Below, piece after piece: positions 1 to 64,000 of a stretch of DNA of 64,000 nucleotides. The notes below the pieces were generated by a model. It did no database searches and was not told the DNA's origin. It saw only the letters and a program-made list of their open reading frames with translations. A program made the translations under genes and the position numbers. This DNA is from Cupriavidus metallidurans CH34 (lineage in GTDB: Bacteria; Pseudomonadota; Gammaproteobacteria; Burkholderiales; Burkholderiaceae): assembly GCF_000196015.1 (NCBI RefSeq), contig NC_007974.2, positions 1,922,001 to 1,986,000 of the forward strand, written 5' to 3'. The number at the start of each line of letters is the position of its first letter. Position 1 is the stretch's first letter.

Positions 1-343
1 CCATCCAGACGAATGAATATGGCGTGTCCGAATTGGGCGTGATGATCGCCGTGTCGTTCGGCGTGAAGACGTTGGCCGTGTTGCCTATCTGGTTAAACGG
101 CGCTTTGAAGTTCGGACCGCCCTGGTCGACCGCCTGGGCGTAGAGCGTCTTGTACGCTTCGACGACCGGGTAGCCGTAGATGTAGGCTTCGCGCGCGATG
201 GAGCGGACTTCCGCTTCATTGACTGCGCTCGCGGCTCTCTCGTCAGTTGCCTGTTCCGTCGCAGGACCAATCTTCACGGACTGGCATCCCGACAACGCAA
301 AGACCGACAGCAAAGCGGCCACCAACAGATCCTTCATCGACAT
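1..343 (-). CDS. DUF1254-family lipoprotein, 3' end cut off by the window
   Basis: This reading frame is open to the window edge, so only the N-terminal 114 residues are visible. It begins at the ATG at 343 (a second in-frame ATG lies two codons later). Residues 1-20 form a lipoprotein signal ending in a lipobox (ALSGC), so the product should be anchored in the envelope. The visible part carries hallmarks of the DUF1254 N-terminal region: an EAYIYGYP motif, a GNTANVFTPNDT stretch and NSDTPYSFVW. DUF1254 proteins have no settled biochemical role. It lies 83 bases downstream of the alpha/beta hydrolase on the same strand and may belong to that transcript. The family call is fairly firm; the function is unknown. 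Confidence 0.75.
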   Translation of the reverse strand, partial: MSMKDLLVAALLSVFALSGCQSVKIGPATEQATDERAASAVNEAEVRSIAREAYIYGYPVVEAYKTLYAQAVDQGGPNFKAPFNQIGNTANVFTPNDTAIITPNSDTPYSFVWM

Positions 344-426
344 CACGGCTCCTAGACATTACAGCAGAGGGTTTCATGCTCCAAGTGCAGCACACATGGA
401 AAATTGCGACGCCCAACAGCACGTGT

Positions 427-1374
427 TCACGGTCGGCTGCCACTGCCCGCACGATGATCTCGGCCGCTTTTTTCGAGGGCGATGGGGGCGACACCAACGT
501 GCCGGTTCAGAAAAGCTAACTGCGCCGCGATACTGCTTGCGAACGCCGGTTCATCGTGCAAATGCAGCTCAAAGTGGTTACCTTCCACGAGATGGAACTC
601 GCAGTACGGTATGCGCCTGGACGCCCGTCGCGCGGCACTGGCCGGGGTGATCGTGTCATGGGTTCCGGCCACGATCAAGGTAGGCGCGGCGACCTTGTGC
701 GCGTGGCGAATCGGGCTGTAGAGTGGCACCTCCAGAAAGATGCGCGACAGTACCTTGTTCTCCCACGCCGTTCCCGCAGGCAGCAGCCTTGCATAACCAT
801 GCCAAGCGTCGTCGCCGGTCAACGCGGCCATATCACCGTGACGACCGATGATCGGGCTGTAGTGCTCGCGACGAATGACGCTGCCGCAGAGGTCGCGCAT
901 GGCCGCAAGCATCATGCGCAGCAAGAGATGGAAGGGTACCTGCTTCATGCTGGCCAGCCCACTGACATGCGGGACTTGGGCAATGACGGCTCGGACCCGA
1001 TGATCTGCAGCAGCAGTCTGGATGACGTGCCCGCCCGAGAACGATGTCCCCCACAACACCATGCGATCGGCGTCAACCTCTGGGAGTGAGCTCATATGTG
1101 CGATGGCAGCGGCCCAGTCCTGCAGGTGGCGGCGCGGGCTGACCCAGTGCCGCGGCTTGCCTTCGCTGTCGCCGAAGTTCCGGTAATCGAAGAGATATGC
1201 GGCGTAGCCTTCGGCCACGAACCGCTCGGCAAAGGCAGACAGACCGGCGGCGCGAATGGCGCCGAATCCGTGCGCCATGATGATGACGGGCGGGCGCGTC
1301 CCCTGGCTCGGCAGCATCAGCGTGGCCGCGCAACGCTCACCGTGGCTTTGGAAGGAAGAATCAATGCTGACCAT
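427..1374 (-). CDS. alpha/beta hydrolase (COG1073-like, BVMO partner)
   Basis: A 315-residue cytoplasmic alpha/beta-hydrolase with no signal peptide. Visible features are the oxyanion-hole HGFG (residues 35-38), the nucleophile elbow GTSFSGGH, a C-terminal acid in VAGTHDTITP and a histidine in EGNHFELH. The frame stays open upstream to 1488, but the ATG at 1374 is preferred. It has a GGAG ribosome site about nine bases upstream, and a start at 1488 would overlap the monooxygenase stop. The gene follows the monooxygenase by 31 bases on the same strand. A BVMO next to a hydrolase is a recurrent pair: the oxygenase converts a ketone to an ester or lactone, which the hydrolase opens. The substrate is not deducible. 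Confidence 0.85.
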   Translation of the reverse strand: MVSIDSSFQSHGERCAATLMLPSQGTRPPVIIMAHGFGAIRAAGLSAFAERFVAEGYAAYLFDYRNFGDSEGKPRHWVSPRRHLQDWAAAIAHMSSLPEVDADRMVLWGTSFSGGHVIQTAAADHRVRAVIAQVPHVSGLASMKQVPFHLLLRMMLAAMRDLCGSVIRREHYSPIIGRHGDMAALTGDDAWHGYARLLPAGTAWENKVLSRIFLEVPLYSPIRHAHKVAAPTLIVAGTHDTITPASAARRASRRIPYCEFHLVEGNHFELHLHDEPAFASSIAAQLAFLNRHVGVAPIALEKSGRDHRAGSGSRP

Positions 1375-1405
1375 GCAAGGCTCCGATGCGGAATGCGGCT
1401 GAACC

Positions 1406-2935
1406 TCACACGGCTGTTTCGTCCATGCTGGTTGCCACAAGGTCGCAGGCTGGCCGGCCGCGCGCCACCGTCGTGGTCGTTGCGGCACGGACGAACCTCA
1501 GCGCTGGATCGTGAATCGGATGCCTCGTCAACATCTCGCGATCGGCCACGAAGTTGTGGAGAACGCGCCAGGGAGGCGTACGGCCCTGACGAGGCAAGGT
1601 ACTCCGACCGCGTTGCACGTAACCAGACTGCAGGGAATCCATGACCGTTTCTTCCAGCATTTCCCCGGCTGGGGCGATTGGCGTTACGACGTTGTAGCCG
1701 TGGCGGTCCATGTGGTTGAGCAGGCGGCAGATGTAGTTGGCGGCCAGGTCGACCTTCAATGTCCAGGATGCGTTGGTATAGCCAAACAGGTTGGCCAGGT
1801 TGGGCACGTCCTGCATCAGCACGCTCTTGTAGGTCATGAGACTGCTGGGGTGCCGCGGCCGCCCATCCACCTGTACCTCCATGCCACCAAGGGACTGGAG
1901 CTGAAGCCCGGTGGCCGTGATGATGATGTCAGCGTCGAGGCTCTTGCCCGACTTCAGGCGGACGCCGGTTTCGGTAAAGGTCTCGATGTGGTCCGTCACC
2001 ACAGAGGCCTTGCCTTCGGAGATAACCTTGAAGAGATCGCCGTCAGGCACTGCGCACAACCGCTGGTCCCACGGGTTGTAACTGGGCGAAAAGTGCCGCA
2101 TGTCGGCGCCATGTCCGAGCTGTTGTTCAACATGCGACAGCAGCCAGGAGCGGACGCGCCGCGGCCACCGCTTTGCGGTCCTGTAGATGAAGCGCTGCAG
2201 GCGGATATTGCGCCACCGTGCCAGGCCATACACCCAGCGTGCCGGCAGCATCTTTTGCAGGACGGCAGAGATCTTGTCATATGCCGGCACCGAGAAGACG
2301 TAGCTGGGCGAGCGCTGCAGCATCGTGACGTGTGACGCCTGACCGGCCATGGCCGGGACCAGCGTCACCGCCGTCGCGCCACTGCCGATCACGACGACAC
2401 GCTTGCCCCGATAGTCCAGATCTTCAGGCCAGTGTTGCGGATGGACGCAGATGCCCTGGAACCGCTCAAGGCCGGCAAAGTCGGGCCGGTGCCCGTGGTC
2501 GTAGTTGTAGTAGCCCGTGCAGGGGATCAGGAACTTGCAAGTGAGGGTACGGGTATCGTGGCTGCCTTCCTGCTGTGTGGTGACGGTCCAGTACTGGTCC
2601 TCGCTCGACCACGATGCCCGCAGGACTTTCAGCCCGAACTGGATCCACTTGTCGACACCGTATTCGCGCGCGGTATCGCCAATGTAGCGACGGATCGAAG
2701 GGCCGTCGGCAAGGACTTTCAACTCGTGCCACGGGCGGAACTTGTAGCCGAAGCTGAACATGTCCGAATCTGAGCGGATGCCGGGATACCGGAACAGGTC
2801 CCATGTCCCGCCGATGGCACTGCGCCGCTCCAGGATGCCGACGCGCTTGCCCGGACATGCCTCAGCCAGGTGGCATGCCATGCCGATGCCGGATAGTCCG
2901 GCGCCGATAATCAATACGTCGTAATTGGCGTTCAC
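1406..2935 (-). CDS. flavin-containing / Baeyer-Villiger-type monooxygenase
   Basis: 509 residues, the usual size for a class B flavoprotein monooxygenase. An FAD-binding Rossmann motif GAGLSG opens the protein. The Baeyer-Villiger fingerprint FxGxxxHxxxWP is present as FQGICVHPQHWP near residue 160. It is followed by the NADPH-binding Rossmann motif GSGATA near residue 190. The enzyme should use NADPH and O2 to oxidise a ketone or a soft nucleophile. The hydrolase downstream favours ketone-to-ester chemistry; EthA-like monooxygenases are the nearest group I recognise. The C-terminal 30 residues are low in conserved features. A divergent AraC-type regulator begins 99 bases upstream and probably controls it. 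Confidence 0.9.
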   Translation of the reverse strand: MNANYDVLIIGAGLSGIGMACHLAEACPGKRVGILERRSAIGGTWDLFRYPGIRSDSDMFSFGYKFRPWHELKVLADGPSIRRYIGDTAREYGVDKWIQFGLKVLRASWSSEDQYWTVTTQQEGSHDTRTLTCKFLIPCTGYYNYDHGHRPDFAGLERFQGICVHPQHWPEDLDYRGKRVVVIGSGATAVTLVPAMAGQASHVTMLQRSPSYVFSVPAYDKISAVLQKMLPARWVYGLARWRNIRLQRFIYRTAKRWPRRVRSWLLSHVEQQLGHGADMRHFSPSYNPWDQRLCAVPDGDLFKVISEGKASVVTDHIETFTETGVRLKSGKSLDADIIITATGLQLQSLGGMEVQVDGRPRHPSSLMTYKSVLMQDVPNLANLFGYTNASWTLKVDLAANYICRLLNHMDRHGYNVVTPIAPAGEMLEETVMDSLQSGYVQRGRSTLPRQGRTPPWRVLHNFVADREMLTRHPIHDPALRFVRAATTTTVARGRPACDLVATSMDETAV

Positions 2936-3034
2936 GCAGCGTCTCCTTATGTCTGGCCTTGTCGTCCGGAAACTGTAGCGCGTGGCGCCAAGCCACTCTT
3001 GACGTCACGAGACAATTAATTTACGTTACGAGCC

Positions 3035-4054
3035 ATGGATGCCCTAGTGCGAACAAGCGGACTGCGTGGCTACCCGGCGCTGATGCGCGCCATGGGTTGC
3101 GACCCCGCGCCGCTGCTGCGGCGCTATCACGTCGACGAAGGGGCGCTCGACAGCGACGACGCCATGATTTCCCTGCGTGCTGTCGTGCATCTTCTGGAGG
3201 CCAGCGCGGAACAGACCCGGACCGGTGACTTCGGCCTGCGCTTGTCCAACCACCAGAGCATTGACGTGCTGGGGCCCTTGAGCATTGCGTTGCAGAATGC
3301 AACGACAATCCGCGCCGGTATGGATTTCGCGGCGCACCATATGTTTGTGCATAGTCCGGGTCTCGTCTACACAGTCCACGAGCACAGCGAGATTGCGAAG
3401 GATGCGGCCGAGGTCTCCATCGAGATCCGGCTCTCGCGTCAGCCGGCCCAGCGGCAAGCCATTGACCTGTGCCTGGCGGATATGCACAACTTCACCCGGC
3501 TACTCGCCGGCGACCGATACGCGCTTCGCGCGGTGTCCATTCCTCACACGCCGATTGCATCGCTTAGCACCTACGAGCGCTTCTTTGGCGCCAGGGTATT
3601 GGTGGAGCAGCCAAGGGCCAGTCTGCATCTCAGCCGCAGCACGCTTGCGGCCGACCTGCTGGGCGTCGACGCCACGTTGCGGCGGATCGCGGAGGACTAT
3701 ATCTTCCGCAATTTCCGCAGCGAGCACGGCAGTGTTTCGGATCGTGTGCGGCAGGTGCTGCGCGACACGCTGGGCACGTCGAGCCACAGCAAGGCCAGCG
3801 TGGCCGATCTGTTGGCCATGCACCCGCGCACGATGCAACGCCGCCTTACCGCGGAGGCAACCAGTTTCGAGGCCATAAGAAACGATGTGCGCAAGGAGTT
3901 GGCGATGCGCTATTTGTCCGAAACCAATCTGCCTCTCGGGCAGATCACCCTGCTTCTTGGCCTTCCCGCCCAATCTGCATTGTCGCGGGCCTGCCGTCAG
4001 TGGTATGGCGCCGCCCCTTCGGCACTGCGCAAACATAAACGCACCCCAGATTGA
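3035..4054 (+). CDS. AraC-family transcriptional regulator (arabinose_bd_2/HTH_18 type)
   Basis: 339 residues. The N-terminal two thirds match the helical ligand-binding region seen in OruR/ArgR-type AraC regulators (LRGYPALMRAMGCDPAPLL at the start, later GPLSIALQNATT). The C-terminal ~100 residues hold the two helix-turn-helix units, including HPRTMQRRLTAEATSFEAIR and LPLGQITLLLGLPAQSALSRA. The start is the ATG at 3035; the next in-frame ATG would truncate the first helix. It diverges from the monooxygenase-hydrolase pair, the usual arrangement for an activator of the adjacent catabolic genes. The inducer is unknown. A hairpin followed by T residues lies directly after the stop. Confidence 0.88.
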   Translation: MDALVRTSGLRGYPALMRAMGCDPAPLLRRYHVDEGALDSDDAMISLRAVVHLLEASAEQTRTGDFGLRLSNHQSIDVLGPLSIALQNATTIRAGMDFAAHHMFVHSPGLVYTVHEHSEIAKDAAEVSIEIRLSRQPAQRQAIDLCLADMHNFTRLLAGDRYALRAVSIPHTPIASLSTYERFFGARVLVEQPRASLHLSRSTLAADLLGVDATLRRIAEDYIFRNFRSEHGSVSDRVRQVLRDTLGTSSHSKASVADLLAMHPRTMQRRLTAEATSFEAIRNDVRKELAMRYLSETNLPLGQITLLLGLPAQSALSRACRQWYGAAPSALRKHKRTPD

Positions 4055-4083
4055 TGGGTAATTCGCTGCCAGGCGAAAAAAAT

Positions 4084-4117
4084 CCCCTCGACCATGTGTG
4101 ATCATGAGGGGCTTTTT
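4084..4117 (+). terminator. intrinsic terminator after the AraC-type regulator
   Basis: A six-base-pair stem (CCCCTC at 4084-4089, GAGGGG at 4106-4111) closes a 16-base loop and is followed by CTTTTT. A run of seven A residues precedes it, so it may also act on transcripts from the other strand. It begins 29 bases after the regulator's stop codon. Confidence 0.7.
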
Positions 4118-4591
4118 AACGGTCCGCACCTGGGGGAGAGGACGCCGACGTCGCGCTCTGTGAGAGGCTGACCTTACGGCCGTCCGGATCATCGGCCAGC
4201 CAAACCAGCAGGCGAACGACGGCTGTGCTTCGGCAAGAGACACCTGAGTAGGCTGTCACCGAACGGCACTTCTGGATCGGAAGTCGCCATTAAAGTCGCT
4301 CGAGAGCGGATGACCGCGAAAGGGCGAGCGGAGGCCCTCGAATGCCCTCTGGACGGCCACCGGCGACTGATGGTCAAGGCAGTAATGTGTCGCCGTTTGA
4401 GTACCAACGTGCTGCGGGCGTTTGTGTCGCGCCAGTGCCGAGTTCGCGTCCTATCCAATTTCGGGGGGCGGGGGGGGCGAGAAGGCCTATGGTTTTTGCT
4501 TACCTTCCGCAGGATCGTTGGCCGAACGCCGAGGACGGCACGTCAACCCACGCACGCCCCGTCGCGCAATCTTTCCGTGCCGACCGCCCCT
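4118..4591. other. 474-base stretch without a recognisable gene
   Basis: Open frames exist on both strands, but none has a recognisable domain, a good ribosome site or a neighbour to couple to. The only local oddity is a G-rich tract around 4462-4478 (G6-C-G8). It may be decayed coding DNA or plain intergenic sequence. Confidence 0.5.
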
Positions 4592-6100
4592 TCAGCCTTG
4601 CCTGCTGCTTGCCAAATTCCACAGCGTAGCCGAACGGGTTCCCGTACGGCAGTACGCAAGTACGGGCTTCGGCAGCTCTGCCACGAGCAAACCGAAGGCT
4701 GCAGCGGCTTCGACGGTGACATCACCCGATTCCACGGGCAGGTAGTGCGCAGCCATGCCAAGCGAACTGGCAACCTCCGCGATTTTCGCGAACTGGGTCT
4801 GGCCGGCCGCCTCTCCATCGTGCCGGTTGCAGACAATGGAACGGAATCCAATCGCATGCGCCGCCCGTACGTCGGCTCCGCTTAACTGTGGCGCCACGCT
4901 CACGTCGTTCGAGAGCTGCCTGATCTGCATGTCCTGTCGGCCCGCGCCCACTTCCAGACAGCGCTCTATGGCCCCACGAAAGCAGTCGACCGCAAAATCC
5001 ACGTCTGCCTCCGTTGTGAAGCGTCCGAGGCTCAGGCGAACTGTGCGCTCCGCCGAATCCTTACCCAGACCGATGCAAGTCAGCACGTGAGACGGTTTGC
5101 CAGCCGCCGAATTGCAGGCAGACGTTGAGGAGATGGCCAGGTTGTCGGCCAACATGGACGGGAGAAAATTGGGCAACTCCACAGTCAGACTGAGTGTGTG
5201 CGGAATGCGGACTGCGGAACTGACGTTTTGCGTGATGGCGCCTGTCGCGCGCACACCACTCAGCAAACGCTCGCTCAGTTGCGCGATGCGCTCGTTGTCC
5301 GAAGCCATTTCTGTCCGCGCCAGTTCGCAAGCCGTTCCCATGCCGACAATCTGGTGCGTGGCGAGGGTGCCAGACCGTAGTCCCTGCTCGTGTCCTCCAC
5401 CATGCATCTGGCAAGCGATACGCGATGCCACTTCGCGGCTCACATAGAGCGCACCGATGCCCTTCGGACCATATACTTTGTGTGCCGACATCGACAGCAG
5501 ATCCACGCCCATCGCCTTTACGTCAATCGCGGTCTTGCCAACCGCCTGCGCCGCGTCCACGTGAAGCAGAGCGCCAGCGGCGTGAACGAGCCGCGAGATC
5601 TCGGCGATGTTGGTAAGGGTGCCGATCTCGTTGTTCACCATCATCAACGAAACGAGGCCCGTGTGATGGCTGCAGGCCGCTTCCACAGCGGCCTGCGAAA
5701 TCTCGCCTGACGGATCCGGCAAGAGGTAGGAAACGGAAACGTCAAGTCGCTCAAGGTACGACGCGGTGTCCAGAATTGCCTTGTGCTCAAGCTTGCTGGT
5801 AACCAAATGGCGCCGTGTCGGCTCGCGGTCGAAAAAGCCCTTGAGAGCCAGATTGTTCGACTCTGTCGCGCCGGACGTCCAGACAATCTCGGATGGCTCT
5901 GCACCAATCAGAGCGGCGACCTGGGCGCGAGCCTGCTCGACCAGATCCTTTGCCTTCAGCCCTGCAGCGTGGGAGTTCGACGCAGGGTTTCCGAAGACGC
6001 CGGCGGCCCCCAGGCAGCCGAACATCGCCTCCATGACACGAGGGTCCGCCGGTGTGGTTGCAGCGTAATCGAAGTACCGCAGAGTGTCCGTGCTCATCAT
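4592..6100 (-). CDS. cysteine desulfurase (NifS/IscS class) fused to a C-terminal DUF442 (Blh-like) domain
   Basis: 502 residues, about 110 longer than a stand-alone cysteine desulfurase. Residues 1-385 are a class V aminotransferase-fold desulfurase: YFDYAATTP at the start, SGATESNN, the PLP lysine in SAHKVYGPKG, and the loop SSTSACNSAAGKPSHV carrying the persulfide-forming cysteine. The last ~105 residues match DUF442, the phosphatase/rhodanese-like domain of Blh proteins in persulfide-oxidation operons. It begins MQIRQLSNDVSVAPQLS and ends with the cysteine loop YCRTGTRSATLW. Inference: the fused domain may take or regulate the persulfide sulfur. The start at 6100 follows AAGGA. The gene stands alone with no iscU or scaffold gene beside it, which argues against a housekeeping Isc role. 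An upstream imperfect palindrome may be its operator. Confidence 0.85.
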   Translation of the reverse strand: MMSTDTLRYFDYAATTPADPRVMEAMFGCLGAAGVFGNPASNSHAAGLKAKDLVEQARAQVAALIGAEPSEIVWTSGATESNNLALKGFFDREPTRRHLVTSKLEHKAILDTASYLERLDVSVSYLLPDPSGEISQAAVEAACSHHTGLVSLMMVNNEIGTLTNIAEISRLVHAAGALLHVDAAQAVGKTAIDVKAMGVDLLSMSAHKVYGPKGIGALYVSREVASRIACQMHGGGHEQGLRSGTLATHQIVGMGTACELARTEMASDNERIAQLSERLLSGVRATGAITQNVSSAVRIPHTLSLTVELPNFLPSMLADNLAISSTSACNSAAGKPSHVLTCIGLGKDSAERTVRLSLGRFTTEADVDFAVDCFRGAIERCLEVGAGRQDMQIRQLSNDVSVAPQLSGADVRAAHAIGFRSIVCNRHDGEAAGQTQFAKIAEVASSLGMAAHYLPVESGDVTVEAAAAFGLLVAELPKPVLAYCRTGTRSATLWNLASSRQG

Positions 6101-6166
6101 TCATCCTTCAGAAGGGTAGAAATGCTACGACGAGCGCACTAAAAATTGCTTCCAAAATCCATGATC

Positions 6167-6204
6167 GATATTGGAATGTGGAGCATATGATGCTACCAAA
6201 TATC
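6167..6204. promoter_or_regulatory. imperfect inverted repeat upstream of the desulfurase-DUF442 gene
   Basis: The core is AGCAT (6182-6186), ATG, ATGCT (6190-6194). It extends outward as TGG-A-GCAT against ATGCT-A-CCA, and further as GATATTGG (6167-6174) against CCAAATATC (6196-6204) with unequal spacing. It sits 67-104 bases upstream of the start at 6100 in an AT-rich patch. It is a plausible regulator site, possibly for an ArsR/BigR-type sulfur sensor. No such regulator gene is in the window. Confidence 0.35.
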
Positions 6205-6491
6205 ATTTTTGCAGAATGCTCTCGCGCTACCTGCTCGCGCGGGCAGACTGAAGTGGTGCCCTGCCGGGTCCCTTTGCTGCATCTGTCCTTCGTGGCGGTG
6301 AAAGTTGCGTCGAGAATCAATGAGAGGTCAGAGAGTCGGCCTGCGTTACGGCATACTTGGCCAAATCCGATGCATTGTGTTCTCGGTAGACAATTGCCCT
6401 CGCCCGATATGCCCAGGCAGCCCGCAACGCATACCCCCTGCGGCAAAGCGCCACGCAAACTTCCTTGAGCACGATCAGGCGTTTCGTACTA

Positions 6492-6515
6492 AACTTTCAC
6501 AAAATTCTGAAAGTT
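6492..6515. promoter_or_regulatory. palindromic operator candidate immediately upstream of the GbsR/MarR-type gene
   Basis: A perfect 7-base inverted repeat, AACTTTC (6492-6498) and GAAAGTT (6509-6515), has a 10-base AT-rich spacer. Related TTTCG/CGAAA bases flank both arms. It ends 10 bases before the regulator ATG at 6526, so a bound repressor would block its transcription or translation initiation. MarR-class proteins usually bind such dyads and autoregulate. Which protein binds here is inference. Confidence 0.5.
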
Positions 6516-6525
6516 CGAAACGAAC

Positions 6526-7170
6526 ATGCAACTCTCGCCCCTGATCCAGCGCTTTGTTCTCCACTTCGGGGAGATGGGCAGTCGCTGGGGGATTAACCGA
6601 ACGGTTGGTCAGATTTACGCCCTGCTCTTCACTGCCTCGCGCCCCCTCAACGCCGACGAAATCGCCGAATCTCTTGGATTTTCACGCTCGAATGTCAGCA
6701 TCGGCCTGAAGGAACTGGAATCCTGGAGCCTGGTGCGGCTGTCGCACCAGCCCGGCGACCGGCGCGAATATTTCTCCGCGCCCGACGACGTCTGGGCCAT
6801 CTTCCGCACGCTGGCCGAGGAACGCCGCCGGCGCGAGATCGATCCCACGTTGTCGATGCTGCGCGAAGTGCAGCTCGAAACGCCGACATCGCCCGAGGAT
6901 CTCCATGCGCAGGCGCGCATGAAGGAGATGTACGGGCTGATTTTCCTGGTCACCACGTGGTTCGGCGACATGCAGAAGCTTGACGTCGCCACGCTGGAAA
7001 AGCTGATGCGCCTGGGCTCGCGCGTCACCAAGCTGCTCGACGTGAAGGACCGTCTGACCTCTGCCATTGGTATCGGCAGGGAGAAGGCCTCCAACAAGGC
7101 ATCGAGCAAGCCAGCCCCCCGGGAAGCCGCCAAGGCCCCCGCGAAGTCCGCCCGTTCCCGCAAGGAGTAA
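6526..7170 (+). CDS. GbsR/MarR-type transcriptional regulator upstream of cioAB
   Basis: 214 residues. The N-terminal ~110 residues form a winged helix-turn-helix of the GbsR type, with the recognition region ADEIAESLGFSRSNVSIGLKEL and wing QPGDRREYF. The middle is helical and the last 30 residues are a Lys/Ala/Pro-rich tail (KASNKASSKPAPREAAKAP), probably disordered. It is the first gene of a tight run: the GTG start of cioA comes 3 bases after its stop, and the cioA ribosome site overlaps its last codons. It is therefore probably a local regulator of the bd oxidase and of itself, through the dyad at 6492-6515. The effector is unknown. Confidence 0.82.
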   Translation: MQLSPLIQRFVLHFGEMGSRWGINRTVGQIYALLFTASRPLNADEIAESLGFSRSNVSIGLKELESWSLVRLSHQPGDRREYFSAPDDVWAIFRTLAEERRRREIDPTLSMLREVQLETPTSPEDLHAQARMKEMYGLIFLVTTWFGDMQKLDVATLEKLMRLGSRVTKLLDVKDRLTSAIGIGREKASNKASSKPAPREAAKAPAKSARSRKE

Positions 7171-7173
7171 TTC

Positions 7174-8535
7174 GTGTTTGCAAGTGTCGATCCGGTGATA
7201 CTGGCCCGCATCCAGTTCGCCGCGAATATCACGTTCCATATCCTCTTTCCCACCATCAGCATCTCTCTGGCGTGGGTCCTCCTGTTCTTCAAGCTGCGCT
7301 ACAACAAGACCGGCGACGAAAACTGGATGGACGCCTATCGCGTCTGGGTGAAGATTTTCGCGCTGACATTCGCGCTGGGCGTGGTCAGCGGCATCACGAT
7401 GAGCTTCCAGTTCGGCACCAACTGGCCGGGATACATGGAGACCGTCGGCAATATCGCGGGCCCGCTGCTGGCCTATGAAGTCCTGACCGCGTTCTTCCTG
7501 GAAGCCACCTTCCTGGGCATCATGCTGTTTGGGATGCGCCGCGTCAGCAACCGGATGCACACCATCGCCACGCTGCTGGTGGCAGGTGGCACCACGCTGT
7601 CGGCGTTCTGGATCCTGGCGCTGAACTCGTGGATGCAAACCCCGGCCGGCTTCGAGATGATCGACGGCCGCGCGCATGTGACAAGCTGGATCGAGGTCAT
7701 CTTCAACCCGTCCTTCCCCTACCGTCTGGTCCACATGCTGCTGGCTTCCGGTCTTACCGTTGCCTTCCTGGTGGCCGGTATTTCCGCATACCGCTGGCTG
7801 CGCAACGATCGCAGCCGCGAAGTCCTGCATTCGATGCATACGGGCGTGGTGCTGGCGGCGATCCTGATTCCGCTGCAGATCGTGGCCGGCGACCTGCACG
7901 GCCTGAACACGCTGCATCACCAGCCGGCCAAGATCGCGGCGATGGAAGGCATATGGAAGACCGAGAAGGGCGCGCCGGCTGTGCTGTTCGGCCTGCCCAA
8001 CGCCACGACGCAGTCGAACGATTTCGAGATCGCGATTCCGAAGCTGGCATCGATCTACCTTACCCACAAAGTCGACGGCGAAATCAAGGGCATCGACGCA
8101 TTTGCCGATCGCCACCCGCCCGTGGCCCCGCTGTTCTTCGCGTTCCGCATCATGGTTGGCGTTGGCCTGCTGATGCTGGCGGCCTCGTGGGTCGCTGCGT
8201 GGCAGTTCCGCAAGCGCCGCGCGCCCGCGCCGTGGATGGCGCGGCTGCTGGTGGCGATGACGTTCTCCGGCTGGGTCGCGCTGGTCGCCGGCTGGTACGT
8301 CACCGAGATCGGCCGCCAGCCGTATCTGGTCTACGGCGTACTGACCACGGCGCAGGCCGCCTCCAAGGTGCCCGCGACGATGATCGGCAGCACGCTTGCC
8401 ATGTACCTGACGCTCTATGCCGTACTGATCGTCGCCTATATCTCGGTGGTATTCCACTTGGCGCGCAAGGCCGGCAAGTCAAAGGACGATTCCTCCCAAT
8501 CCGTTATCCCAGGTCAGCTCAGGAGCGCGCAATGA
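7174..8535 (+). CDS. cioA: cytochrome bd-type (cyanide-insensitive) ubiquinol oxidase subunit I
   Basis: 453 residues, starting at GTG with an AAGGAG site overlapping the preceding stop. This is a multi-spanning inner-membrane protein with the CydA heme ligands: His22 in NITFHILFP, the histidine in YRLVHMLLAS and the methionine in FRIMVGVG. The region between transmembrane helices 6 and 7 is short, which marks the CIO (short Q-loop) class rather than E. coli-type CydA. The quinol-site motif reads GRQPY, where many relatives have GRQPW. Together with CioB it oxidises ubiquinol and reduces O2 to water with low sensitivity to cyanide. Its TGA overlaps the cioB ATG (ATGA), indicating translational coupling. 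Confidence 0.95.
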   Translation: MFASVDPVILARIQFAANITFHILFPTISISLAWVLLFFKLRYNKTGDENWMDAYRVWVKIFALTFALGVVSGITMSFQFGTNWPGYMETVGNIAGPLLAYEVLTAFFLEATFLGIMLFGMRRVSNRMHTIATLLVAGGTTLSAFWILALNSWMQTPAGFEMIDGRAHVTSWIEVIFNPSFPYRLVHMLLASGLTVAFLVAGISAYRWLRNDRSREVLHSMHTGVVLAAILIPLQIVAGDLHGLNTLHHQPAKIAAMEGIWKTEKGAPAVLFGLPNATTQSNDFEIAIPKLASIYLTHKVDGEIKGIDAFADRHPPVAPLFFAFRIMVGVGLLMLAASWVAAWQFRKRRAPAPWMARLLVAMTFSGWVALVAGWYVTEIGRQPYLVYGVLTTAQAASKVPATMIGSTLAMYLTLYAVLIVAYISVVFHLARKAGKSKDDSSQSVIPGQLRSAQ

Positions 8536-9569
8536 ACCCGGCCACGATGCACGATCTTTCCCAGCCGGCCGGCTGGATGCCGCTGGTGTTTCTGGCGTTG
8601 ATGGGCTTGTCGATGCTGATCTACGTGATCCTTGACGGCTACGATCTTGGCGTGGGCGTGCTGCTGCGGCGCGCCGACGACGTCGACAAGGACACCATGA
8701 TCGCCTCGATCGGCCCGTTCTGGGACGCCAACGAAACGTGGCTCGTGCTCGGCGTGGGCCTGCTGCTGACCGCGTTTCCGATGGCGCACGGCGTCATCCT
8801 GACGCAGCTGTACCTGCCCGTGGCGCTGATGCTGGCCGGCCTGATCATCCGTGGCGTCGCCTTCGACTTCCGCGTCAAGGCACGGGACCCGCACAAGCCC
8901 TGGTGGAACTTCGCGTTCTATGCGGGCTCGCTGCTGGCCAGCTTCTCGCAGGGTCTGATGCTCGGCCTGTACATCACCGGCTTCCGCTACGACCTTCCCA
9001 ACCTGCTGTTCGCCGTGGCCGTTGGCCTGTGCCTGGTGGCCGGCTACTGCCTGCTGGGCGCAAGCTGGCTGATCATGAAGACCACGGGCAACCTGCAGTT
9101 GCGCGCGATCTACTGGGCGCGCCGCAGCCTGTGGCTCACCGCGATTGGCGTGGCCGCCATCTCGATCGTCACGCCGATGGTCAGCGAGCGCATTTTCGAG
9201 AAGTGGTTCTCCCTGCCGAACATCATCCTGCTGGCGCCGATTCCGCTGCTGACAATGGTGCTGTTCGTGGTCATCGAGCGACTGCTGCGCCGGATGCGTG
9301 ACCTGCACGCGAACGGCAACGACCGCTGGTGCTGGGTGCCGTTCGTGGGCACCGCCGTGATCTTCCTGCTGGCGTTCAACGGCCTGGCCTACAGCCTGTT
9401 CCCGTACCTCGTGGTCGATCGCATCGACATCTGGCAGGCGGCCAGCGCGCCGGAATCGCTGATGGTGATCCTGATCGGCGCGGTGATCGTGCTGCCCACG
9501 ATCCTGGGTTACACGGCCTACGCGTACCGTGTATTCTGGGGCAAGGCCACGGACCTGCGTTACGACTGA
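8532..9569 (+). CDS. cioB: cytochrome bd-type ubiquinol oxidase subunit II
   Basis: 345 residues, starting at the ATG that overlaps the cioA stop by four bases. An upstream in-frame extension exists but would lie wholly inside cioA and is not credible. The family signature LDGYDLGVGVL sits in the first transmembrane helix, followed by IGPFWDANETWLV. About eight to nine hydrophobic helices are visible. CioB pairs with CioA to hold the heme-bearing subunit in the membrane. No small CydX-like subunit gene is apparent directly after it. Confidence 0.95.
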   Translation: MNPATMHDLSQPAGWMPLVFLALMGLSMLIYVILDGYDLGVGVLLRRADDVDKDTMIASIGPFWDANETWLVLGVGLLLTAFPMAHGVILTQLYLPVALMLAGLIIRGVAFDFRVKARDPHKPWWNFAFYAGSLLASFSQGLMLGLYITGFRYDLPNLLFAVAVGLCLVAGYCLLGASWLIMKTTGNLQLRAIYWARRSLWLTAIGVAAISIVTPMVSERIFEKWFSLPNIILLAPIPLLTMVLFVVIERLLRRMRDLHANGNDRWCWVPFVGTAVIFLLAFNGLAYSLFPYLVVDRIDIWQAASAPESLMVILIGAVIVLPTILGYTAYAYRVFWGKATDLRYD

Positions 9570-9618
9570 CCCCATCGAACCCGTGGCTTTCTGGCGTCGA
9601 GGAGGCGCCCATGCCGCA

Positions 9619-10551
9619 ATGCCGCCAGGACTCCCCCGTTCGTCCGCCCCGTCCACACCTTCCGCCGGCCCGCTGCAGCGTCTGCGCAACCAGGCCGGCG
9701 CGCAGGTCCGCGCCCTGACGCGCAGCAACTCCGGGCTGACGCTCGACTACGACAACCCACCCGGAGACCCCGGCCTGTTCGGGCCGGACGCGGTCTGCTG
9801 GCGCGTTCATTCCGATTTCCCGGCGATGCTGGCCGGGGGTGTCAGCGCGCTGCTGCTGCAGGCGCTCCATCCGCTGGCATTGGCGGGCGTCTGGGACCAC
9901 TCCACATTTCGCACCGACATGCAGGGCCGGCTCGGGCGAACGGCGCAGTTCATCGCAGGCACCACGTACGGCAGCCATGCCGACGCCATGGCGCTGATCG
10001 AGCGCGTGCGCCGCATCCATGCCTGCATCAAGGGCACCGCGCCCGATGGCCAGCCCTACGCCGCCGACGACCCGGCGCTGCTGACGTGGGTACACGTGGC
10101 CGAAGTGTCGAGCTTTCTGACGGGATACCTGCGCTATGTCGGGCCGCTCTCCGCAGCCGAGCAGGATCGTTACTTCGAGGAAGAAGCCAGGGTCGCCGCG
10201 CTGCTTGGCGCGCCGGACGTGCCGCGCTCCCGCGCGGAGATCGACGCCTATCTGGAGGCGCAGCGGCCGCTGCTGGTCAATAGCGAGCGCACCCGCGAAG
10301 TCGTTCAACTGGTCATGACGATGCCGGTGGCCAATCCGCTGCTGATACCGGCGGTACGGACCATGGCCGATGCGGGTGTGGCGCTGCTGCCGCCCTGGGC
10401 GCGCCAGATGCTCGGCCTGCACCGGCCATCGCTGCGCCGCTCGCTGGCATTGACCGGCATGCGCGCGCTGGCACCCACGCTGCGCTGGGCGCTTGGCCCA
10501 GGGCTGGCGGCGCGCGCGCGTCGACGCGTGGCTAATCTTCCGAAGAAATGA
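9619..10551 (+). CDS. MpaB/Lcp-type oxygenase domain protein (former DUF2236)
   Basis: 310 residues. The family features are visible: FGPDAVCWRVHSDFPAML, then LLLQALHPLALAGVWDHS, then a helical core with DPALLTWVHVAE. Family members are heme-dependent oxygenases or dehydrogenases, including latex-clearing protein and fungal MpaB. The conserved histidines in QALHPLA and TWVHVAE are candidate heme ligands. The natural substrate is unknown. It follows cioB by 49 bases and may be in the same transcript. The ATG at 9619 is in frame, yet the best ribosome site (GAGGAGG) is spaced for an out-of-frame ATG at 9611. The exact start is therefore uncertain. Confidence 0.8.
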   Translation: MPPGLPRSSAPSTPSAGPLQRLRNQAGAQVRALTRSNSGLTLDYDNPPGDPGLFGPDAVCWRVHSDFPAMLAGGVSALLLQALHPLALAGVWDHSTFRTDMQGRLGRTAQFIAGTTYGSHADAMALIERVRRIHACIKGTAPDGQPYAADDPALLTWVHVAEVSSFLTGYLRYVGPLSAAEQDRYFEEEARVAALLGAPDVPRSRAEIDAYLEAQRPLLVNSERTREVVQLVMTMPVANPLLIPAVRTMADAGVALLPPWARQMLGLHRPSLRRSLALTGMRALAPTLRWALGPGLAARARRRVANLPKK

Positions 10552-10691
10552 TGATTTTCAGTCACTTTTATCGCGGCACCGAAGAAGCCTGCTGAACGAC
10601 CCCAATTCGAATTGACTGATTTTTTGGCTTCTCCTCCGTACTTTAGTCAGTAGAGGCAGGACGCATCATGCTGGCGTAATCCGTCCAGGCG

Positions 10692-13085
10692 ATGCCCATG
10701 TCCTTGTCCTTGTCCAGTCCCGAAGTCTCGGAAGTCCTACCTCAGGCGCAGCAGCAGGAGCAGGATGTCCTGCTGATTCTGCAAAGCGCTCTTGAGTTAC
10801 AGCAAGCCGGCGCTTATGAGGATGCGCGGGCCCTGTACGAGATCATCATCGGCGCCGTGCCAATGCACGCCGATGCCCAATATGGCTACGCGATGCTCAA
10901 GGTGCAGATGGGCGAACCGGCGGACTCGCTGCGTAACTTCGAGGTCGCCCTCGGCCTCAGCCCCGACAACCGGCACTATTGGGTCAACTACATCAGCGCG
11001 CTGTTCCAGAGCGGCCAGGCATCCGCTGCCTGGATCGCACTCGATCTCGCGCAGCAGCGCGGGGTCAAGGGCCCCGACCTCGATTGGCTGATCACGCAAA
11101 TGGCGCGGTCGAATGCGTCGCCGGCGCCGGCTGCTGTGGCAATGCCTGCCACCACACCCAATGGCACCACGCCGGCCGCCACGCCTGGCGCCCCGGATCA
11201 AGCCGTCGGCAACGCATCCGGCACAGCCACCGCGAGCGGCGACAAGCGCAAGGCGCCATCCTCGAAAGTGAACAAGGTCAACGCCTTGATCCAGGACCGG
11301 CAACTTGAGGAAGCGATAGCGTATGCCCGCGGCCTGACGGCCGAGTACCCGTCAGATGGCACGGCATGGGGCGCACTCGGCCTTGCCCTGCATCAGGTAG
11401 GACACTTTCAGGATATCGTCGACGCAGCCAGTCGCTCGGTGGAACTGCAGCCCAACGACCTGGTGATCCGCAGACTGCTTGCCAACGCATTACGCGAAAT
11501 CGGCCGCCTGTCGGAATCCGAAGCACATTGCCGCCACATTCTCTCGACGGCCCCGGACGACGCCAACACACTATGGCACCTCGGGAGCGTACTGCACTGC
11601 CAGAAGCGGTATGACGAAGCGGCCGTCGCTGGCCGGCGTGCTGTCGAACTTGCGCCCAATAACGCGCTGGCCCACCTCAGCTTCGGCATGGTGCAGATCG
11701 ACAGGGGCCAGGTAGCCGAGGCCCTTGGGCATCTGCAAACGGCGATTGAGCTTGACTCGAACAATACCAAGAACAACAGTGCCGTTCTGTTCCGCCTGAC
11801 CCACTGCGATGCCATTGATACGGCAACCCTGACCGAAGCGCATTTCGCCTATGGCAAGCGGAACGCGATCCGGACCAGCCCGAAGCGGCACGCGAACGTC
11901 CCCGACCCCCGTCGAAAGCTCCGGATCGGGCTTGTATCCGGTGATCTCTACAACCATGCTGTCAGTACGTATCTTGGGGCCGTTGTCGAGTATCTGGCGA
12001 AGGACCCGAGTGTCTCGCTGCACTTCTACTACAACTTCACGATCGAAGACGAGGTCACCAGTTTCCTGCAAGCGCACGCGGCATCGTGGACGGTCGTGAC
12101 CAGGATGAACGATGTCGGCTTTGCCGCGACGGTCCGCCGCGATGAGATCGACATCCTGATCGACCTGTCAGGCCATACGAACCACAATCGCTTGCCTGCG
12201 TTCGCTCGGAAACCTGCGCCAATCCAGGTGACATGGCTTGGATATCCGGCGACGACCGGACTCGACGCCATGGACTATTTCCTGGCCGACCGCCACAGCA
12301 CACCACCAGGACTATTTGACGCGCAGTTCAGCGAGAAGATCGTCCTGCTGCCAGCAGTCGCGCCCTATTGCCCGACTGCCGCCTCCCCACCTGTCAACAC
12401 CCTGCCTGCCCTGCACAAGGGTTACATCACCTACGGCAGCTTCAATCGGCTGAACAAGGTAAGCCGGCAGGTCGTCGCGCTCTGGGCAAGAATCCTGCAC
12501 GCAGACCCGAGCGCGCGAATGATCATCGGTGCCATCGAGGGCGATGCAGACCAGCAGACCTGTCTCACCAGGTTTGCCGATGAAGGCATCGACGCCGGGC
12601 GCCTGTCGTTCCGTACCCGGACCGAGACACCGGTGTACCTCCAGCAGCACCATCACGTCGACATCTGCCTTGACACGTTCCCCTACACCGGGGCAACCAC
12701 GACAATCAATGCGCTATGGATGGGCGTACCCACGGTAACCATCGCAGGCAACAGCCCGCTGAGCCGCGGCAGCGCTAGCTGGCTCGGTCAGCTAGGACTC
12801 CATCAGTACATCGCGAACGACGCAGACGACTTCGTCCAACGCGCGCTTGCCCTGTCGAAGGACCTGGATGCGTTGAAGCAGCTACGCGCCACCCTGCGCG
12901 AGCGTTGCATGCACGCGACGTCGATCCAGCCCGCGAACGTCGCGTCCAGCCTGTCCCTTGCGCTACGCGCGATGTGGGAACGCTGGTGCGCGGGCCAGGC
13001 GCCCGATAGCTTCGAAATCGAACCGGTTCAGAACACGGTTGCACCCGCCGCAGCCAGCGAGCACGCGCTCCAGCCCGTCACGTAA
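10692..13085 (+). CDS. TPR-containing SPINDLY/O-GlcNAc-transferase family glycosyltransferase (Glyco_transf_41)
   Basis: 797 residues, probably cytoplasmic. Residues ~25-125 and ~195-365 are tetratricopeptide repeats, separated by an Ala/Pro/Thr-rich linker at ~130-190. The C-terminal half is the OGT catalytic region: IGLVSGDLYNHAV, ILIDLSGHTNHNRL, PIQVTWLGYPATTGLDAMDY, YGSFNRLNKVS and LDTFPYTGATTTINALWMG. Such enzymes transfer a nucleotide-activated sugar to Ser/Thr of a protein recognised by the TPRs. As I recall, the Burkholderia cenocepacia flagellin glycosyltransferase FlmQ is of this kind. It heads a nine-gene operon for a modified sugar, and flagellin (fliC, 17 kb away) is the likeliest acceptor. 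ATGs at 10692 and 10698 are both possible. Confidence 0.85.
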   Translation: MPMSLSLSSPEVSEVLPQAQQQEQDVLLILQSALELQQAGAYEDARALYEIIIGAVPMHADAQYGYAMLKVQMGEPADSLRNFEVALGLSPDNRHYWVNYISALFQSGQASAAWIALDLAQQRGVKGPDLDWLITQMARSNASPAPAAVAMPATTPNGTTPAATPGAPDQAVGNASGTATASGDKRKAPSSKVNKVNALIQDRQLEEAIAYARGLTAEYPSDGTAWGALGLALHQVGHFQDIVDAASRSVELQPNDLVIRRLLANALREIGRLSESEAHCRHILSTAPDDANTLWHLGSVLHCQKRYDEAAVAGRRAVELAPNNALAHLSFGMVQIDRGQVAEALGHLQTAIELDSNNTKNNSAVLFRLTHCDAIDTATLTEAHFAYGKRNAIRTSPKRHANVPDPRRKLRIGLVSGDLYNHAVSTYLGAVVEYLAKDPSVSLHFYYNFTIEDEVTSFLQAHAASWTVVTRMNDVGFAATVRRDEIDILIDLSGHTNHNRLPAFARKPAPIQVTWLGYPATTGLDAMDYFLADRHSTPPGLFDAQFSEKIVLLPAVAPYCPTAASPPVNTLPALHKGYITYGSFNRLNKVSRQVVALWARILHADPSARMIIGAIEGDADQQTCLTRFADEGIDAGRLSFRTRTETPVYLQQHHHVDICLDTFPYTGATTTINALWMGVPTVTIAGNSPLSRGSASWLGQLGLHQYIANDADDFVQRALALSKDLDALKQLRATLRERCMHATSIQPANVASSLSLALRAMWERWCAGQAPDSFEIEPVQNTVAPAAASEHALQPVT

Positions 13086-13097
13086 GGATCAGCGACC

Positions 13098-14243
13098 ATG
13101 ACAGCCAGCCTTCCGTCGGAATCCGTGCGCGCCCTGCTCGAGGACCGCATCTACGTCACCCAGCCACACCTGCCTCCGCTCGACGAGTTCCTGCCCTATC
13201 TGCAGCAGATCTGGAACTCGCGCGTGTTGACCAATGGCGGGCCGTTTCACCAGCAGTTCGAGCGTGAACTGTGCGAGTACCTTGGCGTCCCTTACCTGTC
13301 GCTGTTCGCCAATGGCACGCTCGCGCTCGTGACGGCGCTACAGGCGCTGCGGATCACGGGAGAGGTCATCACGACGCCATACTCCTTTGTGGCGACGGCG
13401 CACTCGCTGCTGTGGAACGGCGTCAAGCCCGTCTTCGTCGACATCGACCCGCATACGATGAATCTCGATCCGGCAAAGATCGAGGCCGCGATCACACCGC
13501 AGACAACGGCGATCATGCCCGTGCATTGCTACGGCCACCCCTGCGATGTCGACGCGATCCAGAAGATCGCGGACAACTACAACCTCAGGGTGATCTACGA
13601 TGCCGCCCATGCCTTCGGCGTCCGTAACGAAAGCGGCAGCATCCTGAAGCACGGCGACCTGTCGATTCTCAGCCTGCACGCCACCAAGGTCTTCAACACG
13701 TTCGAAGGTGGCGCCATCATCTGCCCCGATGCCAAGACAAAGCAGCGCATCGATCATCTGAAGAACTTCGGTTTTGTCGACGAAGTCACCGTCGTCGCTG
13801 CCGGCATCAACGGCAAGATGAGTGAAATCAACGCTGCGTTTGGGCTGCTGCAGTTGCAGCACATCGACGAGGCGCTCGAGCGCCGCAAGGCGATCGATGC
13901 ACGCTATCGCGAACTGTTGCGCAACATCCCCGGCATTCGTTGCCAGGCGGATGCCGGCGAAACCACAGCCAACTACGCGTACTTCCCCATTCACGTCGAA
14001 GCTGACTACCCGATCAGCCGGGATGCCCTGTTTGACAAGTTCCGCGAGCAAGGTATCTTCGCTCGGCGCTACTTCTATCCGCTGATCTCGGATTTCCCGA
14101 TGTATCGCGGCCTGCCGTCCGCCAGCCGCCATAACTTGCCCATTGCATCGGAGGCGGCGCTGAAGGTGCTGTGCCTGCCGATCTATCCGGCGCTCACTGA
14201 AGAGCAAGTTCAGCGCGTCGTGAGCATCATCGCGGAGCATTGA
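13098..14243 (+). CDS. DegT/DnrJ/EryC1/StrS sugar aminotransferase (VioA/FdtB-like)
   Basis: 381 residues, full length for the family. The PLP-binding features are intact: FANGTLALVTAL, YDAAHAFGV with the PLP-ring aspartate, and the Schiff-base lysine (about K197) in LHATKVFNTFEGGAI. The N-terminal VTQPHLPPLDEFLPYLQQIW followed by LTNGGPFHQQFE resembles enzymes that aminate dTDP-4-keto- or 3-keto-6-deoxyhexoses, so viosamine-type sugars are plausible. No dTDP-glucose synthase or dehydratase genes are nearby; they would have to be supplied from elsewhere. It follows the glycosyltransferase by 12 bases. Confidence 0.88.
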   Translation: MTASLPSESVRALLEDRIYVTQPHLPPLDEFLPYLQQIWNSRVLTNGGPFHQQFERELCEYLGVPYLSLFANGTLALVTALQALRITGEVITTPYSFVATAHSLLWNGVKPVFVDIDPHTMNLDPAKIEAAITPQTTAIMPVHCYGHPCDVDAIQKIADNYNLRVIYDAAHAFGVRNESGSILKHGDLSILSLHATKVFNTFEGGAIICPDAKTKQRIDHLKNFGFVDEVTVVAAGINGKMSEINAAFGLLQLQHIDEALERRKAIDARYRELLRNIPGIRCQADAGETTANYAYFPIHVEADYPISRDALFDKFREQGIFARRYFYPLISDFPMYRGLPSASRHNLPIASEAALKVLCLPIYPALTEEQVQRVVSIIAEH

Positions 14244-14245
14244 GC

Positions 14246-14947
14246 ATGCGGCTGGCAATCATGCAGCCCTATCTGTTCCCGTACCTCGGCTACTTCCAGC
14301 TAGCGGCATCGGTGGACCGTTTCGTGGTCTACGACGATGTCACGTTCATCAAGAATGGCTGGATCAACCGGAACCGCATCCTGCTCGCCAGCGCCCCACA
14401 CTACCTGACCGTACCACTGGCGGGAGCCAGCTCGTCGCGCCGGATCGACGAGGTCCGCACACAGCCTCGCGAACGTTGGCTGGGGAAGCTGCTCGAGCAA
14501 CTCCGCCACGCTTATGGGCGCGCGCCGCAATACGTACCGGTCAGCCGGCTGGTCGAGCAGGTGCTCTCCGACAGTACGGATTCGATCGCACGGCTCGCGG
14601 CGAAAAGCGTGATCGACACCTGCGCATACCTCGGCCTGGAGACAACGTTCGTGACGACGTCAACCGGCTACGGCAACGAAGCGCTCAGGAGCGAAGCGCG
14701 TGTTATCGATATCTGCGCTCGCGAACACGCAGGTACCTATGTGAATCTACCTGGCGGCCGCGCACTCTACGATGCTGGCACCTTCGCCGCTGCCAGCATC
14801 GACCTGGAGTTCGTCGATACGGCGCTTCCTGCGTATCCGCAGTTCGGCGCGCCGTTCGTTCCCGGCCTGTCGATCATCGACGTGCTGATGTTCAATCATG
14901 TCGAATCCGTCCACGCAATGCTTTCCCGAGAGGCCATCACCGCATGA
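14246..14947 (+). CDS. WbqC-like family protein
   Basis: 233 residues beginning MRLAIMQPYLFPYLGYFQL, the hallmark of the WbqC family. Further typical stretches are DDVTFIKNGWINRNRIL and YVNLPGGRALYD. WbqC proteins occur in O-antigen and glycan loci, often next to DegT-type aminotransferases. They are thought to act in acylation or amide formation on the amino-sugar, but no mechanism is firmly established to my knowledge. The ATG at 14246 lies two bases after the previous stop. The TTG two codons earlier is less likely. Its stop overlaps the next gene's ATG. Confidence 0.85.
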   Translation: MRLAIMQPYLFPYLGYFQLAASVDRFVVYDDVTFIKNGWINRNRILLASAPHYLTVPLAGASSSRRIDEVRTQPRERWLGKLLEQLRHAYGRAPQYVPVSRLVEQVLSDSTDSIARLAAKSVIDTCAYLGLETTFVTTSTGYGNEALRSEARVIDICAREHAGTYVNLPGGRALYDAGTFAAASIDLEFVDTALPAYPQFGAPFVPGLSIIDVLMFNHVESVHAMLSREAITA

Positions 14948-15918
14948 ACACGGACGCGATAGGCGGCTACCTCGGCCTGGAATTGCCGCAGTACGGTCAG
15001 GAGTGGTATCCGCAAGCACTGCGCTTCCAATCGGCGCGCGCGGCATTCCTGGCTCTACTTCGCACACACGCACCGGCAGCCGTCTGGGTACCCTGGTATC
15101 TGTGCGACAGCATGCTCGAACCACTTCGGAGTGCGGGCTCGATAGTCAAGCGATACGCGCTGCGGCACGACCTCGGTTGCCCCGATATCGCGCTCGCCGA
15201 TGGCGAGTGGCTGCTATACGTCAACTACTTCGGTGTATGCGATCGCCACGTGGACGATGTGCTCGCGCGCTTTCCACACGAACAGGTGATCATCGACAAT
15301 GCCCACGCGTTCTTCTCGGCGGCGCGTGACAACCTGGCGACGATTTACTCACCGCGCAAGTTCGTCGGCGTACCGGATGGCGGATACCTCGCGACACGCG
15401 CATCGGTGGAGCTTCCCGAAGTGACCGACGATGGCTCGGTAGCCCGTAGCAGCCACCTGCTGAAGCGACTAGCGGGTGGCGCCGAATCCGGCTATGCGGA
15501 CTATGCCGCCGCGGAGTGCAGCCTGGAGTGGCAGGAACCGCGCCGTATGTCACCGCTCACGCAGCGCCTGCTCGCAGCGATCGACTATCCGGAAATCCGC
15601 GCGCGGCGTGCGTCCAATTTCTCCTTTCTCCATGAATGCCTGAGCAGGCATAACAGCCTGACGCTTGCAGCGGCTCACGATTGCGCGCCGCTTTGCTACC
15701 CATTCCTGGGCGCGCCGCAGGGCCTGCGCGAAGCATGGCGGTCCCAACGCATATACAGCGCAACCTATTGGCCTGACCTCGAGCAAAGCCAGGACATGCC
15801 AGAGTTCGAGCGGAGCCTGCCGCGCAACACGCTCTTCATTCCCTGCGACCAGCGTCTTTCGCCCGAGCAGTTGGCTCCGCTTGCCCGGCAGGTCCTGGAG
15901 TACCGCGACCGTCAATGA
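14944..15918 (+). CDS. DegT-like PLP-fold protein of the glycan operon
   Basis: 324 residues, starting at an ATG that overlaps the WbqC stop (ATGA). An upstream extension of the frame exists but lies entirely inside the WbqC gene. The fold is recognisable from IIDNAHAFFSA (equivalent to the aspartate-bearing DAAH of DegT enzymes) and SPRKFVGVPDGG (equivalent to the lysine loop), so PLP binding looks intact. The sequence is otherwise divergent and shorter than typical DegT enzymes. With a canonical aminotransferase two genes upstream, it may install a second amino group or act in a non-transaminase role. Function unassigned. Confidence 0.7.
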   Translation: MNTDAIGGYLGLELPQYGQEWYPQALRFQSARAAFLALLRTHAPAAVWVPWYLCDSMLEPLRSAGSIVKRYALRHDLGCPDIALADGEWLLYVNYFGVCDRHVDDVLARFPHEQVIIDNAHAFFSAARDNLATIYSPRKFVGVPDGGYLATRASVELPEVTDDGSVARSSHLLKRLAGGAESGYADYAAAECSLEWQEPRRMSPLTQRLLAAIDYPEIRARRASNFSFLHECLSRHNSLTLAAAHDCAPLCYPFLGAPQGLREAWRSQRIYSATYWPDLEQSQDMPEFERSLPRNTLFIPCDQRLSPEQLAPLARQVLEYRDRQ

Positions 15919-15943
15919 TGGTCCCGAATTGACAAACATATTC

Positions 15944-16723
15944 ATGAACACGAACCTTGCCAGGCACGAAGCCGAACTCGAATCCCAGGGTTGGACAGTG
16001 GTCCCGCGACTGATCCATGAGGAACTCGTCGGCGCGCTGAACCACGCCCTTGTTCCGTCGCTGAACAAGCGTGACGCGATCCGCACGGCAAATGGTCTGA
16101 TGGAAAACTGTCAGGGCACCGCTCACCACGTGCTTTCCGACGACCGCTGCTATGTCGAACTGCTGGCGAAATTCGAAGCGCTCGATCCCATCGTCAAATG
16201 GTTCTTCGGCGGCAACTACATCCTGAACTCGTACGGCGGCTTCATCAACGACGGCAAGACCTACGCCCACGACGTTCACAGGGATATCCGCTTTCATTCG
16301 AACGCCAAGCGCTTCATGCTGAATACGCTGGTGATGCTCGACGAGTTCACCGAGCCGAATGGCGCGACCCATATTCTTTCCGGTTCCCAGCATCAGCCCG
16401 AGAGGCCGTCCAACGACACGTTCTTTCGTGATGCGGCGCGCGTGACAGGCGAGCGCGGCTCGGTCTTGCTGTTCGACTCCCGAATCTGGCACGCCGCCGG
16501 AGAGAACACGACAAATCTTCCCAGAAGGGCGTTGACGCTGACGTTCACCTGCCCCTTCTTCAAACCGCAGCTCGACTATCCGAGGCTCATGGCCAGCTCC
16601 GGCGTCTCGACCCTCACGCCATTCCTCCGGCAGGTGATCGGTTTCAACGCCCGGGTGCCCGCGTCCCTCGAGGAGTTCTACGTACCGGTCGAGCAGCGCT
16701 TCTATCAACGCGGACAGGACTGA
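15944..16723 (+). CDS. phytanoyl-CoA dioxygenase (PhyH)-type Fe(II)/2-oxoglutarate hydroxylase
   Basis: 259 residues. The jelly-roll iron site is visible: HRD in DVHRDIRFHSN (the HxD pair), the distal histidine in SRIWHAAGENTT and the 2-oxoglutarate arginine in LPRRALTLTF. NGATHILSGSQHQPE is typical of the family. Such enzymes hydroxylate unactivated carbons with O2 and 2-oxoglutarate. In this operon the substrate is probably the sugar or an acyl substituent on it. The ATG at 15944 is 25 bases after the previous stop, and the next gene follows after only four bases. Confidence 0.85.
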   Translation: MNTNLARHEAELESQGWTVVPRLIHEELVGALNHALVPSLNKRDAIRTANGLMENCQGTAHHVLSDDRCYVELLAKFEALDPIVKWFFGGNYILNSYGGFINDGKTYAHDVHRDIRFHSNAKRFMLNTLVMLDEFTEPNGATHILSGSQHQPERPSNDTFFRDAARVTGERGSVLLFDSRIWHAAGENTTNLPRRALTLTFTCPFFKPQLDYPRLMASSGVSTLTPFLRQVIGFNARVPASLEEFYVPVEQRFYQRGQD

Positions 16724-16727
16724 CATC

Positions 16728-17465
16728 ATGAGCCGAGATTACAACGCCGAAGCCAAGGACCATCCCGAACACAGCTACGCCTACGCCTTCGACTACCTGA
16801 TGCATGAGTACATGCTCAAGACGTTCGGGCCATCCATGGTGGCCGGGAACGCGCTCGAGCTTGGTTGCTTCGAAGGACATTTCACGCAGCGCCTGCTCGG
16901 GCACTTTGCCACGGTCGACGTCGTCGAGGCGTCTTCCGACTGCATCGAGGTCGCCGCGTCCAAGACAGGCGAGGCGGCAACGTTCTATCACTCGACGTTC
17001 GAAACATTCGAACCCAAGAAGAAGTACGACAATATCTTCCTGATCCATACGCTCGAGCATCTCGACGAACCTGTCGAAGTGCTGTCCCGCATCCGCCAAT
17101 GGTTGTCGGAGCGTGGCCGCCTGTTCGTTGCGACGCCGAACGCGCGGGCCGGGTCGCGCCAGATTGCCGTCAACATGGGATTGATCCGCCATGCGGCGGC
17201 CGTCACACCCGCTGAAGCCGCGCACGGCCATCGCGTCACCTATTCGCTGGACACGCTGAAGGCAGACCTGTGCGACGCGCAGCTGCAACCGGTCACTCAC
17301 GGCGGCATCATCTTCAAGGGCTTGGCGAACTTCCAGATAGACGCCGCACTGAAGGCAGGCATCATCTCCAGGGAGTATCTCGATGGATGCTTCGAGTTGG
17401 GACGGGTCTACCCGGATCTGTGCTCGAGCATCTACGTGATCTGCGAGCGCGGCGACACCGCCTGA
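16728..17465 (+). CDS. class I SAM-dependent methyltransferase (Methyltransf_23-like)
   Basis: 245 residues with SAM-binding motif I ALELGCFEGHFT, an acidic residue ending strand beta-2 (VDVVEAS) and a motif LIHTLEHLDEP ahead of GRLFVATPNA. The N-terminal YNAEAKDHPEHSYAY is unusual for general methyltransferases but recurs in glycan loci. It probably O- or N-methylates the sugar or its side chain. It is embedded in the operon with 4- and 11-base gaps on either side. The acceptor is unknown. Confidence 0.82.
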   Translation: MSRDYNAEAKDHPEHSYAYAFDYLMHEYMLKTFGPSMVAGNALELGCFEGHFTQRLLGHFATVDVVEASSDCIEVAASKTGEAATFYHSTFETFEPKKKYDNIFLIHTLEHLDEPVEVLSRIRQWLSERGRLFVATPNARAGSRQIAVNMGLIRHAAAVTPAEAAHGHRVTYSLDTLKADLCDAQLQPVTHGGIIFKGLANFQIDAALKAGIISREYLDGCFELGRVYPDLCSSIYVICERGDTA

Positions 17466-17476
17466 AGTCAGACTGA

Positions 17477-18766
17477 ATGAATGCGTCCATGAACAAGAAA
17501 CTGAAGGTCCTGGTTTTCCCTTGCGGCTCGGAGAACGCAGCCGAGATCCACCAGGCGCTCAGGTATTCGTTGCATGTCGAGCTGTTCGGCGCATCCAGCG
17601 TGGACGACCACGGCCGCTTTCGCTTCGAACGGTACGTTGGCGGGTTGCCGAAGATCAGCGACGCCGAATTCGACAGCACCTTCTCGCGGCTTCTTGTCGA
17701 ACTCGACATTGATGTCGTCTTCGCAACGCACGACTCCGTGCTCGACTATCTCGCGCCGCGCGCCCCTGGAATGGGCGTCACGCTGATCAATGGCGACCCG
17801 CAGACCGCGGCCATCGCGCGGCGCAAGAGCGCCACCTACGCGTGCTTTCGCGATGCCGACTGGGCGCCGCACATGTTCGAGTCGGTCGAGGCGGTGAAAG
17901 CGTGGCCGATCATCGTCAAGCCTGATCTTGGACAGGGCGGCCAGGGCGTGACGCTGGCAAACGATCCGCAACAGGCTCGCGCGGCGATGGACGCGATGCA
18001 GTTCCCGGTCCTGGTCGAGTACCTTCCGGGCGAAGAAATCACCGTGGATTGCTTCACGGACCGCAAACGGCGGCTCGTCTGGACCGGACCGCGTACCCGC
18101 GAACGAGTGCGGGCAGGCATCACCATGCGCTCCCGCTTGCTGGCGCTGTCCCCTGAGATCGAAGGCATCGCCCGCGAGATCAATCAACGCCTGCAGCTCC
18201 GCGGACCGTGGTTCTTCCAGCTCAAGGCGGACAAGGATGGCCGCTGGAAGCTTCTCGAGATTTCATGCCGCGTTGCCGGCACGATGGTCGCGCAGCGCGC
18301 GCGCGGCGTGAACCTGCCGCTGATGGCGGTGCAGGATCACCTCGGCCGCGATCTGGTCGCGCTGGACAATCCGCACGTCAACCTGGTGGAGCGGAGTATC
18401 GCCACGCGTACACGTCTGGATTTCGCCTACGACTCTGTCTTCGTCGATCTCGACGACACCCTGGTGCTGAACGGACATGCCGTGCCGCAAACCATGGCGT
18501 TCCTGTATCAGTCCAAGGCGGACGGCAAGAAAGTGAACCTGATCACCCGGCACGCGTTCGATGTCGCTCAGACACTCGAGAAGGCCCATATCAGCCGCGG
18601 CATCTTCGATCAGATCATCGTGATCACCGACGGCGGCTCAAAGGCCGACCATTTCTCACCTGACTCAATCTTTATCGACAATCATTTTCCCGAGAGACTC
18701 GAGGTCGCGAGAAAGCTCGCAATCCCCGTTCTCGATGTGGACATGGTCGAGTTCCTTATCAAGTAG
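17477..18766 (+). CDS. ATP-grasp ligase fused to a HAD-like phosphatase domain
   Basis: 429 residues in two parts. Residues ~1-310 form an ATP-grasp ligase of the CarB/biotin-carboxylase type: VLVFPCGSENAAEI at the start, IVKPDLGQGGQGV as the ATP loop, LVEYLPGEEITVDCF and KLLEISCRVAGTMV. Residues ~315-429 resemble a HAD hydrolase: FVDLDDTLVLNG holds the DxD nucleophile pair, followed by LITRH and a late acidic motif SIFIDNHF. ATP-grasp enzymes couple a carboxylate to an amine through an acyl-phosphate, so it may attach an amino-acid-like or acyl group to the amino-sugar. The HAD part may remove a phosphate. A second ATG at 17489 is a possible start. Confidence 0.82.
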   Translation: MNASMNKKLKVLVFPCGSENAAEIHQALRYSLHVELFGASSVDDHGRFRFERYVGGLPKISDAEFDSTFSRLLVELDIDVVFATHDSVLDYLAPRAPGMGVTLINGDPQTAAIARRKSATYACFRDADWAPHMFESVEAVKAWPIIVKPDLGQGGQGVTLANDPQQARAAMDAMQFPVLVEYLPGEEITVDCFTDRKRRLVWTGPRTRERVRAGITMRSRLLALSPEIEGIAREINQRLQLRGPWFFQLKADKDGRWKLLEISCRVAGTMVAQRARGVNLPLMAVQDHLGRDLVALDNPHVNLVERSIATRTRLDFAYDSVFVDLDDTLVLNGHAVPQTMAFLYQSKADGKKVNLITRHAFDVAQTLEKAHISRGIFDQIIVITDGGSKADHFSPDSIFIDNHFPERLEVARKLAIPVLDVDMVEFLIK

Positions 18767-18775
18767 ACGGAACCC

Positions 18776-19540
18776 ATGGAAAAGACATCTCCCGATTTTC
18801 TGGCTGTGCTGCGCACGGAGCGAAGAGATCTGTTGAACCGGATGCGGCAGACCCGATTCGAATCGCTCAGGGAAGGGTGCAGCCACTCTCAGGTCATCCC
18901 CTTTGCCACCTTTTCACCGTGGCTCGATGACGAGGCATTCTCCGCCATCTACGAGATCGTCAAGCCGTTCACCATGGTGGACATCTACCGCTGCTACGAG
19001 CTTTACAGTCTTGCGCGGCAATGCCGTCGCGTTGCCGGCGAGATCGTCGAAGTCGGTGTATGGCGGGGCGGTACCGGTGCGTTGATGGCTCATGCCTTGA
19101 ACAACCGGCCGGTGCATCTGTTCGATACCTTCAGCGGCGTCGTCAAGCACGATGCCGAGTTCGATACGCTCTACTCGGGTGGAGAGCACGCCGACACCGA
19201 CGAAGACATCGTGCGGAGCCTGTTTGCGAAGGCCAACGTGGAATGCCGGATCCACCGCGGCATCTTCCCGGACGACACGTTGCAAGGTCTGCCGGCATCG
19301 ATCTGCCTCGCGCATATCGACGTCGACACTTACCGCTCCGTCAAGGAGTCGTTCGCGGAAATCTGGCCGCGGGTTCAGCCGGGCGGCATGGTCGTATTCG
19401 ATGACTTTGCCGTATTCGGCTGCGAAGGCGCGAACCAGGCCGTCAACGAAATCGTCGCGGCCCACGATGACGGGCTGTTCATTCACAACCTCAACGGCCA
19501 CGCCCTGCTCGTCAAGCAACCCGCGATGGCCCGCTCCTGA
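18776..19540 (+). CDS. TylF/macrocin-O-methyltransferase-like SAM methyltransferase
   Basis: 254 residues. VDIYRCYELYSLA followed by GEIVEVGVWRGGTGALMA, then HLFDTFSG, and later LAHIDVDTYRSVKESF and PGGMVVFDDF match the TylF family. These are metal-assisted O-methyltransferases acting on sugar hydroxyls of antibiotics and surface glycans. The motif DVDTY and the aspartates in FDDF are the expected metal ligands. It follows the ATP-grasp gene by nine bases. The sugar position methylated cannot be told from sequence. Confidence 0.85.
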   Translation: MEKTSPDFLAVLRTERRDLLNRMRQTRFESLREGCSHSQVIPFATFSPWLDDEAFSAIYEIVKPFTMVDIYRCYELYSLARQCRRVAGEIVEVGVWRGGTGALMAHALNNRPVHLFDTFSGVVKHDAEFDTLYSGGEHADTDEDIVRSLFAKANVECRIHRGIFPDDTLQGLPASICLAHIDVDTYRSVKESFAEIWPRVQPGGMVVFDDFAVFGCEGANQAVNEIVAAHDDGLFIHNLNGHALLVKQPAMARS

Positions 19541-19586
19541 GCGGTCTGGTGTACCCGACGAACAGTTCCGCAGCACGACTCCGATC

Positions 19587-20282
19587 ATGAAAAGAATCGC
19601 CCACTACCAGTACCTGGAGTATGTCCGCGTCATGTCGCTGATGCGGCAGTATCAGGCCGCAAGCGCAAAGCCGCTACGCGTGCTGGACTTCGGCTGCGGA
19701 CTCGGGAAATTCCTGAACGTCTTCGCAAGCCTGGGCATGGAGGTCACCGGCGTCGACGCGAATCCGGCCTACGTCGCGGGCGCCCGCGAAAAGGGCTTCC
19801 AGGCCTACGAGCCGGAGGCCTTCTTCGCCACGACCCAGGACCCATTCGACGTGGTGTTTCTGAGCCATCTCATCGAGCACGTCACGCCGGACGCACTCGT
19901 CGCACTGGTACCCCGCCTCTGCGCGCAACTGGCAAGGAACGGCCGCATGATCATGCTGAGCCCAACGCCCGGCGAGCGCTTCTATCACGATTTCTCGCAT
20001 ATCCGCCCGTACCTGCCGCAGAGCATCCGGCACGCGTTCGGCGCAACCGGCATGCCGATTTCCTATGGCGAAGCCGGCCTGCTTGAAATGGTCGACATTC
20101 ACTTCTTCAAGGACCCCTATCGCACGCGCCTGTGGCGGTCCTTTTACGTCAACCGTGGCATCAAGGGCGCGTTCACACGCCAGTACAACCGCCTCCTCGA
20201 TGTACTGTGGAGCGCATCCGGCGGCCGGGTCGGCAAGACAGCGTCGTGGCTCGGGGTGTACGAACTGCGCGCACGTAGCTGA
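19587..20282 (+). CDS. class I SAM-dependent methyltransferase, last gene of the glycan operon
   Basis: 231 residues. Motif I is VLDFGCGLGKFLNVF, strand beta-2 ends in VDANP, and FLSHLIEHVTPDAL precedes RMIMLSPTPGE. The last ~60 residues (SFYVNRGIKGAFTRQY and onward) are basic and aromatic and may contact the substrate or the membrane. The start is the ATG at 19587, 46 bases after the previous stop. A longer overlapping frame begins inside the TylF-like gene and is rejected. A strong GC hairpin follows the stop, ending the operon against the convergent MFS gene. Confidence 0.82.
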   Translation: MKRIAHYQYLEYVRVMSLMRQYQAASAKPLRVLDFGCGLGKFLNVFASLGMEVTGVDANPAYVAGAREKGFQAYEPEAFFATTQDPFDVVFLSHLIEHVTPDALVALVPRLCAQLARNGRMIMLSPTPGERFYHDFSHIRPYLPQSIRHAFGATGMPISYGEAGLLEMVDIHFFKDPYRTRLWRSFYVNRGIKGAFTRQYNRLLDVLWSASGGRVGKTASWLGVYELRARS

Positions 20283-20285
20283 ATG

Positions 20286-20309
20286 GCGGACGCGGGCAAC
20301 CCGCGCCGC
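20286..20309. terminator. GC hairpin between convergent genes
   Basis: A ten-base-pair stem with one bulged A (20286-20296 against 20300-20309) encloses a CAA loop in the 28 bases between the methyltransferase stop and the MFS stop. No T-run follows, so it may need Rho or simply protect both 3' ends. Confidence 0.45.
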
Positions 20310-20310
20310 A

Positions 20311-21852
20311 TCACTCGGCAGCGGCGGACGCCGCTGCCCCGGCCGGGCTGCCGCGCAGCGTCTTCTCCTTGAGCCGCATGACGAAGAACGGCGCGATCAA
20401 CGACACGCCCGCGCTCATCAGGAACAGCAGGCGGAAGGCATGCTCCGCCGCCTCGCGCACCGCGGCAGCATCGCCCTGATCCCCCGCATCCATGGCCCGC
20501 CGGAACATGCTCATCAGCACATCCTCGCCGCCATGCAGGTCACTGACCGCCATGCCGCTATGGCGTAGCAGCGCGATCAGCACCGTGGTCAGCACCGCCA
20601 CGCCCACTGCGCCACCAAGCAGGCGCGAGAAGGCGGTCAGCGCGGTGGCGATGCCAACCTGCTGCGGCGGCACCGAGTTCTGCGTGGCCACCAGCCCGCT
20701 CGGCAGTTGCAGGCCGATTGACAGGCCCAGGACGATCATCACCAGCGCGGCCGGCACCACCGCCTGCGGCGGCACAAAGGCCAGCCCGACGATGGCAATC
20801 GGCGCCACCAGACAGCCAGCCAGTTGCAGCGGCTTGTAACGCCCGCTCCACGACATCAGCCGGCCCGACGCATAGGCGCCGAACGGAATGGCCAGCGTCA
20901 GCGGCACCAGCCGCAGCGCGGCGGTGTCGGCCCCCGCGCCGCCCACGACCTGGAAGCGCAGCGGCAGCAGCACCGACATCGCGATCAACTGGAAGAAGCA
21001 CAGGAACAGCGTCAGGCAGCAGATCGCGACGGTCGGCACGGCGAGCATCTTCAGCGGAATCACCGGGTCGACGGCACGCCGCTCCTGCCAGATGAAAAGC
21101 ACCAGACCGATCAGCCCGGCAGCCAGCAGGCCGATCGTCTGCGGCTCCAGCGGCGAGTGGCCCTGCCCCATCCGCGTCAGGAACACCAGCACGCCGGACA
21201 GGCCGCCACCAAACAGCAGCGCGCCAAGGTAGTCGATGCGATGCTTGCGTCCGCTGACCGGCAGATGCCGCAGCGCCCGGCGCACCACGATCAGCGCGAT
21301 CAGCCCCAGCGGAATGTTGATCCAGAAAATCCAGCGCCATGAGAGGAAGTGCGCAAGGTAGCCGCCAATCACGGGCCCGGCCATGCTGGCCACGGCCCAG
21401 ACGCCGCTGACGTAGCCCTGGTACTTGCCGCGTTCACGTAGTGGCACCACGTCGGCGATCGTTGCTTGCGATACCGAGATCAGGCCGCCACCGCCAAGGC
21501 CCTGCAGAATGCGCGCAACGATCAGCATCGGCATCGTCGTAGCCATCGCGCAGGCGATCGACGCCAGCACGAACAGCACGATCGAGAACGTCAGCACCGA
21601 GCGGCGCCCGAGCACGTCGGACAGCTTGCCGTAGATCGGCGTAACCACGGTGGACGCCACCAGATAGGCGGAGATCACCCACGCCATGTCCTCGAAACCG
21701 TTGAGCTGCAAGGCGATCTCGGGCAGGACCACGGCCACGATCGATTGTTCGAGGGCACCCAGCATGATGGCCAGCATCAGGCCGAAGATAACCTGCATCA
21801 CGGGCACGTCTGGGGGTGAATGCGGGGCGGAGGGCGCTTGCGGAGCGGACAT
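20311..21852 (-). CDS. DHA2-family MFS multidrug efflux transporter (EmrB/QacA type)
   Basis: 513 residues with about 14 hydrophobic segments, the DHA2 topology. Family motifs include LEQSIVAVVLPEIA in helix 1, YGKLSDVLGRRSVL between helices 2 and 3 (motif A), RILQGLGGGGLI, and the helix-5 antiporter motif GPVIGGYLAHFLSWRWIFWI. It should expel hydrophobic drugs or metabolites in exchange for protons. The frame continues upstream to a TTG at 21939, but the ATG at 21852 fits the family length better. No periplasmic adaptor (EmrA) gene is beside it. The substrate is unknown. Confidence 0.9.
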   Translation of the reverse strand: MSAPQAPSAPHSPPDVPVMQVIFGLMLAIMLGALEQSIVAVVLPEIALQLNGFEDMAWVISAYLVASTVVTPIYGKLSDVLGRRSVLTFSIVLFVLASIACAMATTMPMLIVARILQGLGGGGLISVSQATIADVVPLRERGKYQGYVSGVWAVASMAGPVIGGYLAHFLSWRWIFWINIPLGLIALIVVRRALRHLPVSGRKHRIDYLGALLFGGGLSGVLVFLTRMGQGHSPLEPQTIGLLAAGLIGLVLFIWQERRAVDPVIPLKMLAVPTVAICCLTLFLCFFQLIAMSVLLPLRFQVVGGAGADTAALRLVPLTLAIPFGAYASGRLMSWSGRYKPLQLAGCLVAPIAIVGLAFVPPQAVVPAALVMIVLGLSIGLQLPSGLVATQNSVPPQQVGIATALTAFSRLLGGAVGVAVLTTVLIALLRHSGMAVSDLHGGEDVLMSMFRRAMDAGDQGDAAAVREAAEHAFRLLFLMSAGVSLIAPFFVMRLKEKTLRGSPAGAAASAAAE

Positions 21853-22016
21853 GGAGGAGCCTGCACGGCAGGCATTGGCCGGACGGCCTGCCTGCTCTTG
21901 TTGGTCAAGAAGAGCCGCTATTTTATGCGAGCGCTTCAAACCGTGCTTGTCGGCTTGCTTTCAGCCCGGCGGCGCGTGCTCGCCCCATCACCCGCCACCA
22001 CCTCGAAACCGCGCGG

Positions 22017-22928
22017 CTAGGTGCCCTCAGGCTGCTGGCTGCACTCCCACACTGTCTGGCGCAGCCAGCGATGCGCGGGATCGGCCCTGCGCCGCGCGTG
22101 CCATGCCTGCTGGAACGGCACTGGCGCCAGCGCGATCGGCGGCGCGAACGCCCGCAGCGCGCGATTTGGCGCCGCGGCAACCGCGCGGGTCGCGACGGTC
22201 AGGATCAGGTCGGTGCCGGGCACGAGATCGAGCGCAGCGCCCCAATGAGGCAGCACCAGGGCCACATGCCGCTGCATGCCAGCCTCGGCCAGGGCGAGAT
22301 CGATCTCACTGGGCGCGTCGGGACGCATCGCCACCAGCACATGCGGCCGCGCCAGCCAGCCCTCCACCGACAGCGGCCCCCGCCGAGGCAGCGTGGCCCG
22401 GTCCGCCACGCTCGTGTAGTGGTCTTCGAACAGCGTAGCCACCTCGATATCGCTGGGCAGCCGTGGAAAGACACCGATCGCCAGATCGGTCTCCCCGTCG
22501 GCAAGCTGCGCGAGCATCGCCTCGCGGCCAGCCTGGACCACGGCAACGTCGATGCCGGGCGCCTCGCGGCGCAGCCGTCGCATCAGCGCGGGCAACACGC
22601 TGCGCGCGCCATAGTCGGACAGAGCCAGCCGGAAACAGCGGCGCGCATGGGCGGCGTCGAACGTGGATTCGCCCACCAGTCCGTTCAATTGACCCAGTGC
22701 ATCGTCCAGCGGGCCCAGCAAATCGCGCGCGCGCGCGGTGAGCGTCAGGCCGTTCTCGCGACGCACCAGCAGCGGGTCGTCGAAGATATCGCGCAACTGG
22801 GCCAGCGCGTGACTGACGGCCGGCTGGCTCTTGTGCAGCCGCACGGCGGCACGCGTCACATGCTGCTCGGTCAGCAAGGCGTGCAATGTCAACAGCAGGT
22901 TCAGGTCGATACGGCGCAGGTCATCCAT
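22017..22928 (-). CDS. LysR-family transcriptional regulator (NodD/PcpR-like group)
   Basis: 303 residues. The N-terminal winged helix-turn-helix (LRRIDLNLLLTLHALL, then VTRAAVRLHKSQPAVSHALA) is followed by a type 2 periplasmic-binding-fold effector domain. It diverges from the YdcZ-type transporter, whose start lies 109 bases away across a tandem 11-base repeat, and so is its probable regulator. The gene is also 164 bases upstream of the MFS start on the same strand, so control of that pump is possible. Confidence 0.88.
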   Translation of the reverse strand: MDDLRRIDLNLLLTLHALLTEQHVTRAAVRLHKSQPAVSHALAQLRDIFDDPLLVRRENGLTLTARARDLLGPLDDALGQLNGLVGESTFDAAHARRCFRLALSDYGARSVLPALMRRLRREAPGIDVAVVQAGREAMLAQLADGETDLAIGVFPRLPSDIEVATLFEDHYTSVADRATLPRRGPLSVEGWLARPHVLVAMRPDAPSEIDLALAEAGMQRHVALVLPHWGAALDLVPGTDLILTVATRAVAAAPNRALRAFAPPIALAPVPFQQAWHARRRADPAHRWLRQTVWECSQQPEGT

Positions 22929-22998
22929 GCGGCGAATGTCTCATGTATGGATTGCGAATTTCCATTGCGGCGGCGGCGCGTGCAACATGCCCGGCAAC

Positions 22999-23020
22999 AG
23001 ATTGCATTCAGATTGCATTC
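22999..23020. repeat. tandem 11-base direct repeat in a LysR/transporter intergenic region
   Basis: The unit AGATTGCATTC occurs twice in perfect tandem (22999-23009 and 23010-23020), followed by GAATCGG. One unit equals about one helical turn, so two regulator subunits would sit on the same DNA face. It lies 18 bases upstream of the transporter ATG. It is a candidate LysR half-site array. Confidence 0.4.
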
Positions 23021-23037
23021 GAATCGGAGAAATTATC

Positions 23038-23592
23038 ATGACCTCGCCGCTTGCCGCATCCGCTGGCTCGCTCTGGATGCCATTGGGCGTCGCGCTTCTG
23101 GCTGGCGCGATGATCCCGTTCCAGGCCGGCAGCAACGCCACGCTGGGCCGCGCGCTCGGGCACCCGCTCTGGGCCACCGTGATCTCGCTCGTGATCAGCC
23201 TGGTTGCCGTCGTGCCCGTGCTGCTGGCACTGCGCGCGCCGCCGCCCAATCTCGCAGCGGCCGCGCAGGGACCGTGGTGGCAATGGATCGGGGGGCTGTT
23301 CGGCGTGATCTACATCACTGCGGCGCTGTGGCTGGCGCCGCGCATGGGCGCCGCGAACTTCATCGTCGGCGCCGTGGCCGGCCAGTTGCTGGCCTCGATG
23401 CTGGTCGATCATTTCGGTTTGGTCGGCCTGCCGGCCCGGCCAGTCACGCTGGCGCGCCTGGCCGGCGTGGTGCTGGTCCTGGCGGGCATCTGCGTCATGC
23501 AATGGCAGCCGACGCGGGCCACGGGCAGCGCATTGAGCGAGCGAAATCTCAGGGGACAGTCAGATCAGCCAAGGCATCCCGGATCAGCGTAA
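23038..23592 (+). CDS. DMT-superfamily YdcZ (DUF606) transporter
   Basis: 184 residues with five hydrophobic helices. MIPFQAGSNATLGRALGHPLWA near residues 22-43 and the later RMGAANFIVGAVAGQL are YdcZ-family features. These half-size membrane proteins belong to the drug/metabolite transporter group; the substrate is not known. An ATG at 23038 has GGAG upstream. Its last 44 bases overlap the 3' end of the convergent LysR gene, and its final 20 residues are polar and poorly conserved. Confidence 0.82.
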   Translation: MTSPLAASAGSLWMPLGVALLAGAMIPFQAGSNATLGRALGHPLWATVISLVISLVAVVPVLLALRAPPPNLAAAAQGPWWQWIGGLFGVIYITAALWLAPRMGAANFIVGAVAGQLLASMLVDHFGLVGLPARPVTLARLAGVVLVLAGICVMQWQPTRATGSALSERNLRGQSDQPRHPGSA

Positions 23593-24520
23593 TGCCGGGC
23601 CAGGCCCCCATCTCCGCCATCGTGATGAATACCGTGCGCCCCACCGGGAACGAAAAATCATGGCGTACCGGGTGCACCATTCCCAGTTGCGCATAGTGCG
23701 CCACGGCGCTTTCCGGTGCGACGGTCAAGAGATCGCTGCTTGCCACCACACTCAGATTCGTGTGGAACGAGAACGACTCGACCCTGGGATGGGGCGGCAC
23801 CAGGCCTGCGGACAGGAAGGTGTCGTCGAACACCTGGCGCGTATAGGCCTCGCGTGACGCCACGATCCAACCCAGCTCGCGCAGTTCCGCCAACCCGACG
23901 TTGCGCCTGCGGCGCAGTGGGTGGTCCTGTGCGCACGCAATGGCGAGCGGCTCCTGCCACAGCGGCGTCACCGCCAGCCTGCTGGCGGCCTGCTCATCCA
24001 GCTCCACGCCGATTCTGCCAATCACGCAGTCGACATCGCCACGGCTCAACATTCGAAGCAGCCCGCCCACCGTCGATTCACGCACGACGAGTCTTGGGCA
24101 GTCTGGCCGCGCAGCCATTGCCGCCAGCAATCTCGGCAGGATCACCACGCCAACCAGCGGGAGTACGCCAAGCCTCACCACGGGAGCGGGGGGTGTTTCC
24201 GTCGTTGACTGAGCCGCCACCGCCAGCGCGCTGAGCGCGATACGCAGGCGGTCCAGCGCAACCAGTCCCGCAGGGGATAGTGCCGCGCCGCGCGTGGTAC
24301 GCGCGACCAGTTCCACCCCGAACGCGGATTCCAGCTCCTGCAGCATCTTGGTTGCGGCAGGCTGGCTGAGCGCCAGTTGTGCGGCCGCCGTCGTCAACGA
24401 GCCATGCTCGGCCACGAGTTCCAGAAAGCGTAGATGCCGGATGCGCAAGCGATCCAGCCGCTGCGCGCGCGCTGGCCTGTGGAGGCCCATACCGTGTTGC
24501 TCAGGCGATACCCGCGTCAT
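23549..24520 (-). CDS. LysR-family transcriptional regulator (GbpR-like)
   Basis: 323 residues from the ATG at 24520 (24490 is also possible). The frame extends to 24601, but that extension lacks family similarity and covers the likely promoter. The helix-turn-helix is IRHLRFLELVAEHGSLTTAA with LSQPAATKMLQELE. The effector domain includes VVRLGVLPLVGVVILPRLL and TVGGLLRMLSRGDVDCVIGR, as in galactose-binding-protein regulators (GbpR). It diverges from the Bug receptor and CoA-transferase genes and probably senses a compound handled by them. Confidence 0.85.
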   Translation of the reverse strand: MTRVSPEQHGMGLHRPARAQRLDRLRIRHLRFLELVAEHGSLTTAAAQLALSQPAATKMLQELESAFGVELVARTTRGAALSPAGLVALDRLRIALSALAVAAQSTTETPPAPVVRLGVLPLVGVVILPRLLAAMAARPDCPRLVVRESTVGGLLRMLSRGDVDCVIGRIGVELDEQAASRLAVTPLWQEPLAIACAQDHPLRRRRNVGLAELRELGWIVASREAYTRQVFDDTFLSAGLVPPHPRVESFSFHTNLSVVASSDLLTVAPESAVAHYAQLGMVHPVRHDFSFPVGRTVFITMAEMGAWPGITLIRDALADLTVP

Positions 24521-24531
24521 AACAAATCGTG

Positions 24532-24552
24532 ATGATGCTATCAAGACATCAT
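24532..24552. promoter_or_regulatory. dyad in the LysR / Bug-receptor intergenic region
   Basis: ATGATG (24532-24537) and CATCAT (24547-24552) form a perfect inverted repeat with a nine-base AT-rich spacer. It sits just upstream of the LysR start and 80 bases before the receptor start. This position and shape fit a LysR recognition site. Confidence 0.4.
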
Positions 24553-24631
24553 AATTTACAGGAAAGAATCCGGCTCGCACAATGCTGTCGAACAAGCTCA
24601 CTAGAGCAAGACCAGAGCAAGAGGAGACAAA

Positions 24632-25633
24632 ATGCGGCGAATCGCAAGGCGACTGGCATGGCTACCCGGCCTGGCAGTGGCGATCGGCACGACAGGGGTG
24701 GCTAGCGCGGCAGCAGCCTCGTCGGAAGCCGGATATCCCGCGCGGCCCGTGCACTTGATCGTTCCCTACGCCGCAGGTGGCGGCCCGGACATCCAGGCCC
24801 GCAAGCTGGCCGAAGTCGTCTCGCGCGACCTGGGGCAACCGGTCGTTGTGGAGAACAAGGTTGGCGCAGGGGGCATTCTTGCCGCTGAATTCGTCGCCAA
24901 GCAGCCGGCTGACGGCTACACGCTGATGATCGGCGCCTCCACACACCTGGTGCAGAAACTGATGCAGCCGTCGGTCAGGTTCGACCCTGCCAGGGATTTC
25001 ACCCACATCATCCGTACGGGCTTCAGCCCGCAGGTCATGCTGGTGAAGAGCACCTCGCCCTACCAGTCCGTGGCCGATCTTGTCGCGGCAGCGCGCAAAT
25101 CGCCGGGCAAGCTCAACTATGCGTCGGGGGGTATCGGCAGCGCCGCCCATCTGTCGGGCGCGGCATTGGCAAGCGCCGCGACGATCGACCTGGTCCATGT
25201 GCCGTACAAAGGCTCGGTCGAGGTTGTTCCCGCGTTGATCCGGGGCGATGCAACACTTGGCTTCCCGATTGCATCGACCGCGATTCCACAGATCGAGAAC
25301 GGCAAGGTGCGTGCATTGGCGGTTACCTCCGCATCCCGCTTGCCCGGCTTGCCCCAGGTGCCAACCCTGAACGAGGCGTTGGGCCGGAACGATCTGGCGC
25401 TGGATTCATGGTTCGGCATCTGGGCGCCCGCCGGCGTGCCAAAGCCCGTGGTTGCACGCCTGCAGGCTGCTGTGATCAAGGCCCTGAATGATCCGGGCAC
25501 ACGTGACATGTTCCAAAAGGCGGGTTCGGTGATCGACCCCACACCGAGCCAGGAAGCCTTTGACCGATTCGTTGCCGACGAGATGGTCAAGTACCGCCGG
25601 ATCATCGAATCGAACCATATTTCGCTGCAATGA
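24632..25633 (+). CDS. Bug-family (TctC) periplasmic solute-binding protein
   Basis: 333 residues with a cleavable signal peptide (residues ~1-27, basic start then hydrophobic core ending ASAAAA). The mature protein has the Bug fold signatures YPARPVHLIVPYAAGGGPDIQAR, GQPVVVENKVGAGG, GYTLMIG and VHVPYKGSVE. Bug proteins bind carboxylates or related small molecules in the periplasm, some feeding TctAB permeases. No tctAB genes are adjacent. The stop overlaps an ATG of the CoA-transferase frame, so the two are co-expressed, suggesting uptake of an acid that is then activated with CoA. Confidence 0.9.
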   Translation: MRRIARRLAWLPGLAVAIGTTGVASAAAASSEAGYPARPVHLIVPYAAGGGPDIQARKLAEVVSRDLGQPVVVENKVGAGGILAAEFVAKQPADGYTLMIGASTHLVQKLMQPSVRFDPARDFTHIIRTGFSPQVMLVKSTSPYQSVADLVAAARKSPGKLNYASGGIGSAAHLSGAALASAATIDLVHVPYKGSVEVVPALIRGDATLGFPIASTAIPQIENGKVRALAVTSASRLPGLPQVPTLNEALGRNDLALDSWFGIWAPAGVPKPVVARLQAAVIKALNDPGTRDMFQKAGSVIDPTPSQEAFDRFVADEMVKYRRIIESNHISLQ

Positions 25634-25641
25634 GGCCACCC

Positions 25642-26754
25642 ATGACCACCGAAAACCTCTCGTTCTCCCCCCTTGCCGGCGTCCGCGTACTGGATTTCTC
25701 GCATGTCATCGCGGGCCCGTTGGCAACGTTCTACCTGTCACAGCTCGGGGCCGATGTGCTGAAGATGGAAAACGCCAATGGCGGCGATGTCATGCGCAGG
25801 ACCGAAACTGGCCGAAAGGGCTTTCTCGCGCTCAATGCGGGCAAGGACTGTCGTGACATTGACCTGGGCTCCGAAGCGGGCCGCGCCGACGCTCTCGCCC
25901 TGGCGGCCACGTGCGATGTCGTCGTCGACAACCTGCGCCCCGGCGTGCTGGAGCGATTCGGCCTCGGCTTCGAAGCGGTGCGGGCGGTGAATCCGCGTGT
26001 GGTGTATTGCTCGATTTCGGGCTTTGGTCGCGGCAGTGCCGACTGGTCGGGCCGCCCCGCATACGACCATGTCATTCAGGCGGCCACAGGCATGACCTTT
26101 CTGGCGGGCAACGAGAACGACCCGCCGATCAAGACCGGATTCCCTGTCGTCGACGCCGCAACGGGCATGCAGGCAGCGCTCTCCATTCTGGCCGGCCTGC
26201 GCGAGCGCGATCGCTGCGGCTGCGCCATTCAGCTCGACATCTCCATGACCGGCGCAGCGATGCAACTCATGTATGGCTTTGCCTGCGAGGCATTGACGGA
26301 TGGCACTTCGCCCTCTCGCGTGGGCAACCGGGGCTACTCGGGGAGCCCGACGGCGGACTTCTTCCCCACGACCGACGGCTGGATTGCACTCGGCGCCAAC
26401 ACCCCACGCCAGTTGCTGCGCCTTCTCGAAGTCCTGGAACTGTCCGAGCTTGCCGCCGACCCGGCCTACTTTGCCGAACCACTGGATGCGGAGTCCCCCG
26501 CCACCTTCGTGCGCTCACGCGACCCTGCCGCGCTGAAAACGATCATCGCGCAACGCCTGCAAATGCTGCGCGCCGACGAACTCGAGGAACGCCTCGCCAC
26601 GCGCGGGGTACCCGCAGCGAAGGTACGCAAGCTGGGCGAGTTTGCCGAAGCGGCGCTAGGTCACGGCCGCATATCGACTGTCACACTGCGCGATGGCGAC
26701 ACCGAAGTCATGTCGCCGGGCCTGGGCTTCGGTGCCCGGCGACATCCGGGCTAA
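25642..26754 (+). CDS. CaiB/BaiF-family (class III) CoA-transferase
   Basis: 370 residues. Class III features are VRVLDFSHVIAGPLATFYL, the GKD segment LNAGKDCRDIDL, and GRPAYDHVIQAATGM containing the aspartate that forms the acyl-enzyme anhydride. These enzymes move CoA between carboxylic acids. The ATG at 25642 has GAGG nine bases upstream; the overlapping ATG at 25630 is an alternative. At about 370 residues it is slightly shorter than typical members (about 400). The stop codon lies inside a 10-base tandem repeat, so the C-terminus may be variable. Confidence 0.85.
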   Translation: MTTENLSFSPLAGVRVLDFSHVIAGPLATFYLSQLGADVLKMENANGGDVMRRTETGRKGFLALNAGKDCRDIDLGSEAGRADALALAATCDVVVDNLRPGVLERFGLGFEAVRAVNPRVVYCSISGFGRGSADWSGRPAYDHVIQAATGMTFLAGNENDPPIKTGFPVVDAATGMQAALSILAGLRERDRCGCAIQLDISMTGAAMQLMYGFACEALTDGTSPSRVGNRGYSGSPTADFFPTTDGWIALGANTPRQLLRLLEVLELSELAADPAYFAEPLDAESPATFVRSRDPAALKTIIAQRLQMLRADELEERLATRGVPAAKVRKLGEFAEAALGHGRISTVTLRDGDTEVMSPGLGFGARRHPG

Positions 26755-26788
26755 TCCGGGCTAATCCGGGCTAATCCGGGCTAATCCG
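26744..26788 (+). repeat. 10-base tandem repeat spanning the CoA-transferase stop
   Basis: The unit CTAATCCGGG occurs three times perfectly from 26751, with a partial unit before (26744-26750) and one after (26781-26788). The first TAA is the stop codon of the CoA-transferase. The unit is not a multiple of three, so copy-number change would move the frame, though each copy carries TAA. It lies in the gap between convergent genes. Confidence 0.85.
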
Positions 26789-26821
26789 CACTAATGCTGG
26801 CCTCCTCGCACCGGCGCGCGC

Positions 26822-28858
26822 TCAGAACGTTTCCCAATCGCCGCCATCGGCCGTCGCGGGCACCGGTGCGGCCGATGGCCTCGCCTTTGCCACGGGCCGA
26901 CGGCTCGAGGGCGTAGCCAGTACGGGTTCCTTGCGCTGATGGGTGACCGGCTGGCGGGCCTTGGCTGGCGTGGCTGGCTGGCGCGCCAGTACCGGGGCCG
27001 CCGAGGTCTTGCGTACCACGGGCGGTCGCACGGCGGCGGGCACTGCGGGCGCGCGCAATTGGTGTGATGGCTGCACCGGGCGCTGCGGGGCAGCGGCGGC
27101 CGTCTGGGTCGATACCTTCTGGGTCGATACCTTCTGGGTCGATACCTTCTGGGTCGATACCTTCTGGGTCAATGCCTTCTGGGGCGATGGCCTCGGCGTC
27201 AATGCCTTCGGCGCAGCAGCGGGCAAGCGTGGCGCCGGTTGAACCGGCTGCGCAACGACTGCCACGGGCCCCGGCGCGCGCGGCACTTCGCGCTGCTGTT
27301 GCTGGCCCAGATCGAAACGCGCGACTTCCGTCACCAGCCCGCCGGCCTGCTGCATCAGGCTTTCGGCGGCAGCACTGGCTTCTTCCACCAGCGCGGCATT
27401 CTGCTGCGTCACGGTTTCCATCTGCGCAATCGCCAGGCCCACCTGCTCGATGCCGGCGCTCTGCTCCTCGCTGGCGGCGGTGATCTCGCCCATGATGTCC
27501 GTGACGCGGCGTACCGCGCCGACGATGTCATCCATGGTCTTGCCGGCTACTTCGACCTGGCGCGCGCCCTCCTTTACCTGCCGCACGGAGCCATTGATCA
27601 GATCGCCGATTTCCTTGGCCGCCGACGATGAACGCTGCGCCAGGCTGCGCACTTCGGCCGCCACAACGCTGAAGCCACGACCTTGCTCGCCGGCACGCGC
27701 CGCTTCCACAGCGGCGTTCAGCGCAAGAATGTTGGTCTGGAATGCGATACCTTCGATGACGCCGATGATCTCGGCCACGCGTGCCGAGGACTGGGTGATG
27801 CCGTCCATCGTATCCACCACGCTGCGCACCACGCGGCCGCCTTCGGTGGCGACATCCGATGCGTTCGCGGCAAGCTGGTTGGCTTGTCGCGCGTTCTCGG
27901 CGTTCTGGCGCACGGTGGACGTCAACTGCTCCATTGACGCGGCAGTCTGCTCCAGCGATGCCGCTTGCTGCTCGGTACGGCGGGACAGATCGGTATTGCC
28001 ACTGGAGATCTCGCGCGCGGCGGTGTCGATCGAACCGGCCGCGTGCTGGATGCCGCGAACCAGCGTGCCGAGCTGGCCAAAGGCGCGCTCGAGCGCGCCG
28101 AGCATCCGGCCCATCTCATCCTGGCTGCGTACTTCGATGGTGTGCGCAAGCTGGCCCTGCTCCAGCGCCTCGGCAGCATCAAGCGCCTGCCGGGCCGGAC
28201 GCGTCACCGAGCGTGTCATGCCGATACCCAGCAGCGCGGCAATGATCGCCGCCAGAGCTGCCATGCCGATCAGAAGGTTGCGCGTAAAAGCGTAGCGCGC
28301 TGTTGCATCCTCCACCGCCTCCACGGCCAGCTTCTGGCCAAGCTGGGCGATCGCGTCCAGCTTGTCGAAGTACGCGGCCTGCGATGACGGCAGCGTGGCA
28401 GTCAGCCCGGCGCGGGCGCCATCGTATTCCCCTGCGCCCAGCTGGCGCATGACCAGGTCGAGCTGACCGTCATAGGTGGCGCGTGCCTGCGTCAGTTGCT
28501 CGAACACGGCTTTCCATTCCGCGTTGCCCGACGCCACCAGGGTCTTGCCGATCGGTTCGAGCGTCGCGTCGATTTCCTCGCGGAACCGGGCGATCTTCGC
28601 CGCGTTCGCCGTGACCAGCGCGGCATCCTCGGTCAATGCCGCATCGCGCACCATCAGACCGATCGTCAGCACCTGCGCCTTGGCGTGATTCAGATCGATC
28701 ACCCGCAGCAGCCGCTTCTCCACCGCCATGTGCATGGCATCGTTCATGCTGCCCAGCGCCGACACCCCAACCGCGGCAACCGCGGCGAGCAGCAGCACCA
28801 CGAGACTGAAAGCAAAGGTCAGCCGCGCCCCGATCCCCATTTTTCGCAAGCCCATCAC
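26822..28858 (-). CDS. methyl-accepting chemotaxis protein with repeat-rich tether and C-terminal CheR-docking pentapeptide
   Basis: 678 residues. Transmembrane helix 1 (~12-34), a four-helix-bundle sensor (~40-185), transmembrane helix 2 (~190-212), HAMP (~213-268), and the cytoplasmic coiled coil with the conserved tip GIAFQTNILALNAAVEAA. Methylation-site-like Gln/Glu pairs flank it. After ~520 comes a Pro/Ala/Gln-rich tail with pentad repeats STQKV. It ends in DWETF, equivalent to the NWETF tail with which E. coli Tsr and Tar tether CheR and CheB. It should report a ligand to CheA/CheW. A sigma-28-like promoter lies upstream. The ligand is not predictable. Confidence 0.93.
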   Translation of the reverse strand: MMGLRKMGIGARLTFAFSLVVLLLAAVAAVGVSALGSMNDAMHMAVEKRLLRVIDLNHAKAQVLTIGLMVRDAALTEDAALVTANAAKIARFREEIDATLEPIGKTLVASGNAEWKAVFEQLTQARATYDGQLDLVMRQLGAGEYDGARAGLTATLPSSQAAYFDKLDAIAQLGQKLAVEAVEDATARYAFTRNLLIGMAALAAIIAALLGIGMTRSVTRPARQALDAAEALEQGQLAHTIEVRSQDEMGRMLGALERAFGQLGTLVRGIQHAAGSIDTAAREISSGNTDLSRRTEQQAASLEQTAASMEQLTSTVRQNAENARQANQLAANASDVATEGGRVVRSVVDTMDGITQSSARVAEIIGVIEGIAFQTNILALNAAVEAARAGEQGRGFSVVAAEVRSLAQRSSSAAKEIGDLINGSVRQVKEGARQVEVAGKTMDDIVGAVRRVTDIMGEITAASEEQSAGIEQVGLAIAQMETVTQQNAALVEEASAAAESLMQQAGGLVTEVARFDLGQQQQREVPRAPGPVAVVAQPVQPAPRLPAAAPKALTPRPSPQKALTQKVSTQKVSTQKVSTQKVSTQTAAAAPQRPVQPSHQLRAPAVPAAVRPPVVRKTSAAPVLARQPATPAKARQPVTHQRKEPVLATPSSRRPVAKARPSAAPVPATADGGDWETF
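27106..27195. repeat. 15-base in-frame tandem repeats inside the chemoreceptor tail
   Basis: Four identical 15-base units (GGGTCGATACCTTCT on the plus strand, 27106-27165) are followed by two degenerate copies (27166-27195). On the coding strand each unit gives a five-residue repeat (STQKV register). Because the unit is a multiple of three, gain or loss of copies changes tether length without breaking the frame. Confidence 0.9.
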
Positions 28859-28931
28859 TTCGTACCTTTCTCTTGTGATCCGATTGTTCGTACGAGCGAT
28901 ATCCGCCCGAAACCGGGCATCGCACGGCCTC

Positions 28932-28958
28932 CTATCGGCGGCGTCGCGGGCGGACTTA
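28932..28958 (-). promoter_or_regulatory. sigma-28 (FliA) promoter candidate for the chemoreceptor
   Basis: Read on the minus strand: TAAGTCCG (28958-28951), 11 bases, then GCCGATAG (28939-28932). The -10 element matches GCCGATAA at seven of eight positions and the spacing is the standard 11. The -35 is weaker. It lies 73 bases upstream of the chemoreceptor ATG. Chemoreceptor genes are commonly FliA-dependent. Confidence 0.6.
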
Positions 28959-29106
28959 AGCGCAAAAACGAATTGAGGGGGAAATCGGCAGGTATTCGGT
29001 GGATTGACTGCACAACAAATGGCATCTAATCCATCTGCGCAACACGCACCGGCACCGGAGACCAGACAGACGGCGTCAGACCATCGTCGGCCCGACCAGC
29101 CAGCGC

Positions 29107-29142
29107 GAAAAAAAAGCCTACGCGCGGGGTGCTCGTAGGCTT
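29107..29142 (-). terminator. strong intrinsic terminator on the minus strand
   Basis: The stem AAGCCTAC/GTAGGCTT (29114-29121 with 29135-29142) is followed on the minus strand by eight T residues (A run at 29107-29114). There is no coding gene upstream of it on this strand, which is why a small RNA is proposed. Confidence 0.75.
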
Positions 29143-29181
29143 TCCAGGACTGCTCAGAAGGACCGGCTGTACCCGGTCCAG
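29107..29181 (-). ncRNA. candidate small RNA of about 75 nt
   Basis: A promoter-like element (29188-29216) and a strong intrinsic terminator (29107-29142) bracket about 75 bases on the minus strand with no plausible coding sequence. The predicted RNA has a 5' hairpin of seven base pairs (plus-strand arms 29160-29166 and 29173-29179) and the terminator hairpin. A single-stranded linker of about 17 bases joins them. This two-hairpin, U-tailed form is typical of trans-acting sRNAs. A read-through open frame at 29026-29409 crosses the terminator and is not credible as a gene. No Rfam family was recognised. A small Hfq-like gene lies 590 bases away. Confidence 0.5.
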
Positions 29182-29187
29182 CGCTCG

Positions 29188-29216
29188 AATATAAACCCGC
29201 TTACATGAGGTGTAAA
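29188..29216 (-). promoter_or_regulatory. sigma-70-type promoter candidate for the small RNA
   Basis: On the minus strand TTTACA (29216-29211) and TATATT (29193-29188) are separated by exactly 17 bases, close to TTGACA-17-TATAAT. The predicted start point is near 29181. A dyad ATCAGGG/CCCTGAT (29227-29233, 29238-29244) lies just upstream and could be an activator or repressor site. Confidence 0.5.
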
Positions 29217-29766
29217 TCGCGCTTCTATCAGGGATTCCCCTGATGGCGGGTGTAATCCGAAGATCACTTGATAGCTTCTCAGTAGCGCGAAAGTCACGTG
29301 CGGGCTCTTCGTCAGATATCGGCAATTTCCCGCAAAGCATTAGCTGGCGCGGGTTGGCGGCATCTGGCCGGGCGTTCCGATGGCAGCATACCGCATGCGC
29401 CTGCCACAACTCGCTCCACGCGACAACATCACAAATAGAGTAATGACTCTAGTCGAAGACAAGCAGCCGCTCAGTCAATGCTTGTAAAACTTTGTTACTC
29501 TCCCCGTCTGAAGTATTCCCCTTCTCTCCTGGCTGCGCCGATTGGACGTGATGGCCGGGCAGCGCCCCCGATATTCGCGAATCGTCTGCCCGCCGCGTTC
29601 ATGCCGGCCAGCTCCTGCGCCACCTCCGGCTCCGAGAGCGAATGTTTCAAAGCGCACCACGATCTGAGCGCACAAAACGTCACCCATAGTGCGTTACAGA
29701 TCGAATCATGTGGTCATCGGACCGTTGTCAGCCGCCAGATCCCTCGCGGGTTCTTCCGGAGAAGTT
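29217..29766. other. intergenic stretch between the sRNA promoter and the Hfq-like gene
   Basis: No convincing coding sequence. It holds two dyads: ATCAGGG/CCCTGAT (29227-29244) and TAGAGT-AATG-ACTCTA (29436-29451). Frames such as 29478-30299 on the plus strand overlap the Hfq-like gene in another frame and have no domain similarity. Confidence 0.5.
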
Positions 29767-30087
29767 GTGAAGAAGGAAAAAAAGGCTCCAAGACCCAGCC
29801 GGAAACTGCAGCACCTGCATTACGCAGCCCACGGCGCAAGCCGCAACGCAGTCATCGTCCATCTGTCGAACGGCACGAGGTTGACCGGTGTCGTCCTGGC
29901 ATCGGACAACTATATGGTGCTGCTTGGGCAGAGCGCCGAAGATCCCACCCCCACGCTGATCTACAAACGCGCGATTACCGTCGTGACCCCCGCCCACGCG
30001 CCCGAAACGACGTCGGTGCTGCTCGAGGCCGAAACATCGCCGGACTTCGTGCGCCTCTACACCCCGCGCACGCGCAAGCGCCGCTGA
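29767..30087 (+). CDS. Hfq/Sm-like small RNA-binding protein, upstream of flagellin
   Basis: 106 residues from a GTG at 29767 preceded by GGAG with five bases' spacing. The frame is open back to 29689, but that start has no ribosome site. The Sm1 motif is visible as VIVHLSNGTRLTGVVLASDNYMVLL, compared with the VxLxNGxxLxGxIxxFDxxxxLL pattern of Hfq. Sm2 appears as LIYKRAITVVTP, compared with YKHAISTVVP. The Lys-His of Sm2 is Lys-Arg here, and the loop between the motifs is longer (GQSAEDPTPT). Both termini are basic. It is not the canonical hfq gene, which normally sits beside hflX/miaA. Inference: a divergent riboregulator. Its position 222 bases before fliC suggests a role in motility. Confidence 0.7.
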   Translation: MKKEKKAPRPSRKLQHLHYAAHGASRNAVIVHLSNGTRLTGVVLASDNYMVLLGQSAEDPTPTLIYKRAITVVTPAHAPETTSVLLEAETSPDFVRLYTPRTRKRR

Positions 30088-30186
30088 GCGGCGCAGCAAG
30101 TCGTGGCGCCCTTCTATATAGATGCGGGCCCACGACCACGCAAACACCAGGTCAAGTTGCGCGCGCAACCCCCGCAAAGATCACTC

Positions 30187-30213
30187 TAAAGTCTCCCCCT
30201 GCCCGGTCGATAA
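30187..30213 (+). promoter_or_regulatory. sigma-28 (FliA) promoter of fliC
   Basis: TAAAGTCT (30187-30194), 11 bases, GTCGATAA (30206-30213). This is nearly identical to the consensus TAAAGTTT-N11-GCCGATAA. It lies 97 bases upstream of the fliC ATG, leaving an untranslated leader of roughly 90 bases. Confidence 0.88.
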
Positions 30214-30309
30214 CCTTTGCAACGGAGGCACTCTACGCCCTGCAACGCAGGCAGCCAACGTTACGGCACCCGCCGGAATGCCTAAAACATTGCAAATAGG
30301 AGTCGTACC

Positions 30310-31506
30310 ATGGCGCAAGTCATTAATACCAACTCGTTGTCTCTGATGACTCAGAACAACCTGAACACGTCGCAATCGGCGCTGAACACCGCCATTCAGC
30401 GACTGTCGTCGGGTCTGCGCATCAACAGCGCAAAGGACGATGCAGCCGGCCTGGCCATCGCCAGCCGCTTCACGTCGAACATCAACGGCCTGACCGTTGC
30501 CCAGCGTAACGCCAACGACGGCATCTCGCTGGCGCAAACGACGGAAGGCGCGCTGACCGAAGTCACGAACAACCTGCAGCGTATCCGCGACCTGTCGGTG
30601 CAAGCCGCCAACGGTTCGAACTCGGCTTCGGACCTGAAGTCGATCCAGGACGAAATCACGCAGCGTATGTCGGAAATCGACCGCCTGTCGGCCCAGACCG
30701 ACTTCAACGGCGTGAAGGTGCTGTCGTCGACCGCCAAGAGCGTGAACATTCAGGTTGGCGCGCAAGACGGCCAGACCATCGCTGTGAACCTGCAGGAAAT
30801 CAGCACGAAGACGCTGGGCCTGAACAGCTTCAACGTGAACGGCCCGCAAGGCGCCGTCACCGCCGCCACCGCTGCCAACTTCCAGAAGGTCTTCGGTAGC
30901 TCCACCACGTTCACGACGTCGTCGATCACGGAAGCCGTCGGCGGCACGCTGGCCACGACCCTGGGTATCAGCTCGAGCAGCGTGGCCATCGGCAACCAGG
31001 CCATGGTTGACGCGAACGGCAACTGGTTCGCACAAGTCACCGTCACGCCGGCGTCGGCCACGGAAGCTCAGGCACTGAAGAACCAGGGCATGACCACCGC
31101 AACCAGCGGCTCGGCCATGACCATGTACGTTGCACTGAACCCGAACTCGACGACGAGCACGACGGGCGCGACGGCATCGTTCACGCTGAACACCACTGGC
31201 GTGACCGCTTCCACCCTGACGGGCAGCGCCTCGGCCAACCCGCTGGCCACGCTCGACAACGCCCTGCAAACGGTGAACAGCCTGCGCAGCTCGCTGGGTG
31301 CTATCCAGAACCGTCTGGATTCGACGATCTCGAACCTGGGCACGACCATCACCAACCTGTCGTCGTCGCGCTCGCGCATTCAGGATGCTGACTACGCAAC
31401 GGAAGTGTCGAACATGACCCGCGCGAACATCCTGCAACAAGCTGGTACCTCGGTGCTGGCTCAAGCGAACCAGACCACGCAAGGCGTGCTGTCGCTGCTG
31501 CGTTAA
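30310..31506 (+). CDS. fliC: flagellin
   Basis: 398 residues. Residues ~1-170 and the last ~100 are the conserved D0/D1 helices: MAQVINTNSLSLMTQNNLN, RLSSGLRINSAKDDAAGLAI at the start, and ADYATEVSNMTRANILQQAG to QGVLSLLR at the end. The central ~130 residues are the surface-exposed variable domain, rich in Thr and Ser (for example TSTTGATASFTLNTTG), and would be the place for O-glycosylation. Secreted through the flagellar export apparatus and polymerised as the filament. An AGGAG site precedes the ATG, a sigma-28 promoter lies upstream, and a hairpin terminator follows. Confidence 0.97.
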   Translation: MAQVINTNSLSLMTQNNLNTSQSALNTAIQRLSSGLRINSAKDDAAGLAIASRFTSNINGLTVAQRNANDGISLAQTTEGALTEVTNNLQRIRDLSVQAANGSNSASDLKSIQDEITQRMSEIDRLSAQTDFNGVKVLSSTAKSVNIQVGAQDGQTIAVNLQEISTKTLGLNSFNVNGPQGAVTAATAANFQKVFGSSTTFTTSSITEAVGGTLATTLGISSSSVAIGNQAMVDANGNWFAQVTVTPASATEAQALKNQGMTTATSGSAMTMYVALNPNSTTSTTGATASFTLNTTGVTASTLTGSASANPLATLDNALQTVNSLRSSLGAIQNRLDSTISNLGTTITNLSSSRSRIQDADYATEVSNMTRANILQQAGTSVLAQANQTTQGVLSLLR

Positions 31507-31527
31507 TCGCACCGCGTAAGCAGGAAG

Positions 31528-31551
31528 GCCGGACCTCGTGTCCGGCTTTCT
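31528..31551 (+). terminator. fliC terminator
   Basis: GCCGGAC (31528-31534) and GTCCGGC (31540-31546) form a seven-base-pair stem with a five-base loop, followed by TTTCTT. It sits 21 bases after the fliC stop and separates fliC from flaG-fliD. Confidence 0.75.
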
Positions 31552-31621
31552 TGCGCCCGGAGTATTTCCCCAGGGCTTCGGCTCTGGGAAAACATTTCGA
31601 GATGACCGAGTCAGGACAATC

Positions 31622-32002
31622 ATGGCAACCCAAACTGCTCCATCGTCCGGCGTAGTGCAAGCGGCAGTCGGCGTGTCCCTGCCACAGCCCGGCCTACGCG
31701 CATCCGCAACGCCTGCGGATACATCACAAGCACCGGCGGGCGTCACGTCGGCCACACCGGCGCCTGACCAACCGGCGGTGCGCCCCAGCACGGACGCGGC
31801 AGTCAGGAAACTGACCGAGGCCCTGCGCGCTGCATCGGTCAGCGTCCAGTTTGAAATCGACCGCGAGACCAACCGCGTCGTGACCAAGATCGTCGACAAG
31901 GCCAACGGCGAAATCATCCGACAGATTCCCACAGAGGAAGTCGTGCGTATCGCCGACGCGCTGGCCCAGTTGCAAGGGCTGTTCGTCAACCAGACCGCCT
32001 GA
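31622..32002 (+). CDS. flaG: FlaG-family protein
   Basis: 126 residues. The first ~55 are Ala/Pro/Thr-rich and probably disordered. The C-terminal ~70 carry the FlaG domain (VQFEIDRETNRVVTKIVDKANGEIIRQIPTEEVVRIA). FlaG proteins affect filament length in several bacteria, but their mechanism is unclear. The ATG at 31622 fits the family; the upstream extension of the frame runs into the fliC terminator. It precedes fliD by 42 bases, the usual order in beta-proteobacteria. Confidence 0.88.
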   Translation: MATQTAPSSGVVQAAVGVSLPQPGLRASATPADTSQAPAGVTSATPAPDQPAVRPSTDAAVRKLTEALRAASVSVQFEIDRETNRVVTKIVDKANGEIIRQIPTEEVVRIADALAQLQGLFVNQTA

Positions 32003-32044
32003 CATCGTCGCAGCCCCAACCAGAAGCCCCCTGGAAAACAAGAA

Positions 32045-33517
32045 ATGACTACGATCTCCAACCTCGGCGTCGGCTCCGGTCTCGACCTGAGCAGCCTGCT
32101 CGATCAGCTCACCACGGCTGAACAGGCCCCGCTCACCGCGATCAAGACCCAGCAGAGCAGCTACCAGACCAAACTGTCCGCGTACGGCCAGTTGCAGAGC
32201 ATGCTCGCGGCGTTCCAGGCTTCGGCCAACCAGTTGTCGAACCCCACGTTCTTCCAATCCACCACGGCAAGCGCAAGCAACACCTCGGTACTGAGCGCCA
32301 CCGGCAGCACCACTGCGGTGCCAGGCACCTACTCGGTCAACGTCACGCAACTGGCGCAGTCGCAGTCGGTGGTTTCCACCGGACAGGCATCGCAGACCAC
32401 CGCCGTCGGCACCGGCACGATCCATATCGATTTCGGTGCGATCACGGGTGGCACGCTGGACAGCAACCCGGCCAGCGCCACCTACGGCAAGTACACCGGC
32501 GCCACCTTCACTGCCAATAGCGGCTCCACCGGCGTCGACATCACGATCGACAGCAGCAACAACACGCTGCAGGGCGTTCGCGACGCGATCAACAAGGCCA
32601 ATGCCGGCGTCACAGCCAGCATCGTCAACGACGGTTCGGGCACGCCCTATCGCCTGGTCATCAGTTCCAACGCCACCGGTGCCACGAACAGCGTGCGCAT
32701 GTCGGTGAATGAAACCGATGGCGGCACCGGCCTCTCGGATCTGGCGGCATACGATCCAGCCGGCACGCAGAACATGCAGCAGACCATTGCGGCCCAGAAC
32801 GCCCAGCTCACGGTCAACAACATCGCCGTCCAGAGCAAGGGAAATTCCGTGGCGGACGCGGTGCCAGGCGTGGTCCTTAACCTGACCCAGACCGGTACGA
32901 GCAGTGTGACGGTCCAGCGCGACAACAGTTCGATCGTCTCCGGCGTGCAGGCCTTCGTCGCGGCTTACAACAACCTCCAGAACACCGCTGCGTCGCTGTC
33001 GGCCTACGACCCGAGCACCAAGACCGGTTCTCCCCTGACGGGCGATTCCACGTTGAGCATCATCCAGTCCCAGATGCGCAGCGTGATGAACACGCCGCAG
33101 TCGGGCAACGCGCTCACCACGCTGTCGCAGATCGGCATCTCGTTCCAGAACGACGGCACGCTTGCTCTCGACACCACCAAGCTGACCTCGGCGCTGAACA
33201 GCAACCCCGGCGCGGTTGCGGGGCTGTTCGGCAACACCGACGGCGTGAGTGGCTACGGCAACCAGATCAACAAGCTCGTCACGGGCCTGACCAGCAGCAA
33301 CGGCGCGTTGACGACGGCCACGGCCGGCATCAACAACACGCTCAAGGATCTGAGCAATCAGTACGATGAAACGCAGACCCGCGTCGACGCGGTCATCGCC
33401 AACTACAAGACGCAGTTCACGCAACTCGACGTGATCATGTCGCAGATGCAGAACACCAGTTCGTACCTGACGCAGCAGTTCAGCGCCATGAACGGCACAA
33501 GCAGTAGCAAGAAGTAA
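32045..33517 (+). CDS. fliD: flagellar filament capping protein
   Basis: 490 residues. FliD_N is visible at the start (TTISNLGVGSGLDLSSLLDQL, then TAIKTQQSSYQTKLSAYGQL) and FliD_C near the end, with coiled-coil segments around residues 400-470 (LSNQYDETQTRVDAVIANYK and onward) and terminal QFSAMNGTSSS. The middle is Ser/Thr/Asn-rich. It caps the growing filament and helps flagellin fold at the tip. It lies between flaG and its chaperone genes fliS and fliT. Confidence 0.96.
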   Translation: MTTISNLGVGSGLDLSSLLDQLTTAEQAPLTAIKTQQSSYQTKLSAYGQLQSMLAAFQASANQLSNPTFFQSTTASASNTSVLSATGSTTAVPGTYSVNVTQLAQSQSVVSTGQASQTTAVGTGTIHIDFGAITGGTLDSNPASATYGKYTGATFTANSGSTGVDITIDSSNNTLQGVRDAINKANAGVTASIVNDGSGTPYRLVISSNATGATNSVRMSVNETDGGTGLSDLAAYDPAGTQNMQQTIAAQNAQLTVNNIAVQSKGNSVADAVPGVVLNLTQTGTSSVTVQRDNSSIVSGVQAFVAAYNNLQNTAASLSAYDPSTKTGSPLTGDSTLSIIQSQMRSVMNTPQSGNALTTLSQIGISFQNDGTLALDTTKLTSALNSNPGAVAGLFGNTDGVSGYGNQINKLVTGLTSSNGALTTATAGINNTLKDLSNQYDETQTRVDAVIANYKTQFTQLDVIMSQMQNTSSYLTQQFSAMNGTSSSKK

Positions 33518-33541
33518 CGTCAGCCAACAGCAGGAGTCCAC

Positions 33542-33976
33542 ATGTTCGCGCGCCGCAATGCCGTCAATGCCTACGCCCAGGTGGGTGTCGAAACCGGAGC
33601 CATGAGTGCCAGTCCGCACCAGCTGATCGTCATGCTCTACGACGGCGCGCGCGCGGCCATCGCACGTGCCAAGTTCCACCTGGCGGCCGGCGACATCGCA
33701 GCCAAGGGCAACGCCATCTCCAAGTCGATCGACATCATCGACAACGGCCTGCGCGCCGTGCTCGACCACAATGCCGGCGGCGACGTTGCCGCGGACCTTG
33801 AACGGCTGTACGACTATATGTCGCGCCAACTCATGCTGGCCAACCTGCGCAACGACGAAGCGCTGCTCGACCAGGTCGACAGCCTGCTGCAGGACCTCTC
33901 CAGCGCCTGGGCACAGATCGGCAATCCAGCCGCCAACGGCGCGCTGGCCGCACAGCCGATCGCTGCCAACTCGTGA
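33542..33976 (+). CDS. fliS: flagellin export chaperone
   Basis: 144 residues, the normal size. The N-terminal AVNAYAQVGVETGAMSASPHQLIVMLYDGA is the family hallmark, followed by the helical bundle. FliS binds the C-terminus of flagellin in the cytoplasm to prevent early polymerisation. It is 24 bases downstream of fliD. The ~20 C-terminal residues are Ala-rich and probably disordered. Confidence 0.96.
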   Translation: MFARRNAVNAYAQVGVETGAMSASPHQLIVMLYDGARAAIARAKFHLAAGDIAAKGNAISKSIDIIDNGLRAVLDHNAGGDVAADLERLYDYMSRQLMLANLRNDEALLDQVDSLLQDLSSAWAQIGNPAANGALAAQPIAANS

Positions 33977-33997
33977 CTACCTTCCGGAACTGAGACG

Positions 33998-34342
33998 ATG
34001 TACTCCAAAATGCCTGCCACCCCGTCGGTCATCCAGATCTACGAGGAACTCGTCCTGCTCTCGGAGCAGATGCTCGAAGCTGCCCGCCATGGCAATTGGG
34101 ACGCGATGACCGAAGTCCAGCGTGTGTATGTGGCTCAGGTGGAAACACTCCGCGGCAGAGACACACACCCGCCCGCGACGCTTCAGGAACGTATGCAGCG
34201 TCAGGCCCTGCTGGCCAAGCTGCTGGCTCACGACGCCGCGATCCGCGATCTGGTGATGCCACAGTTGCAACGCCTCGGGGAACTGCTCGGCAGCGCCCGC
34301 CGCCGCCGCGACGTCAACGAGGCCTACGGCGTTTCCGCCTGA
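33998..34342 (+). CDS. fliT: FliT-like flagellar export chaperone
   Basis: 114 residues, helical. The segment IQIYEELVLLSEQMLEAARHGNWDAM followed by an Arg-rich helix and the terminal VNEAYG matches beta-proteobacterial FliT. FliT binds FliD and, in enterics, FliA or FlhDC partners. It follows fliS by 21 bases. Sequence identity within this family is low, so the call rests equally on position. Confidence 0.85.
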   Translation: MYSKMPATPSVIQIYEELVLLSEQMLEAARHGNWDAMTEVQRVYVAQVETLRGRDTHPPATLQERMQRQALLAKLLAHDAAIRDLVMPQLQRLGELLGSARRRRDVNEAYGVSA

Positions 34343-34441
34343 GAGATTCGCTGAGAGATACGTTCACAGGGCGCCCCGCGCGGCGCCAATGCGGCGCCTT
34401 GAGCTCATGCATCCGTAACGCCCCATGTCACGGCCCGTTCC

Positions 34442-35785
34442 ATGTCGATTCCGATTCATTCCCAGCCTGACGCTGGCCAGCTCGCACGTAACGACCTGCT
34501 GACACAGCGCACGGCGCTGGCGGTCGACAAGCTGGCCGCGCTGATGCCGGTCCAGGACACGAACGAGACCAGTTCGCGTGACACCAGCACCGATCTCGGC
34601 ACCGCTGGCCGCGTGCCCGGTGCGCGGCCCGGCGAAGCATCGGCCGGCAATACCGCCGGCGCCGTCGTCACTTCGACGCGCGAAACGCTGAGCTTCGCAG
34701 CGCGCACGATCCTCGACCTGTTCGCGAATGCCGACGAGGCCGCCGCCGCGCTAAAGTCGACCACACCACTCGCCACGCGCACGGAAATGCAATCCGCGCC
34801 GCTGCTGGCCACCAAGCTTGCCAGCCTGCTCGACCAGAGCGGCATGTTTTATGAAGCGCATCTCGCCGAATGGGTGAGCGGAGCGCGTACGCTCAAGGAC
34901 ATCGCACGCGAGCCCCAGGCCGTGCTGGCACGCGCCACCGCCAACGGCGCCAACCCGCCCGCTCCTGATGAGCCACTGCGCCAGCTGCTGGCGCTGCCCT
35001 ATTCACCTCGGGCCGCCGATGCGGCGCGTGCGACGATGCTTGCTGCCGTGGACCTTCCCGACGCACCGGATGGCGACGCCACCGGCCGGGCGGGAAACAC
35101 CGCACATGGCGCGGGTACTGCCAACGGAACGGGCAGCGCAGGCGGCATGGCCGCGAATCGCGCCGCGGAGGTTTCGTCATTCGGCCGTCACCCGCCGGTC
35201 ACCCGCACCATCACCGTCGGCGATCCGATTCCCGCACCCGACGGCGCACGCACGCAATCGCTGCAGGCAGCCCAGTCGTATGCCAGCGTTGCCGACGCGG
35301 GCAACGCGCCACGCGCGTCTCTGCTGGCCACGCATGCGTCGTCGTCCGAACCGCCCGCCGCACCGCCCCCAGCGCAAGGCCAGATCGTGCACCCGGCGAC
35401 AGAGGGCCTGATGCGCCAGCAACTCGAACTGCTGGCCGCCCAGCAGTTCCGCTGGCAAGGTGAAGCCTGGTCAGGTACGCAGATGTCATGGGAAGTGTCG
35501 CCGAATCCGGTCGACGAGGATGGATCCGGCACGCAGCACCAGGCGCGGAGCTGGACCACACGGCTGGTCGTGCAGATGCCAGGCATGGGCATGGTCGAAG
35601 CCAGTGTGACGCTATCGCCATCGATGCTGGACGTGCGAGTCAATGCGCCGCTGGATGACACTGTCGCAAGACTTAGCGCAGCCATTCCCGATCTGCACGG
35701 GCGTCTGGCGGCCAGCGGCTTCGTGGTGGGCCAGATCACGGCACGCGCCGATACGGCGCCAACGGAAGCGGGAGTCCCGTCATGA
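34442..35785 (+). CDS. FliK-like hook-length control paralogue
   Basis: 447 residues. The N-terminal ~300 are Ala/Thr/Pro/Asp-rich, low in conserved features and probably extended. The last ~130 resemble the FliK C-terminal (Flg_hook) domain: LVVQMPGMGMVEASVTLSPSMLDVRVNA and LSAAIPDLHGRLAASGFVVG. A second, more typical fliK closes the fliF operon at 42-43.7 kb. FliK measures hook length and switches export specificity by acting on FlhB. This copy is coupled (ATGA overlap) to a gene for a stand-alone FlhB C-terminal-like domain, which suggests that the two proteins act as a pair. Confidence 0.75.
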   Translation: MSIPIHSQPDAGQLARNDLLTQRTALAVDKLAALMPVQDTNETSSRDTSTDLGTAGRVPGARPGEASAGNTAGAVVTSTRETLSFAARTILDLFANADEAAAALKSTTPLATRTEMQSAPLLATKLASLLDQSGMFYEAHLAEWVSGARTLKDIAREPQAVLARATANGANPPAPDEPLRQLLALPYSPRAADAARATMLAAVDLPDAPDGDATGRAGNTAHGAGTANGTGSAGGMAANRAAEVSSFGRHPPVTRTITVGDPIPAPDGARTQSLQAAQSYASVADAGNAPRASLLATHASSSEPPAAPPPAQGQIVHPATEGLMRQQLELLAAQQFRWQGEAWSGTQMSWEVSPNPVDEDGSGTQHQARSWTTRLVVQMPGMGMVEASVTLSPSMLDVRVNAPLDDTVARLSAAIPDLHGRLAASGFVVGQITARADTAPTEAGVPS

Positions 35786-36057
35786 GCGACACGTCGCGCG
35801 GCGCCGCGGTGGCGCTGTCATATGAAGAAGGCGAGAAGGCCCCACGCGTGGTGGCCAAGGGCTACGGCGTCACGGCCGAATCAATCATCGCCCGCGCCCA
35901 GGAAGCCGGAGTCTATGTCCACAATTCTCCGGCGCTGGTCAACCTGCTGATGCAGGTGGACATGGACTCCCAGATTCCACCCCAGCTCTATCTGGCGGTG
36001 GCCCAATTGCTGGCGTGGCTGCATCAGATCGAGGATGCCACGGTCAGCCAGGGTTGA
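35782..36057 (+). CDS. stand-alone FlhB C-terminal (FlhX/YlqH-like) protein
   Basis: 91 residues that align with the cytoplasmic domain of FlhB after its cleavage site: AVALSYEEGEKAPRVVAKGYG, then VYVHNSPALVNLLMQVDMDSQIPPQLYLAVAQLLAWL. The self-cleaving NPTH motif and the membrane part of FlhB are absent. In some bacteria such FlhX-type fragments can partly replace the cleaved FlhB domain in export. The start codon overlaps the stop of the FliK-like gene. A hairpin follows the stop. Confidence 0.88.
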   Translation: MSDTSRGAAVALSYEEGEKAPRVVAKGYGVTAESIIARAQEAGVYVHNSPALVNLLMQVDMDSQIPPQLYLAVAQLLAWLHQIEDATVSQG

Positions 36058-36087
36058 TCCGGCGCATCGCCGGATCCTTGCTGAATA

Positions 36088-36114
36088 CGCCCGGCCAATT
36101 GATTAGGCCGGGCG
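36088..36114. terminator. bidirectional hairpin between flhB-like gene and fliE
   Basis: A perfect nine-base-pair stem, CGCCCGGCC (36088-36096) with GGCCGGGCG (36106-36114), closes a nine-base AT-rich loop. It lies in the 70 bases between two convergent genes. No T-run is present on either strand. Confidence 0.6.
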
Positions 36115-36127
36115 ATCCTGATCGTCA

Positions 36128-36448
36128 TCACACGGGCATGTTCATCATTTCCTGATACGCGGCGGTCAGGCGGTTACGCACCTGCACGGCGGTCTGGAAC
36201 GAGATGTTGGCCTTCTGCATGTCGATCATCACGTCGTTGAGCGACACACCAGCCTTGCCCATTTCGAATGCCTCGGCCTTGCCGTAGGCACGGTCCTGCG
36301 TGGCATTCAGGCGTTGCAGCGAGCGCTGCAGCTCGCCCGCGAAGCTTTCGGTTGCCGCCGATGCCTCCTGGGGCGCGGCGCCGCCGCCGGCCACCTGCGC
36401 GGTGGCGCGCATTTGCTGGAGCATGCCCTCGATGGAAGAAATGGTCAT
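36128..36448 (-). CDS. fliE: flagellar hook-basal body complex protein FliE
   Basis: 106 residues from the ATG at 36448; the frame extends upstream but without similarity. The C-terminal half is the typical FliE segment: GVSLNDVMIDMQKANISFQTAVQVRNRLTAAYQEMMNM. FliE links the MS ring to the rod and helps initiate export. It is divergent from the fliF operon across a 369-base regulatory region, and convergent with the fliC-side genes. Confidence 0.95.
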   Translation of the reverse strand: MTISSIEGMLQQMRATAQVAGGGAAPQEASAATESFAGELQRSLQRLNATQDRAYGKAEAFEMGKAGVSLNDVMIDMQKANISFQTAVQVRNRLTAAYQEMMNMPV

Positions 36449-36817
36449 GACGCGTCCGGGTCCTTGAACTTGAAGAGAGAGGCGAACGGACGACGCGCCC
36501 AATGAATCACACATCATCCAGTTTCAGTCCTCGCACTGTACCCATCCGCCCGTGCCGGCCAAAGCACGAAATCGACGGGAAAACCTCCCCTATTCAGCCG
36601 ATTGTCGTTGGCCCTTCTGCCCGATCATCGCTACCGTGCCGGATCTGGCGGAACAGCCGCGACCATTGCAGCCCGCCCCCGGCCATGAACATCAACTATC
36701 GCGGGGAGTGCGCGTGTTTTTTCTGCAGCGTGATTTGAGCCGTGCCGGGAAGATTAACGGCAGCAAAGGCCAGAGTGGCAAGGGCGAATTTTGCCTCGCC
36801 AAGCCGGAGACGCGCGC
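36449..36817. promoter_or_regulatory. divergent fliE / fliF control region
   Basis: This 369-base gap must carry the promoters of fliE and of the fliF operon, but no sigma-28 site was found. A sigma-54-like pair (TGGCA at 36776, TTGC at 36791) has the wrong spacing. The genes may depend on sigma-70 with FlhDC, as is usual for this class in beta-proteobacteria; that is inference. Confidence 0.45.
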
Positions 36818-38509
36818 ATGAACGCGACCGCAACCCTGCCGAACGGCACGGCCCTGCTCGAAAAGGTCAAGGCCAACCCGCGCCTGCCCATGATGCTGGG
36901 CGGCGCCGCGCTGGTCGCCGCTATCGCCGTGGGTGTGATGTGGTCCCGCGCGCCGGACTACAAGGTGCTCTATTCCAATCTGTCGGAGCGTGACGGCGGT
37001 GCCGTGATCCAGTCGCTCCAGCAGATGAACGTGCCCTACAAGTTCGCCGAAGGTGGTGGTGCGGTCATGGTGCCGGCCGACAAGGTGGCCGAGACGCGCC
37101 TGCGCCTGGCCAGCCAGGGCCTGCCGAAAAGCGGCACGACCGGCATGGAACTGATGGACAACCAGAAGTTCGGCATCAGCCAGTTCGCCGAACAGGTCAA
37201 CTATCAACGCGGGCTGGAAGGCGAACTGGCCCGTTCGATCGAATCGATCGGCGCGGTGCAGTCGGCCCGCGTGCACCTGGCGATTCCCAAGCCCACGCTG
37301 TTCGTACGTGAGCGCCAGAAGCCCACCGCCTCCGTGGTGCTGCAACTCTACCCGGGGCGCGCCGTCGATGAAGGCCAGGTGGCCGCGATCACGCACCTGG
37401 TGTCTTCCAGCGTGCCAGAACTGACGCCGAAGTCGATCTCGATCGTCGACCAGCAGGGCAACCTGCTGTCCGGCACCAACGATCGTTCGCTCGATGCCAG
37501 CCAGCTCAAGTACGTCCAACAGGTCGAGCAGGGCTACGTCAAGCGCGTGGAGTCGATCCTCGCGCCGATCCTCGGCAAGGACAACATCCACGCCCAGGTC
37601 ACGGCCGATGTCGATTTCTCGTCGGTCGAACATACCGACGAAAGCTACAAGCCGAACCAGGACCCGACCAAGGCCGCGATCCGCAGCCAGCAGACCAGCG
37701 AATCGAACTCGCAGGGTGGCACGCCTGTAGGTGGCGTGCCCGGCGCGCTGTCGAACCAGCCGCCAGCCGCCGCCGCCGCGCCGGTCACCACGCCGCAACC
37801 GCCGCGCCAGCCCGGCCAGCCGAATCCGCCCGCACAGGCCAACCAGCCCGCGCAGACGACCCAGACGACCCAGACGGCCGAGAAGACCGGCCCGAGCAAC
37901 AGCCGCCGCGACTCCACCACCAACTACGAACTCGACCGCGTGGTGCGCCACGTGCAGCAGGCAGCAGGCGGTGTGAAACGTCTGTCGGTGGCCGTGGTGG
38001 TGAACTACCGCACCAAGGTCGATGCCAAGGGCAAGCCGGTGACGGAAGCGCTGTCGGCCAAGGAACTGGCCCAGATCGAAAACCTGACCAAGGAAGCGAT
38101 GGGCTTCTCCGCCGACCGCGGCGACTCGCTGAACGTGGTCAACAGCCCGTTCACGAGCGACATCAAGACGGAGCCGGAAGTGCCGGTGTGGAAGCAGCCG
38201 CAGATGATCGACCTGGCCAAGACCGGCGTCGGCTACCTGCTGCTGGCCCTGCTGGCCGTGTTCCTGTGGTTCAAGGTCGCGCGTCCGGTGCTGCGCAAGT
38301 ACACCGCGCCGCCGTTGCCCGCGCCTACCGAGACGGCAGCCGCCACCGAAGCCGTTCTGCTGCCGCCGGAAGAAGAAACCAATCCGGAAGTGCTGCGCCT
38401 GGCCGCGAAATATGAAAGCGATCTCGCCCTGGTGCGCGACGCCGCGCAACGCGACCCGCGCCTGGTCGCCAGCGTAATCAAGACTTGGATGGCAAATGAC
38501 GAAGGCTAA
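36818..38509 (+). CDS. fliF: flagellar MS-ring protein
   Basis: 563 residues from the ATG at 36818, preceded by CGGAGA. Transmembrane helix 1 is at ~24-42. The YscJ/FliF periplasmic domains follow (DYKVLYSNLSERDGGAVIQSL, RVHLAIPKPTLFVRERQKPTA). A Pro/Gln/Thr-rich region lies at ~290-365 and a second transmembrane helix near 470-490. The C-terminal tail (ESDLALVRDAAQRDPRLVASVIKTWM) binds FliG. It forms the membrane ring on which the motor is built. Its last 14 bases overlap fliG. Confidence 0.97.
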   Translation: MNATATLPNGTALLEKVKANPRLPMMLGGAALVAAIAVGVMWSRAPDYKVLYSNLSERDGGAVIQSLQQMNVPYKFAEGGGAVMVPADKVAETRLRLASQGLPKSGTTGMELMDNQKFGISQFAEQVNYQRGLEGELARSIESIGAVQSARVHLAIPKPTLFVRERQKPTASVVLQLYPGRAVDEGQVAAITHLVSSSVPELTPKSISIVDQQGNLLSGTNDRSLDASQLKYVQQVEQGYVKRVESILAPILGKDNIHAQVTADVDFSSVEHTDESYKPNQDPTKAAIRSQQTSESNSQGGTPVGGVPGALSNQPPAAAAAPVTTPQPPRQPGQPNPPAQANQPAQTTQTTQTAEKTGPSNSRRDSTTNYELDRVVRHVQQAAGGVKRLSVAVVVNYRTKVDAKGKPVTEALSAKELAQIENLTKEAMGFSADRGDSLNVVNSPFTSDIKTEPEVPVWKQPQMIDLAKTGVGYLLLALLAVFLWFKVARPVLRKYTAPPLPAPTETAAATEAVLLPPEEETNPEVLRLAAKYESDLALVRDAAQRDPRLVASVIKTWMANDEG

Positions 38510-39509
38510 CAAGGGAGTGCCCGAAAAGGGCCTGCAGAAGAGCGCCATCCTGATGATGGCCGTGGGCGAGGATGCAGCCGCCGAAGTCTTCAAGCACCTG
38601 TCGCCGCGCGAAGTGCAGCAACTCGGTTCGGCGATGGCCAACCTGTCATCGGTGACGCGCGAGGAAATGTCCGAGGTCCTGTCCGAGTTCCGCAACGAAA
38701 CCGAGCAGTACCTGGCGCTGGACGTCGATTCGAGCACGTTCATCAAGAGCGTGCTGAACAAGGCGCTGGGCGAGGAGCGCGCGCTGTCCGTGATCGAGGA
38801 CATCCTCGAATCGCGCGATCCGGGTGGCGGCATCGACTCGCTGAACTGGATGGATTCGACGTCGGTGGCGGAACTGATCAAGGATGAACACCCGCAGATC
38901 ATCGCCACGATCCTGATCCACCTGGACCGCCAGAAGTCTTCGGAAGTGCTGGGCTTCTTCACCGAACGCCTGCGCAACGACGTGATCCTGCGTATCGCCA
39001 CCTTCGGTGGCGTGCAGCCGGGCGCGCTGCAGGAACTGACCGACGTGCTGACCAAGCTGCTGGCCGGCCAGAGCCTGAAGCGCAGCCGCATGGGCGGCGT
39101 CCGCACGGCGGCCGAGATCATCAACCTGATGAGCACGGCGCACGAGGAAGCGGTCATCGACGGTGTGCGCACGCACGACGCCGACCTGGCGCAGAAGATC
39201 ATCGACGAGATGTTCCTGTTCGAGAACCTGCTGGAAATCGAAGACCGGGGCATCCAGCGCGTGCTCAAGGAAGTGGCCACCGAATCGCTCATCGTCGCGC
39301 TCAAGGGCGCGCCGCAGGAGCTGCGCGACAAGTTCATCCGCAACATGTCGACGCGTGCCGGCGAGATGCTGCGCGAGGACCTCGAGGCGCTGGGACCGGT
39401 GCGCGTGTCGCAGGTCGAGGCCGAGCAGAAGGCCATCCTGCAGGTCGTGAGACGTCTGGCCGAGGCCGGCGAAATCCAGATTGGCGGAGGCGACGATGCC
39501 TACGTTTGA
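38496..39509 (+). CDS. fliG: flagellar motor switch protein FliG
   Basis: 337 residues. The N-terminal domain binds FliF (GLQKSAILMMAVGEDAAAEVF), the middle domain carries the EHPQ motif (LIKDEHPQIIATIL), and the C-terminal torque domain has the charged helix with DKFIRNMSTRAGEMLREDLE. It interacts with the stators and with FliM to produce torque and switch direction. It overlaps fliF by 14 bases, and its end overlaps the fliH start by 14 bases. Confidence 0.97.
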   Translation: MTKANKGVPEKGLQKSAILMMAVGEDAAAEVFKHLSPREVQQLGSAMANLSSVTREEMSEVLSEFRNETEQYLALDVDSSTFIKSVLNKALGEERALSVIEDILESRDPGGGIDSLNWMDSTSVAELIKDEHPQIIATILIHLDRQKSSEVLGFFTERLRNDVILRIATFGGVQPGALQELTDVLTKLLAGQSLKRSRMGGVRTAAEIINLMSTAHEEAVIDGVRTHDADLAQKIIDEMFLFENLLEIEDRGIQRVLKEVATESLIVALKGAPQELRDKFIRNMSTRAGEMLREDLEALGPVRVSQVEAEQKAILQVVRRLAEAGEIQIGGGDDAYV

Positions 39510-40332
39510 CCGCGGTTTTTCCGCTGGCCGTGGCCCGGGCCACGGCGATCCAGGGTTCTTCGGCGCGCCCTCCACGGGCACAACCGGCGGCCTGACCAAC
39601 CTGCACGAGAGCGACGACGGCTTCCAGGGCTTCCAGCCCCCTGCCCGTCCACGCTCGCGCGGCGAAAGCTGGCAGCGTTGGCAAATGGAGTCGCTGGATC
39701 CACGCGATGTCCTGCGCAAGGCGCTGGCGGCGCAGTTGCCCGCCGAGCCCCCACCGCCCCCGGCGATCGATTTCGAAGCGCTGGACGCGATGCGCGACGG
39801 CGCCCGCAAGGAGGGCTACGCGCAGGGCTACAACCAGGGCCAGACGCAAGGTTATGGCGATGGCCACCGCGAAGGCTACGCACGCGGGCTCGAAGCGGCA
39901 CGCAATGAAGCGGCCCGCATGCAGCAGCTTGCCGCCAACTTCCGCGACGCGCTTGGCCGCGTCGACAACGATATCTCCAACGCGCTGATCGGCCTGGCCC
40001 TGGACGTGGCCCGCCAGCTCGTGCGCAAGACCGTCGAGCTCGATCCGGCCGCATTGCTGCCGGCTGCGCGGGAACTGCTGACCGCCGAGCCGCCGCTCTC
40101 CGGCGCGCCTTGCCTGCTGCTGAACCCGGAAGACATCGCGCTGGTGGAAACACACCTGAGCGGCGAACTCGAAGCCGCCGGCTGGACACTGCGGGCCGAC
40201 CCGTCGATCGCGCGCGGTGGCTGCATCGCCAGCGCCGCAAGCGGCGAGATGGACGCCAGCCTGTCCACGCGCTGGCAGCGCGTGGTCAAGGCGCTGGGCC
40301 GCAACGATCCGTGGGAGCCGCCCCATGCATGA
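39496..40332 (+). CDS. fliH: flagellar assembly protein FliH
   Basis: 278 residues from the ATG at 39496, which has GGAGG five bases upstream; the in-frame TTG at 39481 lacks one. The protein carries the FliH glycine-repeat helix ([26 protein letters not shown], with GxxxG spacing) near residues 108-135. The C-terminal domain follows ([20 protein letters not shown]). FliH binds the export ATPase FliI and holds it at the export gate. Its end overlaps the fliI start. Confidence 0.95.
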
Positions 40333-41785
40333 CGAGCCAGCGCAGGCCACCGCGCCGGACGCCCCCGCCGCGCACGTCGGCCGCTGGCGCGACGCACTGG
40401 CAGCCGCATCGGCCGGCGTCAGCGACATTGACAGCAAGCGCACCTGTGGCCGCCTGACGCGTGCCGCGGGACTCGTGCTGGAAGCCGTGGGGCTGCGTCT
40501 GCCCGTGGGGAGCGACTGCCTGATCGAACTGCCCACCGGACAGCATTCGCATGGCGGCCCACGCACGGCAGAAGCCGAAGTGGTCGGCTTTGGCGCGGAC
40601 CGTCTTTACCTGATGCCGCAATCGGACGTGGCCGGCCTGGTACCGGGCGCGCGCGTCTATCCGCTGGAGCCGTCGCCGCTGCCCAACGGCATCATCGGCG
40701 CCGGCGCGCCGCGCGAGCAGGGATCGAAGCGGCTGCCGGTTGGCGATGGCCTGCTCGGCCGTGTGCTCGATGCAGCCGGACGGCCGCTCGATGGCCTCGG
40801 CCCAATTACCGCCGCCAGCGAAGTTCCGCTGGCCGGCACGCAGATCAACCCGCTGACACGCGCGCCGATCGAAACCGTGCTCGACACCGGCGTGCGCGCG
40901 ATCAATGGCATGTTGACCGTCGGTCGCGGCCAACGGATGGGCCTGTTCGCCGGTTCCGGCGTGGGCAAGAGCGTGCTGCTGGGCATGATGGCACGCTACA
41001 CCAATGCGGACGTGATCGTGGTCGGCCTGATCGGCGAACGCGGCCGCGAGGTGAAGGAATTCATCGAGAACATCCTCGGCGAGGAAGGCCGCAAGCGTTC
41101 GGTGGTGGTGGCCGCGCCGGCCGACACCTCGCCGCTACTGCGCATGCAGGGCGCTGCCTATGCGACGCGCCTGGCCGAGTATTTCCGCGACAAAGGCCAG
41201 CACGTGCTGCTTATCATGGACTCGCTGACCCGTTACGCGATGGCGCAGCGCGAGATCGCGCTGGCCATCGGCGAGCCGCCCGCCACCAAAGGCTACCCGC
41301 CCTCGGTGTTCGCCAAGTTGCCGACGCTGGTGGAACGCACCGGCAACGGCCCCGAAGGCGGCGGCTCGATTACCGCGTTCTATACGGTGCTGACCGAGGG
41401 CGACGACCAGCAGGATCCGATCGCCGACTCCGCCCGCGCCATTCTGGACGGCCATATCGTGCTATCCCGCAGCCTTGCCGAAGCCGGCCACTATCCGGCC
41501 ATCGACGTGGAAGCTTCGATCAGCCGCGCCATGACTGCGCTGATCGACGCGCCGCAGTTTGCCTCCGTGCGGCGTTTCAAGCAGTTGATGTCGCGCTACC
41601 AGCGCAACCGCGACCTGATCAGTGTCGGGGCCTACGTGCCCGGCAGCGATCCGGAGCTCGATCTCGCGATTCGCATGTATCCGCGCATGGAGGCCTTCCT
41701 GCAGCAGGACATTCACGAACGCGCCGGCTACGACGCCTCGATCGCCCAGTTGCACGATCTCTTCGAGAGGACGCATCATGGTTAA
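40325..41785 (+). CDS. fliI: flagellum-specific export ATPase
   Basis: 486 residues from the ATG at 40325, which overlaps fliH by eight bases; a longer frame lies inside fliH and is rejected. The F1-ATPase-beta-like catalytic core is clear: Walker [28 protein letters not shown], Walker [17 protein letters not shown], and the [16 protein letters not shown] stretch. It forms a hexamer that, with FliH and FliJ, feeds substrates to the export gate. The N-terminal ~40 residues are variable. Confidence 0.97.
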
Positions 41786-42230
41786 GCACAATCCGCTGAA
41801 TACTCTGGCCGATCTGGCCCAGGACGACACGGACAAGGCCGCGCGCGAACTGGGCCGTCTGCAGGGGCTGCGCACCCAGGCCGAGCAACAGCTCAACGCG
41901 CTGACACAGTACCGGCAGGAGTACCGGATCCGGATGCAAGCGATCGCCGCCGAAGGCATGTCGTCGAGCCGCTGGCACGACTTCTCTCGCTTCCTCGATT
42001 CGCTTGACCACGCCATCCGTCAGCAGACCAATGCGCTGGCCAAGGCCGAGGCCGACCTGCTGGCCGGACGCGCAAACTGGCAGCAGCAGAAGCGCCGCCA
42101 GAACTCGTTCGATACGTTGATCACGCGGGCGGAAACACGCGAGCAGCAAGTCTCCGCCCGGCGCGAGCAGCGCGCCAACGACGAATACGCGGCCCGCATC
42201 GCCCGCCAGCCGGCGGCCGGCCGAACCTGA
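41778..42230 (+). CDS. fliJ: flagellar export protein FliJ
   Basis: 150 residues, almost entirely coiled coil with many Gln/Glu/Arg (for example [21 protein letters not shown]). FliJ sits in the FliI hexamer like the gamma subunit of F1-ATPase and engages FlhA. The ATG at 41778 overlaps the last eight bases of fliI. It is 15 bases upstream of fliK. The call rests on length, coiled-coil character and operon position. Confidence 0.92.
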
Positions 42231-42245
42231 TCCGACGAAGAGACC

Positions 42246-43733
42246 ATGATCGATATCAGCCAGCTTATCGGTAACACCGCCAACGCCGCCCTCAAGACCC
42301 TGACGCAGTCCAACGCCGCCAGCACCGCCGCCGCGGACGCCAAGGCATTCCAGGACGCGCTTTCGCGCGCGCGTGATAGCGCCCCGCAGAGCGCGCAACC
42401 GGTCGCCAGCAAGCCCAGGGACTCAAGCCAGACCAGCGCGCCGAAGGAAGACGCATCGCAAAACACGCGGCAGCAGACTACGCAGGCCAGTACGTCGGGC
42501 GCTTCCAGCACACCGCAGCAGAAAGACAACGGCAAGACCAACGCCACGACCGGCAAGAAAGACGACAGCACGCAAGCCAGCGACGATGGCTCGACACCCT
42601 CGAGCGACGCGCAGGCTGCCGCAGCAGCCCTGGCCGCCGCGATGCTGGCACAGCAGGCCGCGCCCGCCACGACGGCACTGACCGGTGGCGCGGCCGCTGA
42701 TGCAGCCGCCAATGGTGCCGGATTGGCCGGAGCCAACGGCCTCCCGCTCGCCGCTCAGACGGCCGCCACCACGACCGCTACGCAAGCAAACCCGGCGACC
42801 GACGCCGCCACGCTGCTGGCTCAGGCCGCCGACGCGCAATCGGCCACGACTACCGCGGGCACTGCCGCCAAGGGGACCACGCCAAGCCCGGCGGACACGC
42901 TGGCCACGATCGCCCAGCAGCGCGCGGCTGCGCAGAACAGCACGCCGACCGCCGCTGACAAGATCGCCGCCGCGCTCAACAACCCGGCACAGACGGGCAC
43001 ACAGACGGGCGCGCAGGACGCACGCGGCCAGAACGCTGGCCAGCAACAGACCGGCCTCGGCCACGGCGCGCAACCGACCTTGCAAGCCGACACGACGCAA
43101 GCCAGCCAGACGCCCATCGCCACGCCATATGCCATGGCACAGGCCAGCGCACGCACGGGTGAAGGCACCGACACCGGCGCCACGAATCCGAGCAGCGCTG
43201 CCATGCTGGCATCGGCCCTGTCCGCGCAATCCCAGACGAACGCCGCACAGGCCACAGCCGCCGCAGCAGCGGCACGCCCGGCAGTCGCACCGAATCTCGG
43301 CGACAGCCAGTGGGCTCAGGCACTGGGCCAGCAGATGGTGCGACTCTCCACGCAAGGCAGCCAGACCGCCGAACTCGACCTGAACCCGCCGAACCTCGGC
43401 CCGCTCAAGGTCGTGCTCAATGTGGTCAACGATCAGGCCCAGGCCCAGTTCGTCTCTCCGCACCAGGCCGTGCGCGCCGCGGTGGAAGCCGCGCTGCCGC
43501 ACCTGCGCACGTCGATGGCCGAAGCCGGTATCCAGCTTGGCCAAACGTCTGTCGGCAGCGATGGTTTCGCCCAGGCTGGCAACGGCGGCCAGCAGCAACA
43601 ACGCCAACCGGGCAGCGGCAGCGCATTCGCGCAGGCCGCCGGGCTGACGCAGGATGCGCCAGTCCAGGCAACGGCGGCAGCGCCTCGCGCACCGCGCGTG
43701 CTGGCGCGTGGGGAAGTCGATACGTTTGCCTGA
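42246..43733 (+). CDS. fliK: flagellar hook-length control protein FliK
   Basis: 495 residues. The first ~350 are extremely Ala/Thr/Gln-rich and should form the flexible ruler. The C-terminal Flg_hook domain is distinct: MVRLSTQGSQTAELDLNPPNLGPLKVVLNV and VRAAVEAALPHLRTSMAEAG. It is secreted intermittently to measure hook length and triggers the FlhB specificity switch. It is the last gene of the fliF operon and is followed by a 13-base-pair hairpin. Low-complexity coding makes all antisense frames here look open; these are ignored. Confidence 0.93.
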   Translation: MIDISQLIGNTANAALKTLTQSNAASTAAADAKAFQDALSRARDSAPQSAQPVASKPRDSSQTSAPKEDASQNTRQQTTQASTSGASSTPQQKDNGKTNATTGKKDDSTQASDDGSTPSSDAQAAAAALAAAMLAQQAAPATTALTGGAAADAAANGAGLAGANGLPLAAQTAATTTATQANPATDAATLLAQAADAQSATTTAGTAAKGTTPSPADTLATIAQQRAAAQNSTPTAADKIAAALNNPAQTGTQTGAQDARGQNAGQQQTGLGHGAQPTLQADTTQASQTPIATPYAMAQASARTGEGTDTGATNPSSAAMLASALSAQSQTNAAQATAAAAAARPAVAPNLGDSQWAQALGQQMVRLSTQGSQTAELDLNPPNLGPLKVVLNVVNDQAQAQFVSPHQAVRAAVEAALPHLRTSMAEAGIQLGQTSVGSDGFAQAGNGGQQQQRQPGSGSAFAQAAGLTQDAPVQATAAAPRAPRVLARGEVDTFA

Positions 43734-43750
43734 TTCGACTGCCTCACGGT

Positions 43751-43787
43751 TTCCCCCTCTCTCCCATTTCATGAGAGAGAGGGGGAA
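43751..43787. terminator. long perfect hairpin after fliK
   Basis: TTCCCCCTCTCTC (43751-43763) pairs perfectly over 13 bases with 43775-43787, with an 11-base loop. There is no T-run. The sequence resembles the CT/GA-rich hairpin at 50373-50403, so both may belong to a dispersed hairpin family also used as transcript ends. Confidence 0.65.
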
Positions 43788-43915
43788 CACAACTCGCGCT
43801 TGATGCGTGCGCCGGCACGCACGCCTTCGCCCACGAAGGCCGAGGGGCCGCCCAAGCACGACATGGGCATTTGTGCGACGATTCCCCTCCCGATCCGCAC
43901 GCCCCCTTGCGCACC

Positions 43916-44950
43916 ATGCTCAAAGTCCGTCCGCTGCTGCTCGCAGCCATCGCCCTCTCCGTCCCACTCGCCCAAGCTGCCCACGCTGCCCAGACCGCCG
44001 ATAGCGGCCCGGCCTACGGTCCCCAACTCGAGGGATTCGATTACCCCTATCCGGTTCAGCAATATCGCTTCAGTTCGCAAGGGCAGCCGCTCGAGATGGC
44101 CTACATAGACGTCAAGCCGGAGAAGCCGAACGGCCGCGCCGTGGTACTGCTGCATGGCAAGAATTTTTGCGCTGCCACGTGGCAGGAGAGCATCCAGCAG
44201 CTCACCGCCGCCGGCTACCGCGTGATTGCCCCCGATCAGATCGGCTTCTGCAAATCGACCAAACCGCCGCATTACCAGTATTCGTTCCAGCAACTCGCGC
44301 GCAATACCCACGATCTGCTGGCCTCGATCGGCGTGCACGACGTCACCGTAATCGGCCATTCCACGGGCGGCATGCTGGCGATGCGCTATGCATTGATGTA
44401 TCCGAAGGAAACCGCGCAACTGGTGCTGGTCAACCCGATCGGCCTGGAAGACTGGAAGGCCAAGGGCGTGCCGTCGCTGTCGGTGGACCAGTGGTACGCG
44501 CGCGAACTCAACGTGACAGCCGACCGGATTCGCAATTACGAGAAATCGACGTACTACGTGAACCAGTGGAAGCCCGAGTACGAGCCCTGGGTGCAGATGC
44601 TGGCCGGCATGAACCGCGGCCCGGGCAAGCAGATCGTTGCGTGGAACTCGGCACTGCTCTACGACATGATCTATACGCAACCCGTGGTCTATGAGATGAG
44701 CGCGATCCAGGCCCCGACCCTGCTGATGATCGGAGACCGGGACACCACCGCCATCGCCAAGGACGCCGCGCCGCCAGACGTGCAGGCGAAGCTCGGCCAC
44801 TACCCCGAACTTGCGAAAGCGACGGCCAGGGCGATTCCGAACACGACACTGGTCGAATTCCCCGACATGGGCCACGCGCCACAGATGCAGGATCCGCAGG
44901 CGTTCCACAAGGCATTGCTGGAGGGGTTGGCGAAGGTGGGTGGCAAGTAG
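43916..44950 (+). CDS. exported alpha/beta hydrolase
   Basis: 344 residues. A clear signal peptide (MLKVRPLLLAAIALSVPLAQ, cleavage after AAHA) begins at the ATG at 43916. The mature enzyme has the oxyanion HGKNF, nucleophile GHSTGG, the acid in IGDRDTTAI and the histidine in MGHAPQMQ. It is of the class often annotated as lipase or haloperoxidase-like hydrolase. The periplasmic substrate is unknown. It stands alone between the flagellar hairpin and alkB. Confidence 0.88.
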   Translation: MLKVRPLLLAAIALSVPLAQAAHAAQTADSGPAYGPQLEGFDYPYPVQQYRFSSQGQPLEMAYIDVKPEKPNGRAVVLLHGKNFCAATWQESIQQLTAAGYRVIAPDQIGFCKSTKPPHYQYSFQQLARNTHDLLASIGVHDVTVIGHSTGGMLAMRYALMYPKETAQLVLVNPIGLEDWKAKGVPSLSVDQWYARELNVTADRIRNYEKSTYYVNQWKPEYEPWVQMLAGMNRGPGKQIVAWNSALLYDMIYTQPVVYEMSAIQAPTLLMIGDRDTTAIAKDAAPPDVQAKLGHYPELAKATARAIPNTTLVEFPDMGHAPQMQDPQAFHKALLEGLAKVGGK

Positions 44951-45007
44951 GCGTGACGGGCGGGTGAACGGCAACTGCGATCCCGGGTACCATCCCAGGT
45001 ACCCGAA

Positions 45008-45679
45008 ATGCCCGCCATGACCTTCGACCTCTTCGACGCCCTTCCCGCCGATTCCAACGCCCCGCCTGCCGTGGAGACGCTTGCGCCGGGCGCCGTGGTG
45101 TTGCATGGATTCGCGCGGGATGCGGGGCCGGAACTGCTCGCCGCCGTGCAGACGATCAGTGCCGAGGCGCCGTTCCGCCATCTGATCACGCCGGGCGGCC
45201 TGCGCATGTCGGTGGCCATGACCAATTGCGGCGAGCGTGGCTGGGTGTCCGATCGCACCGGGTATCGCTACGATGCGGTCGATCCGGAGTCAGGACGGCC
45301 GTGGCCGGCCATGCCTGCCGTGTTCCGGTCGTTGGCCGAACACGCGGCGGAAGCGGCTGGCTATCCCGGTTTTGCACCCGATGCCTGCCTGATCAACCGC
45401 TATCTGCCGGGCACGCGCCTGTCGCTGCATCAGGATCGCGACGAACTCGATCTGCGCGCACCGATCGTTTCTGTCTCAATGGGCCTGCCGGCCGTCTTCC
45501 TCTGGGGTGGATTGCGTCGCGCCGACCGGCCGGGCCGATTCCGGCTCGCGCATGGTGACGTGGTGGTCTGGGGTGGACCATCCAGGCTGGTCTTCCACGG
45601 CATCGCCCCGCTGGCCGACGGCGATCATGCGTTGACCGGAAGCGAGCGAATCAACCTGACGTTTCGCAAGACCCGCTAA
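45008..45679 (+). CDS. alkB: AlkB-type DNA repair dioxygenase
   Basis: 223 residues. The AlkB iron site is LHQDRDE (HxD pair), with the distal histidine in RLVFHGIAPL and the 2-oxoglutarate-binding RINLTFRKTR at the C-terminus. MTNCGERGWVSDRTGYRY matches the substrate lid of AlkB. It oxidatively removes alkyl groups (1-methyladenine, 3-methylcytosine) from DNA or RNA. It is not beside an ada gene, so SOS or Ada control is not evident. Confidence 0.93.
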   Translation: MPAMTFDLFDALPADSNAPPAVETLAPGAVVLHGFARDAGPELLAAVQTISAEAPFRHLITPGGLRMSVAMTNCGERGWVSDRTGYRYDAVDPESGRPWPAMPAVFRSLAEHAAEAAGYPGFAPDACLINRYLPGTRLSLHQDRDELDLRAPIVSVSMGLPAVFLWGGLRRADRPGRFRLAHGDVVVWGGPSRLVFHGIAPLADGDHALTGSERINLTFRKTR

Positions 45680-45835
45680 GCAAGACCGCCAAGCAAGACC
45701 CAAGACCCGCCAATGACGCGGGAGTGCATGGGCAGTTGCCTGCACAGTAGGACAACCACTACGATAGCGGCACCGCACCATCATCAGAACAAGGCCGGCG
45801 CCACGTTGCGCCCGGCAGCCAGCGAGACAACCCCG

Positions 45836-47305
45836 ATGTCAACCTCTCCCGGCCATACCGGCCAGCCCGACAACACCGCGCCATTGCAGGAAACCCCATC
45901 ACCCAAACCTGCGCCGCTCGGCGGCCGGCCCGCCGATTCGATCCGCGCGGCATTGCTGATCGCCGCGTGCATCAGCGTGGTATGGATCGCAGGGCAGTGG
46001 CTGCAGGCGCCGCCTGCGCTGATCTGGGCCGGCGCGCTGGTGTTGTCGACGGTGTGCTGCTGGGCAGTCGGGGCGCTACCTGAGCCCACCGCCACACTGC
46101 TCTTCTTCCTTGCCGCGGTGGTGTTCCATATTGCCCCGCCAAAGGTGGTGTTCTCGGGGTTCACATCCACCGCGTGGTGGCTGATGTTTGGTGGCGCCGT
46201 CACCGGCGTGGCGTTGCGCAACACGGGACTGGCGCTGCGGCTGGCCGACATCATCTTCCACAAGCGCGTTGGCACCTATCCGCAGGTGATCACCACGGTG
46301 GCGCTCAGCGCGGTGGGCCTGGCCTTCCTGATGCCCTCCACCACGGGCCGCGTGCTGCTGCTGATGCCGATCGTGCTGGCGCTGGCCGACCGCCTTGGCT
46401 TCGCGCCCGGCTCCAACGGCCGCATCGGCATGGTGCTGACCGTGGCGGCCGCGAGCTACATGCCGCCTACGTCGATCCTGCCCGCCAATATTCCGAACAG
46501 CGTGCTCTTGGGCGCTGCCAGTTCGCTCTATGGCATCAACCTGAGCTACGGCAGCTATCTGCTGCTGCACTTCCCGGTGCTCGGCGTGCTGAAGACCGTG
46601 GTGCTGATCTGGGTAATCTGCCGCATGTTCCCGGACAGCGGGCCGATCGCGCCGCAAGCCGCCAGCGTCCGCACGCAGATGGGGCCGCAGGAGCGCGCGC
46701 TGGCGATCATCCTGGCGCTGGCCGTGGCGGGCTTTGCCACGGATGCCTGGCATGGCGTATCGCCCGCGTGGATCTCGCTGGCTGCGTGCATCATCTGCCT
46801 GCTGCCGGGCATCGGGCTGGTATCACCCAAGGCCATGACCGAGCAGGTCCACCTGGTACCGCTGATCTACGTGGCTGGCTTCCTGGGGCTGGGCGCGGTG
46901 GTCGAATCGACGGGCCTGGGCAGCGCGATCAGCGCGGGGCTGCTGCACTGGCTGCCGATGACGCCCGGCCACACCGCGGCGAATGTCGGCACGATTGGCG
47001 CGATGGGCGCGGTCATCGGCATGTTGTCCACGCTGCCGGCCCTGCCGGCCGTGCTGACGCCACTTGCCGCCGATCTGGCGAAGGCCACCGGATTGCCGCT
47101 TGAATCCGTGCTGATGCTGCAGGTGCCGGTGTTCTCCACCGTATTCTTCCCGTACCAGTCACCGCCGATCATGATCGCGATGCAACTGGGCGGCGTGGGC
47201 CTGCGGCACGGCACGCGCCTGTGCCTGACCATGGCGGCCATCACGATCGTGGCGCTGCTGCCGCTGGACTATCTCTGGTGGCGCCTGCTGGGCTACCTGC
47301 CCTGA
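45836..47305 (+). CDS. SLC13/DASS-like anion permease
   Basis: 489 residues with about 12 hydrophobic helices, from the ATG at 45836. The frame is open upstream, but that part is low-complexity His/Thr-rich and covers the likely promoter. Features fitting divalent-anion:sodium symporters include the paired helical hairpins with MPSTTGRVLLLMPIVLALAD and YMPPTSILPANIPN, and in the second half FFPYQSPPIMIAMQLGG. It should import dicarboxylates, sulfate or a similar anion. The substrate cannot be named from sequence. No regulator is adjacent. Confidence 0.85.
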   Translation: MSTSPGHTGQPDNTAPLQETPSPKPAPLGGRPADSIRAALLIAACISVVWIAGQWLQAPPALIWAGALVLSTVCCWAVGALPEPTATLLFFLAAVVFHIAPPKVVFSGFTSTAWWLMFGGAVTGVALRNTGLALRLADIIFHKRVGTYPQVITTVALSAVGLAFLMPSTTGRVLLLMPIVLALADRLGFAPGSNGRIGMVLTVAAASYMPPTSILPANIPNSVLLGAASSLYGINLSYGSYLLLHFPVLGVLKTVVLIWVICRMFPDSGPIAPQAASVRTQMGPQERALAIILALAVAGFATDAWHGVSPAWISLAACIICLLPGIGLVSPKAMTEQVHLVPLIYVAGFLGLGAVVESTGLGSAISAGLLHWLPMTPGHTAANVGTIGAMGAVIGMLSTLPALPAVLTPLAADLAKATGLPLESVLMLQVPVFSTVFFPYQSPPIMIAMQLGGVGLRHGTRLCLTMAAITIVALLPLDYLWWRLLGYLP

Positions 47306-47356
47306 ACCACCCAGCCCCCTAACCTGACAACCGCACAACCGCACAACCTCACGACC

Positions 47357-47662
47357 TCACCACTCCAGCCTGTCGATCTCCGCGTCGCTCAAGGTGGTGC
47401 CCGGCTTGGGGTCCAGCTTGTCGTCCGGCTTGTCATCCAACGCGCGCGGCTCCACGAACAGGTCGAGGTCATAGGCTGCCAGCAGCGCCAGCAGTTGCGC
47501 CACGCTGATCGTCTCGGGGTTGAGTTCCAGGTGCGAAATGCGGCTCTGGCTGATGGCCAGCCGGGCTGCGGCATCTGCCTGGGAAAGCCCGGCGATCTTC
47601 CGCGCGCCCTGAAGCACCTGGCCGAGCTGCTCGCTGCTCGAAATCACGACTCTCGACATCAT
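47357..47662 (-). CDS. HipB-like XRE-family DNA-binding protein, without a HipA partner
   Basis: 101 residues. The Cro/C1-type helix-turn-helix is GLSQADAAARLAISQSRISHLE, within LGQVLQGARKIAGLSQ, as in HipB antitoxins. The C-terminal ~25 residues are acidic (DDKPDDKLDPKPG). A HipA kinase gene would normally follow, but downstream there is only a short gap and then the convergent permease gene, so the kinase is absent. It could be a relic or a free-standing regulator. It diverges from the IlvD-type gene over a 233-base region carrying a nested dyad. Confidence 0.82.
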   Translation of the reverse strand: MMSRVVISSSEQLGQVLQGARKIAGLSQADAAARLAISQSRISHLELNPETISVAQLLALLAAYDLDLFVEPRALDDKPDDKLDPKPGTTLSDAEIDRLEW

Positions 47663-47675
47663 TGATTACCGAGAA

Positions 47676-47712
47676 ATGAATATCTGAAATCTATCAATTT
47701 CGCGATATTCAT
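47676..47712. promoter_or_regulatory. nested dyad operator between hipB-like and IlvD-type genes
   Basis: The outer arms ATGAATATC (47676-47684) and GATATTCAT (47704-47712) are a perfect nine-base inverted repeat. Inside lies a second dyad, GAAAT (47686-47690) and ATTTC (47697-47701). It begins 14 bases upstream of the HTH gene start. HipB operators are TATCC-N8-GGATA; TATC/GATA are present here but wider apart. Probably an autoregulatory site. Confidence 0.5.
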
Positions 47713-47895
47713 GACAAATTTTCACGCCCGATGCGCCTTGAATGTGGAGCATAGGGCGAATTTTCTGTCGCGCAATCCCAACCGCCACATATCTGACTTG
47801 CATTGACGCCCGGTTGCGTCGGTGAGTACACTGTGCCAGCCAATAGTCGTATGACAACTGACGACTATGACGAATACCAACGTGGAAGAGACAAG

Positions 47896-49635
47896 ATGAC
47901 GGCTCACAGAAAGACGCCGGACGCACTCCGCAGCGCGCGCTGGTTCGCGCCTGACGATCTGCGCTCATCCGGGCACCGCTCACGGATCATGCAAATGGGC
48001 TACTCGCCCGATGAATGGATGGGCAAGCCGCTCATCGCCATCATCAATACGTGGTCCGACATCAACCCGTGCCACGCGCACTTCAAGCAGCGCGTGGAAG
48101 ACGTCAAGCGCGGCATCCTGCAGGCCGGTGGTTTCCCCGTGGAGCTACCGGCCATTTCTTTGTCCGAGAGCTCGGTCAAGCCGACCACCATGCTCTACCG
48201 CAACCTGCTGGCGATCGAGGCCGAGGAGCTGATCCGCTCCCACCCGATCGACGGGGCCGTGCTGATGGGTGGCTGCGACAAGACCACGCCGGGCCTGCTG
48301 ATGGGCGCCACCAGCGCCGGCGTGCCGGCGATCTACGTGCCGGCCGGGCCAATGCTGCGCGGCAACTACAAGGGCACGGTGCTCGGCTCCGGTTCCGATG
48401 GATGGAAGTACTGGGACGAACGCCGCGCCGGCAACATCAGCAAGGCCGAGTGGATCGGCATCGAGGGCGGCATCGCGCGCAGCCACGGCACGTGCATGAC
48501 GATGGGCACCGCCAGCACGATGACGGCGATCGCCGAAACCATTGGCATGACGCTGCCGGGTGCGTCGTCGATTCCGGCGGCGGACGCCAATCATATCCGC
48601 ATGTGTTCCGAATCGGGTCGCCGCATCGTGGAGATGGTCTGGGAAGACCTGACGCCCGCACGCATCCAGACGCACCGTGCGTTCGAAAACGCCATCGCGG
48701 TGGCCATGGCCATGGGCTGCTCGACCAACGCGATCATCCACGTCATCAGCATGGCGCGCCGCGCGGGCCATGACATCGGTCTCGACGATTTCGACCGCAT
48801 GAGCCGCCACGTGCCCGTGATCGCCAACATTCGGCCCAGCGGCGACAAGTACCTGATGGAAGACTTCTTCTACGCGGGCGGGCTGCCCTCGCTGATGGGC
48901 CGTATCCGGGACAAGCTGCATCTCGACACGCTGACCGTCACCGGCCGCACGCTGGGCGAGAACATCGCCGGGGCCGAGGTCTACAACGACGACGTGATCC
49001 GCACGCGCGACAACGCGCTCTACCAGGAAGGCGCGCTGGCCGTCCTGCGCGGCAACATCGCACCGGACGGCTGCGTGATCAAGCCGAGCGCGTGCGAAAA
49101 ACGGTTCTTCAAACATACCGGTCCGGCGCTCGTGTTCGACGACTACCCGTCGATGAAGGCAGCGGTCGAGGACGAAGACCTCGACGTTACGGCCGATCAT
49201 GTGCTGATCCTGCGCAATGCGGGGCCGCAGGGCGGGCCAGGCATGCCCGAGTGGGGGATGCTGCCGATTCCGAAGAAGCTCGTGAAGCAGGGCGTGCGCG
49301 ACATGCTGCGCATGTCCGACGCGCGGATGAGTGGCACGAGCTACGGCGCCTGCATCCTGCACGTGGCGCCGGAAGCGTACATCGGCGGGCCGTTCGCGCT
49401 GGTGCAAACCGGTGACCTGATCACGGTCGACATCGACCGGCGCAGCATCCATCTGGAAGTCTCCGACGAAGAGCTCGAACGCCGCCGCGCGGCATGGCAA
49501 CCGCCGCCGCCCCGCTACTCGCGCGGCTACGGCTGGATGTTCTCTCGCCATATCCGCCAGGCCAACGACGGCTGCGATTTCGATTTCCTGCAAACCGACT
49601 TCGGCGAAGCCGCCGGCGAACCGAGCATCTACTGA
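47896..49635 (+). CDS. IlvD/Edd-family sugar-acid dehydratase (L-arabinonate-dehydratase-like)
   Basis: 579 residues from the ATG at 47896, matching the length of pentonate dehydratases; earlier in-frame ATGs lack ribosome sites. Iron-sulfur ligands are visible in NPCHAHF, GGCDKTTPG and HGTCMTMGTAST, with the family SSIPAADA segment after them. The start LRSARWFAPDDLRSSGHRSR favours the sugar-acid branch over biosynthetic IlvD. It should dehydrate an aldonate to a 2-keto-3-deoxy acid using a [2Fe-2S] cluster and Mg2+. It heads the operon with an RraA-like aldolase (seven bases on), a Bug receptor and a hydroxyacid dehydrogenase. Confidence 0.87.
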   Translation: MTAHRKTPDALRSARWFAPDDLRSSGHRSRIMQMGYSPDEWMGKPLIAIINTWSDINPCHAHFKQRVEDVKRGILQAGGFPVELPAISLSESSVKPTTMLYRNLLAIEAEELIRSHPIDGAVLMGGCDKTTPGLLMGATSAGVPAIYVPAGPMLRGNYKGTVLGSGSDGWKYWDERRAGNISKAEWIGIEGGIARSHGTCMTMGTASTMTAIAETIGMTLPGASSIPAADANHIRMCSESGRRIVEMVWEDLTPARIQTHRAFENAIAVAMAMGCSTNAIIHVISMARRAGHDIGLDDFDRMSRHVPVIANIRPSGDKYLMEDFFYAGGLPSLMGRIRDKLHLDTLTVTGRTLGENIAGAEVYNDDVIRTRDNALYQEGALAVLRGNIAPDGCVIKPSACEKRFFKHTGPALVFDDYPSMKAAVEDEDLDVTADHVLILRNAGPQGGPGMPEWGMLPIPKKLVKQGVRDMLRMSDARMSGTSYGACILHVAPEAYIGGPFALVQTGDLITVDIDRRSIHLEVSDEELERRRAAWQPPPPRYSRGYGWMFSRHIRQANDGCDFDFLQTDFGEAAGEPSIY

Positions 49636-49642
49636 ACCCGCC

Positions 49643-50362
49643 ATGTCCGAGCTCACCCCTGCCCTGCGCGCCGCGCTGAAAACCGTCAGCACCGCCACGC
49701 TGTGCACCGCGCTGTTCAAGCGCGGGCTGCGCAACCAGTTCATCCAGGACGTGCGGCCGATCCAGTCCAACCCCGGCACGATGGTCGGCGAAGCGTTCAC
49801 GCTGCGCTATATCCCGGCGCGCGAGGACCTGAATCCGATCACCGTGTTCCAGGACCCGAACCATCCGCAACGCCAGGCCATCGAGCAATGCCCGCCCGGC
49901 GCGGTGCTGGTCATCGACAGCAGGAAAGACGCGCGCGCCGCATCCGCGGGCTCGATCCTGGTGACCCGACTGATGCAACGTGGCGGCGCCGGCATCGTGA
50001 CCGACGGCGGCTTCCGCGATTCTCCTGAAATCGCGCAGATGGCGATGCCCGCCTATCACCATCGCCCATCTGCCCCGACCAATCTCACGCTCCACCAGGC
50101 GCTGGAATTCAACGTGCCGATCGGCTGCGGCGATGTGGCGGTGTTTCCCGGCGATGTGATCGTCGGCGACGCGGAAGGCGTGGTCGTGATCCCGCAGGAA
50201 ATGGTGGAGGACATCGCCGCCGAAGCGGTGGAGATGACCGCGTTCGAGGACTTCGTGACCGAGGAGGTACGCAAGGGCCGCTCGATCATCGGGCTGTATC
50301 CGCCCACCACCGAAAAAGCGCGCGAGGATTTCGCGGTCTGGCGGAAGGAAAACAGGCGGTAA
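49643..50362 (+). CDS. RraA-like / HMG-CHA-aldolase family protein
   Basis: 239 residues. Features are STATLCTALFKRG, GEAFTLRYIPARED, the metal-site region GAGIVTDGGFRDSPEI and CGDVAVFPGDVIVGDAEGVVVIP. This fold includes 4-hydroxy-4-methyl-2-oxoglutarate aldolases as well as the RNase E inhibitor RraA. The R-D in GGFRDSPE is the aldolase-type catalytic pair. Next to a sugar-acid dehydratase it is more likely a keto-acid lyase or decarboxylase than an RNase regulator. Confidence 0.85.
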   Translation: MSELTPALRAALKTVSTATLCTALFKRGLRNQFIQDVRPIQSNPGTMVGEAFTLRYIPAREDLNPITVFQDPNHPQRQAIEQCPPGAVLVIDSRKDARAASAGSILVTRLMQRGGAGIVTDGGFRDSPEIAQMAMPAYHHRPSAPTNLTLHQALEFNVPIGCGDVAVFPGDVIVGDAEGVVVIPQEMVEDIAAEAVEMTAFEDFVTEEVRKGRSIIGLYPPTTEKAREDFAVWRKENRR

Positions 50363-50372
50363 CGCGTTCGGT

Positions 50373-50403
50373 CTCCCCTCTCCCACAACGTGGGCGAGGG
50401 GAG
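50373..50403. terminator. CT/GA-rich hairpin inside the sugar-acid gene run
   Basis: The stem CTCCCCTC-T-CCCAC (50373-50386) pairs with GTGGG-C-GAGGGGAG (50390-50403) around an AAC loop, with one mismatch. It lies in the 79-base gap between the RraA-like gene and the Bug receptor. It may attenuate transcription or stabilise the upstream message. Confidence 0.5.
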
Positions 50404-50441
50404 CGCATCACAAACGATAACGATAAAGATCGGGAGACCCC

Positions 50442-51410
50442 ATGTTGAAGACAGCCCGCCTTGCCGTGGCGCTTTGCGCCGCCACGCTCTCCGTCACCGC
50501 CCCCGCGCAGACGAACTGGCCCACACGCGCCGTGACAATCATCGTGCCGTTCACCCCCGGTGGCGGCACTGACATCGGCACGCGCCTTGTAGCCCAGCGC
50601 CTGTCGCAGCTCTGGGGACAACCGGTGGTCGTCGACAACCGCCCCGGCGCGGCCGGCAACGTTGGCCTGGAACTCACCGCGCGCGCCAAACCCGATGGCT
50701 ACACGCTGGTGGCGGGCAACGTCGGCACGCAATCGATCAATCCGTTCCTGTACAAGAAGCTCTCCTACAACCCTGACGGCTTCGTCCCGGTGACGATGAT
50801 GGCCGAGTTGCCATTTGCGCTCGTGGTCACGCCGGGCCTGCCCGCGAATACGCCGAAGGAACTCGTGGCGCTGGCCAAGGCCAAGCCGGGCAAGCTAACG
50901 TTTGCCAGTTCAGGCACCGGCGGCTCGCCGCATCTGTCTGGCGAGATCTTCAAGGCGGCGACCAGCACCGACATGCTCCACGTCCCATACAAGGGCGGCG
51001 GTGCGGCGATGACCGACCTGATGGCCGGCAACGTCGACATGTTGTTCGCGTCGATCCTCGAAACTACCGGCCACGTAAAGGCCGGCAAGCTGCGCGCGCT
51101 GGCCGTGACCGGCACTGTGCGCTCGCCGTCGATGCCAGATGTGCCGACGCTGGCCGAAGCCGGCATCCAGAACGCGGAGTCGGGCTCATGGGTGGGACTG
51201 CTGGCGCCGGCCGGCACGCCGAAGGAGATCGTCGACAAGATCGCCGCCAGCGTGAAGCAGGTGGTGGTCATTCCCGACGTGAAGAAGCAACTCATTGAGC
51301 AAGGCGCGATTCCAGTGGGCAATACGCCGCAGCAGTTCGCCGCCATCATCGCCCAGGACCGAAAGCGTTATGCAAAGATCATCGCCGATAATCATCTGAG
51401 CGCGGACTAA
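50442..51410 (+). CDS. Bug-family (TctC) periplasmic solute-binding protein
   Basis: 322 residues with a signal peptide (MLKTARLAVALCAATLSVTA, cleaved near APAQ). Mature signatures are NWPTRAVTIIVPFTPGGGTDIG, GQPVVVDNRPGAAG, YTLVAGN and HVPYKGGGAAM. It probably presents the sugar acid or a derivative handled by the neighbouring enzymes. No TctAB permease genes are in the operon, so uptake must use components encoded elsewhere. Confidence 0.92.
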   Translation: MLKTARLAVALCAATLSVTAPAQTNWPTRAVTIIVPFTPGGGTDIGTRLVAQRLSQLWGQPVVVDNRPGAAGNVGLELTARAKPDGYTLVAGNVGTQSINPFLYKKLSYNPDGFVPVTMMAELPFALVVTPGLPANTPKELVALAKAKPGKLTFASSGTGGSPHLSGEIFKAATSTDMLHVPYKGGGAAMTDLMAGNVDMLFASILETTGHVKAGKLRALAVTGTVRSPSMPDVPTLAEAGIQNAESGSWVGLLAPAGTPKEIVDKIAASVKQVVVIPDVKKQLIEQGAIPVGNTPQQFAAIIAQDRKRYAKIIADNHLSAD

Positions 51411-51453
51411 CCCGCACCCAGCCAAAACACCGATAACACAGGACTCTTCTCGC

Positions 51454-52392
51454 ATGAAACCCCGCCTCCTTCAGCATGGCCGACTCCCGGAAAAGACCGA
51501 AGCCCAGCTTGCCGAGCAGTTCGATATCCATCCGTTCTGGGCCGAGACCGATCCCGCCGGCTATCTGGCAAAACACGGTGGCGAGTTCGTGGCGATGACC
51601 ACGCGCGCCGCGATCGGCGTCGATGCCGCGATGCTGGCCGCTCTGCCGAACCTGCGCGTGATCTCGAGCTTCGGCGTGGGCACCGACAAGCTCGATCTGG
51701 AGACGGCCCGCGCGCGCGGCATCGCGGTCGGCTACACGCCGGACGTGCTCAACGACTGCGTGGCGGACACCGCGTTCGCGCTGCTGATGGACGCCGCGCG
51801 ACAGGTCAGCGCCGCGGACCGCTTCGTGCGGCGCGGCGAATGGCCCAAGGGCCCGTATCCGCTGACCACGCGCGTCAGCGGCAAGCGTCTGGGCATCGTC
51901 GGTATGGGCCGCATCGGACGGGTCATCGCCAGGCGTTCGATCGGATTCGACATGGAGGTGCGCTACTTCGGCCGCAAGCCGCAGGACGGTGTCGACTACG
52001 GTTTTGAGCCGTCGCTCGAAGCCCTGGCGAGCTGGGCGGACTTCCTGGTGGTAGCGACGTCGGGTGGCCCGTCCACGCGGCACCTGATCTCGGCCAGCGT
52101 GCTGGAGGCACTCGGGCCGCAGGGCTATCTGATCAACATCGCACGCGGCACGGTGGTGGACGAAGCCGCGCTCGTCAGCGCGCTGACCGACAAGCGCATC
52201 GCGGGCGCAGGGCTCGACGTGTTCGAGCGCGAGCCGCACGTGCCCGAAGCATTGTTCGCGCTCGACAACGTGGTGCTGCTGCCGCACGTGGCCAGCGGCA
52301 CGCATGAGACCCGTGCCGCCATGGCCGATCTGGTATTCGACAACCTCCAGAGCTTCTTCGCCACCGGCGCGGTGCTGAAATCCGCCGTCTGA
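51454..52392 (+). CDS. D-2-hydroxyacid dehydrogenase (GhrB/hydroxypyruvate-reductase type)
   Basis: 312 residues, full length. The NAD(P)-binding motif is GIVGMGRIGRVIARR. Catalytic residues are the arginine in NIARGTVVDE, the glutamate in VFEREPHVP and the histidine in LLPHVASGTHETR. It should interconvert a 2-keto acid and a D-2-hydroxy acid, such as glyoxylate, hydroxypyruvate or the keto product of the RraA-like lyase. It ends the operon, 43 bases after the Bug gene. Confidence 0.92.
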   Translation: MKPRLLQHGRLPEKTEAQLAEQFDIHPFWAETDPAGYLAKHGGEFVAMTTRAAIGVDAAMLAALPNLRVISSFGVGTDKLDLETARARGIAVGYTPDVLNDCVADTAFALLMDAARQVSAADRFVRRGEWPKGPYPLTTRVSGKRLGIVGMGRIGRVIARRSIGFDMEVRYFGRKPQDGVDYGFEPSLEALASWADFLVVATSGGPSTRHLISASVLEALGPQGYLINIARGTVVDEAALVSALTDKRIAGAGLDVFEREPHVPEALFALDNVVLLPHVASGTHETRAAMADLVFDNLQSFFATGAVLKSAV

Positions 52393-52499
52393 CTTCGCGA
52401 TCCGAAGTGTAGCCGGGTCGACACCAGGCAGAAATACTGCGCGCCCCGGCCCGGACTACACTGGCATCCCACATCTTCATCGCCCTAACGGAACGTGTG

Positions 52500-53333
52500 A
52501 TGCCCGAAGACTCTCGGCCCCAGCCCTCGGGGCGCCGCCGTCATCTGCTGGCCATGGGGCTTGGCGGCGCCGGCCTGATGGCCGCATCGCGCATGGCCAC
52601 GGCGCAAACGCCCGCCACGCCTCTGCCCCTCACCGCGCAGACCACCGAGGGGCCGTTCTACTTCGATGCCGGCAAGGTCCGCCAGGACATCACCGAAGGC
52701 CAGCCAGGCGTGCCGGTGGAGGTCCGCTTCACGGTGGTCGACATGCATGGCCGGCCGCTCGCGGGCAGGCGCGTCGACCTCTGGCACTGCAATGCCTCGG
52801 GGGTCTATTCCGGCTATGCGGGCCAGGTGGATGACCACGGCCAGCGCGTGTCCATGCGGGACCGCACATTCCTGCGCGGAAGCCAGCCGGTGGGCGCCGA
52901 CGGCGTGGCGGTGTTCCGCACCATCTACCCCGGTTGGTACGCGGGGCGCGCCACGCATCTGCATATGAAGGTAATCGACGGCAGCCGTACATTGCTGACT
53001 ACGCAGTGTTTCCTGCCCGATGCGCTCAGCGAGTATCTCTATACGCAACTGCCGACATACCGCCGCAAGGGCGTGCGCGAAGTCCTCAACCGCAATGACG
53101 GTATCGCGCTGATGGCCGGCGATACCGTGCTGGGCGCCGTGCGCGAAGCCCGCGACCGGTATGTGATCGCGCTGACCCTGGTGGTTGATCCCACCGCCAC
53201 GGCGCCGCGCGAGCCAGGCCATCCGCCGGGGCCACCACCCGGCGCACCCGGCGGCTTCGGCGAATCCATGGTGCCTGCCGAAGGCATGGCCCGCGTCGAG
53301 GCGATCGTTCCCGGCCAGCATCTCCAGAAGTAG
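52500..53333 (+). CDS. Tat-exported intradiol ring-cleavage dioxygenase family protein
   Basis: 277 residues. A twin-arginine signal (RRRHLLAMGLGGAGLMAASR) leads the protein. The Dioxygenase_C domain follows, with TTEGPFYFD, VDLWHCNASGVYSGY (first tyrosine ligand) and YPGWYAGRATHLH (second tyrosine and the HxH pair). All four Fe(III) ligands of catechol-type dioxygenases are therefore present. Export via Tat suggests a folded metalloenzyme acting outside the cytoplasm on catecholic compounds. The C-terminal ~45 residues contain a Pro/Gly-rich linker. GTG at 52497 is an alternative start. Confidence 0.87.
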   Translation: MPEDSRPQPSGRRRHLLAMGLGGAGLMAASRMATAQTPATPLPLTAQTTEGPFYFDAGKVRQDITEGQPGVPVEVRFTVVDMHGRPLAGRRVDLWHCNASGVYSGYAGQVDDHGQRVSMRDRTFLRGSQPVGADGVAVFRTIYPGWYAGRATHLHMKVIDGSRTLLTTQCFLPDALSEYLYTQLPTYRRKGVREVLNRNDGIALMAGDTVLGAVREARDRYVIALTLVVDPTATAPREPGHPPGPPPGAPGGFGESMVPAEGMARVEAIVPGQHLQK

Positions 53334-53618
53334 CATCCCGCCCCACCGCCCCGGTTCCGTCTCACCCGCATGACGGATATACCGGGTGCAGTCAAATCCC
53401 CTACGCTGTACGGATTGCCGCCGCCAAACCCATGGTAGCGGCGTCCGGGCGCTTGCCGCCGCCGAAAAAAGTATCAGACATGATCGGCAATTGTTCGCTA
53501 TGCTCCCCACAACGGCAATGATTTCCCTGTTGCAGCTCACCTCCGCTCAGTACTAGTTGGTCAATGGATGGCGCCCACCGAAGGCGCCGCGTGCAGCGTA
53601 GTCTCGTGAGGGCCCCCG

Positions 53619-55208
53619 ATGCAGCGAAGCTGGTTCCTGGTGGTGACGATCGTGCTGACGACGTTGGCCACGCTGTTTCCCGTGGGAATCGGTGTGTTCA
53701 TGGCGCAGCTCGAGGCGAACCGGCGCGAGGCAGACCAACTAAGCGTGTTTGCCGATGCCGCGACCCGGCGGGCCGAACTGGTCATGACGCAGGCAATCAA
53801 TGCGCTGCAGGATATGGAAATGCTCCGGGAGGAGCCATGCACACCCGCCAACCTGGTCCAGCTTCGCCGCATCACCTACACCTATTCCTATATTCAGGAC
53901 GCCGGCATCTATCGCGCCGGCAAACGGCTTTGCTCGGCGCTGCTTGGCCCCATCGAGCCTGGACAGCTCCCCTTGCCGCCGCCCGACTGGCGCACGCCTG
54001 ACGGGCTGGACTACTGGTTCGACCAGCCCGTCCCGTTCAATGCCCAGCGCCACGTGGTGCTGATCGGCCGCAACGGCAACAACGTCGGGCTCGACTCGCA
54101 GGTCTTCGTCGATGTCGTCGATCGCGAATCGCGAATGCTGGCCGTGGTGCAGACCGACGCCGGCCGTATCTTCTCGGCAACGCAGGGCGCGAACCTGACG
54201 CGGCTGCAGCAGGCCTACTCGGAACACTCATATGGGTCAGGCGCCGACGCCGCGCAGGAAGACGACGCCTCGATCGTCCTGCGTAAATCACGCAACATGC
54301 CGCTGGCGGTCGTGGTGCTTGCCCCGCGCGCGGCGTTGCTGGCCAACTGGAAATCGCTGCTGATCGGCGGGCTGGTGGTGGGACTGTCCGCCGGCGTGCC
54401 GCTCGGCATCCTGGTCTGGCGACGGGCCACACGGCGCTTCAGCCTGGAAGGCGAACTGCGCAGCGCCGTGCGCCGCCACGAGATGGCAGTGCATTACCAG
54501 CCGATTGCCTCGCTGGCGGACAACCACTGGGTGGGCGTGGAGGCGCTGGTCCGCTGGCGCCGCAACGGCAGGCTCGTGCGGCCCAACCTGTTTATTCCGA
54601 TGGCGGAGAACGCTGGTCTGATCCAGCAGATCACCGACCAGGTGCTGGACATTATCCTGTCGGAACTCGGCACGCTGCTGCGCCGGTTCCCGTCGTTCTA
54701 CGTGTCGATCAACGTCGGCGTGGAAGACCTCAAGAGCCGGCGCTTTCTGAGCGTGCTCAATGCGCGGCTGCGCGGCTCAGGCATCGCGCCCCAGCAGATC
54801 CGCATCGAGGCCACCGAGCGCGGCTTTCTGGAGCCCGACGTGGCCCGCGACACGATCCAGGCATTTCGCGATGCCGGACATCCGGTCTATATCGACGACT
54901 TCGGCACCGGCTATTCGAGCCTGTCGTACTTGCAGAGCTTCAAGGTCGATGCGCTCAAGATCGACAAGTCGTTCGTCGACACGATCGGCCAGGAGGCCGC
55001 GTCGAGTACCGTGGCGCCGCACATCATCGCGATGGCGCAGTCGCTCGGCCTGCAGGTCATCGCCGAGGGCATCGAGGACAAGATGCAGGCCGACTTCCTG
55101 CGCGAGCAGGGCGTCGACTACGGCCAGGGATGGCTGTTCGGGCGGCCCATGCCCGCTGTGGAACTGGCGCAACTGATGACGCGGGCCACGCCGCAAGCGG
55201 TGGCCTGA
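53619..55208 (+). CDS. CSS-motif EAL-domain c-di-GMP phosphodiesterase (PdeC-like)
   Basis: 529 residues. Transmembrane helix 1 (~6-28) and helix 2 (~242-264) flank a periplasmic CSS-motif domain with two cysteines (EEPCTPA and KRLCSAL). The cytoplasmic EAL domain spans ~280-525 with all catalytic motifs: GVEALVRW, SINVGVED, RIEATERG, YIDDFGTGYSSLSYL, ALKIDKSFV and IAEGIED. It should hydrolyse c-di-GMP to pGpG. In E. coli PdeC the periplasmic disulfide, controlled by DsbA/B, restrains activity. It probably links envelope redox state to the motile-sessile switch. It is encoded alone. Confidence 0.93.
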   Translation: MQRSWFLVVTIVLTTLATLFPVGIGVFMAQLEANRREADQLSVFADAATRRAELVMTQAINALQDMEMLREEPCTPANLVQLRRITYTYSYIQDAGIYRAGKRLCSALLGPIEPGQLPLPPPDWRTPDGLDYWFDQPVPFNAQRHVVLIGRNGNNVGLDSQVFVDVVDRESRMLAVVQTDAGRIFSATQGANLTRLQQAYSEHSYGSGADAAQEDDASIVLRKSRNMPLAVVVLAPRAALLANWKSLLIGGLVVGLSAGVPLGILVWRRATRRFSLEGELRSAVRRHEMAVHYQPIASLADNHWVGVEALVRWRRNGRLVRPNLFIPMAENAGLIQQITDQVLDIILSELGTLLRRFPSFYVSINVGVEDLKSRRFLSVLNARLRGSGIAPQQIRIEATERGFLEPDVARDTIQAFRDAGHPVYIDDFGTGYSSLSYLQSFKVDALKIDKSFVDTIGQEAASSTVAPHIIAMAQSLGLQVIAEGIEDKMQADFLREQGVDYGQGWLFGRPMPAVELAQLMTRATPQAVA

Positions 55209-55282
55209 CGGCTAGAATCGACCAACCCACCGGTGATACGCCGCCGAATCATTTCCCAACGTATTGACCCCGGAGCCCCCGC

Positions 55283-55900
55283 ATGTCGCTACCTGCCCTG
55301 TTCCTGACCGCTGCCGGCGTGGGTCTGGCCGTGGCCGCCCCCGTCGGCCCGATGGGAATGCTCTGCATCCGGCGGACGCTGACCGACGGGCCCCGCGCCG
55401 GGCTGGCCATCGGCTTCGGCATTGCCTGCGGCGATGCGATCTACGGACTGGTGGCGGCGTTGGGGCTGGTAGGCGTCTCGCAATTCATGCTGGCCTACGA
55501 CAAGCCACTGCATCTGGCCGCCGGGCTGTTCCTGGTCTACCTGGGGCTGCGCACGTTCCTGCAGAAGCCGACCGACCAGGCGGCTACGCTGAACAGCAAT
55601 GGCTACGGCGCGCGGGCCTTTGGCAGCGCGCTGCTGCTGACGCTCACCAACCCGCAGACGATCATCATGTTCGCCGCGTTGTTCGCCACACTGGCGCCGC
55701 GTGGCGCGTTCTCGACCCCGATCGCGATGACAACGGTGCTCGGCGTGTTCTGCGGCTCGATCCTGTGGTGGTGCGTGCTGGTGACGATCGTCAGTGGCGC
55801 CCGTCATGCGCTGGGGATGCGCGTGCGCCAATGGATTGATCGCGCGGCCGGCGTGGCGCTGGCGGCGTTCGGTGTGTCGGAAATCCGGCGCGCCCTGTAG
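55283..55900 (+). CDS. LysE-family exporter
   Basis: 205 residues with about six hydrophobic helices. The N-terminal AAPVGPMGMLCIRRTLTDGPRAGLAIGFGIACGDAIYG is the LysE signature. LTNPQTIIMFAALFATLAP follows in the middle. Members export amino acids or related metabolites. The substrate is unknown. It lies 74 bases after the EAL gene and converges on the Bug gene. Confidence 0.9.
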   Translation: MSLPALFLTAAGVGLAVAAPVGPMGMLCIRRTLTDGPRAGLAIGFGIACGDAIYGLVAALGLVGVSQFMLAYDKPLHLAAGLFLVYLGLRTFLQKPTDQAATLNSNGYGARAFGSALLLTLTNPQTIIMFAALFATLAPRGAFSTPIAMTTVLGVFCGSILWWCVLVTIVSGARHALGMRVRQWIDRAAGVALAAFGVSEIRRAL

Positions 55901-55954
55901 CCCTATACCCCTGGCGGCACCGGGGATATGACCACCCCGATGCCGTACCGCTGA

Positions 55955-56950
55955 TTACTCGGCCTTCGCGCCCGAATCCTTCGCCACCTTGGTCCACTTG
56001 GTGGTTTCCGTCTTGATGAAGGCGGCAAGCTGCGGCGGCGTCATGTCGCCAGCCGTCACGCCCTGATCGTCGAAGCGCTTCTGCACGTCCGACTGCTTCA
56101 GCACCTTGGCAAGTTCCGCGCTCATACGCTGGCGAATCGGCTCCGGGGTGCCGCGCGGCGCCATCAGCGCATACCACGTGGTCACCTCGTAGCCGGGCAC
56201 GCCGCTTTCCGCCACCGTCGGCACGCCAGGATAGGCGGGCGAACGCTTGGCCGACGTGACGGCCAGCGCCTTGACCTTGCCGCTCTTCACGTGCGGATTC
56301 GCCGACGGGCTGGTCTCGATCGCCATCTGGATCTGGCCCGCGATCAGGTCGGTCATCATCGGCGCGCCGCCTTTGTAGGGCACGTGCGAGATATCGGTGC
56401 CCGTGGCCGAGCGGAACAGCTCGCCGGACAGGTGCTCGGTGCTGCCGATGCCCGCCGAACCGTAGTTCACCTTGCCCGGATTGGCCTTGATGTAGGCGAT
56501 CAGTTCCTGCACGTTCCTGGCGGGAATCGACGTGTTCACCAGCACGACGTTGGGCGTCAGCGCCACCATGCCGATCGGCTCCAGATCCTTCTGGAAATCG
56601 TACGGCAGCGTCTTGTAGATGCCGGGGGCCATGGTGTGAGCCACGGTCGCCAGCAGGAACGTGTAGCCGTCCGGATTCGCACGCGCTACCAGCGCGCCGC
56701 CGATGGTGCCACCCGCGCCGGGACGGTTATCGACCACCACGGGCTGGCCAAGCGCCTCGCCCAGCCGTTGTCCGACCGCACGGCCGATGATGTCCGTGGT
56801 GCCGCCCGACGCGAACGGCACAACGAGCGTGATCGGCTTCGACGGCCAGTGGTCGGCGGCAAATGCGGAGCCGGTCGGGACGGCGGCCACGACAATGGCC
56901 GCCCCCGCCAGCATCCTGAGCGCCGTGCGGCGCGCCATGCATGGGGTCAT
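55955..56950 (-). CDS. Bug-family (TctC) periplasmic solute-binding protein
   Basis: 331 residues with a signal peptide ending near AFAA after two arginines (ARRTALRMLAGAAIVVAA). Mature signatures are HWPSKPITLVVPFASGGTTDIIGR, GQPVVVDNRPGAGG, GYTFLLATVAHTM and ISHVPYKGGAPMM. It is the third Bug receptor in the window. A GAGGAGA site precedes the ATG. A LysR gene lies 100 bases upstream on the same strand, with no enzyme gene between, so the ligand cannot be guessed. Confidence 0.92.
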   Translation of the reverse strand: MTPCMARRTALRMLAGAAIVVAAVPTGSAFAADHWPSKPITLVVPFASGGTTDIIGRAVGQRLGEALGQPVVVDNRPGAGGTIGGALVARANPDGYTFLLATVAHTMAPGIYKTLPYDFQKDLEPIGMVALTPNVVLVNTSIPARNVQELIAYIKANPGKVNYGSAGIGSTEHLSGELFRSATGTDISHVPYKGGAPMMTDLIAGQIQMAIETSPSANPHVKSGKVKALAVTSAKRSPAYPGVPTVAESGVPGYEVTTWYALMAPRGTPEPIRQRMSAELAKVLKQSDVQKRFDDQGVTAGDMTPPQLAAFIKTETTKWTKVAKDSGAKAE

Positions 56951-57050
56951 GCGAGTCTCCTCGGGGAACTATGGAATTCTGAAATGCCTGATCCCTGAGA
57001 CTTTACGAAGGTGGCGAAGCCTGCACCAGCCCCGTGCCGGCGGGAGGTGT

Positions 57051-57977
57051 TCAGGATTTGTGAAGGGTGGCGCCGGGCCAGCGTTCGGCCGTGACCAGTT
57101 GGCGGGCCACTGATTCGAGCACGCCTCGCGCTGCCAGGCCGGCCGGCGACAGTTCGTCGTCCGACAGGCTGACCAGCAGGTTCGGACGCCTGACGCTGGC
57201 ATCGGCGATCTCGATCAGCGCCAGCGGGTCGCCCAGATGGCGCGCCACGGCGGCGCCAGGCTGAATCGTCGCGCCAATGCCGGCGCGCACGGCGTCCATC
57301 AGTACGGCCAGCCCGTCGATTTCGGCCACCACGTTCAGCGCACGCTGGTGACGGGCCGCGGCCGCGTTCAGCACGGCACGCAGACCGTGCGCGCTGCTGG
57401 GCAGAATCAGCGGGATGTCGCCGATGTCCTCGAGCCGCACCGCATTTGCCGCTGGCAAGCCGGGCTGATCGGGGCGCGCGATCAGGAAAAGCCGCTCTTC
57501 GAGCAATGGCGTGGTGCTCCAGCGCTGACCCGCTTCGAGCTGGAACAGCACGGCCAGGTCAAGCTGGCGCGCGCCAATCATCGAAGCCAGGTTGCCGGAG
57601 AGGCTTTCGACCAGATGAAGACGGATATCGGGATAACGCTCGCGCATCGCGACCATGAACGGAGGCCCCAGCACCGCCAGCGTGCTCGGTGCCATGCCCA
57701 CGCTGACGTGGCCCGACAGCCGCGCCGTCCGCGCCGCGCGCGCGGCATCGTCCGCGTGGCGCAGCGCCAGTTGCGCCTGACGCCAGAAGGCCAGACCCGC
57801 GTCGGTCGGCACCACGCCGCTCGACGTGCGCTGCAGCAGTCGCGTGGATAGCTCGCTCTCGAGGCGGCTGATCTGCTGGCTCAACGCGGACGTGACGACG
57901 CCCAGTCGCTGGGCCGCCTGCCCCATGCTGCCAAGCTCCACCACATGCACGAAGTAGCGCAACTGCCGCAGTTCCAT
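57051..57977 (-). CDS. LysR-family regulator (Nac/Cbl-like)
   Basis: 308 residues from the ATG at 57977, which follows AGGAGAGGAA; the frame begins five codons earlier without a ribosome site. The helix-turn-helix is MELRQLRYFVHVVELGSMGQ and VVTSALSQQISRLESELS. The effector domain contains VSVGMAPSTLAVLGPPFM and GARQLDLAVLF. The N-terminus resembles nitrogen-assimilation-control LysR proteins, but the effector is not predictable. It is probably linked to the downstream Bug receptor gene. Confidence 0.88.
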   Translation of the reverse strand: MELRQLRYFVHVVELGSMGQAAQRLGVVTSALSQQISRLESELSTRLLQRTSSGVVPTDAGLAFWRQAQLALRHADDAARAARTARLSGHVSVGMAPSTLAVLGPPFMVAMRERYPDIRLHLVESLSGNLASMIGARQLDLAVLFQLEAGQRWSTTPLLEERLFLIARPDQPGLPAANAVRLEDIGDIPLILPSSAHGLRAVLNAAAARHQRALNVVAEIDGLAVLMDAVRAGIGATIQPGAAVARHLGDPLALIEIADASVRRPNLLVSLSDDELSPAGLAARGVLESVARQLVTAERWPGATLHKS

Positions 57978-58195
57978 TTCCTCTCCTGTCACAAGCCCCC
58001 GGTATTGTGCCTTGTACGCGGGTTGACCGGGTGGGCACGATGGTCGAGCATGTCGACATCGTCCTCGCCGTGCAGCGCGGTGACGCTACCGTCACCGCGC
58101 TGCACCGTCACCCGCCAGATGACCGGCAGATGGCAGGCACAGTCCTCGCTTGCCACGCTATTGATCACCACGTGTATCCAAACGGAGCTTCCACC

Positions 58196-58675
58196 ATGCA
58201 AAGCACTCCACCGGCTGCCGCAACGTTGTGGCCGATGCCGACATTCTCTTTCCAGGCCTTGACGTCGTTCGATCACAGCGCAATGGAGAGCTGGCACAAA
58301 TTCATGGGCCTCAATGCCGACTTCACGCGTTCAATGTTCGAGGAAGTCCAGTTCGACTGGGCATCATGCTTCGTGCCGCAGGACCCCGAGGACTTTTACG
58401 TGCGCGAATGGTCGTGCCAGATCCCGCTCCTGTCGATCCCGCTGCGCTACGCCACGGCCATGATCGAACTGACGGCTTCCACGCAGCGCGCATGGATGGA
58501 TGCCTGGGGTCACATGTTCGGGCTGCCGGTGCTGCCAACACCGTTGTCACTGATGCCAGCGGCCGTCACCGATATGCCTGCCGCAGCACCGAAGGGCGAG
58601 GTCGAAGACGTTCCCGCTGCGTCCATCCGCGAGACGCCACATCCGCGCAAGGGTAAAGCCGCGTCGTCGACGTAA
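58196..58675 (+). CDS. small phasin-like protein of unknown function
   Basis: 159 residues from the ATG at 58196, preceded by CGGAG. It has no signal peptide. The middle is amphipathic-helical (SFDHSAMESWHKFMGLNADF, then SIPLRYATAMIELTASTQRAWMDAWGHMFGLP). The tail is Pro/Ala-rich with a Lys/Arg-rich end (HPRKGKAASS). The helical middle plus basic disordered tail recalls phasins and PhaM-type granule proteins of polyhydroxybutyrate producers. The similarity is only general and no catalytic motif is seen. An alternative is an unrelated Burkholderiaceae-specific protein. Confidence 0.6.
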   Translation: MQSTPPAAATLWPMPTFSFQALTSFDHSAMESWHKFMGLNADFTRSMFEEVQFDWASCFVPQDPEDFYVREWSCQIPLLSIPLRYATAMIELTASTQRAWMDAWGHMFGLPVLPTPLSLMPAAVTDMPAAAPKGEVEDVPAASIRETPHPRKGKAASST

Positions 58676-58839
58676 CCAACGGTTGCAGATTCGTTCTGGC
58701 GGCATCACGCGGAGATCGTCGTTCTTCGTTGTAACGACTATGCTGCAAGGGACTGACCTCCGCGTCATGCCGCCTGCCCGATGACATTCTGGGCGCACCC
58801 GGCCAGGCAAGTGATTCGCGCCCATCTCGCGAGGCGACT

Positions 58840-59181
58840 ATGCGCAAGATCCTCCTCACCAGCCTGATTGTTGCCACGGCGGCCGTGGCGGCCGCGCCGA
58901 TGGCACATGCCCAGGACAAGAAGCAGTTCGACCCCTACACGCAAGGCGCGAAGTCGGATCAGTACAACCCGTACACCGATGGCGCCAGGACCGGCGACAA
59001 GTTCGATCCCTACACCCAGGGCGCGAACACGTCGGCGCAATCCAATCTGGTGCCGGACCAGAAGGCCGACCCGTACACCGAGGGCGCGAAGGCGGGCAAG
59101 TATGACCCGTACACCGACGGCGCGCGCACCGGCAAGTTCGACCCCTTCGTGGACGGCGCCAAGTCCGACTCCGACAAGTAG
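58840..59181 (+). CDS. exported DPYTxGA-repeat protein, function unknown
   Basis: 113 residues. A signal peptide (MRKILLTSLIVATAAVAAAP, cleavage after AHA at residue 24) is followed by six imperfect repeats of the form [FY][DN]P[YF][TV]xGAxxG spaced 11-22 residues apart. The mature protein is very polar, rich in Asp, Lys, Gly, Tyr and Thr, without cysteine or hydrophobic segments. It is probably a disordered periplasmic or extracellular protein. A GAGGCG site precedes the ATG. No known domain was recognised. The repeating aspartates and carbonyl-rich turns could bind cations, which is speculation. Confidence 0.75.
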   Translation: MRKILLTSLIVATAAVAAAPMAHAQDKKQFDPYTQGAKSDQYNPYTDGARTGDKFDPYTQGANTSAQSNLVPDQKADPYTEGAKAGKYDPYTDGARTGKFDPFVDGAKSDSDK

Positions 59182-59344
59182 CCCTCATCCCTCGTTTGAC
59201 GCCATGAACCCGCCCGGTGCCGCCGCAAGGCCGCGCCGGGCTTTCTGCTTCGGGTGACGGGCCGTCTACAGCCGCACTACTTCAGCGCGTCCGCGCCGTC
59301 TGGGCAACCGCGGGCGCCTGGCGCCTTGGCAATTGCCACTACGA

Positions 59345-60349
59345 TCACGGGCGCGTTACGGTTGCGACGGCACCCGGCTTTAGCACCGCGATCACCAACT
59401 CGTGAAGCGCCTGCCTCGCCTCCCTTGCTGCCTGCTCATCATAGGCGACGGTCACGCCCCGCTCGACGCACGGGTCATCGTAGGTAAAAGGCTTGCTGGT
59501 CTGGGCGTTGACCAGCAACCCATTCTCCAACTCCATCGTCCTGCAATGCCGCGTTGTTTGCGCGCGCGGAAGCTGCACGGCCGACGCGAGCGCCCGCGAA
59601 TCGAAGGCATGATTGGCCTTTGGATACTCGATCAACATCGCATCGTTACCCTTCGCCTTTAGCCGATCGACATATGCGCGGCACGGGCCAACCGGGTCGT
59701 AGTTGTCTGCGCTGCCCTGGAGAATTCTTAATGGCTTTGCAACAAGGTCATCGTCTTCGCGATACGTATAGGAGCAGTCGGGATAGAAGGCGACGTAGGC
59801 CGCGAACTCGGTTCCGGGTGACGCGTGCAATCGGTGAAACCGTTTCAGGCTTGCATAAAGCGCATTCTGCCCGCCTCGCGAAAAACCCACGAGCATGATT
59901 CTCGTCGGGTCGATACGCGGGTGCCTTGAAAGAATCGCGAGCGCGCGAAAGGCGTCTTCCATTTGCGCCAGGCGAGGTAGCTGAGTCTGGTCGTTGATCG
60001 TGCTGGTGATGCCACGGGCAGAAAAGCTGTCAAGGACAAACGTCGCGACGCCCATCCCCAGAAGATCCTGCTCCCAGTCGGTCACCGAACTACCGATGCC
60101 GCCTGAGCCATGCAGCAGAATCACCAGTGGGAGCCGGTCCGCCCCGGCCTTGGGGAGCCGAAGTTCGCCCGCAATCGTTGCAGGCCGCCCGCCCTCGACT
60201 CCGGCCAGAAATTCCTGGTCCGACATGGTGACAGTCGGTACGGGAATGACTTCGGTCCGGGCGACCTGCGCCAGTCCGTCGGGTGACAGACACCCGAGTG
60301 TGAAGAGCAAGCAGAATTGCGCAGCCAGATAGGAAATTGCGGATTTCAT
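59345..60349 (-). CDS. exported dienelactone-hydrolase-like alpha/beta hydrolase
   Basis: 334 residues from the ATG at 60349, preceded by GGGGGTG; the longer frame has no support. The signal is MKSAISYLAAQFCLLFTLGC, which may be lipidated at the cysteine. The core has HGSGG (oxyanion), nucleophile elbow GFSRGGQNA, an aspartate in LQGSADNYDPVGPC and a histidine in YPKANHAFDSR. Dienelactone-hydrolase-like enzymes open lactones or hydrolyse esters; the substrate is unknown. It is divergent from the beta-lactamase-like serine hydrolase. Confidence 0.87.
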   Translation of the reverse strand: MKSAISYLAAQFCLLFTLGCLSPDGLAQVARTEVIPVPTVTMSDQEFLAGVEGGRPATIAGELRLPKAGADRLPLVILLHGSGGIGSSVTDWEQDLLGMGVATFVLDSFSARGITSTINDQTQLPRLAQMEDAFRALAILSRHPRIDPTRIMLVGFSRGGQNALYASLKRFHRLHASPGTEFAAYVAFYPDCSYTYREDDDLVAKPLRILQGSADNYDPVGPCRAYVDRLKAKGNDAMLIEYPKANHAFDSRALASAVQLPRAQTTRHCRTMELENGLLVNAQTSKPFTYDDPCVERGVTVAYDEQAAREARQALHELVIAVLKPGAVATVTRP

Positions 60350-60615
60350 GGCACCCCCTTCTTGTGTCTTCTTGTGCCTTGCTGTGAGCACATACTCACA
60401 CGCGGAGTATTGCCCCCCAGATAGTCTAGGTAGCACCATGCCCATCCGCTAAATGATGCTTCCAGCGTGGCGAACGGGGCATTTCCTGAAAAGAGATGAC
60501 ACTTGAATCCGCACCGCAGGGGATTCCCATCAGTTATGACTCGATGCCCCTCGGTTTCTTGTTAGGCAGAATCCTCGCTTTCATACTCCGGAGCATGCTT
60601 TGCAAAGGAGAAAGA

Positions 60616-61968
60616 ATGGACACCGTGCCTCGCCACCGCATTCATTGGCAGCGCAAGTGCAGGGCAATCGCCACGATAGCGCTCCTCGCCGTGACGGGCG
60701 GGGTCGCGGCACAGTCGCTGGGCCAGAGCAACGACCGGAAGGACGTCGATGTCATGGAGGGCTTTCCGCCGTCTCCAGCCATGCGTGTGACCAAGACCAA
60801 CGCATTCCAGCCACCATATATGCGCTGGGCCTTCCGTCATGCGCGCGAGACCTCGCCGACGGCGGGAGTTCGGCACGCTTCAACGCCAATGACTCTGCCG
60901 GAGCGGCCGGCAGCAAGTCTCGATGACGTGCAGTTCAATGTGGAAGGACAGTCAGTCAAATTGTCCGATTACCTTCGGGACACCCACACCGATGGCTTCA
61001 TCGTGCTGCACAAAGGCCAGATTGTCTTTGAACGGTACCTGGATGGCTTCGGACCTGCGCAGCCGCACATCTGGGCGTCGATGACCAAATCGCTCACGGG
61101 CCTGATGGCGGCCATGCTGATCGTCGATGGCAGGCTTAACCCCGAAGCAAGGCTGGCCACCTATGTGCCTGAGTTGGTGGGCAATCCATTCGGCGACGCC
61201 ACGGTCGCGCAGAACCTCGACATGGAAGTGCCCGTCGCGTATTCGCCAGAGCTTCCGCCCGATCTGGGATTGTTCGGCGCGGTCGGAATCATCCCGCGTC
61301 GCGCGGGTGCGCCAGACAATATCTATGACTTCCTCAAGACCGTCTCCACCGACAAGAGGGCTGTTACGGGAGATTACTGGTTCTACCAGAACGGATCGCC
61401 GGAAGCTGTTGCATGGGCGATGCGCAGAATCTCTGGCAAATCGTGGGCGGAACTGGCGCAGGAAACGGTCTGGTCGAAGCTGGCCCAGGACGACGCTTAC
61501 ATTCAGGTCGACTCACTCGGAACAGAAATGGCAAGCGGTGGCCTGAGCACGACCTTGCGCGATGCGGCCCGTTTTGCCGACGCAGTCCGGCGCGCGCAGG
61601 CCGGGGATGCCGACGCGGGCATTCCTGTTCAAGCTGTCCGTGCCGCATTGCACCCGCGCGGAAACCAGGCCGGGTTCGCCACGGGCCGCCTCGCGGCTGG
61701 CCGGTCGGGCTACGCATATGGTGACTACTGGTATCAGGTGAACGATGGCGATGGCTCCGTGGAGGCGAGCGGCCGGTTCGGGCAGAAGATCTACATCAAT
61801 CCGAAAAAAGAACTGAGCGTAGTGAAGTTCTCTTCGAGTCCTGATTCGGCGCCTCGCGGCGCTTCGGCAGAGGCGGGCAAGACTGTGGCGGCACGCAATG
61901 GATCGCTGGAATCATCGACAGCTTTTATCGCCGCAATCCGGGCCGTCTACGGGGCCATACCGCACTAA
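60616..61968 (+). CDS. beta-lactamase-fold serine hydrolase (class C / NylB-like)
   Basis: 450 residues from the ATG at 60616 with AAAGGAG upstream; the longer frame from 60496 has no ribosome site. A signal peptide covers residues ~1-33 (basic start, then ATIALLAVTGGVAAQ). Catalytic features are the SxxK motif SMTKSLTG and YQN (YxN) in YWFYQNGSPE. GFIVLHKGQIVFERYLDG is typical of the family. Related enzymes are esterases, D-aminopeptidases and 6-aminohexanoate-dimer hydrolase. True beta-lactamase activity is not implied. Confidence 0.87.
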   Translation: MDTVPRHRIHWQRKCRAIATIALLAVTGGVAAQSLGQSNDRKDVDVMEGFPPSPAMRVTKTNAFQPPYMRWAFRHARETSPTAGVRHASTPMTLPERPAASLDDVQFNVEGQSVKLSDYLRDTHTDGFIVLHKGQIVFERYLDGFGPAQPHIWASMTKSLTGLMAAMLIVDGRLNPEARLATYVPELVGNPFGDATVAQNLDMEVPVAYSPELPPDLGLFGAVGIIPRRAGAPDNIYDFLKTVSTDKRAVTGDYWFYQNGSPEAVAWAMRRISGKSWAELAQETVWSKLAQDDAYIQVDSLGTEMASGGLSTTLRDAARFADAVRRAQAGDADAGIPVQAVRAALHPRGNQAGFATGRLAAGRSGYAYGDYWYQVNDGDGSVEASGRFGQKIYINPKKELSVVKFSSSPDSAPRGASAEAGKTVAARNGSLESSTAFIAAIRAVYGAIPH

Positions 61969-62130
61969 GCCCACCGGATCACGGGGTCAGGTGCAGCAAG
62001 ACCGGCGCTCGAACCCCTGCGTGTCGACCTTATGGTGACGGTAGAGCCGGCGACCTGGCGTTTGCGATCGGATCAGTCGCACATATCCTGATCACCGCTG
62101 CGCCAGGCTCGCTGGTATGGCTCAGCCGAG

Positions 62131-63534
62131 TTACCGCTGATCGGTCGTCAGCATTCTCACTCTCACCTTGCGGCCCTTCACCTTGCCTTCGTTCAGCCGT
62201 TTCACCGCCTCGCGACCGATGGCGCGGTCCACGGCGATATAGGTCGACATCTCCATCACGCTGATCTTGCCGATCTGCTCCTTTGTGAAGCCAGCCTCTC
62301 CGGTCAGCGCGCCGAGGATGTCGCCGGGCCGGATCTTCTCCTTGCGCCCACCCAGCATCTGCAGCGTGACCATTGGCGGCAGCAGACGTCCGCCGCCTGA
62401 CGGCTTCAGTTCGTCAAGCGCGTGCCATTCGAACTCACCGCCCTGGTGCTGCTCGATGTTGCCGACGCGACCCATTTCATCCAGGCTGACGAGGCTGAAG
62501 GCCGAGCCTGCTTCGCCAGCGCGTCCGGTACGGCCGACGCGGTGGACATGGACCTCGGGGTCGGGCGTCACGTCCACGTTGATCACGGCTTCCAGCTGCG
62601 CGATGTCGAGCCCGCGTGCGGCCACGTCGGTAGCTACCAGCACCGAGCAGCTCCGGTTAGCAAACTGCACCAGCACCTGGTCGCGATCGCGCTGATCGAG
62701 GTCACCGTGCAGTTCAAGCGCGGCATATCCCTGCGCGCGCAGCAGGTCGGCCAGATCGCGGCAGCGCGCCTTCGTATTACAGAAGGCGAGTGTGGTGGCC
62801 GGGCGGAAATGGTCGAGCAATCGGCCGACGGCGTTGAGACGATCGCCCTCCTCCACCTCGTAGAAGCGTTGGGTGATGGTGGCCGCGTCGTGCGCCTCCT
62901 CCACCTTCACCGTCTTCGGCTGGCGCAGGAAGCGATGGGCGAGCTTGTCGATGGCAGCCGGATAGGTGGCCGAGAACAGCAGCGTCTGCCGGTCCTTCGG
63001 TGCGTGGCTGGCGATAAATGCGATGTCATCGTGAAAGCCCATGTCGAGCATGCGGTCCGCTTCATCGAGCACCAGCGTGTTGATCGCATCGATATTCAGG
63101 CTTCCGCGATCGAGGTGATCGATGATGCGGCCCGGCGTGCCTACGACAACGTGCGCGCCGTGAACAAGGCTCTCCACCTGCGGCCGGATTGGCGTGCCGC
63201 CACTGAGCGTCAGCACCTTGACGTTGTCCTCCGCGCGGGCGAGACGACGGATCTCCTGTGTGACCTGATCGGCCAGTTCACGTGTGGGACAGAGCACCAG
63301 CGCCTGTACGTCGAGCGGACGCGGATCGAGACGATGCAGCAGTGAGAGCGCGAACGCTGCGGTCTTGCCGCTGCCGGTGCGGGCCTGGGCGATGAGGTCG
63401 TGACCAGCCAGCGCGAGCGGCAGGCTGGCGGCCTGGATCGGCGTCATGGCGTCGTAGCCGAGCTGGACGAGGGTAGCCTGCATGGCCGCGGACAGCGGCA
63501 GCGTGGCGAATGAGGTAGGGGCTGAAGAAGTCAT
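62131..63534 (-). CDS. dbpA: ATP-dependent RNA helicase DbpA
   Basis: 467 residues. DEAD-box motifs are complete: Q-motif MTPIQAASLP, ARTGSGKT, PTRELA, TPGRI, DEAD, SAT, ATDVAARGLDI and HRVGRTGR. The C-terminal ~75 residues form the DbpA RNA-recognition domain (IRPGDILGALTGEAGFTKEQIGKISVMEMSTYIAV). DbpA is activated by hairpin 92 of 23S rRNA and acts in assembly of the large ribosomal subunit. It is encoded alone. Confidence 0.95.
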   Translation of the reverse strand: MTSSAPTSFATLPLSAAMQATLVQLGYDAMTPIQAASLPLALAGHDLIAQARTGSGKTAAFALSLLHRLDPRPLDVQALVLCPTRELADQVTQEIRRLARAEDNVKVLTLSGGTPIRPQVESLVHGAHVVVGTPGRIIDHLDRGSLNIDAINTLVLDEADRMLDMGFHDDIAFIASHAPKDRQTLLFSATYPAAIDKLAHRFLRQPKTVKVEEAHDAATITQRFYEVEEGDRLNAVGRLLDHFRPATTLAFCNTKARCRDLADLLRAQGYAALELHGDLDQRDRDQVLVQFANRSCSVLVATDVAARGLDIAQLEAVINVDVTPDPEVHVHRVGRTGRAGEAGSAFSLVSLDEMGRVGNIEQHQGGEFEWHALDELKPSGGGRLLPPMVTLQMLGGRKEKIRPGDILGALTGEAGFTKEQIGKISVMEMSTYIAVDRAIGREAVKRLNEGKVKGRKVRVRMLTTDQR

Positions 63535-63865
63535 GCCGGATTATAGATGCGCGGCCGCGTCTTGCACGCCTTACCTGCCCTGCGGCCCGACGGCATGACG
63601 AAATCAGCACACGCTGGGCCATCGCCGCGACCGGCACGCTCAACGTTGACGGGTGCGAATGCGGCGGCAGCGCGCCCGCGAGCCGATTACCCCAACGTGA
63701 CCACGCCAGCCATATCCCTGTCGCAAAAGGGAAAGTTCAAGACATGCACGGAAAAGCGGAAAGCTTGGCCAGATCAGATGATTCACCACACAGGTTGTCC
63801 ATCTGACGCGCTCGATCCGCACGCCGCAGGTGGACCTCCATATTCGACAGCAGACAGGAGACCAC
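63535..63865. other. 331-base gap, nothing recognised
   Basis: The region between the dbpA start and the oxidoreductase start contains open frames without domain similarity or ribosome sites. It should hold the divergent promoters of both genes, but no clear -35/-10 pair was identified. Confidence 0.5.
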
Positions 63866-64000
63866 ATGGCGAAAGTCGTCAGGATTTATGAAACGGGCGG
63901 GCCCGACGTCCTTCGTTTTGAGAACGCCACGGTTGGTGAGCCGGGACCGGGCGAGGTCCGTGTCCGTCACGTGGCGGTCGGTCTGAACTTTGCTGACACC
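63866..64000 (+). CDS. NAD(P)H:quinone oxidoreductase-like (MDR family), 3' end cut off
   Basis: Only the first 45 residues are inside the window: MAKVVRIYETGGPDVLRFEN at the start, then GEPGPGEVRVRHVAVGLNFADT. This is the N-terminus of zeta-crystallin-type quinone oxidoreductases of the medium-chain dehydrogenase family, which reduce quinones with NADPH and lack the catalytic zinc. An AGGAG site precedes the ATG. The NADPH-binding domain lies beyond the window. Confidence 0.85.
   Translation, partial: MAKVVRIYETGGPDVLRFENATVGEPGPGEVRVRHVAVGLNFADT

Follow-up and report, generated by a model that had tools for sequence, protein, structure and literature searches.

Flagellin glycosylation islands with a GT41/SPINDLY transferase, a DegT aminotransferase and methyltransferases are described as insertions at flagellar loci that are horizontally acquired and highly variable (De Maayer and Cowan 2016, PMC4875605). 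In P. syringae pv. tabaci, VioA makes dTDP-viosamine, which is acylated at N4 and O-methylated by the products of genes required for the flagellin glycan; the 3-hydroxybutanoyl group is added by VioS, VioR, ACP and VioB, and VioT (1,173 aa) acts as transferase, as that report describes it (PMC3927599). The type B flagellin glycan of C. difficile is reported to consist of a Fuc3N terminating a GlcNAc-Rha-Rha chain, its locus having FemAB-like and ornithine-cyclodeaminase-like genes and GT2 transferases, and an ATP-grasp mutant makes a glycan that lacks the terminal peptidylamido sugar; the exact role of the enzyme is left open by the authors (PMC5207245, PMC5207246). Single amino acids (glycine, N-acetylglutamine) have also been described as ester-linked to pseudaminic acid on Gram-negative flagella (PMC5207245).

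The window analysed here is a stretch of 64,000 nucleotides from chromosome 2 of Cupriavidus metallidurans CH34. It carries in this metal-tolerant soil bacterium a block of nine open reading frames (g1 to g9), all on the + strand, at positions 10,692-20,282. We propose that the block is probably a horizontally acquired flagellin glycosylation island, in which a VioA-type sugar would be acylated by an ATP-grasp enzyme, tailored and transferred to FliC by an OGT.

Arrangement and probable acquisition of the block

The initial annotation described nine co-oriented genes with gaps of -4 to +46 bases, including OGT, DegT (g2), WbqC, PhyH, methyltransferase and ATP-grasp families. The measured gaps (12, 2, -4, 25, 4, 11, 9 and 46 bases from g1 to g9) and the profile matches agree with this description. 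All nine reading frames are intact, and the catalytic residues examined are retained. The hairpin in which the operon was said to end is real: folding placed a G+C-rich hairpin 3' of g9 (20,286-20,309, + strand), though it has no T-run and was not selected by the terminator scan, while a second hairpin (20,317-20,338) lies within the convergent MFS gene. Folded together (20,275-20,345), the two reached -42.7 kcal/mol (z -3.7).

Alignment of three relatives by blastn (L175, L170 and L172) followed the window to position 10,532 and resumed at 20,342, 20,310 and 20,333, respectively, delimiting an inserted block (10,533-20,341, no strand) of about 9.8 kb in CH34 against 66-94 unaligned bases in the relatives. 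An MpaB-like gene and an MFS gene adjoin directly in the relatives lacking the block, which lies between them in CH34; of the 30 MpaB loci listed, from 56 positive genomes, 15 have the MFS gene immediately downstream in convergent orientation. The gene g7 was present in only one of 60 Cupriavidus genomes, CH34 itself. The G+C content of the nine genes is 60-63%, against 67-70% in both direct neighbours, and fliC, fliD and cydA are likewise at about 62%. As in flagellin glycosylation islands, horizontal acquisition is indicated by the precise insertion, the confinement of g7 to a single genome of the genus and the foreign lineage of the OGT, and the block appears to have been acquired as a single piece. 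A phage or viral origin was rejected, with no g7 relative among viral contigs (pattern scan) or in the phage collection.

Adjacency was counted over 125 stretches, after removal of L229, whose contig is identical to that of L115. All nine genes in the order of CH34 were found at only one further locus, that of Trinickia mobilis, where fliC-fliD-fliS-fliT-OGT-VioA-WbqC-g4-PhyH-g6 run in a single direction (L266) and g7-g8-g9 follow on the same contig (L045), with extra genes between the OGT and VioA. The identical nine-gene order and the one precise insertion mean that the nine genes are more than a chance run.

Gene functions and a proposed pathway

The second gene (g2; 13,098-14,243, + strand) is predicted to encode a VioA/DesI-type sugar 4-aminotransferase, the proposed maker of dTDP-viosamine (dTDP-Qui4N). 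It matched PF01041 (DegT) with 344 bits; its best NCBIfam model was DesI, at 306 bits and thus under the cut-off of 650. It is 74% identical to the annotated vioA of Burkholderia glumae; its identity to the VioA-type enzymes encoded near flagellin in B. glumae and Trinickia is 74-78%. Its Lys197 is invariant in 25 sequences (alignment A4, using 24 of 56 length-filtered relatives). Since g2 is VioA-like, dTDP-viosamine is the likely base sugar; rmlB is present in the CH34 genome (513.6 bits).

A putative WbqC family protein (PF08889, 233 bits) is encoded by g3 (14,246-14,947, + strand; alternative TTG start at 14,240), which had no significant relative among solved structures. The WbqC alignment (A3) comprised 33 sequences and that of the window, two (L059, L068) being omitted from 35 matches. 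A DegT gene adjoins WbqC in 41 of 62 WbqC matches. No paper linking WbqC with flagellin glycosylation or modification was found in the mainly openly readable literature. Overlapping g3 by 4 bases, g4 (14,944-15,918, + strand) matched nothing in Pfam at E up to 10 and nothing in NCBIfam. Against DegT profiles (hhalign) it reached an E of 1.1e-4 but a probability of 57%, colinear over 299 columns with the PLP-type Asp and Lys aligned, and Asp118 and Lys139 are invariant in 29 sequences (alignment A2: 28 and the window, with the Pseudomonas rows L051 and L068 omitted from 30 matches). The DegT fold that the initial annotation gave to g4 draws on this comparison, and we treat g4 as a probable DegT-fold PLP protein. 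WbqC adjoins a g4 homologue in 27 of 37 g4 matches. At another locus (L241), a g4-like identity was considered for a 320-aa gene and rejected, and its 315-aa neighbour was not PhyH-like by BLASTP.

Downstream, g5 (15,944-16,723, + strand) is a predicted PhyH-family hydroxylase (PF05721, 62 bits) with HRD at 112 and WHAAGEN at 182, which we take to be of the Fe(II)/2-oxoglutarate type. Its proposed partner g6 (16,728-17,465, + strand) is a class I SAM methyltransferase (PF13489, ELGCFEG motif). The PhyH gene adjoins a g6 homologue in all six other loci, seven of seven counting CH34; conversely, 13 of 18 g6 matches have no PhyH beside them. The fusion gene g7 (17,477-18,766, + strand) joins an ATP-grasp ligase (PF15632, 73 bits, over the cut-off; ATP-grasp_4 slightly under) to a C-terminal HAD-like half that scores weakly (Cof-type E 7e-4, Hydrolase_6 E 0.026). 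Its nearest solved structures are 2pn1 and the L-amino acid ligase 3vot, and Lys148, Glu181, Glu261, Asp324, Asp326, Lys389 and Asp401 are invariant in 31 sequences (alignment A5, using 30 of 64 relatives). The block closes with a TylF-type O-methyltransferase, g8 (18,776-19,540, + strand; PF05711, 75 bits), whose solved relatives include NovP and the mycinamicin III 3''-O-methyltransferase (E 1e-9 to 1e-11), and a further class I SAM methyltransferase, g9 (19,587-20,282, + strand; PF13489). A g8 homologue is adjoined by g7 in 10 of 11 g8 matches, one locus counting twice, and a g9 homologue by g8 in eight of 10 g9 matches.

The sequences show the domains, the insertion, the vacant resident OGT slot, the ancestry of g1, the flagellin linkage in relatives and the pairing of modules; from these we infer a pathway, with its individual reactions, donor nucleotide, sequence of steps and acceptor. 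The host RmlA and RmlB would supply dTDP-4-keto-6-deoxyglucose, from which VioA (g2) would form dTDP-viosamine. The ATP-grasp half of g7, proposed to form the sugar-amine amide, would attach an amino acid or a hydroxy acid at the 4-amino position, replacing the usual acyl-carrier module, and its HAD half may dephosphorylate either substrate or product. Roles in preparing or modifying the sugar or its acyl group would fall to WbqC (g3) and the PLP protein (g4). The hydroxyl introduced by g5 would be methylated by g6, and further positions by g8 and g9, g8 probably acting on a ring hydroxyl. The OGT (g1) would then act in the cytoplasm, ahead of export, moving the completed sugar from its dTDP carrier onto Ser/Thr residues of FliC. 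Amidation, hydroxylation and three methylations of the sugar are plausible from the gene set.

The use of g7, g3 and g4 for the 4-amino group has one competitor that deserves weight: with flagellin still as acceptor, that group could be acetylated by other host enzymes while the three proteins have targets elsewhere, a second residue being one example. In two loci (L224 and L191) a GNAT acetyltransferase gene does accompany WbqC at the place of g7, and among 44 VioA loci of Burkholderiales WbqC occurs in 24 and g7 in only four. On the other hand, a DegT gene of any similarity directly adjoins g7 in 28 of 84 g7 matches, and in three loci (L254, L257, L038) g7 adjoins VioA with neither WbqC nor g4, as expected for an enzyme acting on the product of the aminotransferase. 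We regard action elsewhere as unlikely, and acylation of the viosamine by g7 is retained as the preferred reading.

No KASIII, ACP or acyltransferase domain was found in g1 to g9 with Pfam and NCBIfam profiles. Within the 44 VioA loci, KASIII occurs in two and together with WbqC in none, 18 have neither, and FliC or FliD lies within about 9 kb in only 14. That g7 and KASIII strictly exclude each other was rejected, since five Pseudomonas loci contain both; given these, the GNAT gene beside WbqC and the loci with neither module, the exchange of acyl modules is not strict. The sugar-building gene set appears to be one among several interchangeable versions swapped by bacteria. We tentatively hypothesize, at less than even confidence, that viosamine flagellin islands carry exchangeable N-acyl modules (acyl-carrier, acetyltransferase, ATP-grasp/HAD), the one in CH34 linking an amino-acyl or peptidyl group to viosamine as an amide, with hydroxylation and multiple methylation to follow. 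If so, Gram-negative flagellin sugars of the viosamine class would have their first amide-linked cap, and WbqC and the Pfam-less g4 would be two uncharted pathway enzymes.

Flagellin as the proposed acceptor

The proposed flagellin transferase g1 (10,692-13,085, + strand; 797 aa) is an OGT/SPINDLY-class protein O-glycosyltransferase with TPR repeats and a Glyco_transf_41 domain (PF13844, 159 bits against a cut-off of 25). It carries FNRLNK and LGYP motifs, to which we assign, presumably, a catalytic role. It is the sole GT41 gene found in CH34, both genomic PF13844 matches falling within it. Over 782 aa it is 44% identical to a TPR protein of B. glumae adjoining flagellin-fliD-fliT. In the OGT tree its closest kin are the OGTs that B. 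glumae and B. multivorans have downstream of fliC-fliD (support 100/96), and it stands apart from most resident Cupriavidus OGTs.

The resident OGT slot is vacant in CH34. Between the flhB-like gene and fliE there are 70 bases (36,058-36,127, no strand), where seven of the eight relatives examined have an OGT adjoining the flhB-like gene (L042, L043, L044, L170, L172, L174, L175), with fliE observed past it in the first three; in the eighth (L041) the OGT adjoins fliE. The OGT of L175, used as tblastn query, matched nothing in the window above chance except g1. Elsewhere in Cupriavidus, 32 further genomes are OGT-positive; the OGT lies at most 28 kb from the MpaB-like gene in 21 of these (among the matches listed) and within about 10 kb of fliC or fliD in all eight loci where both were read.

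A neighbourhood search for co-occurrence with fliC, as the initial annotation had suggested, linked g7 to flagellin. Among the best 80 of 172 g7 relatives, 24 share at least 50% identity, and FliC lies within 10 kb in 16 of these (chance expectation 0.23, calculated from how often flagellin genes occur in ten of the genomes). In three more (L045, L050, L064) the contig carries flagellin at a distance of about 11 to 16 kb, so that 19 of the 24 have it within 16 kb; FliC or FliD was nearby in only four of the 56 more distant relatives. In Enterobacter sp. (L056) the order is fliC-OGT-DegT-WbqC-g4-g7-FkbM-sigma factor. A Neisseriales MAG has g5 to g9 on one contig and, on another (L248), VioA and a match to FliD some 200 bases apart.

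The proposed acceptor, fliC (30,310-31,506, + strand; Flagellin_N 151.6 bits), lies 10 kb from the block with unrelated genes in between, a separation that counts against it. The block groups sugar-synthesis and glycosyltransferase genes at a flagellar locus. In the middle of FliC, which the initial annotation called Ser/Thr-rich, the enrichment is mild: residues 171-320 contain 31% S+T and the whole protein 27%, the densest stretch of 60 residues reaching 42%. A pattern scan for sigma-28 sites (up to 3 mismatches) gave 14 matches against 14.5 expected by chance; only the site 5' of fliC (30,187-30,213, + strand) has 1 mismatch. Sigma-28 control of the operon was rejected, as the scan gave no site 5' of g1, and no outstanding sigma-70 or sigma-28 site was detected upstream of g1 in the promoter scans.

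The vacant resident slot, the sole GT41, the position of g1 in the tree and the Trinickia locus following fliC-fliD-fliS-fliT make flagellin the likely acceptor. Together with the insertion, they back the earlier proposal of a VioA-type amino-deoxy sugar transferred by an OGT to flagellin. The same pathway could instead serve a surface polysaccharide (O-antigen or exopolysaccharide), a reading to which we give little credence. Kluyvera (L063) has DegT-WbqC-g4-g7 amid rmlB-, rmlA-, rmlD- and rmlC-type genes, an ABC-2 exporter, RgpF and 6-phosphogluconate dehydrogenase, so that the quartet g2-g3-g4-g7 is not tied to flagellin, and the distance of fliC and the lack of a detected flagellar promoter in CH34 point the same way. 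Against this, the OGT of the CH34 block is of the protein type, profile searches found no polymerase, flippase, exporter or lipid-carrier transferase in g1 to g9, and the only other nine-gene locus comes after flagellar genes. Reading the acyl group off a known E. coli O-antigen failed, the Kluyvera g3-g4-g7 DNA being unmatched in 20,395 E. coli records (blastn).

Equally improbable, in our estimate, is that g1 modifies several proteins, whether or not flagellin is included. In favour of this reading, a wide range of proteins is targeted by the OGT/SPINDLY enzymes of other organisms, and the nearest solved structure to g1 is SPINDLY, followed by 5djs; the clustering of g1 with flagellin-linked OGTs, the missing resident flagellar OGT and the status of g1 as sole GT41 speak against it. 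The least probable reading, given nine open frames with the examined catalytic residues kept, is that CH34 has a decayed or unexpressed operon, as the non-adjacent fliC and the absence of an outstanding promoter could suggest.

Comparison with known systems

In the mainly openly readable literature on Cupriavidus flagellin glycosylation, no paper on Cupriavidus flagellin was recognisable by title, and the name FlmQ, given for Burkholderia in the initial annotation, was not found among the matches listed. The flagellin sugar of B. cenocepacia is said to be 3-hydroxybutanoyl-viosamine. The B. glumae BGR1 locus (NZ_DQ996271.1) reads flagellin-fliD-fliT-TPR protein-vioA-KASIII-ACP and thus has, beside flagellin, the OGT and vioA in the same order as CH34; it continues with the acyl-carrier module after vioA, whereas CH34 has WbqC to g9 there.

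The initial annotation held the gene complement to go beyond known flagellin systems. This does not stand for the ATP-grasp/HAD gene, which, judged from its closest relatives near flagellin and the C. difficile type B ATP-grasp gene as described, is neither unique to CH34 nor foreign to flagellin loci. PhyH and the three methyltransferases are a rare set: homologues of g5, g6, g8 and g9 occur together only in Trinickia (L045) and a MAG contig (L048) among the best 80 of 172 g7 relatives. Given the described glycine and N-acetylglutamine esters on pseudaminic acid, novelty would lie in the amide on viosamine and not in capping with an amino acid. If the proposed reading is true, CH34 would offer a tractable environmental host in which WbqC, the g4 family and the ATP-grasp/HAD fusion could be assigned by flagellin mass shifts, and flagellin sugars would be altered through swaps of acyl-making modules around a constant VioA-transferase core.

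Among described systems, O-antigen loci differ in their export and polymerisation genes, present as exporter genes in the Kluyvera locus and absent from the nine genes of CH34. The g8 protein resembles the deoxysugar O-methyltransferases TylF, NovP and MycF in sequence, at the E values given above. C. difficile type B, as described, combines an FdtB-type aminotransferase with an ATP-grasp gene, a pairing found in g2 and g7, the ATP-grasp genes being likened by description; its FemAB-like and ornithine-cyclodeaminase-like genes are absent from the nine by profile searches. The pv. tabaci island, as reported, shares the VioA type with CH34, but the VioS/VioR/ACP/VioB module and VioT (about 1,170 aa) are both missing from the block, which has instead a GT41 OGT, WbqC, g4, the ATP-grasp/HAD fusion, PhyH and three methyltransferases. 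The GT41 islands lie between fliC and fliA by their Enterobacteriaceae definition, whereas the CH34 block is flanked by the MpaB-like gene and the MFS gene, at 10 kb from fliC, and the terms ATP-grasp, carbamoyl and phytanoyl are absent from the main text of that study (PMC4875605). It is these islands, as there described, that the block resembles in its transferase, its DegT gene, its methyltransferases and its horizontal acquisition.

Gene families and layout of the nine-gene block

The CH34 genome searched comprises 6,913,352 bases in four contigs, of which the two largest measure 3,928,089 and 2,580,084 bases, with the window on the smaller of these. Nine plus-strand genes follow one another with gaps of 12, 2, -4, 25, 4, 11, 9 and 46 bases, i.e., g1 (10692-13085, OGT/GT41 with TPR), g2 (13098-14243, DegT), g3 (14246-14947, WbqC), g4 (14944-15918, no family match), g5 (15944-16723, PhyH), g6 (16728-17465, methyltransferase), g7 (17477-18766, ATP-grasp with a HAD-like half), g8 (18776-19540, TylF), and g9 (19587-20282, methyltransferase). 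FliC in the window was assigned by its Flagellin_N match, while the labels cydA, MpaB-like, MFS, MCP, LysR, FliD, FliS, FliT, FliK-like, FlhB-like, FliE, and FliF come from sequence reading and not from a family search.

Residues with catalytic roles in these families are kept in g2 (Lys197, 25 sequences), g4 (Asp118 and Lys139, 29 sequences), and g7 (both ATP-grasp and HAD residues, 31 sequences), and are present in g5 (HxD and the distal His). An L-amino acid ligase (3vot, E 1.5e-4) is among the closest solved structures to g7. A motif search found the glycine-rich SAM motif in g6 and g8; g9 gave no match to this motif with the pattern used. The initial annotation counted g4 as a second DegT-fold protein, which is probable because g4 aligns colinearly with DegT proteins and the Asp and Lys coincide (E 1.1e-4), with an alignment probability (57%) that falls short of proof.

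PhyH adjoins a g6 homologue in all five other loci among 125 stretches, and in a sixth (L265), a pairing that would fit hydroxylation followed by O-methylation. As PhyH is missing from 13 of the 18 g6 matches, g6 also has further partners. Moreover, g8 adjoins g7 in 10 of 11 matches (the Burkholderia multivorans locus L062 counted twice) and g9 adjoins g8 in 8 of 10. In L062 (10001-11965), the g7 and g8 homologues each match in two pieces, which points to interrupted frames or to an error in the draft sequence there. Between WbqC and g6, locus L241 (10845-12758) has two adjoining genes (320 and 315 aa) with weak, sub-cut-off scores to the GH43, GH32, and GH130 families; similar WbqC-g6 gaps occur in L233, L238, and L239.

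Insertion of the block and origin of the transferase

DNA comparison with three Cupriavidus relatives (L175, L170, L172), in which the MpaB-like gene adjoins a convergent MFS gene, showed that alignment with the window stops at 10532 and resumes at 20342, 20310, or 20333, respectively, with 66 to 94 unaligned bases in the relatives versus approximately 9.8 kb in CH34. The MFS gene lies directly downstream of MpaB in 15 of the 30 MpaB loci listed, CH34 included; in the remaining 14 relatives the arrangement is different or the stretch ends before. Among 60 genus genomes, g7 was found in CH34 alone; a search of 300 genomes across the order gave three with g7, one being CH34. Judged from sequence, the block is a real operon that was horizontally acquired. 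In the Cupriavidus relative G326, a fragment (L262:13961-14395) lies between cydA and the MpaB-like gene, and its match to g1 is confined to the N-terminal 146 residues (46%). This genome gave no OGT match at E 1e-40, and the fragment is possibly the remnant of an earlier island close to this site.

With a cut-off of E 1e-40, an OGT match is present in 33 of the 60 genus genomes, CH34 among them. For the other 32, OGT lies less than 28 kb from the MpaB-like gene on the same contig in 21, on separate contigs of draft genomes in 7, and far apart or on different replicons in 3, and one genome has no MpaB match. In all eight loci where both were read, no more than about 10 kb separates this resident OGT from fliC or fliD; an flhB-like gene adjoins it in seven, and fliE was observed beyond it in three. 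A DegT gene with 77-78% identity to g2 accompanies OGT in two of the eight loci (L041, L042), thus a VioA-type resident exists in the genus too. Ten slot proteins from four other genomes include RmlC-type epimerases, FkbM methyltransferases, C-methyltransferases, and NAD-dependent epimerases, one of the ten being without a match, and residents there therefore use a different dTDP sugar.

The interval between the flhB-like gene and fliE is just 70 bases in CH34. The OGT of L175 gave g1 as its sole match above chance in the window, and the two GT41 matches in the whole CH34 genome are both halves of g1. In the OGT tree (40 rows), one clade (support 100/99) unites 12 of the 14 rows for resident Cupriavidus OGTs. 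The other two (L041, L042) fall outside it, grouped with a relative from the order, and B. multivorans and B. glumae form the sister group of g1 (support 100/96). The tree position, the empty slot, and the single GT41 protein thus indicate that CH34 has a transferase of foreign origin and none of the resident type.

Linkage to flagellin

The genome-collection search with g7 kept the best 80 of 172 relatives, of which 24 had at least 50% identity (one, L055, on a contig of 5 kb). Their neighbours include DegT (21), WbqC (19), g4 (15), g8 (10), g9 (9), OGT (8), PhyH (2), and g6 (2). FliC occurs within 10 kb in 16 of the 24, where 0.23 would be expected given how densely flagellin genes occur in ten of the genomes concerned, and a flagellin lies approximately 11 to 16 kb away on the same contig in L045, L050, and L064, with the contigs of L050 and L064 identified by their exact length. 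This makes 19 of the 24 closest relatives among the best 80 of 172; no link within 16 kb was found for L047, L048, L049, and L063. Among the 56 less similar relatives kept, FliC or FliD is nearby in four, with 23 of the 56 stretches shorter than 20 kb.

Trinickia mobilis carries a homologue of each of the nine genes, in unchanged order (44, 78, 58, 55, 71, 77, 74, 70, and 74% identity to g1-g9). Directly upstream of its OGT stand fliC, fliD, fliS, and fliT, all on one strand (10 kb further upstream read), and OGT is separated from VioA by additional genes, including one whose product has an aminotransferase class-V domain. The Enterobacter sp. locus L056 reads fliC-OGT-DegT-WbqC-g4-g7-FkbM-sigma factor, in the slot that De Maayer and Cowan describe for flagellin glycosylation islands (PMC4875605); L057 resembles it by position, and L054 has the same genes in a different order. 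A MAG of Neisseriales carries g7-g8-g9-PhyH-g6 on one contig (L048/L037), and WbqC-g4 on a second (L186); a third (L248) has VioA with a FliD match some 200 bases away.

Against a flagellin role, a distance of 10 kb separates the block from fliC in CH34, and the quartet DegT-WbqC-g4-g7 occurs in a polysaccharide cluster of Kluyvera. In addition, FliC or FliD accompanies 14 of the 44 VioA loci of the order, and the other 30, the majority, have neither within about 9 kb. The middle of FliC, previously described as Ser/Thr-rich, is only mildly so in composition. A sigma-28-like site precedes fliC (30187-30213, +, 1 mismatch) in a scan with overall no more hits than chance, which gave none upstream of g1. 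Overall, the operon very likely serves flagellin glycosylation.

The Kluyvera quartet (L063:538-15496) stands among rhamnose, ABC-exporter, RgpF, and 6PGD genes, in what resembles an O-antigen cluster. The scan, with its total at chance level, also placed a sigma-28-like site upstream of an MCP-like gene (28932-28958, -, 2 mismatches). Two more Flagellin_N matches in CH34 (G000:C4:287223 and G000:C3:2344159, open frames of 421 and 633 aa) are possibly FlgL or a second flagellin.

Predicted sugar chemistry and known glycosylation systems

Among the 44 VioA loci, 24 have WbqC, 2 KASIII, none both, and 18 neither, while g7 is in 4. A GNAT acetyltransferase is present in two WbqC loci read closely (L191, L224), 28 of 84 g7 matches have a DegT gene immediately adjacent, and in L254, L257, and L038 g7 stands beside VioA without g3 and g4. 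We read these arrangements as putative alternative routes to acylate the sugar amine.

In Clostridioides difficile type B flagellin, Fuc3N carries a taurine-Ala-Gly amide, and a mutant in an ATP-grasp gene makes a glycan that ends short of this terminal sugar; the authors do not assign the gene a precise role (PMC5207245, PMC5207246). In P. syringae, VioA, VioS, VioR, ACP, and VioB are described as yielding N-(3-hydroxybutanoyl) viosamine, which VioM methylates and VioT transfers (PMC3927599). Stutzerimonas L060 has a GT2 protein of 1,176 aa in place of OGT, like VioT of P. syringae (1,173 aa, PMC3927599), and open frames of similar size replace OGT in further Pseudomonas loci. The g2 protein has 74% identity to the annotated VioA of B. 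glumae, where flagellin, fliD, fliT, an OGT homologue, and vioA are followed by KASIII and ACP. CH34 shares the VioA core with P. syringae and B. glumae but lacks their acyl module (VioS/VioR/ACP/VioB; KASIII/ACP), and its operon is predicted to combine a viosamine core with an unusual set of acyl and tailoring functions that has received little study.
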